A stretch of 36,701 nucleotides of DNA from Lysobacterales bacterium (GTDB lineage: Bacteria; Pseudomonadota; Gammaproteobacteria; Xanthomonadales; SZUA-36). Below are positions 1-36,701 of the stretch, one piece after another (position 1 is the stretch's first letter; every line of letters starts with the position of its first letter). The DNA lies in contig JABDPJ010000226.1 in assembly GCA_013042835.1 (NCBI GenBank), positions 1 to 36,701 on the forward strand, read 5' to 3'. A model generated the notes under the pieces. It made no database searches. It saw only the letters and a list, made by a program, of their open reading frames with translations, and had not been told where the DNA came from. The position numbers and the translations under genes are program-made.

Positions 1-182
1 TCAGACTGGGTTTGGTCCATTTGCCAGGCAAGGGAAATGCGCTGCTTTCAACGGGCAGCGCTTTAATGTATTCGTTAAAGGAGACCTGGACCAACCATGG
101 AGCTGGTCAGACTAATGTGAAACACAGGTTTTACATTTTGGCGCCACTACCCCAAGAGCGGCGCCACGTAAAATCCTACTGG

Positions 183-509
183 CTATTTCGGCATGGACGC
201 CCAATAAGCCGCCAGGTCCTGCAGATCCTGGTCTTTCAGATCTTCGGTATACAGGTGCATCATGCCGTCGAGGTTCTTGGTTTTGCCACTGTGAAAACCC
301 CTCAACCTTTTCAGGATGTAGGATTCCTTGAGCCCCGCAATCGGTGGGGTTTCAAAATTACCCTTCCCATCCATACCATGGCATTCAATACAGTCGGTTG
401 TCAGGTCCCCGCCCCGGTCGATGTCACCCTTGGCCTCGGCGTTGGCAACCATCATGACCGACATCAGCAAGCCAGCTGTGGCGGCAACCACTGATTTTAC
501 GTTTAACAT
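183..509 (-). CDS. Small secreted c-type cytochrome (class I, cytochrome c553-like)
   Basis: Signal peptide MLNVKSVVAATAGLLMSVMMVANAEA, haem motif CIECH, distal Met region (LDGMMHLYTEDLKDQDLQDLAAYWASMPK). AGGAG lies upstream of the ATG at 509; the longer ORF extends to 533. Confidence 0.85.
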   Translation of the reverse strand: MLNVKSVVAATAGLLMSVMMVANAEAKGDIDRGGDLTTDCIECHGMDGKGNFETPPIAGLKESYILKRLRGFHSGKTKNLDGMMHLYTEDLKDQDLQDLAAYWASMPK

Positions 510-715
510 ATTTAGTCTCCTGTCAATTGGCACAACTGTACCCTGTCTGCCCCATTCTACCGTAAATTCTGCCGGTTTCCCTTAGCATATCCTAAATTTT
601 CAACACGGCAAAACCTGTATATTCCGGAATCGAAGCCGCGGATGAAGATATGCCGGGCAGGTTTCTTAAACAGCGTTATTGGCTCTGCTGTACATAACAT
701 CGAACAGGTCGGTTT

Positions 716-1804
716 TCAGTCTTCTTCAGATGATCCTTCCGGCTCATCTACAAGGCCGATACGCCGGGCCCTCATCTCCCAATTTTTTCGCGCCAGCGCC
801 TGCATGTCGATCGTATTATCCGACTCGTCGGTAATCTCCATGCCAAGCAGGGTTTCCATGACGTCTTCCATGGTCACAATACCGGCCATGCCGCCGTATT
901 CATCCACCACCAAAACGATATGTTCACGTTTGCCGAGAAAGTGGTTGAACAAATCTGAAATTGGAATGCTTTCATGCAGTACGGTGATATTTCGTTTGAT
1001 GGACCCAAGGGGCTGGTCACCCCTGCCGTGTATCAGGCTCTCCAACAATTCCGCCTTGAGGAAATAACCTGAAACATGTTCCTTGTCCTCATCCTCATAC
1101 AGCGGGATTCTGGAAAAAGGTAATTCACCGGCCGTCTTGTAGAACTCCTTGATGGTCTGGTGCTCGGAGGCTAACCGAACCACGGTCCGTGGCGTCATGA
1201 TGTCCCTGGCCTGCACCTTTATCATCTGCAACAGGTTGCCAATGATCTCGGAGTCCTGTGGCTCGACCACACCCTCAGTAACGCCAATCTCAGCCATGGC
1301 CAAAAATTCCGAGCGTGAAAACACACTTTGCGATTTGTCTTTTTTCAAGGTCCTGGTGATGACCTGGCTCATCCAGACCAGCGGGTAAAGCACAAAGATG
1401 ATGACATTGAGCGAAGCCACGGTGAATGGCACGAGTCTTTGCCATTGATTAGCGCCGAGAGTCTTGGGAATGATTTCTGAAAGGATCAGGATACCGAGGA
1501 TCATGGTAACTGGCACCACCACACCGGTAACCAGCGGACTGGTATCCGCCCAGATCTTGGTCGCCTGCTCTCCCACACCGATGGCGCCCGCCGTATGCGC
1601 GATGGTATTGAGCGTCAGGATGGCAGCCAGTGGCCGGTCAATATTGGCTTTGAAAGCTTCCAATTGCTGGCCAAGACGCCCGCCCTGCTGCAGTTTGAGT
1701 TGCGTATATGAAGGCGTGATGCTTAGTAAAACCGCTTCCAGCAACGAGCACAGAAACGAAACCAGAATGGCCAACAGGAAAAATGTGATCAGTAAGTTAT
1801 ACAT
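716..1804 (-). CDS. CNNM/CorC (hemolysin C-like) family membrane protein, DUF21 plus CBS pair
   Basis: N-terminal TM region (MYNLLITFFLLAILVSFLCSLLEAVLLS), then CBS-like segments 'ARDIMTPRTVVRLASEHQTIKEF' and 'VLVVDEYGGMAGIVTMEDVMETLLG'. Confidence 0.9.
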   Translation of the reverse strand: MYNLLITFFLLAILVSFLCSLLEAVLLSITPSYTQLKLQQGGRLGQQLEAFKANIDRPLAAILTLNTIAHTAGAIGVGEQATKIWADTSPLVTGVVVPVTMILGILILSEIIPKTLGANQWQRLVPFTVASLNVIIFVLYPLVWMSQVITRTLKKDKSQSVFSRSEFLAMAEIGVTEGVVEPQDSEIIGNLLQMIKVQARDIMTPRTVVRLASEHQTIKEFYKTAGELPFSRIPLYEDEDKEHVSGYFLKAELLESLIHGRGDQPLGSIKRNITVLHESIPISDLFNHFLGKREHIVLVVDEYGGMAGIVTMEDVMETLLGMEITDESDNTIDMQALARKNWEMRARRIGLVDEPEGSSEED

Positions 1805-1868
1805 CTGTCCGTATTTAAACCGATTTTAAAATCGCCCGCCACCAGTGCCGCCGCTTACTTCTTGTTCA

Positions 1869-2207
1869 CTACTTGCCGGAGTAGCGCTTTTTCAAAGCGC
1901 TGCTGATGAACATGAGGCTGGAAAGTGCAGTAAACAGGGCCACGGCACCGAGGATAATGGCCATACGCATCCAATCCTCGCCCTGACCAATGCGGAACCG
2001 GGCAGTGGCCACCAGGGTGAGCACCCACTCCAGGGCGCCCAGTAGCAGGATCGCCTGTATGATCCAGGGCACCCAGAACTTTTTCAGAAACAGCAAAAGG
2101 GGTAATAACAACACGATCACGACAATGATTGTCTGACCTGCGCGCAGGAAATGTGCAGCGATTAGCAGAATGCTGATGAATACGGGTAACAATCTCAAAA
2201 AGTTCAT
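1869..2207 (-). CDS. Small integral membrane protein, unknown function
   Basis: 112 aa ORF with about 3-4 hydrophobic helices, between corC-like and thpR-like genes on the same strand. Confidence 0.6.
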   Translation of the reverse strand: MNFLRLLPVFISILLIAAHFLRAGQTIIVVIVLLLPLLLFLKKFWVPWIIQAILLLGALEWVLTLVATARFRIGQGEDWMRMAIILGAVALFTALSSLMFISSALKKRYSGK

Positions 2208-2251
2208 TGAAACGTTCCTTCTTATTTGGGCAACGCGATGAATCGCCTTAA

Positions 2252-2800
2252 TTACGATTCAGCTGCATTGCTCAACATTGTTTCCTCTAATGTAGAGTAA
2301 ATGCTGCCGGATGCAGTCAATGAACTTTGATAAAGCCAGACTCGGTCGACTGCAAGATTCAATTCTGTTGCGTGTAAAAAACTGGTGTTTAACTGTTGTT
2401 TACGTCTTATCCTTGCCAACGTGACATGTGGCCGAAACTTTTTGCTGTCAAAGTCAAATCCAACGTTTCCTAAAAATCGGCGCGTAAGCTGAAAAATATG
2501 ATCCATGGCTGTGTCGGGTTCGCCTGTCAAGGCGATAATTCCGGATGCCGCCCCGGGAAATCGCGCGAGTCTGGAAAACCGGTATTTAAATTGCGAGCAC
2601 CCCTGATATGCCTGCTCAAATTGCCGGCGCAGGATTTCAACTTTCAGGTCCGGAATGTTGCCTATAAAAGCCAGCGTCAGGTGACGGTTGGTTTCAGCAA
2701 CCCAACGCAAATTTGGGTTGGAATTTTTGATCGGTCCTGATAGTTCGTTGATCTTCTTTTGCAAGTGTTTGTCGACGGGAATGCCAATAAACACCCTCTG
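2252..2800 (-). CDS. thpR: RNA 2',3'-cyclic phosphodiesterase (LigT/ThpR family)
   Basis: Two HxT motifs typical of 2H phosphoesterases: 'NRHLTLAFIGNI' and 'RPHVTLARI'; N-terminus MQRVFIGIPVD. The ORF extends to 2848 but overlaps the upstream ORF. Confidence 0.85.
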   Translation of the reverse strand, partial: QRVFIGIPVDKHLQKKINELSGPIKNSNPNLRWVAETNRHLTLAFIGNIPDLKVEILRRQFEQAYQGCSQFKYRFSRLARFPGAASGIIALTGEPDTAMDHIFQLTRRFLGNVGFDFDSKKFRPHVTLARIRRKQQLNTSFLHATELNLAVDRVWLYQSSLTASGSIYSTLEETMLSNAAES

Positions 2801-2822
2801 CATGCCGGCGCGGACAACCAGT

Positions 2823-3089
2823 TCAGAATTCCCCCAGTGTTTTCTCAATCCAGGTTTTCATAACCTCGAGTGTATTTGCGTAATCATCGATATCACCACG
2901 CACTTCAAGACTGATAATCTGATAATCATCTCCGCCAAACGTACAAAAATTGCGAATTCTCAGTTCAGGAGGTGAGTTCTTGATTTTGTAAAAATTCTGT
3001 CTACGTCGCCACTTTAACTTCAACTTGGAATATTGTTCGGCATTCAGGGGAAAATCCACCCAGAACGATCTCATTTTAGGACTATACAT
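2823..3089 (-). CDS. Hypothetical protein
   Basis: ORF on the thpR strand, internal start MYSPKMRSFWVDF; no family recognised. Confidence 0.45.
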   Translation of the reverse strand: MYSPKMRSFWVDFPLNAEQYSKLKLKWRRRQNFYKIKNSPPELRIRNFCTFGGDDYQIISLEVRGDIDDYANTLEVMKTWIEKTLGEF

Positions 3090-3372
3090 ACTTGTCGTTT
3101 CCTTATTAGTGGTGACCAAGCGGAACCACAACCCACACGTCTTCCCTGTCAGAACTGCTTTTCAATGCCGAATGTTAACCCATATGGCAACAGCACATGG
3201 TCGGGATTATCATTCCAAAGCCTGATTCACCCTTTCCCTTGATCTGGATCAGCTTAAACGAACCATCGCAGTAATAGACTTAAACTAGCAGTAGAGTCGA
3301 TATTTGTTTAAGTTAGGACTGGTCAAGTTTAAAAACACTGAGCTTCATGGTCACAGCGTCTGGGAGGACACC

Positions 3373-3966
3373 ATGGACATTCAGATCGACAACTTCAAAA
3401 CCGGAGATCCCGCTTTTGCAGTTAACCTCCGCGGCGTTATTGCCTACTGGAATTCGGCCGCCGAACAGTCTCTCGGCCACACTAGCGACGAGGCCGTTGG
3501 CAGCAAGTGCTGGCAACTTTTACGCGGGCAGGACTCCAATGGCAACCGCTATTGCGCCAAGCACTGCCCGGTGCGGGAAATGGCCAGCCAGCGTGAGCCG
3601 ATACATAGCTTTCTTTGCTCTTTTGTTTCAGCATCCAGCAAACCCAGAAAGTATTCAGTTAGCTGCCTGAATGTCGACAACGACAGTGGTGATAAGTTGT
3701 TGTTGCATATTTGCCAGCCTGCAAACAAACGTCCTGAAACCGTGACCTACCAGGTTCCAATCGATGAGCATGCCGAACCGCTTTCACAACGAGAAGCTGA
3801 AGTCCTTTCGTTGCTAGCCGATGAGGTAAGCACCCAGGATATTGCTGACAGGATGGATATAAGCATCCGCACGGTACGCACACACATTCAACACCTGATG
3901 TACAAGCTGCGGGTACACAAACGCCATGATGCGATCCATGTCGCCCGGCAGCTAAAACTGATTTAG
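3373..3966 (+). CDS. PAS-domain LuxR-family transcriptional regulator with Cys-rich PAS loop
   Basis: C-terminal LuxR HTH 'LSQREAEVLSLLADEVSTQDIADRMDISIRTVRTHIQHLMYKLRVHKRHDAIHVARQL'; N-terminal PAS-like 'DPAFAVNLRGVIAYWNSAAEQSLGHTSDEAVGSKCWQLLRG'; GGAGG before ATG 3373. Confidence 0.85.
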   Translation: MDIQIDNFKTGDPAFAVNLRGVIAYWNSAAEQSLGHTSDEAVGSKCWQLLRGQDSNGNRYCAKHCPVREMASQREPIHSFLCSFVSASSKPRKYSVSCLNVDNDSGDKLLLHICQPANKRPETVTYQVPIDEHAEPLSQREAEVLSLLADEVSTQDIADRMDISIRTVRTHIQHLMYKLRVHKRHDAIHVARQLKLI

Positions 3967-4107
3967 ATTGCTTGTCATCGTTAATCAACCGTACGAACCG
4001 GCAGCAACATCGGTGCCCGAAAAATTCTGTGCAGAAAGCATTACACTGTGCGTGTACTGACCAAAGGATGTCCCCACCACTAGCAACACAAGCCGGTAGA
4101 AAGAACC

Positions 4108-5319
4108 ATGCAGCCGAACATCGCAAGATCACCAGAAAAAGCCGCCGAGGGTCAACAGAAAATAGACTGGGTACGCCGCAATATGCCCATTCTGCGGCAA
4201 CTGGAAGCCGAGTTCAGCCACCAGCAACCGTTCGCCGGTAAACGGTTGCTGGTCAGTGTTCACCTGGAGGCCAAGACAGCCTACCTGGCCCTCGTATTGG
4301 CCGCTGGTGGCGCCAGGGTCGCCGTTACCGGCAGTAACCCCGATTCCACCAAGGATGATGTGGTCGCGGCGCTGGATGCGCTCGGACTGCACGTCTATGC
4401 CAAACACGGTGCCACGCTGGACGAGATGAACGTCTTCATGAATATGGCGCTGGATATCCAACCCCACGTGGTCATCGATGATGGCGGCGATATCGTTGAG
4501 CTTTTGCACGGCGAGCGCAGCGACTTGTGCGCGAATGTCGCTGGCGCCTGCGAGGAGACCACCACGGGTGTATTAAGGGCCAAGGCAAGGGCACAGGCGA
4601 GTGAACTCAACTTTCCGGTCATGCTGATTAACGAGGCGCGCTGCAAATACCTCTTCGATAACGTCCATGGCACCGGGCAATCAGTCTGGGACGCGGTCAT
4701 GCGCAGCACCAACCTGGTGCTGGCGGGCAAGACCGTCTCGATCATCGGCTTTGGCTGGTGCGGACGTGGCTGCGCTTTGCGGGCCAGTGGCCTCGGCGCC
4801 AATGTCATCGTTTGTGAAATTGACGCAGTCAAGGCTGCGGACGCCGCCATGAATGGATACCAGGTGATGCCTCTGCTGGAGGCCTGCGGCAAGTCGGATA
4901 TCGTTCTGACCGTCACGGGCGTACGCAACACCCTATCGCGAAAACACTTCGAGGCCATGAAAGATGGCGCATTAATCGCCAATGCCGGGCATTTCAGGCA
5001 TGAAGTCGACGTTGACGCCCTGCATGATCTCACGGTCAAGAAGCTCGCAGTCAGGGAAAACGTCGAAGGTTTCAAAACCTCCGCCGGCGCCTGGCTCTAT
5101 TTGCTGGGTGATGGCAACATCGTCAACATAGCCTGTGCGGATGGCCATCCGGCAGAAATCATGGATACCAGCTTTGCCCTGCAGGCTTTGAACGCACGCT
5201 ACCTTATCGAGCACGGCGACGCGCTCAGAGCGGACGTTTACAAGGTGCCGGAAGAAATTGACCAACAAGTGGCATCGATGAAACTGACCGCAATGCAGGT
5301 AAGCATCGACAAGGCTTGA
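4108..5319 (+). CDS. ahcY: S-adenosylhomocysteine hydrolase family protein, short archaeal/Thermotoga-like type
   Basis: Motifs 'VHLEAKTAYLAL', 'VVIDDGGD', 'CEETTTGV', NAD site 'GFGWCGRGCALRASGLGANVIVCEID', 'NAGHFRHEVDV', 'ADGHPAEIMDTSFALQ'. Confidence 0.85.
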   Translation: MQPNIARSPEKAAEGQQKIDWVRRNMPILRQLEAEFSHQQPFAGKRLLVSVHLEAKTAYLALVLAAGGARVAVTGSNPDSTKDDVVAALDALGLHVYAKHGATLDEMNVFMNMALDIQPHVVIDDGGDIVELLHGERSDLCANVAGACEETTTGVLRAKARAQASELNFPVMLINEARCKYLFDNVHGTGQSVWDAVMRSTNLVLAGKTVSIIGFGWCGRGCALRASGLGANVIVCEIDAVKAADAAMNGYQVMPLLEACGKSDIVLTVTGVRNTLSRKHFEAMKDGALIANAGHFRHEVDVDALHDLTVKKLAVRENVEGFKTSAGAWLYLLGDGNIVNIACADGHPAEIMDTSFALQALNARYLIEHGDALRADVYKVPEEIDQQVASMKLTAMQVSIDKA

Positions 5320-5437
5320 TGAACCCCAACGAGCGGGGAACATACAAATTCTGTAGCAACTGCCTTATCACGCAAAGGCCCCGCCGCGCCGCGTCAAGCG
5401 GTACAGCGGGGTATGACATAGTCAGTTTAGGTGCAGA

Positions 5438-6718
5438 TCAGATTCCTGCAACCGGATGGCTTGGCGGCAAGTGGGTTTTGTCCTTTCTCTTGCGCTTGCC
5501 TTTGCTCATCGCCTGGTTAACCAATGCCAGCACGGCACCGCATACCATCAGGAAAGAGGCGATATAGAAAGCCATGTCTTCCTTACCGGTAATATCTTTA
5601 ACCATGCCGGCGATGCGCGGCAGGATCAGTCCGCCGACACCCCAGGCAGTGAACATGACGCCGTAATTGAGGCCGAATGACCTGAGACCGAAATTGTCCT
5701 TGGTTGCTGACGGGAACAGCGTCAGGTTGGCCCCGTAGCAAGCGCCGATAAACAACACTGCAACCATTAACGCGAGGGCGTTGTTACCAAAATACAAGGG
5801 CACCAGCACCATCACGCTTTGCAATAGGAATGCAAAGAACAATGTCATTTGTCGGCCGATCTTATCGGAAACCACCCCTGCCAGGACGCGTCCGCCGGCG
5901 TTGCCGACTGACAACACCACGACCGCGTAGAAAGCAGCCTCACCGAGCGATGCCTTGGCCATGCTGGCAGCCGAGCCGATGACCAGCAAGCCGGCAGCAG
6001 CGCCAAATACGTACATGGTCCAGAACATCCAGAAAGTGGACGTGCGGATCATCTGGTGCCAGTCCATATCGACCGGCGGTTTGGCGGCAGCTATGTGTGT
6101 TGGCCGCAAATGGGCTTTCGGATCGACCGGTTTGTAGTCGGCGGGCGGATTACGTAACAATTGCGCGAGACTTACCACGATGATGAGAAACGCGATGCCA
6201 AAGATGATCATGGTTTTTGATACGCCATAAGCACCCAGCAACGCTTGTGCCGTCGGTGCGATATAAACCGACGCAAGGCCAAAACCGGCAACCACCAGGC
6301 CCGCAATCAGGCCGGTTTGAGATGCCGGAAACCACTTGACCGCGGCCGGTGTTGCCGCCGCATAACCAAAACCGATACCAATCCCGCCAAATATGCCAAA
6401 ACCAACGACGAAACCCAGGTAACTGGAACCTGCCAGCCCGGCTATGATGCAACCGAGCGCGACTGAAATGCCGCCTATCGTAGCGACCCAGCGCGGGCCG
6501 ATTCTATCCTGCAGGCGTCCTGCCGGGATCATGGCAAGGGCGAACACGAAACAGGCGATCGCATAAGGATCTGATTTTTGGGCTGCGGTCCATCCCCATT
6601 CAATGGGAATTGCCGCTTTGATGACTGACCAGGTGTAGAGAACTCCGAGGGCGAGATTGATTCCGGTACCCGCAAAAGTTACTCGCCATCCTTTATTGGG
6701 TGATATTGACTGTGTCAT
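5438..6718 (-). CDS. MFS transporter, oxalate/formate antiporter (OFA) family
   Basis: 12-TM MFS protein; 'GWRVTFAGTGINLALGVLYTWSVIKAAI', 'PAGRLQDRIGPRWVATIGG', 'GIGIGFGYAAATPAAVKWFP'. AAGGAG upstream of ATG 6718 (longer ORF to 6778). Confidence 0.85.
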   Translation of the reverse strand: MTQSISPNKGWRVTFAGTGINLALGVLYTWSVIKAAIPIEWGWTAAQKSDPYAIACFVFALAMIPAGRLQDRIGPRWVATIGGISVALGCIIAGLAGSSYLGFVVGFGIFGGIGIGFGYAAATPAAVKWFPASQTGLIAGLVVAGFGLASVYIAPTAQALLGAYGVSKTMIIFGIAFLIIVVSLAQLLRNPPADYKPVDPKAHLRPTHIAAAKPPVDMDWHQMIRTSTFWMFWTMYVFGAAAGLLVIGSAASMAKASLGEAAFYAVVVLSVGNAGGRVLAGVVSDKIGRQMTLFFAFLLQSVMVLVPLYFGNNALALMVAVLFIGACYGANLTLFPSATKDNFGLRSFGLNYGVMFTAWGVGGLILPRIAGMVKDITGKEDMAFYIASFLMVCGAVLALVNQAMSKGKRKRKDKTHLPPSHPVAGI

Positions 6719-7002
6719 TCGGACCGACTCCTTCGTATCTGTCAAGGCAAAAAGCCATGAACTTTTCAGAAAACTCAACAGACCTTGAATTCCCGTTTGG
6801 GCGTCCTGAATCCGTGAGTTTTATCGATTTCAGCGAATGATTGATATTCCAGGCATACTCCTATCTGATTCCAATATTAAAAAACTTGTATCCTATTGTT
6901 TACAAACGATTAAAATACAAAGTAAAACCTTGTTTGGAGACGACAATTTTAACATCTATTCAACCACTTAGCCTGCTTTGCTAAACGCTTTAGGAGCCTT
7001 TG

Positions 7003-7016
7003 TTGACACAGGTCAA
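7003..7016. promoter_or_regulatory. Candidate CRP/FNR-superfamily binding site upstream of malic enzyme
   Basis: Perfect inverted repeat TTGAC-ACAG-GTCAA (5-4-5), 153 bp upstream of the predicted ATG at 7170. Confidence 0.4.
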
Positions 7017-7169
7017 TTCAGAGCGCTTCTGTTCCATTATTCATTCTGACGCGTCAACTAAAATGGTATTATTGGATTTCACCGGGACGTGGCGGTTTAT
7101 CGTGCCCGCCCGTTTGCCAGGTTCGGATTTTGAGCAAACCAACGCTTGCTAATTTCACAGGAAACCACC

Positions 7170-8813
7170 ATGAACGACTCTGAACTTTCCCCGATGCACC
7201 GCGGTGTAAAAATTCTCCATGATCCCATTCGAAACAAGGGCACCGCGTTCACTGAAGCGGACCGGAAGGTCCTGAACCTGACCGGATTGTTACCGCCACG
7301 CGTCCATTCCGCGGCGGAACAGGAATTGCGTGTACTGGGCAATATCCGCGATAAACCCACCGACCTGGCACGTTACCTTTACCTGATATCGCTGCAGGAT
7401 CGCAACGAGACGCTCTTCTATCGCGTGGTCATGAATAACATTGAAGAGATGATGCCGTTGATTTACACGCCGACCGTCGGTGCGGCATGCCAGGAATTCC
7501 AGCATATTTACCGTCGGCCACGGGGCTTTTACATCTCGTCGCGGGAACGTGGTCATGTGAAGGAAGTGCTGCAAAACTGGCCACATAAAAATGCCCGCAT
7601 CATCGTCATAACCGATGGCGAAAGAATCCTCGGCCTGGGTGATCTCGGGGCCGATGGCATGGGTATCCCCATCGGCAAATTGTCGCTGTATACCGCCTGC
7701 GCAGGATTTCACCCGACAGAGTGCCTGCCGGTCATGCTGGACGTGGGCACGAACAATGAAGCCCTGTTGAATGACCCGCTTTACAACGGTCTGGAGCAAC
7801 ACCGCGAACGCGGAGAAGCATATGATGCCCTGCTGGACGAATTTATCCAGGCGGCACGGGAGACCTTCCCGGGCGTGCTGATCCAGTTCGAAGACTTCGG
7901 CAACACCAATGCTTTCCGTCTGCTGGACAAGTACCGTAACAAGATCAATTGCTTTAACGATGATATCCAGGGAACGGGTGCGGTGGCCATGGCCGGCATT
8001 ATCGGTGCGTTACGCATCACGGGTGAAAAACTGGCTGATCAGCGACTGTTGTTCCTCGGCGCGGGCGAAGCCGGGATCGGCACTGCCGATACCTTTGTCG
8101 CCGCGCTGGTTGAGGAGGGTATGAAGGTTGAGGAAGCTCGCAAGCAGTGTTGCTTCTTCGACACCCAGGGCCTGCTCACTTCAAAACGTGAAAAGATCGC
8201 CGATCACAAGCAGCGCTTTGCGAGGGACCTTCCGCAAATGGACGACTTCCTCGAAGTCGTGAAAATATGGAAACCCACGGCGATTCTGGGACTCTCTGGC
8301 CAGCCCGGAAGCTTCCCCAGGGAAGTGATCGAAACCATGGCCAAGATCAACAAGCGCCCGATCATCTTTGCGCTGTCCAATCCGACCTCGAAAGCGGAAT
8401 GTACAGCCGAGGAAGCTTATCGCTGGAGCAAGGGCCGGGCCATCTTCGCCAGTGGCAGTCCCTTCGATGCCGTCAAGCTCGGCAACAAAACTCTCGTGCC
8501 GGGCCAGGGAAATAACGTCTACATTTTTCCCGGTGTGGGCCTCGGAGCTGTCGTGAGCCGCAGCAGCCGGGTCACCGACGCCATGTTTCTTGCCGCGACT
8601 CACGCCCTGGCCAACCTGGTCAGTGAGTCAGACCTTGCCTTGGGATGTGTTTACCCACCGCTTTCCCGGATTCGCGAAGTATCGGCAAAGATTGCATACG
8701 AGGTCGCCCGAATTGCCTTTGATACGGGTCTTGCCCAATGTGAAGAACCTGAAGACCTGATGGCTGATATACGCTCCCGCATGTACCAGCCCATCTACCC
8801 GCATTACGCCTGA
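7170..8813 (+). CDS. maeA: NAD-dependent malic enzyme
   Basis: 'RNETLFYRVVMNNIEEMMPLIYTPTVGAACQEFQHIYRRPRGFYIS', 'VITDGERILGLGDLGADGMGIPIGKLSLYTACAG', 'FNDDIQGTGAVAMAGIIGAL', 'FLGAGEAGIGTADTF'. Confidence 0.95.
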   Translation: MNDSELSPMHRGVKILHDPIRNKGTAFTEADRKVLNLTGLLPPRVHSAAEQELRVLGNIRDKPTDLARYLYLISLQDRNETLFYRVVMNNIEEMMPLIYTPTVGAACQEFQHIYRRPRGFYISSRERGHVKEVLQNWPHKNARIIVITDGERILGLGDLGADGMGIPIGKLSLYTACAGFHPTECLPVMLDVGTNNEALLNDPLYNGLEQHRERGEAYDALLDEFIQAARETFPGVLIQFEDFGNTNAFRLLDKYRNKINCFNDDIQGTGAVAMAGIIGALRITGEKLADQRLLFLGAGEAGIGTADTFVAALVEEGMKVEEARKQCCFFDTQGLLTSKREKIADHKQRFARDLPQMDDFLEVVKIWKPTAILGLSGQPGSFPREVIETMAKINKRPIIFALSNPTSKAECTAEEAYRWSKGRAIFASGSPFDAVKLGNKTLVPGQGNNVYIFPGVGLGAVVSRSSRVTDAMFLAATHALANLVSESDLALGCVYPPLSRIREVSAKIAYEVARIAFDTGLAQCEEPEDLMADIRSRMYQPIYPHYA

Positions 8814-8828
8814 CTCGGCAAGCAAACT

Positions 8829-8854
8829 CCCGGTCATCGAAACCGATGGCCGGG
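8829..8854. terminator. Hairpin between convergent maeA and vWA cluster; possible bidirectional terminator
   Basis: CCCGGTCATCG-AAAC-CGATGGCCGGG: 11-bp stem with one G/T mismatch and 4-nt loop, between converging gene ends; T-run at 8874-8878. Confidence 0.5.
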
Positions 8855-8889
8855 TTCAAACCCAGAGAGTTCGTTTTTGATGCCTGGTA

Positions 8890-9891
8890 TCAGGGCCGCA
8901 CGCTGTTAAGCCCGACAAAACTGCCGCCGTTGTCCTCAGCCAGTTTTCTCATCAACGCCGCGTAACGTACGGCATTGATGGACAGGCGGCTGCCGCCAAA
9001 CTGCACCGGAAACCCCACGGTATGGATACGCACCCGGCGATTACCGGAACTGTCGGCACGGTTGAGCCGCTCCACCGTGTCGACCACGGCCTGGATGGAA
9101 CCGCTGGCAAAATCATCTCCAAGGACGTAGAGGCTGATTTTCTTGTCCTTCGAGTAAAAACGTCGTATGGCGGCCTCGATGCCCTCCACCGGGCTGGAAT
9201 TGGAAAAGGGGAACCAACTCGAGAGCCGCCTGACAATGGCCTCACGGCGGGCTGGCGTATCGGGAATCCACTGTCCCCTGTACTGCGAGTACATGTAGTC
9301 ACCCATGTCGTTCATGACCTGGATACCCTTGACGCGTGGATAAATTTCAAGGATTTCCTGAACTTTTCTCAACACCATGCTCCAGGCGCCCTGTCCCATG
9401 GAACCGGAAGTGTCAATGATGAACATGATATATTCGCTGTCCACAGGAACCCCGCCAATCGGGCTGTCCGGCGTCCGCCGGACGCTCAGACCAGACAGCC
9501 GTTTGACCTCCTCACTGAGGGTTTGCTGAGCCACCGCCAACTGGTTTTCAATGATGGTCTGCGCCTCGTGCTCATTGCGCGTGGCGTCGTGTTCCCCGCG
9601 CACCAGTGACAGATCGCCTTTGAGGCGTGCCAGTTTTTCCCGGTGCCGGGAAAGCTGCTCCTGTTGCTCCGTCAGGTCGCGGTTCAACACGGTGGTTTCA
9701 CCACGGATACGGTAAATTTCAAGCTCCAGCCGCTGAACCAGCCCGGTGAGGTCGACCGCCAGCTTTTCGATCACGCGAGGTTCGGATATCTGGATGATGA
9801 CCAGCAGCAGGATAATCGCGCCAAAACCACAGGAGACCACGTCGAGAAATGACATGTTGAAAATATCCACCTCACGACGGCGCTTGCTCAC
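8890..9891 (-). CDS. vWA-domain protein with N-terminal ExbD/TolR-like TM anchor and coiled coil
   Basis: MIDAS 'IMFIIDTSGSMGQGAWS'; N-terminal 'VDIFNMSFLDVVSCGFGAIILLLVII'; GTG start overlaps the upstream TGA by 4 nt. Confidence 0.8.
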   Translation of the reverse strand: MSKRRREVDIFNMSFLDVVSCGFGAIILLLVIIQISEPRVIEKLAVDLTGLVQRLELEIYRIRGETTVLNRDLTEQQEQLSRHREKLARLKGDLSLVRGEHDATRNEHEAQTIIENQLAVAQQTLSEEVKRLSGLSVRRTPDSPIGGVPVDSEYIMFIIDTSGSMGQGAWSMVLRKVQEILEIYPRVKGIQVMNDMGDYMYSQYRGQWIPDTPARREAIVRRLSSWFPFSNSSPVEGIEAAIRRFYSKDKKISLYVLGDDFASGSIQAVVDTVERLNRADSSGNRRVRIHTVGFPVQFGGSRLSINAVRYAALMRKLAEDNGGSFVGLNSVRP

Positions 9892-10979
9892 GGCCAGTCC
9901 CTCGACGGCGTCAGGAAAGAACCGCTGCTTTGAATCGCCAGTTGCCAGAATGCGGCTGCAGCCCAGGCGTCCCCTTCCATCGGCAGCAGAATGGTATTGA
10001 CCGGGATTTTCGCATCCAGCACACGGACCGCCTTTTCGAAGTGGTCAAGCCGTTTGTCCGACGATACCGTCGTTGACAGGGGTTTGCTGCGCCCCTGGGT
10101 GGGCAGGCCGTCAGTAATCAACAGGATGTTATCCGGTCTCGGCTGCAGTGCCTTGACCACCGAAAATGCATGATAAAGACTCGTTCCACCGGCCGGGGCG
10201 AGCTCACGTAAGGCATTGACGGCGCCATCCACGTCGGTACGGGTGGAAGCCTGCAGCCACTTGCCATCGGAACCTGCAAGCGCCGGCCTGGCTGCGGTGT
10301 TAAAAGTGTAAAGCTGGAACTGCGACGTGGCAGGCAGGTTGCTGACCAGCCAATCCGCAGTTTTCAGAGCCCGCTGCCACTTGGGTGCGTTCTTGCGGCT
10401 GGCGTCACTCATGTTGCGGCGCCGGATGATATTGATGATGGTCTCATCCAGCATGCTCGCGGATGCGTCCATCAGGATCAGGATGCGCTCTCCGCCCATC
10501 TTCAGGCCGGTCAGGTACTGGCGGTCACCTTCACCCTTGAACTCGCGTACTTTTTCACCGGCATCGCGGTCGGCAGGCGCCACCGCACCGAGGCGTTTCT
10601 TCTGCTCATCCAGTGACTTCAGGTCGGTGCTCAACTGGTTGATGTGTGCGCGATTTGCCAAGGTCTCCCTGGACATCTGCGCAATTTCAATCTCGAGGTC
10701 TTCGATCGTATTGATGACGCGTTCCGACTGGCCCTGCATCAGGACAATTTCCTTCTCGGTGGCCTGCAGGCTGTTGCGCGCCTCAACCAGGTCCTCTTCA
10801 CCGATGAGTACCTCCTTTTCAAGGCGCACGGTTTCCGCACGCAGATCTGTGAATACCTCGTTGCGTGTTTTTACCGTGTCATGATTGAGAATCAGCACCA
10901 GCAATACCACGGCGCCGAAACCGCAGAACATGATGTCGAGAAAAGACAGTGAAAAGGGTGTGACTTTGCGGCGTGGCAT
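9888..10979 (-). CDS. vWA-domain protein with N-terminal ExbD/TolR-like TM anchor (paralogue of the 8890 gene)
   Basis: MIDAS 'RILILMDASASMLDE', 'AGGTSLYHAFSVV', 'LLITDGLPTQG'; N-terminal 'VTPFSLSFLDIMFCGFGAVVLLVLIL'. Confidence 0.85.
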   Translation of the reverse strand: MPRRKVTPFSLSFLDIMFCGFGAVVLLVLILNHDTVKTRNEVFTDLRAETVRLEKEVLIGEEDLVEARNSLQATEKEIVLMQGQSERVINTIEDLEIEIAQMSRETLANRAHINQLSTDLKSLDEQKKRLGAVAPADRDAGEKVREFKGEGDRQYLTGLKMGGERILILMDASASMLDETIINIIRRRNMSDASRKNAPKWQRALKTADWLVSNLPATSQFQLYTFNTAARPALAGSDGKWLQASTRTDVDGAVNALRELAPAGGTSLYHAFSVVKALQPRPDNILLITDGLPTQGRSKPLSTTVSSDKRLDHFEKAVRVLDAKIPVNTILLPMEGDAWAAAAFWQLAIQSSGSFLTPSRDWP

Positions 10980-10996
10980 GACAGTGCTTGGATTAC

Positions 10997-11791
10997 CTAG
11001 CTTTTCAGTCGACGGATCAGCCAGCTGTCGACGTAGCGCTCGCTATCGAGCACCAGGCGCTCCTGCATCAGCTGGACCTGGTGCACAAAGAACATCAGCA
11101 CAATGCTGATCACCAGGGCAATGAAGGTCGAGTTGAATGCAACACCGAGGCTTGCGGTCACCCCGGTGATGTCACCCTCAACCGCGCGGTGGGCCTGCCC
11201 CAGCGCGTTGCCAATGCCGCGCACTGTGCCGATAAAACCGACCGACGGAATGGCCCAGGCGATATAGCGGATAATCGACAACTCTGATTCCATCCGTTCA
11301 CCTTCAGATTCACAGACGTCGCGGGCCGCCGTGGAAACGTCCTGGACATTGCGGGTCGCGCCAAAGCGCTCGATTGCGGTCAGCAGCGCCCGTGGCAATA
11401 ACCATCCCTCGGCCTGGCCCGGCAATGCCGCCACCCGTTTTGCGATTTCGCGGGTATCCTCCGGCCCGATGGGTAATCCCCCGGGTAACTGCAGCAGGTC
11501 TTCACCAAGCAGCTTCTGTTGCCGGTACACCTCCCTGCCCTTGTAACCGAGTATGGAGAAAGCCCACAGCATCAGCACGAAGCAGGTCTCCTGCTCAAAA
11601 TCCTTAATAACGACAAAGAAGGAGCGCTGTGGAACGTAGTCGGGATCAGCCTGTACATAAGCAGTTTCCTGCTCGATAAAATCACGCGCCTGGGGGCGTA
11701 CCAGAGTGACGTAGACGGCGTGCACCACGATAAAAGCGATGAGCAGTGAAAAAACATGGAAGACCAGTTCTGTGGGAAAGTTTTTCTTCAT
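10997..11791 (-). CDS. MotA/TolQ/ExbB proton-channel family protein
   Basis: 'IIRYIAWAIPSVGFIGTVRGIGNALGQA' and 'GVTASLGVAFNSTFIALVISIVLMFFVHQ', typical TolQ/ExbB TM2-TM3; N-terminal TM. Confidence 0.85.
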   Translation of the reverse strand: MKKNFPTELVFHVFSLLIAFIVVHAVYVTLVRPQARDFIEQETAYVQADPDYVPQRSFFVVIKDFEQETCFVLMLWAFSILGYKGREVYRQQKLLGEDLLQLPGGLPIGPEDTREIAKRVAALPGQAEGWLLPRALLTAIERFGATRNVQDVSTAARDVCESEGERMESELSIIRYIAWAIPSVGFIGTVRGIGNALGQAHRAVEGDITGVTASLGVAFNSTFIALVISIVLMFFVHQVQLMQERLVLDSERYVDSWLIRRLKS

Positions 11792-11800
11792 TTTTTGCCG

Positions 11801-12091
11801 CTAAATGTCGATGGGGAACGCTACTGCGCTGTCGGCTCCAATTTGCTCGGAGGGTTTGAATTCCTTGACCGTATCAGTCCCGGCCTCACCGGCGTCTTGC
11901 TGTTTTTTGGCGGCATCGGACTTTTCATCCACAGGCGCTTGCTTGACCGCCTCCGGTGGAGCCTGGACCTGCTCAGGGTTTTGATTGTCGGCACCGGTCA
12001 GCACCGGCATCAGGAAGACTGTCAGGAGCAATGCCAGCGCTGAGGGCAGTAACAGGAAAGGCCTGGCGTATTTGGGTTTATTTGTCTGCAT
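11801..12091 (-). CDS. Small single-TM periplasmic/membrane protein
   Basis: MQTNKPKYARPFLLLPSALALLLTVFLMPVL, then a hydrophilic tail; embedded in the cluster and overlaps the end of the upstream gene. Confidence 0.6.
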   Translation of the reverse strand: MQTNKPKYARPFLLLPSALALLLTVFLMPVLTGADNQNPEQVQAPPEAVKQAPVDEKSDAAKKQQDAGEAGTDTVKEFKPSEQIGADSAVAFPIDI

Positions 12092-14486
12092 ATCGTGCAA
12101 TCCTGAAGCCTAGGTTGTCACGCGGCCCGCGACTGTAATCGCGGTAACTTAAGCGCAACTCGGTAATACTGCCATCTCGCCAACTGGATCCGCGTACGAC
12201 ATGGTGGTCGCCAACAGCGGGGCCGGCGGGATCCGTCACCAGCCTGTCTGACTGGCCCGGGTAGACCGCATAAAAATCATTGGTCCATTCAGCCACGTTG
12301 CCGCCAAGGTCATGGAAACCCTCCGGTTGCGCGCTGAAACTGCCCACCGGCGCGGAACTGCGGTAACCATCATTATAGCCCTTCACGATGTTTGCCAAGG
12401 TGTCAGCAATCTGCGCATCTGCAAAATTACCCGTAACGGCCTTGGGCGGGTAACCCTCACCCCACGGATAGCGCGCCGCGCCGCTGCGGCCTGAGACGCG
12501 TGCTGCGTACACCCACTCCGCTTCTGTCGGCAGGCGGTAGCCATTGGTTGCAGACGGCAGCGCCTCCATGCGGCCATCCTTTTCACCATAAGCCGGATTC
12601 AGCTTATCCTGCTCGCTCAGCCAGTTGCAGTATCGCGCGGCATCATCCCAACTGACATTGACCACTGGCTGCCGGTCACCGTCAAGTGACACTCCCTCCG
12701 CGGTACCGGACCGGTGCTTACTGTCAAAGCGCCGGAATTCGGCATTGCTCACCTCCCGGCTTGACAGGTAATACGGCCGGGTGAGTTCGACCAGGCGCTG
12801 GCTTTCGTTGGCGCGCCGGCCGGCTTCGCGCCTCGAGGCCCCCATTTGAAACGTTCCAGACGGTTCCAGCAATCGCATTTCCTGCCCGCCGGCGGTCTTT
12901 AACACGGCCGGCCGCGCCTCTTCCTTGACCTGCACCACGGTGTTCAACGCCACATCAACGTTCTGGCTGGTCGCAGTTCGCGGAGTCACCGTCACAGTTT
13001 GCGGCACGTAACCCGGTTTGCTGAACACCAGTTCATGCGGGCGCGTGGTCAGCCTTAAACGCTGGGTGCCGCTGCCGGAACGTTTACCATCCACCGTCAG
13101 ACTCGCATCTGCTGGTATTGAACTCGCGAACACGATGCCGTATTCCGGGGTCAGGTCCACCTGCAGTTCCTTGCGTTCATCCGGCTCGAGGCTGATGGTC
13201 CGTCTGGCAACGCCGTAACCCGGCTTGTTCAATATAAGTTCATGTGGCGTGCCGGAAGCCAGCGTAACGGCGACCGGCGTAGTGCCATGGAAATTGCCGC
13301 CGATGCTCACGGTGGCGCCTTGTGGCCGCGTCTCCAGGGCGAGCGTGCCATCGTTCGGTTCCAGGATGATTCTGTCCAGCTCGACCGGGGTGCCGGCCAC
13401 GAAACTTGCAAGCATGCGCCGGGATTTGAAGCCGGCAAGAGACAGTTCGATTTCCCGCTGACCCTGGATGATCTCCGTGACCAGCGGCGTTTGGCCCACC
13501 GGCTCGCCATCTATATTGACCTGCGCAGTCTCCGGTTCGCTTGTTATAAAAACCTCTGCCCACGCCGGTTGCAGTGCAAGTTGCAGCGCCTGGAGCTCGC
13601 CAAACCCGGCTATTTCCAGCTCCCGGCTCTCGGCCAGGTAACGATCGGTTTCTATCAACAACTCGTAGGTTCCCCGCTGCAGGGAAATGATGTTGTCGCG
13701 CTCAACCGGCAGCTCTGCATCAGCCACAGAGACCCTGACCGGCACGGATGGATCAACCATGATCTGCAAACGACCCGGCAATTCCTCCAACTCAAAATCG
13801 AAAGCCCGGAAACCGCCGGATGACACTTCAAAGCTTTGCCGCAAAGGCTGGTAACCGGCCAGCTCAGCCTCGACGGTATAGGTGCCCGGAACGACCAGCA
13901 TCCTCGACCCGAACGAAACCGCGGGCGGAAATCCGCTGACGGACTGGTCATCTGGCTCAGGGTTGATATTTATGGCCACCGGCGTGGCGAAGATGACAAA
14001 CACGGCGATCAGCGCCAGCAGGCTAAAAAGCGCGAGCAACAGGTAGCGAAGCCTGCGCCGCTTGACGGCTGGCATCGGGTTTGAATTAACCGGGATTACC
14101 CTGGTCGTCTCATCTTCCTCAGGGTCTGGCGGCGGCTCGGCCGGTGGTTGCAATTCCAGTTCGTCACGGCTGTCCCCGACCTTGATGAATACCTGGTCGC
14201 CCTTGATGTCCCACTTCAGAAGCCAGTCGCCCAGTTGCACCCTGTCACCGGATTTCAGCCAGGCGGAGGTATCGATGAACTCATGGTTGTGGAACAACTC
14301 GACATCCGCGTCAGCCGGCTGCAGATAGGCATGGCCATCGGCAAGGGCAATATGAGCCACGACCGTCCCGGCGGGAAGACCCGGCAGGCTGATGTCCGCT
14401 CCGGCACCGCCGATGGCCAGCGGAAAGTCCGCCGCTTCAACACGCCGGACACCGCTCACAGTGTCGATAAAGAAGACCCGCCTCAT
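12078..14486 (-). CDS. Multidomain membrane protein: FHA-like N-terminus, TM helix, tandem PEGA repeats, C-terminal FGE-sulfatase (SUMF1) fold
   Basis: PEGA-like repeats ('AEVFITSEPETAQVNIDGEPVGQTPLVTEI', 'GTLALETRPQGATVSIGGNFHGTTPVAVTL', 'GIVFASSIPADASLTVDGKRSGSGTQRLRL'); FGE-fold 'MGASRREAGRRANESQRLVELTRPYYLSSREVSNAEFRRF', 'PVVNVSWDDAARYCNWLSEQ', 'YRLPTEAEWVYAAR', 'DLGGNVAEWTNDFY', 'DNLGFRIAR'. Confidence 0.85.
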   Translation of the reverse strand: MRRVFFIDTVSGVRRVEAADFPLAIGGAGADISLPGLPAGTVVAHIALADGHAYLQPADADVELFHNHEFIDTSAWLKSGDRVQLGDWLLKWDIKGDQVFIKVGDSRDELELQPPAEPPPDPEEDETTRVIPVNSNPMPAVKRRRLRYLLLALFSLLALIAVFVIFATPVAININPEPDDQSVSGFPPAVSFGSRMLVVPGTYTVEAELAGYQPLRQSFEVSSGGFRAFDFELEELPGRLQIMVDPSVPVRVSVADAELPVERDNIISLQRGTYELLIETDRYLAESRELEIAGFGELQALQLALQPAWAEVFITSEPETAQVNIDGEPVGQTPLVTEIIQGQREIELSLAGFKSRRMLASFVAGTPVELDRIILEPNDGTLALETRPQGATVSIGGNFHGTTPVAVTLASGTPHELILNKPGYGVARRTISLEPDERKELQVDLTPEYGIVFASSIPADASLTVDGKRSGSGTQRLRLTTRPHELVFSKPGYVPQTVTVTPRTATSQNVDVALNTVVQVKEEARPAVLKTAGGQEMRLLEPSGTFQMGASRREAGRRANESQRLVELTRPYYLSSREVSNAEFRRFDSKHRSGTAEGVSLDGDRQPVVNVSWDDAARYCNWLSEQDKLNPAYGEKDGRMEALPSATNGYRLPTEAEWVYAARVSGRSGAARYPWGEGYPPKAVTGNFADAQIADTLANIVKGYNDGYRSSAPVGSFSAQPEGFHDLGGNVAEWTNDFYAVYPGQSDRLVTDPAGPAVGDHHVVRGSSWRDGSITELRLSYRDYSRGPRDNLGFRIARYADK

Positions 14487-15964
14487 ATCGGTTCCTCACA
14501 GCGGATAACCAGGACCGGCTGGTTCGAGCCGGGTTTGAGCGTAACCGTGCGGCGCACGTCACGGTAACCGGGCCTTGAGCCGATAATCGTGTAAGTGCCC
14601 GGCAGCAACTCCAGTTGCTGACTGGTGAACTGTCCGAGGCGGCCGATATGATAGATCAGAACCTGGGTCAGGCCATCAGATTTCAGCGTGATGTTTAACG
14701 GTATCCGGGCGTCGGCAAGCAGGCGCTTCAGGCGGCTGATCTTATCCGCAAGCAGGGGTTCCGAGACCGGTGCGGCGCCGGCCGCAGCAATTAACTCTTC
14801 TGCATTTAGCCTCGGTTCATCTGCAAACAACCGTTCCGGCCGCTCGAGATAGTGGTCGAATTGCCCGTGCAGGCGCACCCTGTCTTCCGCGAAGGCCTTG
14901 CCCTGGCTGGCAAAACCGGCCTGGGGCACTTTGGCCAGCACCTCCCGGTAGGTAGCGGCCGCCCCGCTCCAGTCTTCCTCGCGCTGCTGGCCAGCCGCCT
15001 TTTCGCGCTGGCCGTCCAGCCACAACCTCTGCCGGGTCTGCGCCAGCTGTTGCCGCGTGTTGCGCACCGCCTCGTCACCGGGCTTGAGGCCAGCAGCCTG
15101 GTTCAATGCCACCTCGGCTGCACTTATCCGCTCCTGATCCAACGCACTGAGTGCACGGCTCATTGCCTCCCGGAATGCGAGCTCCGTGATCTGATCACTG
15201 ACGCTATTCAGCGCTGATTCTGCCGGCCCATAGAATTCATCCAGCGCAAGCGCTTGCTGGAAAGCGTCCCGGGCGCCTGACAGGTCGCCGACGGACAGGG
15301 CCAACTCACCAGCCTCCATCCGGTTCAAAACGTCAGGCCGGGCCGTTGCGCGCTGCAAGCCGGCCAATGCGTCTTCATTGTCCGCTTCAATGGACAGGGC
15401 AAGCTCAAAATATGTCCCGGCTGCGCTGCTGTCACCGGCCTGCAGGGCCTGCCAACCCGAATTCAATGCAATCTGAAGGCGCTGCCCACGCTCAGACTCA
15501 AGCAAAACCAGCAGCGTTTTTGCACCTGACAGTACCTCGGCAGACTCGGCAAACCGGCGTTGTCCGAACAGTTCGTTACCGCTGGCTGAAGCGTCCAGTG
15601 CCCGGCTCCATTCCGGTTCGCCCCAGACCGGTGCATTGGCCAGTTCGAGACGGGCCTGAAGACGGAGAAAATCCTGCAGGGACTGCTCCGCGTCTGCCCG
15701 GGCATTCGCCGCCTGCTGTGCCTGCTGTTGAGGCGATACAGCCGCGACCGCCCCGGCCGCGTCCTGGCCAGCTCCGTCACGATCAGTGGACACCATTTTT
15801 GGCAATACCAGCAAGACGGCCAAACCGAGAGTAATGACAACTGCCAGCGCAGCCCAGATTAGGCCACGTCCACCTGTCCTGTCCGCAACGACCACATCGT
15901 CAGCGCCAGGAGGCCGAGACTCGAAACCGGGTTGACCTTGCTTGGGCGGTTCCATGGGATCCAA
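14483..15964 (-). CDS. Single-TM protein with TPR-like periplasmic repeats and C-terminal PEGA domain
   Basis: TM 'GLIWAALAVVITLGLAVLLVLPK', helical repeat region, C-terminal 'LELLPGTYTIIGSRPGYRDVRRTVTLKPGSNQPVLVIRC'; ATGA overlap with the downstream gene. Confidence 0.75.
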   Translation of the reverse strand: MDPMEPPKQGQPGFESRPPGADDVVVADRTGGRGLIWAALAVVITLGLAVLLVLPKMVSTDRDGAGQDAAGAVAAVSPQQQAQQAANARADAEQSLQDFLRLQARLELANAPVWGEPEWSRALDASASGNELFGQRRFAESAEVLSGAKTLLVLLESERGQRLQIALNSGWQALQAGDSSAAGTYFELALSIEADNEDALAGLQRATARPDVLNRMEAGELALSVGDLSGARDAFQQALALDEFYGPAESALNSVSDQITELAFREAMSRALSALDQERISAAEVALNQAAGLKPGDEAVRNTRQQLAQTRQRLWLDGQREKAAGQQREEDWSGAAATYREVLAKVPQAGFASQGKAFAEDRVRLHGQFDHYLERPERLFADEPRLNAEELIAAAGAAPVSEPLLADKISRLKRLLADARIPLNITLKSDGLTQVLIYHIGRLGQFTSQQLELLPGTYTIIGSRPGYRDVRRTVTLKPGSNQPVLVIRCEEPI

Positions 15965-15968
15965 CAGC

Positions 15969-17165
15969 CTATTCGGCGACGGGTGGCAGACCGGTTTCTG
16001 TTGCGTAAATCTGCCTCATCAGTACTCGCCATTGTTCGTACTGGGCTTCGGCAGAGCCCGTCAATTCAATAGTCTCACCCTCGATCTCGAACACCAGTGG
16101 CCGGGTTTCGGACGAAAACGAAAGGCCCAGTTCCTCGATGGATTCGCGGTGTATGACTGCTTCAGAGCGCTTGTCCACACCCGACTTGATTGCCGCGGCG
16201 CCACCCAGAACCATGACATCGCTCAGTGTATCGAGCGCGGGGTCATAACCGTCACCCGCTGCAGCGACAAAAACTGCGCCGACGATCGACGCTACGCCCA
16301 GCAGGGTCCGGTTCAACGCGGCTTTCTCGAGCGCTCTTTGTTTCTCTGATTCATCACTGCGCGCCTTGCGCCACTCGGTATAGGGCTCCCGCATCTCGCG
16401 ATGGAAGTTATCAAAATGGCCATTCAGCGTATCGATCATCATCAGGTCGCGTTCCTTGATAGCCAGCACACGGCCATACATCGGATCATTCGAACTCGGC
16501 AGGTGAACAATGTCGAATTGACCCTCTTCATTGATGTCCAGGTAGCCCGAGAATGCATCGGGAGCAATGTTCGCAGCAAAGCGCAACTCTTCTATCCTGC
16601 GAATGGCCGTAATATCCTCGGGCGTTAAAGTCCTCAAAAACCTGGCAAGATCGTTGGCGACCGTGTTGTAGAGTGGTTGAAACGCGTCCCCGAAAAGCGG
16701 ATTGGCGCGGTAGAAAGAAGCCTCGACGCCATCGCGGTACTGCCTGGTGAACCATTGTCGGCCGCTTGCATCCCGGGCTGATATTTCAAGATCCAACTGC
16801 TCACCATTGGAGGCGATAATCCCGCCCGAGACCAGCAGTTCACCGCCACCGATGTCCCGTGGCACCACGCGCACTGCGCCCCAGTAGCCGGTTTTCTCCA
16901 TGGTGGCGCGCAATTCTTCCGGCATATAACGGGCCTCTGCCTCGCGGATGTCCATGGACAGGCCATTCGCCTTTTTCTCATTTTTTGGCAAAACGCCGGG
17001 GTCGAACACTTCAATCGATACATTGAGTAAGCGGTTCTCGGGAATTTCCGCCGCAGCCTTGTCAAGCGGCACGGCTTCTTCAATATTTCGACGCGGGCCC
17101 GTGCTGCTGCAGGCGATCAACAGTGATAACGACAGGATCGTCAATAAAAGAAAAAAATGTTTCAT
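15969..17165 (-). CDS. Predicted outer/inner membrane lipoprotein, unknown family
   Basis: Lipobox in MKHFFLLLTILSLSLLIAC|SSTG; remainder not recognised. Confidence 0.7.
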   Translation of the reverse strand: MKHFFLLLTILSLSLLIACSSTGPRRNIEEAVPLDKAAAEIPENRLLNVSIEVFDPGVLPKNEKKANGLSMDIREAEARYMPEELRATMEKTGYWGAVRVVPRDIGGGELLVSGGIIASNGEQLDLEISARDASGRQWFTRQYRDGVEASFYRANPLFGDAFQPLYNTVANDLARFLRTLTPEDITAIRRIEELRFAANIAPDAFSGYLDINEEGQFDIVHLPSSNDPMYGRVLAIKERDLMMIDTLNGHFDNFHREMREPYTEWRKARSDESEKQRALEKAALNRTLLGVASIVGAVFVAAAGDGYDPALDTLSDVMVLGGAAAIKSGVDKRSEAVIHRESIEELGLSFSSETRPLVFEIEGETIELTGSAEAQYEQWRVLMRQIYATETGLPPVAE

Positions 17166-17175
17166 GTGAGGTTTC

Positions 17176-18063
17176 TCAGCGAGTGCCCTGTTTGTACTTT
17201 CTATACTCTTCCCAGAGTTTTGCCTTCAGCTCGGGATCGGTTTCCTTTTCAGCCGCCTCGCGCAGCTGGCGGGCCACGACATCGTCATCGCTGCCGTCGG
17301 GAATATCCGCGGGCTGATCCTGGTCGTTGCCGGTATCGCCGGAGCCACTGCTGCTGTCGGACGGCCCTCCCGCGACCGCCCCCCCGGCATTGGCGCCGGT
17401 GCGGTCGCCGGTCGCAGTTTCACCTGAATCCCGGCTTTCGCCTTGTTCTGCGCCTTCGGTACCGTCGGCGTTCTCACCGGCACCCTCTGCGCCGGCACCC
17501 CCGCTTCCATCTCCGGACTCGCCGGATCCGGCGCCTCCGCCATCACCGGAATCTGAATTGTAGTTCGGCGTGTCTGCCTTGATCCGTTCCTGTTCCCGCA
17601 AAAGTTTTTCGTCGTAATCACCCAGGCCCTTGGCCAACTTCTCGTCTAGCGCTGCCACCTGCTCCTGCAGCGTCAGCTCCGACTGGGTGGCGATGTCTGC
17701 TGATTGCGTCACCGGCGGCAGGATGACCGGACATGGCAGGTCCTCTGGAAAAGGAGAACCTGACAGCATTACTGCCTGGCAATCTTCGAATACCCGCCGC
17801 TGCAACCTGGCGACGTAGGCCGCATAGTCGGCCGCCTGCGTTCCACTGAGCCCGTAAAGCTCCCGCTGCGTGCGATAGTCATCCTCCGCTGCCTGTAAAG
17901 CTGCATAATCGAGCCTCAGCTGCTCAACTGATTCCTCGGTAGCCGTCCAGGCAATGATGACCATCAACGACGCCGGCAGGATAACCAGCGAATTAAAGAG
18001 CCGCAGCGCGCTTTTCAATTTTTGGGACATAGGCATTTTACCGGGTGAATCGCATTCTTCCAT
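17176..18063 (-). CDS. Membrane-anchored protein with coiled-coil and acidic Gly/Ser/Asp-rich low-complexity region
   Basis: N-terminal TM 'LRLFNSLVILPASLMVIIAW'; coiled coil 'QEQVAALDEKLAKGLGDYDEKLLREQERI'; low-complexity tract 'GDGGGAGSGESGDGSGGAGAEGAGENADG...'. Start uncertain (ATGs at 18063, 18036, 18030; ORF to 18195). Confidence 0.6.
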   Translation of the reverse strand: MEECDSPGKMPMSQKLKSALRLFNSLVILPASLMVIIAWTATEESVEQLRLDYAALQAAEDDYRTQRELYGLSGTQAADYAAYVARLQRRVFEDCQAVMLSGSPFPEDLPCPVILPPVTQSADIATQSELTLQEQVAALDEKLAKGLGDYDEKLLREQERIKADTPNYNSDSGDGGGAGSGESGDGSGGAGAEGAGENADGTEGAEQGESRDSGETATGDRTGANAGGAVAGGPSDSSSGSGDTGNDQDQPADIPDGSDDDVVARQLREAAEKETDPELKAKLWEEYRKYKQGTR

Positions 18064-18382
18064 TCTGATTATAGCGCCAGTGATTTGCCCCAGTTGTGAA
18101 CAATTGCAACAACTCCCGGCATGGTCAGCAGCGGGGCAAATCCGCAAAACGGGCAGTTTAACGAAGGAATATACACGCCGCGAGTGAATTTGCACTGAAC
18201 AGCGCCGTTGGTACGCTTGTCGACAGCAATGAATTCAAGCGTTTATTGAGTTATTTGACCTACATCATACAGCTTCACCTGCGAATGTGTTTTCCTAGGT
18301 ATGGACGCTCTTAAAGTTCAGTGCTGCAAATCCGCTTCACGATAAACACCTGCAACCCACCGAGCGTGCCTTACGTGGAGAT

Positions 18383-18730
18383 ATGGAAATGAACAGAAAG
18401 TCCCTGATAGTCATGGTCGCAAGCCTGGTCCTGGCCAATGCCAGTGCTGCATTGGCTTGTGAGTACAAAGCGGGCGAAACTAAATTCGCAGATTACGCAA
18501 TCTGCAGGTACGGCGAAGATAGTGTCCAGATCGTCAAAATGCCTGAAAACTCCGTCTGGGAAAACTGTATTTACTACCTGGAGGCATTCCGGCCTCCAAA
18601 ACTGCTGGCGGTTACCAAGACCAAGAATGGCAAAGAAGTGGTCAGTATCAATAACCGGGCCCAGATCGGTAATCCATGTTACCTGACAAAGAAGTACTGT
18701 GATGCCGCGTTGGACGCTTTAGATCAGTAA
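18383..18730 (+). CDS. Small secreted Cys-containing protein, unknown function
   Basis: Signal peptide (MNRKSLIVMVASLVLANASAALA) and five Cys in the predicted mature chain. Confidence 0.6.
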   Translation: MEMNRKSLIVMVASLVLANASAALACEYKAGETKFADYAICRYGEDSVQIVKMPENSVWENCIYYLEAFRPPKLLAVTKTKNGKEVVSINNRAQIGNPCYLTKKYCDAALDALDQ

Positions 18731-18862
18731 CAGGGCCAGCAACAGTTCACCTGCGACCCGTCCGTCCCGTTACGGGTTGAAATCAAGCGCACCGGTGCCG
18801 TGCCAGGTGCGCCGACCGGTCACCAGCCTTAGCTGCCCTGGCTAACCAGAGCATTTACTTAA

Positions 18863-19570
18863 ATGGGAGATCAAACCTTGCTCACCCTGTACATTGCCAA
18901 CAAGAACTATTCGTCCTGGTCCTTACGCCCCTGGGTTCTGATGCAGGTACTGGGCATTCCTTTTAGCGAGAAACTGGTGCCATTGGAGGCCGGTTCCTGC
19001 TGGGACAAGTACCGCACTTTCAGCCCCAATGGCCTGGTGCCCTGCCTGCACGATGGCGCTCTAGTGGTATGGGAGTCCCTGGCGATCGTCGAGTACCTCG
19101 CCGAACGGCACGACGGCGTTTGGCCGCAAAACACTGCGGCACGCGCCTGGGCGCGCTCCGCGGCAGCTGAAATGCATGCAGGTTTTGCACCGCTGCGCAA
19201 TGAATGCGGCATGAATTGTGGTCTGCGGGTGCTGCTGAATTCAATTTCTCCCGCGCTGCAGGGCAATCTCGACCGGCTGGACGAGTTGTGGACCGCAGGG
19301 CTGGAACATTTTAACGGACCCTATCTGGCGGGTGACTCCTTCACTGCGGTCGATGCCTTTTATGCGCCCGTTGCGTTCCGCATCCAGACCTACGGCCTGC
19401 CGTTGGGTGAGGCCGCCGCCGCTTATTCCCGGCGCCTGCTGAACATGGACGCCATGCGCGAATGGTACGCGGCGGCACTGCTCGAAAAGTGGCGTGATCC
19501 CGATCACGAAAAAGATGTCAGGGTGTCCGGGGAAGTCACCGAGGACCTGCGCGCGCGCCCTCAAGACTAA
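18863..19570 (+). CDS. Glutathione S-transferase family protein
   Basis: N-terminal thioredoxin-fold 'LTLYIANKNYSSWSLRPWVLMQVLGIPFSEKLV', 'NGLVPCLHDGALVVWESLAIVEYLAER'. Confidence 0.85.
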   Translation: MGDQTLLTLYIANKNYSSWSLRPWVLMQVLGIPFSEKLVPLEAGSCWDKYRTFSPNGLVPCLHDGALVVWESLAIVEYLAERHDGVWPQNTAARAWARSAAAEMHAGFAPLRNECGMNCGLRVLLNSISPALQGNLDRLDELWTAGLEHFNGPYLAGDSFTAVDAFYAPVAFRIQTYGLPLGEAAAAYSRRLLNMDAMREWYAAALLEKWRDPDHEKDVRVSGEVTEDLRARPQD

Positions 19571-19582
19571 TTCACAAACCGC

Positions 19583-20482
19583 TCAGGCTTCCGGTTTGCG
19601 GGCCAGGATCCGCCAGCGCACCGAGCCCGACTCGTTGGGAGTGCCCGGTGCATCCTGGACGGGTTGCCCCTGGCCCGGCGGCGCAAACGTGTCCAGTTTA
19701 AAACCACTGTTTTCGAACAGGCTGCGAATCTCCTGCGCCGTGCGGATCAGGTAGGTCCAGTGAAAACGGCCGTAATCCACGGCCAATTGCCGTGCCAGTC
19801 GCGGCTCGACAGCATGGCTCTGAAACAAGGCTTCTGCCCTGCGCTGGGTGCGGTCCGCCAAAGCCTCCACCTCGGCATCCGAGTACCTGATGATCGGCTG
19901 CCGGTCTTCGGTCCTTGCCCTCTGTGCCGTTAACACGGCACCACCCGGCCGCAGGTTTAACCACCACCTGTCAACCAGCCGCTTGCGCTCGGATTCATTG
20001 AAAAAACACAGGAAAGAATGCGTGCAGATCAGGTCAAACCTCTCAGCAGGCTGGTGGAGCAGGACATTTTCCTTGATGACCTCCACGTCGATTCCAAACC
20101 GCTCTGCGTACCAGCCATTGAGACGTAGCGGGGTCCCGCACAGATCCACCACGGTGACCCGCATATCCTGCAGATATGGCCCGGCAGCGGCCGCGACCCT
20201 CGCCAACAGGGCGTAATCCGCCGCACCTGAAATCAGTATACGCCTCGTACCCGCTTCTATCAGGCGGGACAGCGCGGGCAGGAAAAAGTCGTCATCCGAG
20301 AGTATCGAGTGGAATACACCCAGGTAACGCAACATCTGCCAGGAACCGTGGTACCAGCCGCATCCCGGCTGTTCCCCGTCACCCTGGTCACATTCATGCC
20401 GGGACCACGCCAGGGCGAGCGGCGCACTGTCCTGCAGGGGTTCCCTGGCCACCATTGGTGGGGTGATTTCAGGCCCGTGCAT
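19583..20482 (-). CDS. Class I SAM-dependent methyltransferase
   Basis: 'TRRILISGAADYALLARVAAAAGPYLQDMRVTVVDLCGTPLRLNGWYAERFGIDVEVIKENVL....FDLICTHSFLCFF...RWWLNLRPGGAVL', Rossmann-like MTase pattern. Confidence 0.75.
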   Translation of the reverse strand: MHGPEITPPMVAREPLQDSAPLALAWSRHECDQGDGEQPGCGWYHGSWQMLRYLGVFHSILSDDDFFLPALSRLIEAGTRRILISGAADYALLARVAAAAGPYLQDMRVTVVDLCGTPLRLNGWYAERFGIDVEVIKENVLLHQPAERFDLICTHSFLCFFNESERKRLVDRWWLNLRPGGAVLTAQRARTEDRQPIIRYSDAEVEALADRTQRRAEALFQSHAVEPRLARQLAVDYGRFHWTYLIRTAQEIRSLFENSGFKLDTFAPPGQGQPVQDAPGTPNESGSVRWRILARKPEA

Positions 20483-22748
20483 CTTGCTTCAGCGCGGACT
20501 GAGTGGCCACAAAACGTTGGTGCAAAGTCTGGAATTCCTTGCGGCTGGAAGGCAGTACCACGAGGTCCGAAGCGTCCGCCATATCAAGAATTCTCTCGAT
20601 GGCCTTACCGGCATGGGGTACCACGTCGATCGCGGTTTCCGCCACTCCCGCGGCCATCAGTGCCGCCTGCAAAATCCCAGGTACCTCCTGCGGTGCCCTG
20701 CCGCGGGTGTTGGGATATGACCGGCAGACATAGTGATCGAATTTACCCGCTGCGACCCTGGCCATCTCGGCAATGGTTCCGTCAGTCCGGTCGCCGGCGC
20801 AGGCGATCAACAGCAGGCGCCGGCCCTCTACGTCCAGGCCACTGGTGAACTCCGCCAGTCGCGCCAGTCCGTCGGGGTTATGGGCAAAATCCATTACCGC
20901 GCTGTATGGCAGGTCATGGTAAAGATTCAGTCGCCCGGGGGTATGCTCGAAACCCATCCTGAAGGACTCCATGGCAGTGCACAGGTGAGTTGTGGAAACA
21001 CCGAGCAGATAACCCGCCATCATCGCCGCAAGCGCATTCTCAAGGTTGAATCGGGCGGCGCCGCCAAAGGTGCAGGGCATGGCTGAAACGGCCAGCAATA
21101 CCTGCCTCTGGCCGCCGTTGTAAAGAACCACGTGGTCCTCGCCGTCGTGCTGTTCGACCACGCAGAAAAGGTCCTGCCCGGTGCCATGTTCAGCCAGCTC
21201 ATCCCTGTTCCTGGTCGACGAATACAGGCCTGTCCTGGATGCCGTCATGAATGGAATCATCGACAGGCAATGCGGGTCATCGGCATTTAACACGGCACCG
21301 TCCTGCGCCCTTTCCAGCAGGCTGCGTTTGATTTCAACCATTTCCTCGATGGTCTCAATTTCCCCTTCTGCGAGGTGCTCCTCGGTGACATTCAGGCAGA
21401 TGGCAACATTGCAATGTTGGAAAGCAAACCCGCGTATGGCCATGCCCCGGTGGTGAGCTTCAAGTACGGCGGCATCCACCAGCTTGCTTCCCAGTACCCT
21501 GGCGTGGCCGATAAAAGCGCTCGCGTCACCATGTGAGACGGGCTTGTTATCAAGAAATATACCATCCGTGTTAACCAGCCCCGAGCGGTAGCCTGCTGAC
21601 TGCAAAATGCAGTTCAACATGTGGGTGGTCGTGGTCTTGCCATTGGTCCCTGTTACCGCAACCACCGGAATCTGAGCGCGCGCGGCGTCAGGAAAGAGGC
21701 CTTCGACGAGGTCTCCCGCGACGGCATCGAGCAACCCCGGTTCCCCGTCGCATGGACTGAGAAGTTCATATAAATCCGGGGCAATCTCGAAATCGACCAC
21801 GGCCGCGTCCGCCTGCGCCATCGGCAGGCTGATATCAGTTGCCCGCAGCGTGACGACCAGGGGTGGAAATGCCAGCTTTCTGCTGATAGTGCGTACACAT
21901 TCAATGAACTGCTCGTGAACGTTTTCGGCCAGTTGCCTGCTGCTGCCGGCAGCGTCTGCCAGGGCTGTTACCCTGCCATTGACAACCAGCAGATGGAACA
22001 GGCTGGAAGCCCCGTTTTCCCGCACCTCATCCTGGAGCAGTGGAAACCCCGTTTCCCTGATGAATGCGGCACGTTGATCAGCGTTTCTGAGCAGTGCTTT
22101 CAACTGATCGTCAGCCCTGTCGAGATAGAATGTTCCGTCCAGGATCCTGGTACCTGTGCCGTGGCCAAGACTGAGCAGGCCATTCCGGCGCACCCGGAAC
22201 GCGAAACTCATCTTGCCCGTCAATGGTTCGCGTTCAAGCTGCATGCAGGGAATGTTTCGTTGCCGTGCCGCCCTGATTATGGCTGCGGTTTCGAAAGGCA
22301 GAGCACGTTCCCTGGCAAATCCGCAAAACACGCGATATTGCTGAGCCGGGTTGTGCATGTTTCCCGTGAAAATTCCGACCGCTATTTTAACCGCCGCCAT
22401 GCCGACTTCGGAGTGCTCATGCTCCACGAGGGCGATGCATCGCTTCTTTTCCGAATCACAGGACACGTCAACATAGTCCACCCGGTGGCCATTCTTACGC
22501 TGTAACAAAAGCGCTGTTTGCGCCAGCAGGGAAGCGTACCATTCCATCCGCTGTTCAGGCAGGGGCAACAGTGGAAAGGCCTCCCCCTCAGCCAGGATGC
22601 CGGCGCCAAGCAGTTTCCGCCTGATATCTTCAGGCCGTCCGGGAAATCCGGAACCCGGGTCGTCGGCAAAATCCAGCCGAACTTCCACCACGCGCTTATC
22701 GGCGCGTCTGCTGGGACCAAAAAAGGGAAAAAACAGGATTCGGGGCAT
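20469..22748 (-). CDS. Cyanophycin-synthetase-like Mur ligase with strongly reduced ATP-grasp region
   Basis: P-loop 'VVAVTGTNGKTTTTHM', 'CLNVTEEHLAEGEIETIEEMVEIKRSLLE', 'AVLNADDP', 'PGRLNLYHDLPYSAVMDFAHNPDGLARL' as in CphA Mur domains; 'LLVVNGRVTALAD' as in the CphA ATP-grasp. ORF extends to 22766 with an alternative start. Confidence 0.8.
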   Translation of the reverse strand: MPRILFFPFFGPSRRADKRVVEVRLDFADDPGSGFPGRPEDIRRKLLGAGILAEGEAFPLLPLPEQRMEWYASLLAQTALLLQRKNGHRVDYVDVSCDSEKKRCIALVEHEHSEVGMAAVKIAVGIFTGNMHNPAQQYRVFCGFARERALPFETAAIIRAARQRNIPCMQLEREPLTGKMSFAFRVRRNGLLSLGHGTGTRILDGTFYLDRADDQLKALLRNADQRAAFIRETGFPLLQDEVRENGASSLFHLLVVNGRVTALADAAGSSRQLAENVHEQFIECVRTISRKLAFPPLVVTLRATDISLPMAQADAAVVDFEIAPDLYELLSPCDGEPGLLDAVAGDLVEGLFPDAARAQIPVVAVTGTNGKTTTTHMLNCILQSAGYRSGLVNTDGIFLDNKPVSHGDASAFIGHARVLGSKLVDAAVLEAHHRGMAIRGFAFQHCNVAICLNVTEEHLAEGEIETIEEMVEIKRSLLERAQDGAVLNADDPHCLSMIPFMTASRTGLYSSTRNRDELAEHGTGQDLFCVVEQHDGEDHVVLYNGGQRQVLLAVSAMPCTFGGAARFNLENALAAMMAGYLLGVSTTHLCTAMESFRMGFEHTPGRLNLYHDLPYSAVMDFAHNPDGLARLAEFTSGLDVEGRRLLLIACAGDRTDGTIAEMARVAAGKFDHYVCRSYPNTRGRAPQEVPGILQAALMAAGVAETAIDVVPHAGKAIERILDMADASDLVVLPSSRKEFQTLHQRFVATQSALKQDARA

Positions 22749-22859
22749 GTCGGCTACCTTAATCAAAATCCTGCACAGTATGCAACCATGGACGACGCGG
22801 GCCGGCAGCCCGCCAGCACGGCGTCAGCAGTCGCTGACTCCGGCCATCGAAGCACCCGA

Positions 22860-23777
22860 TCAGGTGACCGCGGCGGTGACGGGACTGTCCTTCGCCGGAA
22901 ATACGGTAGCCATACCGTCCAGGTAGCGCCATTGTGCGTCGATATGGGCATTCAATGCATCGGGGTCACCCCAGATCTGCCTGAAACGGCGCTGCTGCTC
23001 GATATAAGAATCCACGGCCATATTGTCGGGCCGCTGGTTGATCCGGTAACGGCAGCCATCAAATATTTCATAGAGTGGAAACAGGCCGCTACGCACGGCG
23101 ATTTCAACCAACTCGGTGCTCTGATCAGGCTCCGATTTCCAACCGGTCGGACACGGCGACAGCATCAGCAGGAAACGAAAACCCTTGATCGATCTTGCAT
23201 ACCTGATCTTGCGCAGGAAATCCTCGCGGTGACTGATAGACAGGGTTGCGGCATAAGGTACCCTGTGGGCGGCCATAATGGCCATGATGTCCTTCTTGCG
23301 CTCACCTTTGCCCGCAGGTGTGGTGGCGGTTACAGCACCGATCGGAGTCGCACCACTGCGCTGACCGCCGGTATTGCCATAAATCTCGTTGTCGTAGCAG
23401 ATATAGATGATATCTTCATTGCGCTCCGCGGCGGCTGACAAGGTCGCCAGGCCAATATCGTAGGTGCCGCCATCTCCTGCCCAGCAGATCACGGGATTGT
23501 CTATATCATTCATCTTCGCGACCGCGCTGATACCGGTTGCGACGGCCGGCGAACTGGCAAACGTAGTGGCCGTGGTCGGGACACCGTAACCGCTGGTCGG
23601 GAATGCCCCGGCGGTGACGATTCCGCAGCATGACGGGATGACCAGCACCGGCTGTTCGTCGCCCAGCGCCTCGTCCAGCCACTGCAGGCCGATCGACATG
23701 CCACATCCGGCGCAATTGGTATTGCCCGGTCTTAACAGGTGGTTTTCATAAGGTTTAGAGGGTGTGGTCGCAGTCAT
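22860..23777 (-). CDS. porB: 2-oxoacid:ferredoxin oxidoreductase beta subunit (TPP-binding, POR type)
   Basis: 'NTNCAGCGMSIGLQWL', TPP motif 'CWAGDGGTYDIGLATLSAAAERNEDIIYICYDNEIYGNTGGQRSGATP'. Confidence 0.9.
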   Translation of the reverse strand: MTATTPSKPYENHLLRPGNTNCAGCGMSIGLQWLDEALGDEQPVLVIPSCCGIVTAGAFPTSGYGVPTTATTFASSPAVATGISAVAKMNDIDNPVICWAGDGGTYDIGLATLSAAAERNEDIIYICYDNEIYGNTGGQRSGATPIGAVTATTPAGKGERKKDIMAIMAAHRVPYAATLSISHREDFLRKIRYARSIKGFRFLLMLSPCPTGWKSEPDQSTELVEIAVRSGLFPLYEIFDGCRYRINQRPDNMAVDSYIEQQRRFRQIWGDPDALNAHIDAQWRYLDGMATVFPAKDSPVTAAVT

Positions 23778-24946
23778 GCTGTATCATCCTTCCATTCCGG
23801 ATCAGAGGCCGTCGTTCGCTCGCTCATGTCATCAATAATCGCATTGATATTTTCCGGCGTTACGTCGCCGCCGCCCAGGCCAACCAGGTAATCCTGCAAC
23901 AACATATCCGGATCATGGCTGAGCGTGGCAGCGACTTCCTGCCAGAAAATTCCACCGGAACCCGGAGAATGGTTGCGGTCAAGCACCGCTACGCGTTTGG
24001 CCGGACCAATAGCTTCCAGCAATTCCTTGCGCGGAAACGGCCTGAATAACTTGGACCGTATCATGCCTATTTTTTCGCCTTTTTTGCGCCGCTCGATGAC
24101 CACGTTGCGCAGTGTGCGCGCCATCGTGTTGCAGGCAATGAAGATGGTTTCGGCGTCCTCCGTCTCAAAGGCTTCGAGCGCCCCTGCCGGTCGCCGGCCG
24201 AAGATTTTCTCAAACTCGTCACGCGCCTCTTCCAGCACCGTCATGGCATTCTCCATCGAGTGCTGTATCTCCCAGCGATGGTGCTCTGTTTCGCTGGGCC
24301 AGGTCATGCCGCCGAAGGTCGATGGATGGTCGTGTTTGAGCTTGTGCGGAATAACGCACTCCGGCAGAAAGGCATCGACCTGTTCCTGGGTTGGCTCATC
24401 GACTACCATCTGCGTATGTGAAGTGACAAACCCGTCCATGGCGACGATGACCGGCAACATCACCCGTTTGTCTTCCGCAACGCGGAAGGCCATCAATACG
24501 GTATCCTGCAAATCCTGGTGGCTATCGCAATAGAACTGCATCCAGGCCGCGTCGCGCATCATCAGGCTGTCGCCCTGGTCTACCCAGATGTTCCAGGGCG
24601 GGCCCAGCGTGCGATTGACAGCGATCATGACGGTAGGCAGCCGGTAGTAACCGGCCGCAAAGATATTTTCGGTCATGTACGCCAGCCCGTTGGAAGAACT
24701 GGCGGTAAAGGTCCGCGCCCCGGACAAGGCCGCACCAATACAGACACCCATCGCACTATGCTCCGATTCAACCAGCACAATCCGGCCTTTGCTGAACGGG
24801 AAACCGGAAAGGTATTCGATAATCTCGGTTTGCGGCGTAATCGGATAAGCGCCGGCGCAACAACCCCTGGCGTTCCGATTGGCCTCGCCCGCGAGTGCAA
24901 GGGCATGGCCTGCAGCATGGTTACCGGTGGCAAGTGATCTGCTCAT
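23774..24946 (-). CDS. porA: 2-oxoacid:ferredoxin oxidoreductase alpha subunit (POR type)
   Basis: 'GAYPITPQTEIIEYLS', 'ESEHSAMGVCIGAALSGARTFTASSSNGLAYM', 'NRTLGPPWNIWVDQGDSLMMRD'. Confidence 0.9.
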   Translation of the reverse strand: MSRSLATGNHAAGHALALAGEANRNARGCCAGAYPITPQTEIIEYLSGFPFSKGRIVLVESEHSAMGVCIGAALSGARTFTASSSNGLAYMTENIFAAGYYRLPTVMIAVNRTLGPPWNIWVDQGDSLMMRDAAWMQFYCDSHQDLQDTVLMAFRVAEDKRVMLPVIVAMDGFVTSHTQMVVDEPTQEQVDAFLPECVIPHKLKHDHPSTFGGMTWPSETEHHRWEIQHSMENAMTVLEEARDEFEKIFGRRPAGALEAFETEDAETIFIACNTMARTLRNVVIERRKKGEKIGMIRSKLFRPFPRKELLEAIGPAKRVAVLDRNHSPGSGGIFWQEVAATLSHDPDMLLQDYLVGLGGGDVTPENINAIIDDMSERTTASDPEWKDDTA

Positions 24947-24964
24947 GAAAAGCCTCCTTCGGGC

Positions 24965-27202
24965 TTATAGGTTCGTCATGTATATGGCGCCGCGCGGGCA
25001 GGCGGTCATGCAGACGCCGCAACCCTTACAATACTCGAGGTCAAAGTAATAACCCTCTTCTTCACTGCCTTGCCTGAGAATGCCCTCGGGGCAGTACTCA
25101 AGACAGCGGTCACAGGAATTACAGACACCACAGCTTAGACAACGCAGTGCTTCACCGACCGCCCCCGTGCCATCGGGCCCGGCCTGGAAGCCCAGGTGAA
25201 CCTCATCGAAGCAGCGCCGCCTTTCAGCCGGGCTGAGCGTATTGACCTTCTCGGGTGGCAAGTGCTCAAAACGCTGGAACTTGATCGCTTCAGCGCTGGC
25301 AACGGGTTCTTCCGGTGGCGGAAACAGGTCTTCGCCCGACAGCGTGCGATGGATATGCCTGGCGGCCCTGACGCCGCAACCGATCGCGGCTGAGACCGTA
25401 CCGGCGTTGGTCGCAAAATCACCGCCCATGAAAAACGGTGCGCCACTTAAACCAAGCAGTGCTTCGCCTTCCTTGATCACGGATCCCTCGGGCAGAATGG
25501 AAATGTCATGGGACTGCCCCAGTGCCAGGATCACGAGGTCGCAACGCAAGTTGAAACGGGCTTCCGGACTGGTATCGGCGACCGGCCTCGGTCTGCCACT
25601 GGCATCCGGCGGGCCAAGCACCATACCCTGGCAGGTCAACAGGGGCCCCTCATCAGAGTCGGTCAGGCTTACCGGTGCAACGAGTTCATCAAGGATGATT
25701 CCCTCTTCCAGCGCCTGTTCAATCTCTTCATGGATTGCCGGCATCTCGCTGCGGGTCCGGCGGTAGACTACACGCACCTCGCTGGCACCGATCCGCAGCG
25801 CGGAACGGGCGGCGTCCATGGCAGTATTGCCTCCGCCGATGACGATGACGCGCTGGCCATCCAGGCGTTGGTTGCCCTGGCGTACCTGCTCGAGAAAATG
25901 CAATCCCTGTACCGGCTCTGCCGATGCACTATTACCGAGGTCCAGGTCACTCACATTCTGCAATCCGGTGGCCACAAAGACCGCCTGGTATTCGCGGCTC
26001 AGGCGCAACATGTCTTCGCGCCTCAGCTGGCAACCCGTATGCGGTGCAATATCGTATTGCAGGATGTAGTCAATTTCTTCATCCAGCACGTCGCGCGGCA
26101 GGCGGTAGGCCGGAATACCGGTGCGCATGACACCACCCAGTTCGTCACCTGCCTCGTATAGCGATACCGGATAACCCAGTTTTGCCAGCTGGTAAGCCGT
26201 GCTGAGCCCTGCCGGTCCGGAACCCACCACCGCGACTTTCTCTTGCCTCGATGAGCGGTTGGGTGCAGTCCGCACGCCAAGTTCAGCTGCGGCACGTTCA
26301 ATTTCCCTGACGTTTACCGACGTGTCGTATTCCGCCCGGTTGCAGGTTTCCATGCACGGCGCGGGACAGACGCGGCCGCAGATGGCAGGCAGCGGCGATG
26401 TTTCGAGTATGATCCCGAGTGCCTTGTCATAGTTTTCCTTGCCGACTGCCGCCACGAACCCCTGCACGTCATTACCGGCGGGACAGACGTGGTTGCAGGG
26501 CGGCGTCAACTGGCGCCGCTCAGGTTTTCGCGTGGCCCAGCTGCCGGTCTTGATTTTTGGCATTCCACCGACGTCGTCATCGAACAAATCGGCAACCCTG
26601 GGCTTGCTGGTTACCTCAGGCGGCTTGACAATTTCGCCCGGAATTTTTTGGGAACGCACCATTTTGTAGGCTTCCCGGGCACAGGTTTTGTTGGTTCCGG
26701 CAAAGTTCAAATGCTCGAGGCCGGCCAGCAAATCCATCAGTGACAGATCCAGTACACGCGCCACTGCGCCCGCCATCGTGGTGTTGACGATCGGCACGGT
26801 GCGGGTACCAAGTCCGTTGGAAACGGCGATACTGGTTGCATCGATCGTCGCCACTTCGCGGCCGGGAAAAAGCTCCTTGTAATCCGTATTGTCATCAGGG
26901 GTATTGACAATAATGGAGCCGCCGTTCTTCAGGGTGGCGTCCATACCCGGCACGATCAGTGTGCGATCCAGCACAATGAGATAATCGGGATTCTGAACCT
27001 GGTTGTGGTTGGTTATTTCGTTATCATCTACGCGGGCAAAGGCCTGAATCGGTGCACCTGAACGCTCAGCAGCATAGACACCGAAGGCCTGCACATACTT
27101 GCCCTTGAGAAAATAAGCCGAGGCAATAATCTTGGCGAGCGTAACGCCGCCCTGCCCTCCACGCCCACAAATTGTAATTTCCATCATCGTGGCAGTTTCC
27201 AT
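24965..27202 (-). CDS. Fusion: 2-oxoacid:ferredoxin oxidoreductase gamma domain + GltD-like FAD/NAD(P)H oxidoreductase + 2[4Fe-4S] ferredoxin (delta) domain
   Basis: Gamma 'MEITICGRGGQGGVTLAKIIASAYFLKGKYVQAFGVYAAERSGAPIQAFARV'; GltD-like 'CNHVCPAGNDVQGFV...ICGRVCPAPCMETCNR', 'KVAVVGSGPAGLSTAYQLAKLGYPVSLYE', 'RVIVIGGGNTAMDAARSALRIGA'; C-terminal 'CLEYCPEGIL...CKGCGVCMTACPRGAI'. Confidence 0.9.
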   Translation of the reverse strand: METATMMEITICGRGGQGGVTLAKIIASAYFLKGKYVQAFGVYAAERSGAPIQAFARVDDNEITNHNQVQNPDYLIVLDRTLIVPGMDATLKNGGSIIVNTPDDNTDYKELFPGREVATIDATSIAVSNGLGTRTVPIVNTTMAGAVARVLDLSLMDLLAGLEHLNFAGTNKTCAREAYKMVRSQKIPGEIVKPPEVTSKPRVADLFDDDVGGMPKIKTGSWATRKPERRQLTPPCNHVCPAGNDVQGFVAAVGKENYDKALGIILETSPLPAICGRVCPAPCMETCNRAEYDTSVNVREIERAAAELGVRTAPNRSSRQEKVAVVGSGPAGLSTAYQLAKLGYPVSLYEAGDELGGVMRTGIPAYRLPRDVLDEEIDYILQYDIAPHTGCQLRREDMLRLSREYQAVFVATGLQNVSDLDLGNSASAEPVQGLHFLEQVRQGNQRLDGQRVIVIGGGNTAMDAARSALRIGASEVRVVYRRTRSEMPAIHEEIEQALEEGIILDELVAPVSLTDSDEGPLLTCQGMVLGPPDASGRPRPVADTSPEARFNLRCDLVILALGQSHDISILPEGSVIKEGEALLGLSGAPFFMGGDFATNAGTVSAAIGCGVRAARHIHRTLSGEDLFPPPEEPVASAEAIKFQRFEHLPPEKVNTLSPAERRRCFDEVHLGFQAGPDGTGAVGEALRCLSCGVCNSCDRCLEYCPEGILRQGSEEEGYYFDLEYCKGCGVCMTACPRGAIYMTNL

Positions 27203-27433
27203 CCTGTTTTCTATGTTCGAATTAGAATGTAACCAGAAAAACTCCGGGCTCGTAACGCTAAAAATCACCCTCAGTGGAACGATACACCCACCGGCTTAGA
27301 CAGGCCTTGACGTTAATCAAGTACAAAGCGTTTAAGCTTGAACAGCCAATCGCCGTTTATGCGTCAAAGACCCGTCAGCACAGGTATCCGCGCCTCGGCT
27401 TTAAGCCAGGCGCGGGTGGTTCCGGGCGATTAG

Positions 27434-27943
27434 TTACAGGGCCTGGCCTGCTCGCTCCAGCATTAATTTTCGCGTGTACGGAATCAGCCCGCCTGCGTCG
27501 ATAATCGCCTGGCGCGCTGCGGGCAATGGTTGAATGTCGAACGATTCACCGGAAGCCAGGTTCCAGACCTTGTTTTCCCTCACCTCGAGTTCATCTCCTT
27601 CGGCAGCATTGATGTCCGGACAGATGATCATTTGCAGGCCCACGTTAATCGAGTTTTGCAGGAATATGCGTGCAAAATTCCGCGCCACGACAGTGATGTC
27701 ATAGCCCTTGATGCAGGAGGCGGCCTGCTCGCGTGAGGAACCGCAACCAAAGTTGTCCCCGGCGACGATGAAGCTGCCCGCCGGCACGCCGCCTTCATTG
27801 AGCAACTGGTTGAACGCCTTGTCATCGGCGAATGCAAACTGCGGTGTCTCAGTTGGCAATACCGTTGCCATGAATCGGCCCGGGTAGATGATATCGGTCG
27901 AAATATCGTTGGCCAGTTTAAGTACGACTTTGCCCTTGGACAT
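27434..27943 (-). CDS. Aconitase-family hydro-lyase small subunit (LeuD-like)
   Basis: 'LANDISTDIIYPGRFMATVLP', 'FIVAGDNFGCGSSREQAASCIKGYDITVVARNFARIFLQNSINVGL'. Confidence 0.9.
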   Translation of the reverse strand: MSKGKVVLKLANDISTDIIYPGRFMATVLPTETPQFAFADDKAFNQLLNEGGVPAGSFIVAGDNFGCGSSREQAASCIKGYDITVVARNFARIFLQNSINVGLQMIICPDINAAEGDELEVRENKVWNLASGESFDIQPLPAARQAIIDAGGLIPYTRKLMLERAGQAL

Positions 27944-27944
27944 A

Positions 27945-29234
27945 TCAGTTCACCTCCCTCGGATCGGTAATAACGCCGCTCAGGGCGCTGGCCGCCGCAA
28001 CTGCCGGTGAGCAAAGGAATACCTCTGCACCGGGATTGCCCATGCGGCCCTTGAAATTGCGATTGGTGGTGGCCAGGGCGACTTCATCGTCGCCAAGGGC
28101 ACCCTGGTGAATGCCGAGACAGGGCCCGCAACCGGGGTTGCAAACCACCGCACCAGCCTTGATCAGGTCGCCGAGATATCCCGCATCCATCGCATCGGTG
28201 TAGATGCGCCATGAGGCAGGAAATACCAGCAGGCGCGTACCTTCTGCCACCTGCTTGCCCCTGAGGGTGCGGGCCACGATTTCGATGTCATCCAGGCGGC
28301 CGTTGGTGCAGGAGCCGACAACGATCTGGTTGATCTTCTTACCCTTGACACCATCGATCGGCTTGACGTTGTCGACCGTGTGCGGACAGGCAATTTGCGG
28401 GCCAAGCTGCGCGGCATCAATCTCAACCACGCGGTCATACTCAGCATCGGTATCCGCAGCCAGCAGCTCGAGCTCGCCTTCAACTCCCGCCTCGTCACGC
28501 AGGTAACGCACCGTTTCCTCATCCGGTGGCACAACGCCGGCAGTCGCACCTGCCTCAACCGACATGTTGCAGAGCACCAGGCGGCCGGAGGTCGGCAGGT
28601 TGCTAATCGTCTCACCATGGAATTCAATAACCTTGAAGTTCGCTCCTTCGGCGCTGAGGGTGCCAATCACGTGCAGTATCAGATCCTTGGCGTAAACACC
28701 GTCGGGCAACTGCCCGTTGACCACGACCTTGATCGTGCCGGGCACCTCCACGTTCAGAATACTACCGAGCGCCCAGACTGCGGCCATCTCCGTCGCGCCG
28801 ATACCGAATGCAAAGGCGCCAAGGGCACCGTGCGTCGTTGTATGGCTGTCAGTGCCCACCAGTATCTGGCCGGGGCGGACATAGCCATTTTCGGGTAATA
28901 TCTGGTGGCAGATTCCACCCACGTCACCGCGCACATCGTGAAACTTGGAAATACCCTGCTGTTGGACAAAGCCGCGGGTTTTCTTGTGGTTGGTCGCGGT
29001 TTTTGACGATTCCGCCGGCACGCGATGGTCAAAGATGATCGCGATCCGGTCCGGGTCCCAGACGCTCGGCTCCCGGCTGGTGCCCCGGTAGATTTCATTG
29101 AACTGGTTGATGACCAGTGCCGCATTCTCGTGTGACATTGCGAGATGCACCGGCAACTCGAGAATATCACCGGTCGCAACCGAGTCCTTGTCACAGGCAC
29201 GGGCCAGCAATTTCTGTACGTACGTCATAGCCAT
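27945..29234 (-). CDS. Aconitase-family hydro-lyase large subunit (LeuC/homoaconitase-like)
   Basis: 'LVGTDSHTTTHGALGAFAFGIGATEMA', Fe-S ligands 'VVGSCTNGRLDDI' and 'AVVCNPGCGPCLGIHQG'; AAGGAGA upstream of ATG 29234. Confidence 0.92.
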   Translation of the reverse strand: MAMTYVQKLLARACDKDSVATGDILELPVHLAMSHENAALVINQFNEIYRGTSREPSVWDPDRIAIIFDHRVPAESSKTATNHKKTRGFVQQQGISKFHDVRGDVGGICHQILPENGYVRPGQILVGTDSHTTTHGALGAFAFGIGATEMAAVWALGSILNVEVPGTIKVVVNGQLPDGVYAKDLILHVIGTLSAEGANFKVIEFHGETISNLPTSGRLVLCNMSVEAGATAGVVPPDEETVRYLRDEAGVEGELELLAADTDAEYDRVVEIDAAQLGPQIACPHTVDNVKPIDGVKGKKINQIVVGSCTNGRLDDIEIVARTLRGKQVAEGTRLLVFPASWRIYTDAMDAGYLGDLIKAGAVVCNPGCGPCLGIHQGALGDDEVALATTNRNFKGRMGNPGAEVFLCSPAVAAASALSGVITDPREVN

Positions 29235-29260
29235 AACAATCTCCTTTTCAGGTGCCTGTC

Positions 29261-29298
29261 AAATTACGTTTCCAAATTACGTTTCCAAATTACGTTTC
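29261..29298. repeat. 13-bp tandem repeat (AAATTACGTTTCC), about 2.9 copies
   Basis: 29261 AAATTACGTTTCC / 29274 AAATTACGTTTCC / 29287 AAATTACGTTTC, read directly. Confidence 0.9.
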
Positions 29299-30496
29299 AA
29301 ATAACATTTTTCGCCTTCAATTCGGCCACTTCATCCGCACTGACGCCAATATCCGTCAGGATCTGTGCAGTATGTTCCGAAAGCCTTGGCGGCGGAGAAG
29401 TGATATCCCCGGGCGTTTGTTCAAATTTCGCGGTCAGGTTAAACAGCGGAATCGTCCCGACGCCCTCGACTTCCACATCTTTGAGGGTTTCGCGGTGTTT
29501 GACCTGCGGTTGGTTCAGTGCATCCTCCAGGCTCAGGATCGCGCCGCTCGGCACACCGTTGCTGTTCAACAGGTCGACCCACTCCATGGTGCCGCGCGCG
29601 GCGAGTTTAGCCTCCAGCAGGGGGGTCAGCGCCTTGCGGTTCTGCTTGCGGATATCCCGTTTCTGGAAACGCTCATCGGTTTTAAGCTCTTCCAGTCCGA
29701 GGACGTCACAGACCGCCTCCCATTGCTCCTGTTTGTTGGCCGCAATATTGATATGACCGTCACCGGTGCGGAACACACCGGACGGCGCCGCGGTGAAATT
29801 ATCGTTGCCCATGGGTACCGGTTGCTTATTTGCAATCAGAAGGTTGGCCGCCACCCAGCCCATCAGGGGCATGATGGAGTCGAGCATGGCGACGTCGATA
29901 AATTGACCTTCGCCGCTGCGCTCGCGGTGGTAAAGCGCCGCCATGATCGCGAAGGCGGCATTCAGGCCACCTACCGTGTCACAGACCGGAAAGCCGGTGC
30001 GCAGCGGGTTAAGCCTGTCATCACCGTTGACAGACATTTCCCCGCTGAGACCCTGGATAATCTGGTCATAAGCCGGTTTTTTGGCATCGGGCCCGGTCTG
30101 GCCAAAACCGGAAATTGCGCAGTAGATCAGGCCCGGGTTGATGTCCTTAAGGACCGCGTAGCTCAGGCCGAGGCGCTCCATCACACCGGGCCGGAAATTC
30201 TCAACCAGCACGTCGGCGTCCTTGACCAGTTTTCTGAAAATCTCCTTGCCCTCGGGAGTCTTGGTATTGAGCGTAATCGACTTCTTATTGGCGTTCTGCG
30301 CAAGAAAACTCGTCCCCATGAGTTGCTCATTCAACTCGGTCATGGTTCCCAGTTTTCGCGCCAGGTCGCCACTGCCGGGGCGCTCGACCTTGATGACCTC
30401 GGCACCCATGAGCGCCAGGTGTAATGTCGCGAAAGGTCCAGCCAGCACGTTCGTCAGGTCGAGGACCCGGACACCTTGCATAATTTGCTTGCTCAT
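29297..30496 (-). CDS. CaiB/BaiF (class III) CoA-transferase
   Basis: 'GVRVLDLTNVLAGPFATLHLALMGAEVIKVERPGSGDLAR', 'NKKSITLNTKTPEGKEIFRKLVKDADVLVENFRPGVMERLGL', 'YCAISGFGQTGP'. Confidence 0.93.
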   Translation of the reverse strand: MSKQIMQGVRVLDLTNVLAGPFATLHLALMGAEVIKVERPGSGDLARKLGTMTELNEQLMGTSFLAQNANKKSITLNTKTPEGKEIFRKLVKDADVLVENFRPGVMERLGLSYAVLKDINPGLIYCAISGFGQTGPDAKKPAYDQIIQGLSGEMSVNGDDRLNPLRTGFPVCDTVGGLNAAFAIMAALYHRERSGEGQFIDVAMLDSIMPLMGWVAANLLIANKQPVPMGNDNFTAAPSGVFRTGDGHINIAANKQEQWEAVCDVLGLEELKTDERFQKRDIRKQNRKALTPLLEAKLAARGTMEWVDLLNSNGVPSGAILSLEDALNQPQVKHRETLKDVEVEGVGTIPLFNLTAKFEQTPGDITSPPPRLSEHTAQILTDIGVSADEVAELKAKNVI

Positions 30497-31404
30497 GCTG
30501 CCTCCTTGCTACGCAGTGCGCCGGTTTTGTACACGCATCCCGGCATTTCACGCGCGAAGAAACCCGCGACATCACCCGCCACGCTGATCAGGCGGTCCAC
30601 GTCTATATCTTCCCGCAGACCCTGCAACTGCAAAGCGTTGACAAAGTCCTCGGTAGCGACATTTCCCGCTGCGACCTTGGTAAACGGACAACCGCCGAGA
30701 CCGGCAAAAGAGGTTTCGAAAGATGTGACGCCAACCCGCAATGCGGCCATGATATTAGCCATGCCAAGGCCATAGGTGTTATGGAAATGACTGGTGCACT
30801 CAACCTGTGGATCGAGTGCAAGCACGGCGGAAAACAGCCGCTCAACCTGCGCCGGATGGGCGTGGCCGGCCGTATCGGCCAGGCTGATGTTGTACAGGCC
30901 CGCCTCCACGTAGGCCGACGCCATTTCCAGCACGCGTTCCTCGGCGATCGGGCCTTCAAACCCGCAACCAAAAGCGGATTGCACTGAAACCTGTACCTTC
31001 TTGCCGGCCTGCAGGACCTCCTGACCGGCGCCAATGATCCGCCGGGTGGCATCCATGCTGGGCATGCGGGTATTTTTCAGGCTGTGGGTCTCACTGGCGG
31101 AAGCGCCGAGGCAAAACATCTCCACCCCGCACTCCATGCCGCGCTCCACACCCCTTTCATTCAGGGCGAGTCCGGCCAGGGTGACCTCAGACCGCTTGTC
31201 GGCGACCAGTCGTTTGACCAGTTCGTCGGTGTCGGCCATTTGCGGCACCTTCACCGGGTGGACGAAGGAACCCACCTGCACAATATCAACGCCGGATTCC
31301 ATCGTGCGGCGAATCCAGTCCTCCTTGGTATCCGTCGGAACGACCTGCCGCTCCATCTGCAGCCCGTCGCGCGGGCCCACTTCGTGGACGACGATATGTT
31401 TCAT
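30493..31404 (-). CDS. HMG-CoA lyase-family aldol-type acyl-CoA lyase
   Basis: 'HEVGPRDGLQMERQVV', 'SFVHPVKVPQMADTDEL', 'HFHNTYGLGMANIMAAL', 'GLGGCPFTKVAAGNVATEDFV'; ATGA overlap with the CoA-transferase gene. Confidence 0.9.
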   Translation of the reverse strand: MKHIVVHEVGPRDGLQMERQVVPTDTKEDWIRRTMESGVDIVQVGSFVHPVKVPQMADTDELVKRLVADKRSEVTLAGLALNERGVERGMECGVEMFCLGASASETHSLKNTRMPSMDATRRIIGAGQEVLQAGKKVQVSVQSAFGCGFEGPIAEERVLEMASAYVEAGLYNISLADTAGHAHPAQVERLFSAVLALDPQVECTSHFHNTYGLGMANIMAALRVGVTSFETSFAGLGGCPFTKVAAGNVATEDFVNALQLQGLREDIDVDRLISVAGDVAGFFAREMPGCVYKTGALRSKEAA

Positions 31405-31416
31405 AGTGATCTCCGT

Positions 31417-32538
31417 TTACAGTTTACCCGCAATGGCTTCGGCCATCTCGAGGGTGGTCGCCGAACCGCCCATATCGTAGGTGCGCACTGCACCTTCCTG
31501 GATAACCGCGGCAACGGCGTCCTCGATACGCTTTGCAGCATCCGCCTCTCCCAGCCAGTCGAGCATCATCTTGGCCGTCAGAATGGTCGCGATGGGATTG
31601 ACCTTGTACATGCCGGAATATTTGGGCGCCGAACCGTGGGTGGGTTCGAAAACGGCCAGTTTTTCACCGATATTTCCTGAACAACCGAATCCCAATCCCC
31701 CAACCATTTGCGCACACAGGTCGGAAACAACGTCACCATAGAGGTTGGGCGCCACCAGCACTTCGTAGTTGAATGGATTTTTCAGTAGCCACATCGTGAT
31801 GGCATCGATGTTGGCATCGTCCATGGCGATGTCCGGGAAATCCCTGGCAACCTCGCGGGCCGTTTCCAGGAACAGGCCATCGGTAGCGCGCACGACATTG
31901 GCCTTGTGGACAACGGTCACTTTTTTGCGACCGAATTTACGCGCGTACTCGAAAGCCGCACGGATAATCCGCTCGGAGCCCTTGCGGGTATTGATCTTGC
32001 AGGAAACTGCGTACTCATCGCCGGACAGGCCGTCGAAAGCCTGGAACGCAGGCGCAAGATCGGACAGCACTTCACTGAGCTGTTCCGGCACAGGGTTGAA
32101 TTCAACGCCCGCATAGAGATCCTCGGTGTTTTCACGGAAGATCACCAGGTCAATACCCTCCTGGAAATTGAGCGGGTTTTCAGGGTAGGCCTTGCAGGGC
32201 CGCAGGCAGACATACAGGTCAAAAAGTTGACGCATGCGAACGATGGGTGACCGGTACTTCAGACCCTTGCCCTGGAGCTCGGGCACCAGTTCTTTTTCAG
32301 TCTCCTTCACGGGCTTGGAGGTAATGGCTCCAAACATGGCAGCATCGACATCATTGAGCAGGTCTATGGTTCTTTGCGGAAAGGCATCACCCTCGGTGCG
32401 CCAGAATTCCCAACCAATATCACCGTGGATATACTCCGCATCAAGGCCAACACGATCGAGCACGATACGTGCCGCTTCCATCACTTCCACGCCAACGCCA
32501 TCGCCGGGCAGCCAGGCGATCCTGTACTTGCTGTCCAT
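31417..32538 (-). CDS. Isocitrate/isopropylmalate dehydrogenase-family (beta-decarboxylating) dehydrogenase
   Basis: 'IAWLPGDGVGVEVMEAA', 'DLYVCLRPCKAYPENPLNFQEGIDLVIFRENTEDLYAGVEF', 'VVHKANVVRATDGLF', 'NLYGDVVSDLCAQMVGGLG', 'EPTHGSAPKYSG'. Confidence 0.92.
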   Translation of the reverse strand: MDSKYRIAWLPGDGVGVEVMEAARIVLDRVGLDAEYIHGDIGWEFWRTEGDAFPQRTIDLLNDVDAAMFGAITSKPVKETEKELVPELQGKGLKYRSPIVRMRQLFDLYVCLRPCKAYPENPLNFQEGIDLVIFRENTEDLYAGVEFNPVPEQLSEVLSDLAPAFQAFDGLSGDEYAVSCKINTRKGSERIIRAAFEYARKFGRKKVTVVHKANVVRATDGLFLETAREVARDFPDIAMDDANIDAITMWLLKNPFNYEVLVAPNLYGDVVSDLCAQMVGGLGFGCSGNIGEKLAVFEPTHGSAPKYSGMYKVNPIATILTAKMMLDWLGEADAAKRIEDAVAAVIQEGAVRTYDMGGSATTLEMAEAIAGKL

Positions 32539-32661
32539 ACCATGAACCTCCGTTACATTTGATGCCCGTCAACGCCCGACGGGCAGGGCGCAAAAACCCA
32601 TTTCGATCGAACCCGGAAACGGATTCAGGGATGAGGTTACTCCCCTTGAATTGACTCGTAA

Positions 32662-32675
32662 TTGACTATGATCAA
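32662..32675. promoter_or_regulatory. Candidate CRP/FNR-superfamily box upstream of the dehydrogenase-lyase-POR operon
   Basis: TTGAC-TATG-ATCAA (one mismatch to the FNR consensus TTGAT-N4-ATCAA), 123 bp upstream of the ATG at 32538. Confidence 0.45.
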
Positions 32676-32792
32676 TTGAAAGATCGAAAAAATGCGGTGC
32701 GGAAATGCGGATTATCAGCGCTGGCTGCAGGTTGCCTGCCAGCGCTTGATGACCAACTTCACCCGTTGCTGCATTTCTGACCTGAGATGGTT

Positions 32793-34136
32793 TCAATCAA
32801 GCTGCAGTCTTAACCGCAATTGCCCGTGAAAAGTGTCGAGGCCGGTATCATCGTCGAGCAGCTGTTGGAAGACCCTGTGCTTGATGAGCATGGCGTATGG
32901 CATGGTCGGCAGATACGAATCACGCAGGAAATGAATCAGTTTGAGTGTACGAAACGCATCGAACCAGGTATGCATCTGGCGCATAAACTGAGCGGAACTT
33001 TTGCCCTGTCTGAAGGCATGCTCAAGCGCCCGTTCCGTCCTGATCGCCCGCAGACCTGCCAGCAAATGCTGCCGGCCATGACTGTCGATATGAACGCCGG
33101 GATGATCGGTAAAGGTACTCGAGCTGAGCGAACTGGACTGTGACTGCCAGATGCCTGGAAGACACTGCAACCAGTACTTGAGGAGCTCAAATACGGTCGG
33201 ATCGTAAAATTGGAAATCAGTTACCGGGTCAGCCAGGGTATTGATTTTGTTGACCGCCGCGCCGGTGCCGAACGGCACACGGTCCGAGTAGCGTGCTTCG
33301 ATTTCAATCGGCTCGCAATCAGGGCCCGGCGTGGTTTCAAACACGGTTCCGACCTTGGCCAGCTTGTTGAGCAGGTAAAAATCCTCTCCGGCCTCGCGCT
33401 TGGGAAAGCCCCGCACCTTTGCGTAATGGGGTGCACTGACGGCCATCGTGCTGCCTATCGTGTGAAAGGCGTAAGGCGAACCGGCAAATTTCATCCCGGC
33501 GACGTAATAACGCAGTGAAAGCTCGTAAAGCTGCGTTGCGAGGATAACGGCCGCATTCTCAGCCCTGTCCGGATCGTCACCGTGCCGGTAGGGATAGACC
33601 AGCGCGGCATATTGCGAACCCGGGTCCTGCAGTGCGTTGCTGAATCTGAAATAAGTGTCCGGCAACTCGACATCCGCATCACTGCAGTGAATCCAACGGG
33701 AACGGATATTGCCCTGGTAAATCAACCGGGTTGCCAGGTCGGCGCCAATCTTGCGGGCCAGCCCGACACCGCTTCCCGCAGGCAGCCTGAGACCCGCGGA
33801 GAAACGGTCCACAAGCAGGATATCCCGCGGCACCCGCGCATCGTGCAACAGGCTCAGGCCGGTTTCCGGCGCCGATTGCCACACGGGTTTCAGACCGTCC
33901 TGCACCGCGGCCGCGAGCGCCTCGTTTGCTTGTGACACCGTCCGGTTTGCGGCTATGGATTCATTGATAATCAGGATAAGCAGGCTGCGTCCACCGCAAG
34001 GCGGCACTGCGCGAAGAAAATCGGCGCACTCATTACAGGCCGGAACCACCAGGACATTCTCCCAGCGTCTGCCTGTAAAGGCCGCATCAAGCTGCCCGGT
34101 TTCCGGTTCGGCGTAATGCTGCAGGTATTTTTCCAT
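32793..34136 (-). CDS. Family 2-like glycosyltransferase or related GT-A fold protein
   Basis: 'VLVVPACNECADFLRAV', 'GVGLARKIGADLATRLI', 'RWIHCSDADVELPDTYF' (DxD-like), 'GFPKREAGEDFYLLNKLAKVG'. Confidence 0.65.
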   Translation of the reverse strand: MEKYLQHYAEPETGQLDAAFTGRRWENVLVVPACNECADFLRAVPPCGGRSLLILIINESIAANRTVSQANEALAAAVQDGLKPVWQSAPETGLSLLHDARVPRDILLVDRFSAGLRLPAGSGVGLARKIGADLATRLIYQGNIRSRWIHCSDADVELPDTYFRFSNALQDPGSQYAALVYPYRHGDDPDRAENAAVILATQLYELSLRYYVAGMKFAGSPYAFHTIGSTMAVSAPHYAKVRGFPKREAGEDFYLLNKLAKVGTVFETTPGPDCEPIEIEARYSDRVPFGTGAAVNKINTLADPVTDFQFYDPTVFELLKYWLQCLPGIWQSQSSSLSSSTFTDHPGVHIDSHGRQHLLAGLRAIRTERALEHAFRQGKSSAQFMRQMHTWFDAFRTLKLIHFLRDSYLPTMPYAMLIKHRVFQQLLDDDTGLDTFHGQLRLRLQLD

Positions 34137-34161
34137 GCTGGTTTACCTGCTGAAAACGACC

Positions 34162-34734
34162 TTAATGCAACGCAAGGCGCAGCGGTAAACCAGCGACAAT
34201 TTCAGCTTCCGCCTGCAAAAGCTCATCCAGGCGCGTCCGCACTTCTGCGGCATCGAAATACGTTTCAGCCAATTGCAGGAACAGGTCCTCATGCGCCTGT
34301 TCCGAGCGCGTAATCGCAGCATAGAACCGCCTCAGGTCGCCGTCCGGCAAAGCCTCTGCGATCAAACCGAAACGTTCCGCACCGCGGGCTTCTATGATGC
34401 CGGCTATCAGCAATCGATCCAGCAGGTAGACCGACTCCCCCTGCCGGGCTTGGCGGCGCAGGGCATTGACGTAAGGGTCTTTTTCGTCGGGCAACAGGGT
34501 CAGGCCGCGCGCTTGCATGATTTTTACCACTGACCTGAAATGGCTCAGCTCTTCCAGCGCGAGGTCGATCATCGCGCTGACAAGTTCGGGCTTGTCCGGG
34601 TAATGAACCACCATCGTCATGGCCATGCTGGAGGCCTTTTTCTCTGCGGCAGCGTGATCAGGCAGGAAGACATCGATTGCGGACGCAATGTTTTTCGCCC
34701 ACTCCTCCGGCGTTTTGAATTTCAGCTCTGGCAT
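34162..34734 (-). CDS. miaE: tRNA-(ms2io6A)-hydroxylase, MiaE-like diiron protein
   Basis: 'DHAAAEKKASSMAMTMVVHYPDKPELVSAMIDLALEELSHFRSVVKIMQARG', 'IEARGAERFGLIAEAL', 'ITRSEQAHEDLFLQLAE' (repeated E/ExxH diiron ligands). Confidence 0.85.
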   Translation of the reverse strand: MPELKFKTPEEWAKNIASAIDVFLPDHAAAEKKASSMAMTMVVHYPDKPELVSAMIDLALEELSHFRSVVKIMQARGLTLLPDEKDPYVNALRRQARQGESVYLLDRLLIAGIIEARGAERFGLIAEALPDGDLRRFYAAITRSEQAHEDLFLQLAETYFDAAEVRTRLDELLQAEAEIVAGLPLRLALH

Positions 34735-34805
34735 AGGGACATCACCGTTGAAGATTTGAGGACGGATAACAGGCCTGCATCTACAGCTTGCTGCGCTGGT
34801 CCAGG

Positions 34806-35231
34806 CTACCTGGATTTCCAGATATCATCACGGCCGGCGAGGTCATAAAGCGCCTCGGCATAGCCGATCAGCTTGCTTGTATAGGCTTCCATGTTGCCAT
34901 CGGAGTCCTTGGCCGGCGCCTTGTTTTTCGCCACCTGCAGCAAGCGGTCCGCATCCATTTGCCATTTCAATGCAAAGTGCCTGGCGGCAGCCTGTGCGTT
35001 CGCAGCCAGGGACCCCGGAATATGGTCAGTGACTGCATTATCGCCGGCAATCGTCCAGATGAATTGGCTCTTGTTACTCGCGTCCCAGACCTTTGCGATC
35101 AATAGGTTGCCGGGTGAACCCCAGATCGGAGCGGCTTCCACTGCCGCGCCCCTGATGGCGCCGGTTTTGATCATTTCCCGGACCACGTTATCGAGAAGCG
35201 GTTTAAACCACGCTTGTTTTTCCTTCATCAT
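34806..35231 (-). CDS. Hypothetical protein (DUF4826-like)
   Basis: ORF MMKEKQAWFKPLLDNVVREMIKTGAI...; the longer ORF N-terminus (to 35402) is probably non-coding. Confidence 0.55.
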   Translation of the reverse strand: MMKEKQAWFKPLLDNVVREMIKTGAIRGAAVEAAPIWGSPGNLLIAKVWDASNKSQFIWTIAGDNAVTDHIPGSLAANAQAAARHFALKWQMDADRLLQVAKNKAPAKDSDGNMEAYTSKLIGYAEALYDLAGRDDIWKSR

Positions 35232-35520
35232 GTTGTTCCTGTCAATCGTTGCTCTGTGAGCGTTGCTCACCTGGCGCAATAATAACCTGAATCCCGAAGT
35301 GCGGCACGGTTGGTCAATGAAAACCGGCGTATCGACAGGTGGGTTGGCCTGGTTGAGCGTGTATCCTGCGCGATGACAACAGAAAGCTTGCATTAAGGAC
35401 AACTCACGCTATCAATCCATAGCGAAGCCGGTTTATGCTTTCGCGAAAGCTTTAACGCAACGTGCAATGTCCAACCAGGCCATAAAAAGGAATGCGTGCA
35501 GATTTCGCGACAGGCTCAGA

Positions 35521-36351
35521 ATGAAAATAACCAACAAACGCTCCATACTTGCTGATCAATACCTCGTGCTGCTGGGGTTGCAGAGAAGAGAACCTGACCT
35601 TGAGTTCCTCAACAGTATCATTCGGGCCCACGTTGCCCGCTTTGCATTTGCCAGCGTCGGACCTCTGCTCGGAGATGAGCTGCCGCTGGATTTCGAATCA
35701 CTGTACCGGCGAATCATCGTGGATCGGCGCGGCGGGTACTGTTTTGAGCAGAACGGTTTACTGTTTGAATTGCTGGAGGAGTTCGGCTTTGCTGTCAACC
35801 TGTACCTCGGTCGGGTTATCTATAACCAGGACATTCATCCCGGCCTGACACACAGGATTACCCTCGTTGACATCAATGGCGAACATTATGTCGCCGATGT
35901 TGGCTTTGGGCCGCTGGGGCCCGCCAGCGCCGTGAACCTGTCGGGCCAGAGGTCTGTCGACGGCTTGCGGATATTCCGCGTCGCTGAACGCGACCCCGGG
36001 ATCTTTCATATGCAGACGCTGAAGGATGGAGATTTTTATTCGCTTTACAAGTTCGAACTGGCACGTTACGGACAGGCAGATTGCGAGGTGGGTCACTTCT
36101 ATTCACACAAGCACCCGGCCGCCAGTTTTGTCAACCACCTGGTGGTTTCAAAAATCATGGAAACTGAGGTGCTATCACTCCGTAACCGGGAATTAACCGT
36201 GATTCAGAAATCCGGAGACCTGAAGCGTTCGCTCGATAGCAGCGAAGATATGAGAAAAGTTCTGAACCGGAAATTTGGCCTTGAGGTCAATAAGGCCGAA
36301 TGTGAACAGCTGTTCAAAAAGGCGTCTGAATCAATGACCGTTGAGGCCTGA
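35521..36351 (+). CDS. Arylamine N-acetyltransferase
   Basis: Cys-His-Asp triad context: 'DRRGGYCFEQNGLLFELLEEFGF', 'PGLTHRITLVDINGEHYVADVGFGPLGP'; start uncertain (ORF from 35467). Confidence 0.85.
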   Translation: MKITNKRSILADQYLVLLGLQRREPDLEFLNSIIRAHVARFAFASVGPLLGDELPLDFESLYRRIIVDRRGGYCFEQNGLLFELLEEFGFAVNLYLGRVIYNQDIHPGLTHRITLVDINGEHYVADVGFGPLGPASAVNLSGQRSVDGLRIFRVAERDPGIFHMQTLKDGDFYSLYKFELARYGQADCEVGHFYSHKHPAASFVNHLVVSKIMETEVLSLRNRELTVIQKSGDLKRSLDSSEDMRKVLNRKFGLEVNKAECEQLFKKASESMTVEA

Positions 36352-36360
36352 TTGGCGAAA

Positions 36361-36484
36361 TCCCGGGGTGAATCCCGGGGTGAATTCCGGGGTGAATTCC
36401 GGGGTGAATCCCGGGGTGAATTCCGGGGTGAATCCCGGGGTGAATTCCGGGGTGAGTCCCGGGGTGAATTCCGGGGTAAATCCA
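36361..36484. repeat. 12-bp tandem repeat, consensus T(C/T)CCGGGGTGAA, about 10 in-phase copies
   Basis: Units at 36361, 36373, 36385, 36397, 36409, 36421, 36433, 36445, 36457, 36469, with T/C alternation at position 2 and a degenerate copy at 36481. Confidence 0.95.
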
Positions 36485-36511
36485 GGGGTCAGAGCAAATT
36501 ACTCTGACCCC
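36485..36511. repeat. Perfect inverted repeat / REP-like hairpin
   Basis: GGGGTCAGAG-CAAATTA-CTCTGACCCC: 10-bp perfect stem, 7-nt loop, directly abutting the 12-bp tandem array. Confidence 0.9.
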
Positions 36512-36564
36512 ATTACTCCGTCATTTTAGTTTACGGCCAGCTGACCAGGTACCCGTAACGGGTA

Positions 36565-36701
36565 TCAGGCTTTTCGCCTTATCACCATGAATGCGAATAA
36601 TCCGAGCAATCCTGCCAGCAGCACGAGGCTCCAGTTCGTCAAAACCGGCACCGGTTTCGATTGAACCGGAGCGGCGAATTCAATGGCGCTCATCTGGAAA
36701 A
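36565..36701 (-). CDS. C-terminal fragment of a protein with IPTL-CTERM-like sorting signal (gene continues past the window edge)
   Basis: Minus-strand frame ends ...FQMSAIEFAAPVQSKPVPVLTNWSLVLLAGLLGLFAFMVIRRKA*: P-x-L-x-x-W motif, TM helix, Arg-rich end. Confidence 0.65.
   Translation of the reverse strand, partial: FQMSAIEFAAPVQSKPVPVLTNWSLVLLAGLLGLFAFMVIRRKA

Follow-up and report, generated by a model that had tools for sequence, protein, structure and literature searches.

Gene content of the cluster

The stretch of DNA analysed here (the window: 36,701 nucleotides of contig JABDPJ010000226.1 from a Lysobacterales bacterium) carries at positions 8890-18063 eight open reading frames, all on the minus strand, as had been described in the original prediction. 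The two overlaps reported there (9888-9891 and 14483-14486) could be verified; a further overlap comprises about 14 nt, and the remaining junctions are gaps of 4, 9, 10 and 17 nt. Promoter and terminator scans of the cluster gave nothing stronger than shuffled sequences, and it is from spacing and synteny that the eight genes can be assumed to share a transcript. Amongst their products, no Pfam match to OmpA, TonB, ExbD/TolR, helicase or nuclease families was obtained, which bears out the earlier claim that OmpA-like, TonB, helicase and nuclease partners are missing, and no Pfam family could be assigned to the lipoprotein, the 99-aa small protein and the 5′-most protein.

This 5′-most gene (17176..18063, minus strand) codes for an exported low-complexity protein with an uncertain start: position 18063 is an ATG, a start at 18036 or 18030 would agree more closely with a signal sequence, and a GTG at 18195 is a further possibility. 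It is followed by the gene for a lipoprotein of 398 aa (15969..17165), with lipobox Cys19 and no Asp at position +2, in which an N-terminal alpha/beta domain precedes long helices. This domain is weakly TolB- or LptE-like (TolB E = 2.8e-3, TM-score below 0.2), and sequence comparison of the lipoprotein with the PDB yielded no useful match. Next to it lies a gene (14483..15964, starting at TTG 15964 or ATG 15955) for a protein with weak Pfam matches to TPR and PEGA and one TM helix at its N-terminus.

The largest product, of 802 aa (12078..14486), matches the Pfam families FGE (E = 4.3e-41) and PEGA (E = 3.9e-38) and consists, in this order, of an FHA-like domain (about residues 1-105), a TM segment (about 145-166), PEGA-type repeats and a C-terminal FGE fold. 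The catalytic Cys pair near the C-terminus of the FGE domain is missing in all 32 of 32 sequences, and an active formylglycine-generating enzyme was accordingly ruled out. By fold the domain is akin to PorK of the type 9 secretion system (T9SS), which is among the Foldseek matches, and GldK is its best NCBIfam family, scoring 107.6 bits where the curated cut-off lies at 350. The FHA module switches between two genes, residing either in the FGE protein or in a separate Hsp70-like protein. The assumption that it is always present, true in 62 loci, had to be abandoned since divergent Alteromonadaceae loci are without it; a search for FHA elsewhere in the source genome, the assembly of which is 89% complete, gave chance-level matches only.

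Between the FGE and channel genes, a small membrane or exported protein is encoded at 11801..12091 (start ATG 12091, or possibly TTG 12100). It comprises a hydrophobic helix, a variable linker and a fixed tail, F.PSE.I..D..VAFPIDI-stop, the final residues of which, ending in FPxDI-stop, are encoded at 11801-11833. The 5′-most protein likewise has a fixed C-terminal tail, DDDVVARQLREAAEKETDPELKAKLWEEYRKYK, its highly conserved C-terminus being also given as DDDVVARQLREAA...LWEEYRKYK, with a variable remainder. Tail conservation in the two proteins amounts to 0.57 and 0.73, as against 0.10 and 0.12 upstream. With at most one copy per genome, the FPxDI tail was rejected as a genome-wide sorting signal.

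The predicted motor core

The channel gene (10997..11791, 264 aa) belongs to the TolQ/ExbB/MotA class, as had been proposed, on the basis of its Pfam match to MotA_ExbB (E = 1.4e-14) and a profile match to TolQ. The protein is read as having four TM helices, and the pore Thr positions are kept, Thr189 and Thr222 being invariant in the alignment. Downstream lie two vWA genes, vWA_A (9888..10979, 363 aa) and vWA_B (8890..9891, 333 aa), with Pfam matches to VWA_2 of E = 3.6e-6 and, below the gathering cut-off, E = 1.2e-3, respectively; vWA_A had no sequence match in the PDB. In vWA_B, a basic N-terminal tail leads into a TolR/ExbD-like helix, a coiled coil (about residues 45-138) and the vWA head, and the layout of vWA_A, with helix, coiled coil and head, is the same. 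Each helix contains, within the motif SFLD, an invariant Asp: Asp15 in vWA_A (codon 10937-10935; alignment of 19 sequences) and Asp17 in vWA_B (codon 9843-9841; 18 sequences). The MIDAS of vWA_A is complete, with D171, S173, S175, T266 and D290 all invariant, and the head of vWA_B has a MIDAS-like DTSGS in which the Thr ligand is replaced by Ser. These TolR/ExbD-like helices, the FHA-like domain and the two tail-bearing small proteins had been overlooked in the original prediction.

Because each N-terminus is a TolR/ExbD-like helix with an invariant Asp, the vWA proteins are likely to be the axle and not outside partners; most likely they constitute, judging by their sequences, the motor's own dimeric B subunit in a 5:2 motor. 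The notion that the channel powers vWA output domains therefore stands as regards a pmf-driven machine with vWA parts, but the helix Asp makes it improbable that the vWA pair are separate outputs.

Such a core has been predicted before. A tolQ-like gene accompanied by a pair of TPH-vWA genes was proposed to encode a 5:2 motor, with no phenotype (Williams-Jones et al. 2025, PMC12204202), AlphaFold3 models of vWA helix pairs within the channel pentamer were published, and these motors, with a helix Asp in each vWA protein, occur in Proteobacteria and Verrucomicrobia (PMC12204202, Fig. 4c,d). The cluster likewise has a tolQ-like gene adjoining two unlike vWA genes, each coding for an N-terminal helix with a conserved Asp, and lacks tolR/exbD; the seed of that study was from Idiomarina, and the likeness is one of gene composition and not of direct sequence comparison. 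Its text is limited to the motor core and does not include the lipoprotein, the TPR-PEGA and FHA-PEGA-FGE proteins or the two tail proteins. In a literature search on the full eight-gene composition, only PMC12204202 was relevant, and experiments on any cluster member were not found.

Conservation across genomes

In 43 of the 46 loci with sufficient flank, from several phyla, all eight genes are found with their order unchanged. The gene-neighbourhood analysis suggested along with the original prediction thus came out in its favour, and since the set is conserved across phyla, the cluster is more than a chance assembly. In 369 gammaproteobacterial genomes, the co-occurrence of the lipoprotein and vWA_B is almost perfect (both in 24 genomes, just one of them in 7; p = 2e-30, Fisher's exact test), and the distances of six cluster proteins intercorrelate at 0.80-0.92. 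The cluster is split in Verrucomicrobia, half-inverted in one myxobacterium, and divergent and reduced in small Alteromonadaceae genomes. Lipoprotein genes and an M48-like peptidase lie downstream in 27-31 gammaproteobacterial loci, and a MoxR-like gene was seen beside the cluster in one decayed locus only. The source genome also harbours a paralogous, kinase-coupled vWA-motor cluster, including a kinase-TM-FGE protein. No matches to the cluster were found in viral contigs or plasmids.

Comparison with known systems

An envelope machine driven by pmf and made up of vWA, PEGA, TPR and lipoprotein components, as originally envisaged, is conserved as a set and matches no named system, although the claim that it lacks a known name does not extend to the previously predicted core (PMC12204202). 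Like the cluster, the GldKLMN (PorKLMN) genes of T9SS and gliding combine 5:2-type motor genes with an FGE-fold partner. However, the FGE protein of the cluster is anchored in the inner membrane whereas its counterpart is a lipoprotein, and it falls far short of the GldK/PorK family cut-off, so that the likeness is one of fold only; vWA proteins take the place of GldM, and GldN and the T9SS translocon were not found. The Agl-Glt system of Myxococcus likewise joins one channel to B subunits of two unlike kinds and includes an FHA-TM protein as well as TPR proteins, but AglQ/AglS are of the ExbD type, GltG has a TonB motif (PMC3169522), and vWA B subunits, PEGA and FGE are lacking. Tol-Pal has a TolQ-family channel and, in TolB, a protein that the lipoprotein domain weakly resembles, but TolR, TolA and the OmpA-like Pal are absent from the eight genes according to Pfam and the scaffold differs. 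The ExbD and TonB partners of ExbBD-TonB are equally absent, as are ZorB with its peptidoglycan-binding domain and the ZorC/D/E effectors of Zorya.

A model and its alternatives

We consider it rather probable that the cluster encodes an envelope-spanning, proton-driven machine with the vWA pair as axle, pulling a scaffold of PEGA, FGE, TPR and lipoprotein components. Five channel copies would encircle one vWA_A and one vWA_B at their N-terminal helices, the pair standing in for TolR/ExbD/MotB, and proton flow past each helix Asp would rotate the axle. The coiled coils, of about 90-100 residues, may form a stalk lifting the two heads into the periplasm, where these would bind and pull the PEGA-FGE and TPR-PEGA proteins, both anchored in the inner membrane, and the putative outer-membrane lipoprotein. 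As ligands of the vWA (MIDAS) or FGE domains, or as clutches acting on them, the two small proteins, each with little beyond anchor, linker and fixed tail, appear to be the likeliest candidates, and the cytoplasmic FHA-like domain probably gates the motor via phospho-threonine signalling. The likeliest job would be displacing or remodelling an outer-membrane component, as in Tol-Pal, GldKLMN or Agl-Glt.

This model is supported by the TolQ-like channel with its pore Thr positions, by the invariant helix Asp in both vWA proteins together with the absence of an ExbD/TolR/MotB gene, by the published AlphaFold3 models of such pairs, and by the 43 of 46 loci, the vWA_B/lipoprotein co-occurrence and the correlated distances. 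Further support comes from the likeness in fold between the FGE domain and PorK, a track protein that is itself moved by a 5:2 motor, from the conserved tails and from the kinase-TM-FGE protein of the paralogous cluster. Against it count the missing FHA-like module in the divergent Alteromonadaceae branch, the weakness of the resemblance to TolB, and the split and half-inverted clusters.

It is very unlikely that a motor merely adjoins an unrelated envelope operon. Adjoining genes need not interact, and the arrangements in Verrucomicrobia and the myxobacterium would fit this explanation, yet gene content outlasts rearrangement in two loci with the channel placed after vWA_B (L167 and L168), and presence, absence and distances are held in common. 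A surface-motility or adhesion machine, in which the motor would tow an adhesin of the cell surface in the manner of Agl-Glt or of gliding in Bacteroidota, is suggested by the parts shared with AglR/Q/S and GltG/D/E (PMC3169522) and by the FGE fold common to gliding-track proteins. It appears rather doubtful, since neither an outer-membrane beta-barrel nor a large adhesin nor a TonB-box protein recurs in the conserved block or the regions flanking it.

Secretion or outer-membrane assembly driven by pmf, in which the two tails would direct targeting from the C-terminus while the FGE/PEGA scaffold would serve as docking platform, could account for the PorK-like fold, the highly conserved C-termini of two exported proteins, and the downstream lipoprotein and peptidase genes. 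The FPxDI tail, however, occurs once per genome and is therefore not a general export signal, and the block has no outer-membrane channel, which renders this explanation unlikely. An anti-phage motor resembling Zorya, the ZorA of which belongs to the same superfamily, is extremely improbable: the channel gives a weak ZorA match (E = 0.01, PADLOC), but ZorB, ZorC, ZorD, ZorE, nuclease and helicase are all absent and the operon is stable across phyla. As PADLOC gave weak matches only and viral contigs and plasmids contained no match to the cluster, Zorya and other defence systems were rejected.

The best reading, by analogy, remains a force transducer across the envelope, which would resemble Tol-Pal, GldKLMN or Agl-Glt in action and be a member of none. 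Only tentatively do we suggest a distinct machine class, in which metal-dependent vWA "hands" at the tip of the rotary axle might grip and release the two fixed tails and ratchet the FGE/PEGA scaffold under FHA control through phospho-threonine in the cytoplasm, with the kinase-coupled paralogue as second member.

Implications

The wider machine beyond the motor core seems undescribed. What is new is the machine as a whole, with the two fixed-tail proteins, the Cys-less PorK-like FGE protein, the weakly TolB-like lipoprotein, the mobile FHA module and the kinase-coupled paralogue. To our knowledge, there are few ion-driven 5:2 motors with known partners. If correct, the present reading would extend the inventory from the motor core to the full set of parts of a widespread envelope machine powered by the pmf. 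It would single out two elements that lend themselves to sharp tests, the fixed tails and the metal sites of the vWA domains, and would suggest FGE-fold proteins as recurrent partners of 5:2 motors, common to type 9 secretion and gliding.

Organisation and conservation of the gene set

As predicted, the eight genes lie together on the minus strand at 8890-18063 of the window, and both expected 4-nt overlaps are present; in addition, the gene for the small 99-aa protein (ATG at 12091) overlaps the end of the upstream FGE gene by about 14 nt, and the remaining gaps span 4-17 nt. Promoter and terminator scans of the cluster were uninformative, at the level of shuffled sequence. With respect to domain content, Pfam matched the channel, FGE and PEGA, recognised one vWA domain clearly and the second weakly, as it did the TPRs, and assigned no family to three of the eight proteins (the lipoprotein, the 99-aa and the 5'-most protein).

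Searching 101 genomes, including the window's own, with the channel gave 22 matches that cover most of its length at 53% identity or more. On 18 contigs with a channel match, the rest of the block is found in unchanged order up to the contig ends, the small protein being missed by BLAST in some of them. A vWA_B profile scan of one genome per species gave at least 293 relatives, of which the 80 best were retained; going by their record titles, these belong to Gammaproteobacteria (including Halieaceae, Bowmanella and Marinibactrum), Desulfobacterota, Kiritimatiellota, Acidobacteriota, Myxococcota and Verrucomicrobia. Where 9 kb or more of 5' sequence is available (46 loci), the complete set of eight genes is found in 43, order and strand being unchanged for every gene present. 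Outside this set, one myxobacterium has the scaffold half in inverted orientation, and one gammaproteobacterial family (L167, L168) keeps the gene set with the channel moved 3' of vWA_B; Verrucomicrobia have a split set, with the channel at a separate place in the genome of locus L120. Therefore, gene content outlives gene order.

Among 369 gammaproteobacterial genomes, vWA_B was found in 28, the lipoprotein in 27 and both in 24 (Fisher p = 1.9e-30), and the evolutionary distances of six of the proteins over 50 loci correlate at 0.80-0.92, a figure that includes shared species history. The set can also be lost, as seen in the complete, lipoprotein-only genome G283, where broken tail, lipoprotein and TPR genes persist as remnants (L165, G283:C1:1836001-1856000), adjoined by a MoxR-like gene.

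The predicted motor core

By profile comparison the channel (10997-11791) is TolQ-like, and it retains Thr189 and Thr222, which are invariant in a distant paralogue too according to the alignment. Both vWA proteins (vWA_A, 9888-10979; vWA_B, 8890-9891) start with a basic tail and a single helix, SFLD(I/V)..CGFGA, with an invariant Asp, followed by a coiled coil and the vWA head; the MIDAS is complete in vWA_A and has Ser for Thr in vWA_B. Because the helix Asp is invariant in both proteins and the cluster has no ExbD, TolR or MotB gene, the vWA pair is most simply understood as the B subunit of the motor. The original prediction, in which the channel powers the vWA proteins as output domains, thus misplaced them, as their helix is TolR/ExbD-like.

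The same B-subunit reading was put forward for tolQ-like genes that stand next to a pair of vWA genes, on the basis of AlphaFold3 models (Williams-Jones et al. 2025, PMC12204202), the main text of which assigns these motors no function. The window's cluster shows the testable features of the TPH-vWA family as described there. Thus, the core of the machine had already been predicted in print, and the other genes are absent from the main text of that paper.

Paralogous cluster and neighbouring genes

The same genome carries a second, paralogous cluster (L058:2361-14400, contig C201), which, within the limits of the contig ends, is also found in each of the 11 related contigs examined. Its two vWA proteins have helices of the form SAIDLFASAxGA, including the helix Asp, and are accompanied by an FHA protein, a channel, a protein whose C-terminus bears an FHA domain and whose N-terminus looks trypsin-like by eye, a Ser/Thr kinase with an FGE domain at its C-terminus, a secreted protein and a CHAT-TPR gene, the latter divergent. 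The kinase-TM-FGE protein mirrors the FHA-TM-PEGA-FGE protein of the window's cluster, suggesting that vWA-type motors are recurrently partnered by a phospho-signalling protein with a periplasmic FGE domain.

A downstream extension of the cluster is present at L109:10990-13893 and in roughly 30 further loci of Gammaproteobacteria, with two more lipoprotein-like genes in 31 loci and an M48-like metallopeptidase in 27. In the window itself, inspection by eye indicates two overlapping genes, one Mur-ligase/cyanophycin-synthetase-like and the other methyltransferase-like (19583-22766), and three putative 2-oxoacid:ferredoxin oxidoreductase subunit genes (22860-27268), one of them fused to a glutamate-synthase-like oxidoreductase and a ferredoxin part.

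Scaffold, tail proteins and FHA module

In the model of the 802-aa protein (pLDDT 86), a beta domain at the N-terminus is followed by a TM helix, then by PEGA-type repeats and finally by the domain with the FGE fold. Foldseek matches are FGE-fold proteins, including the type 9 secretion protein PorK, and the top NCBIfam family is GldK, with a score well under its cut-off. As the catalytic Cys pair is absent from 32 of 32 sequences, the FGE domain is predicted to be a binding or structural one. In most loci the lipobox of the lipoprotein lacks Asp at +2, consistent with an outer membrane location; its alpha/beta domain has a weak likeness to TolB or LptE.

The 99-aa and the 5'-most proteins vary freely in sequence save at the C-terminus, mean pairwise identity being 0.57 in the tail versus 0.10 in the preceding residues for the former, and 0.73 versus 0.12 for the latter. 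The small protein ends in P-x-D-I in 52 of 52 non-redundant loci tested, and no genome has more than one copy of its tail pattern. In divergent Alteromonadaceae, this protein is reduced to a hydrophobic helix and a tail of about 12 residues ending in FPVDI, FPTNI or LPIDI. The fixed tails of these two small exported proteins behave like docking peptides, with the vWA or FGE domains as putative binding partners.

Gene X, an extra FHA-bearing gene absent from the window's cluster, occurs in 47 of the 80 loci (the best of at least 293) retained from the vWA_B scan (e.g., L109:7651-8907), usually between channel and vWA_A. Its N-terminus looks Hsp70-like by eye, with a weak profile match (SSB1, E = 0.26), and its C-terminus is an FHA domain, which Pfam detects in 7 of 29 members, with 7e-13 at best, and which also matches the N-domain of the FGE protein in profile-profile comparison (91.7%). 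This FHA-like N-domain is present in 20 of 20 loci without X, compared with 6 of the 42 that have it (p = 2.5e-11), the profile having been made from X-lacking loci and related loci not being independent. Since X and the N-domain both seem absent from a divergent, reduced Alteromonadaceae branch (L175, L176, L177, L180), the FHA module is a frequent accessory and not a universal part.

Relation to known systems

The proposal of a single, as yet unnamed envelope machine driven by the pmf holds, as the set is conserved together and its composition lies outside the named systems. The cluster would work like Tol-Pal, GldKLMN or Agl-Glt, although its composition places it in none of the three, and the output that we consider likeliest is force transduction to the outer membrane.

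Follow-up and report, generated by a model that had tools for sequence, protein, structure and literature searches.

A cyanophycin synthetase-derived protein with an eroded ATP-grasp domain and an intact Mur ligase domain, a candidate stand-alone amide ligase

Introduction

What does a cyanophycin synthetase become when its ATP-grasp domain has largely been deleted and its Mur ligase domain has been kept? The question is raised by a gene in a stretch of 36,701 nucleotides (the window) from a Lysobacterales bacterium. A first-pass annotation of the window proposed that one of the two ligations of cyanophycin synthesis had been lost here, leaving a stand-alone amide ligase or a peptide-tailoring enzyme. 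We find that the ATP-grasp site has indeed been deleted, that the Mur site residues are intact and that this shape is family-wide and under purifying selection; the activity that was proposed along with it stays a prediction.

Results

The reading frame runs from an ATG at 22748 to a stop at 20469 on the minus strand and encodes 759 aa (Table 1); an alternative TTG start 18 bases upstream of the ATG would give 765 aa. Two domains of the protein score above Pfam cut-offs, the Mur middle domain (PF08245, 71.3 bits) and the C-terminal domain (PF02875, 45.7 bits), and nothing else does so. The best NCBIfam match, cyanophycin synthetase TIGR02068, lies far below its cut-off (366.9 bits against 850). 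Overall, CphA models score the protein at 370.5 bits versus 121.8 bits for MurE models, and a family profile aligns from position 1 to 754 of 761 to solved CphA1 chains (E 2.3e-165) with a gap in the G (ATP-grasp) domain only. We therefore describe the protein as an N domain, a stub, a Mur core and a Mur lid, with a reduced G domain.

The jump from FIRETGFPLLQDEVRENGASS to LFHLLVVNGRVTALADAAG in the ATP-grasp body, from which the first-pass annotation had argued, is present in the frame exactly as described, as are the Mur motifs NVTEEHL, NADDP and DFAHNPD. The early position of the Mur P-loop was also borne out: with the ATG start it begins at residue 366, and with the TTG start at 372, versus 502 in a same-order CphA1, a shift of 136 residues from the ATG-based position. 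Beyond this, the protein has features that the annotation had not recorded, namely a second deletion that removes the omega/lid part of the G domain, loss of the N-domain metallo-site HxxEH associated with primer cutting, an insertion before the GHG...DGT stub and altered substrate pockets in the M domain. The G-domain metal ligands have changed from E.N to D.E. In an alignment of 23 family members, 23 CphA1 and 4 complete CphA' sequences, the window protein keeps 15 of the 57 CphA1-invariant positions in the N domain and 32 of 159 in the G domain, with 87 of 171 kept in the M domain. The Cx19HxxEH primer-cutting motif occurs in 83% of CphA1 proteins, and the G-domain mutation H267A inactivates that domain in SuCphA1 (PMC9262961); by alignment, H267 would be the His of the NHGRG loop.

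Table 1. Positions, within the window, of the ligase-like gene, its domains and residues, and the overlapping gene
Feature	Position	Strand	Basis or remark
CphA-derived CDS, eroded ATP-grasp and intact Mur ligase domain, 759 aa	20469..22748	-	ORF and domain searches
N domain, CphA-type, aa 1-164, without the C/HxxEH primer-cutting site	22257..22748	-	CphA1 alignment
Short family-specific insertion and conserved NGLL.LGHG...DGT stub, aa 165-206	22131..22256	-	
G domain (ATP-grasp) remnant, aa 207-353	21690..22130	-	
Junction of deletion 1, ~aa 237-250; CphA1 ATP-binding core (Lys and NHGRG loop) gone	21999..22040	-	
Junction of deletion 2, ~aa 266-275; omega/lid part (CphA1 ~335-408) gone	21924..21953	-	
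Mur P-loop TGTNGKTTT, aa 366-374	21627..21653	-	
Gly-His, aa 414-415, family-specific, aligned with MurE TTP (putative acceptor site)	21504..21509	-	Alignment
E430, equivalent of TeCphA1 Mg ligand Glu558	21459..21461	-	
E457-H458, equivalent of SuCphA1 D585-H586; Asp replaced by Glu	21375..21380	-	
K474, aligned to MurE Lys; invariant in members, CphA1 and CphA'	21327..21329	-	
R606...H623 (PGRLN...DFAHNP), equivalents of TeCphA1 R731 and H748, Mur lid	20880..20933	-	
Putative amine-donor loop, aa 676-690, RSYPNTRGRAPQEVP, aligned with MurE DNPR; CphA1 Asp-Asp gone	20679..20723	-	
Gene weakly resembling SAM methyltransferases, 299 aa	19583..20482	-	Overlaps CDS end by 14 bases

A search for relatives sharing the deletion, which the first-pass annotation had put forward as a check, returned members in 10 of 39 genomes of the bacterium's own family (one of them, G005, via a C-terminal fragment only), with several copies in some, and in 12 of the 43 genomes examined from a second family in this order. 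The source genome itself, whose assembly is 89% complete, carries a second family copy (contig C239, locus L013) and a CphA' fragment; CphA1 was not found in this assembly. Within the order the N-terminal profile separates members (E <= ~2e-32) from CphA1 (E ~1e-12 to 3e-20), and beyond it, among 369 genomes of the class and 398 of the phylum, this profile returned solely full-length CphA1-like frames. Identity among the 23 members is ~30-45%. In a tree of the M and C domains the members form one clade (SH-aLRT 98 and 100), separate from CphA1 and CphA', the trees being quick ones with long branches on some rows. Six pairs of orthologues, drawn entirely from the second family, gave dN/dS values of 0.11-0.23, the M and C domains being conserved at least as well as the rest of the protein; the window gene against L058 gave 0.21, near saturation, its nearest homologue standing at 47%. 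We found no account of such a family in the open-access literature searched, and the window gene apparently belongs to a family new to description.

Erosion of the G domain is graded across these proteins. Measured from DGT (in CphA1, from the aligned AT) to the P-loop, the spacing is 286-288 aa in CphA1, 200-221 aa in most second-family members and in L054, 139-162 aa in window-type members and 56-58 aa in L048 and L049; the gap of 158-159 aa is also found in the nearest homologues of the window protein (L058, L059 and L013). Since L048 is an intact ORF of 659 aa and has the full window-type L059 as its nearest sister, the G remnant is dispensable. L049 has a frameshift close to the end of its ORF. 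Separately, a 960-aa CphA relative (L126, G062 C38) has retained the omega part without the ATP-binding loop, suggesting that loss of catalysis preceded loss of the G domain itself; this protein is possibly an intermediate stage of the erosion.

In the Mur half the picture is one of retention at the catalytic centre. The ATP and Mg2+ roles of the M-domain residues have been assigned in CphA1 (PMC9427784), and the window protein retains all of those compared (K371, T372, T394, E430, R606 and H623). The role of the E457-H458 pair is taken from D585-H586 of SuCphA1 (PMC9262961). At 457 the window protein has Glu in place of the catalytic Asp of CphA1, a change shared by 5 of the 23 members, and H458 and K474 are invariant. 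Throughout the family the Mur ATP/Mg residues and the invariant His and Lys are conserved (23/23), with Thr/Ser swaps at two positions.

The segments expected to contact the substrates have changed. In MurE, the TTP motif serves the acceptor and the DNPR motif the amine donor. CphA1 and CphA' retain GPxxA at the segment aligned with TTP, whereas the family members have (G/S)H; the His is found in 23/23 members, and Ala stands at this position in 23/23 CphA1 and 22/22 CphA' sequences. Likewise, the Asp-Asp of the donor loop is present in every CphA1 and in none of the 23 members, and the loop varies between paralogues (YPNTRGR, YRNLAGR, FSKLFGR and others). With both segments changed in all members, the family would use another acceptor and other amines than CphA1; the pocket roles of the Gly-His and of the 676-690 loop are predicted by alignment with MurE.

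The hosts were also compared for cyanophycin genes. Four genomes with a member (G087, in one contig and 99% complete; G109, 97%; G099, 99%; G121, 94%) gave, at the threshold applied, no CphA match besides the member itself, and no cyanophycinase match in a search that did match in four of the other genomes; the product of the member is thus probably not cyanophycin. Of all the observations, this pattern of gene content speaks most strongly against a cyanophycin function across the whole family. Within the own family, members occur mostly in genomes that also carry canonical cphA1 together with cphA', with cyanophycinase in three tested, so that an accessory role in cyanophycin metabolism may apply there.

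The window gene starts 111 bases after porB. The methyltransferase-like gene that overlaps its other end is a possible partner of the ligase; it has no homologue in the nine other same-genus genomes, and its only decent homologue, in G022 (C25), lies at a contig end. A methyltransferase-ligase module was set aside on these grounds. In the stretches read, the por genes of four same-genus genomes (G002, G007, G008 and G009) are accompanied by neither ligase nor methyltransferase. The pair therefore looks like a lineage-specific accessory addition, and a functional tie to the upstream por/leuCD operon was likewise rejected. No operon partner conserved across the family was found, neighbours being common to orthologous loci only. 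Methyltransferase-like neighbours coupled on the same strand fall into three mutually unmatched sets (window; L095/L098; L100/L103), and other such neighbours are a P450 (L054), GNAT acetyltransferases (L055, L101) and a 3-beta-HSD-like enzyme (L096). These tailoring-type neighbours of several members, anecdotal as they are, give a weak hint of small-molecule chemistry. A phage or defence system found no support.

The second own-genome copy and its counterparts (L013, L050 and L097, at G000 C239, G009 C282 and G099 C15) are syntenic, sharing a PBP1b-like protein, a helicase and a TsaD-like gene as neighbours, with a LysE-type exporter adjoining L013 and L050. G009 belongs to the same genus as the source genome and G099 to another family. 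Elsewhere in the window, an operon-like run at 22860-32538 contains a 2-oxoacid:acceptor oxidoreductase and genes resembling LeuCD, class III CoA-transferase, HMG-CoA lyase and isopropylmalate dehydrogenase; the gamma subunit of the oxidoreductase has a GltD-like NAD(P)-binding protein and a ferredoxin domain as fusion partners. Annotated partly by eye, this run may be a citramalate/2-oxobutyrate module. A minus-strand cluster at 8890-17165, with von Willebrand-type, MotA/TolQ-like and PEGA/sulfatase-modifying-factor-like proteins recognised by eye, is possibly an envelope complex.

Discussion

On balance, we read the window protein as a descendant of cyanophycin synthetase that probably acts on its own as an ATP-dependent amide (isopeptide) ligase of the Mur type. 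ATP and Mg2+ would be bound by the M domain, which would phosphorylate a carboxylate of the acceptor. The acceptor would sit in a pocket that bears the family-specific Gly-His, with the retained N domain on one side and the Mur core on the other; a second substrate, positioned by the mobile C-terminal lid, would then attack with its amino group to form the amide. With the ATP-grasp site that adds each Asp gone, chain lengthening as in CphA1 would not be expected, and one residue would be added per acceptor. Catalysis, substrates and single addition are all predictions. Cyanophycin is an unlikely acceptor and Arg an unlikely amine, and the choice of amine probably varies among paralogues along with their donor loops; most likely, the family joins some other pair of building blocks than those of cyanophycin. 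A broader reading, which we put forward tentatively and at somewhat under even chances, is that of an order-restricted, multicopy and fast-diversifying family of single-bond amide ligases, each paralogue joining its own amine and acceptor into some small molecule, which arose by stepwise reduction of a bifunctional storage-polymer synthetase.

The alternative with the best claim to consideration, although we judge it unlikely, is an accessory cyanophycin enzyme working alongside CphA1, adding an alternative side chain (Lys or ornithine) or making beta-Asp-X primers while the N domain holds the chain. CphA ancestry and the retained N domain are in keeping with such a role, as is the presence of own-family members in genomes with cphA1, cphA' and, where tested, cyanophycinase, and a Legionella relative without a G domain lies next to cyanophycinase and isoaspartyl peptidase genes. 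Against it stand the four hosts in which neither CphA1 nor cyanophycinase was detected and the absence of linkage to the cphA1 locus; furthermore, the M-domain acceptor and donor segments are changed in all members, whereas those of the Legionella protein stay CphA1-like. The loss of two of the three ancestral sites and the Asp-to-Glu change at 457 would fit a catalytically dead scaffold or regulator with a Mur fold. Plastid PAP11/MurE-like proteins, which are Mur folds within RNA polymerase complexes, are weak structural relatives of the window protein. A scaffold need not, however, keep the P-loop Lys, metal Glu, His, Lys, Arg and lid His that are invariant in 23 members, and we regard this possibility as improbable.

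A peptidoglycan ligase of the MurE type has a very low probability: MurE models do match the M domain, but far less well than CphA models, the N domain is CphA-like and not a UDP-MurNAc domain, DNPR is absent, and the genome has a separate MurE-like gene (C214, locus L004). Hardly any weight falls on a cyanophycin synthetase pseudogene decaying in one strain, the case that the first-pass annotation had named as damaging to its own reading. The eroded G domain and the frameshift of L049 might be read in that way, but intact ORFs of the same shape in two families, the dN/dS values and the single clade speak against it; a shape common to the family and kept by purifying selection is not that of a broken gene, and an assembly artefact is ruled out on the same grounds by the shared gap.

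The protein also differs from the systems it resembles. CphA1 (PDB 7LG5, 7LGM and 7WAC; TIGR02068) is homologous over the full length of the N and M domains and shares the Mur catalytic residues, but the window protein lacks the ATP-grasp site and HxxEH, has (G/S)H in place of GPxxA and is without the donor Asp-Asp. As a working G domain is a defining feature of CphA1, we do not class the window protein as a cyanophycin synthetase; most likely it acts as the Mur half of such an enzyme would. CphA', a protein of ~580 aa encoded beside cphA1, also has a Mur domain without an ATP-grasp domain. It differs in forming a separate clade, in its short, unrelated-looking N-terminus, in keeping GPxxA and in always adjoining cphA1 where seen. 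Cyanophycin was undetectable with the cphA homologues of Ralstonia eutropha (PMC8560796). MurE and other Mur ligases share the M-domain P-loop and the DH..K and R...H arrangement, but have a UDP-MurNAc domain where the window protein has a CphA-type N domain, and the window protein lacks both DNPR and TTP. In CphA2 the Mur site is inactive. This cyanobacterial protein is likewise a single-site CphA descendant (PMC9262961, PMC10206079), and a mirror image of the present case: its ATP-grasp site joins beta-Asp-Arg, whereas the window protein retains the Mur site instead.

Relatives with a missing or eroded G domain, named 'Mur ligase family' proteins, also occur on plasmids of Deinococcus deserti (L160:5320-7494, 724 aa), Deinococcus taeanensis (L159:5053-7569, 838 aa) and Legionella adelaidensis (L161:5776-9420, plasmid NZ_LR134428.1:54195-57839, 622 aa). 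The CphA-type N and M domains are present as in the window protein, but none of the three belongs to the window clade, and each has retained the CphA1-like TGPxSA; with CphA1-like M pockets outside the clade, G-domain loss has probably occurred more than once. The G domain is eroded in the two Deinococcus proteins. The Legionella relative has no ATP-grasp domain, its HxxEH N domain and Mur domain being intact, and its gene neighbours point to a cyanophycin-linked function.

If our reading holds, these proteins would be the mirror image of CphA2, with the Mur half kept and some hosts seemingly without cyanophycin. The graded series would then be a natural experiment in turning a two-site polymerase into a one-bond ligase, and the remodelled donor loops would mark candidate amide ligases with new specificities. 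More generally, 'cyanophycin synthetase' matches that fall under the family cut-off should not be taken as evidence of cyanophycin.
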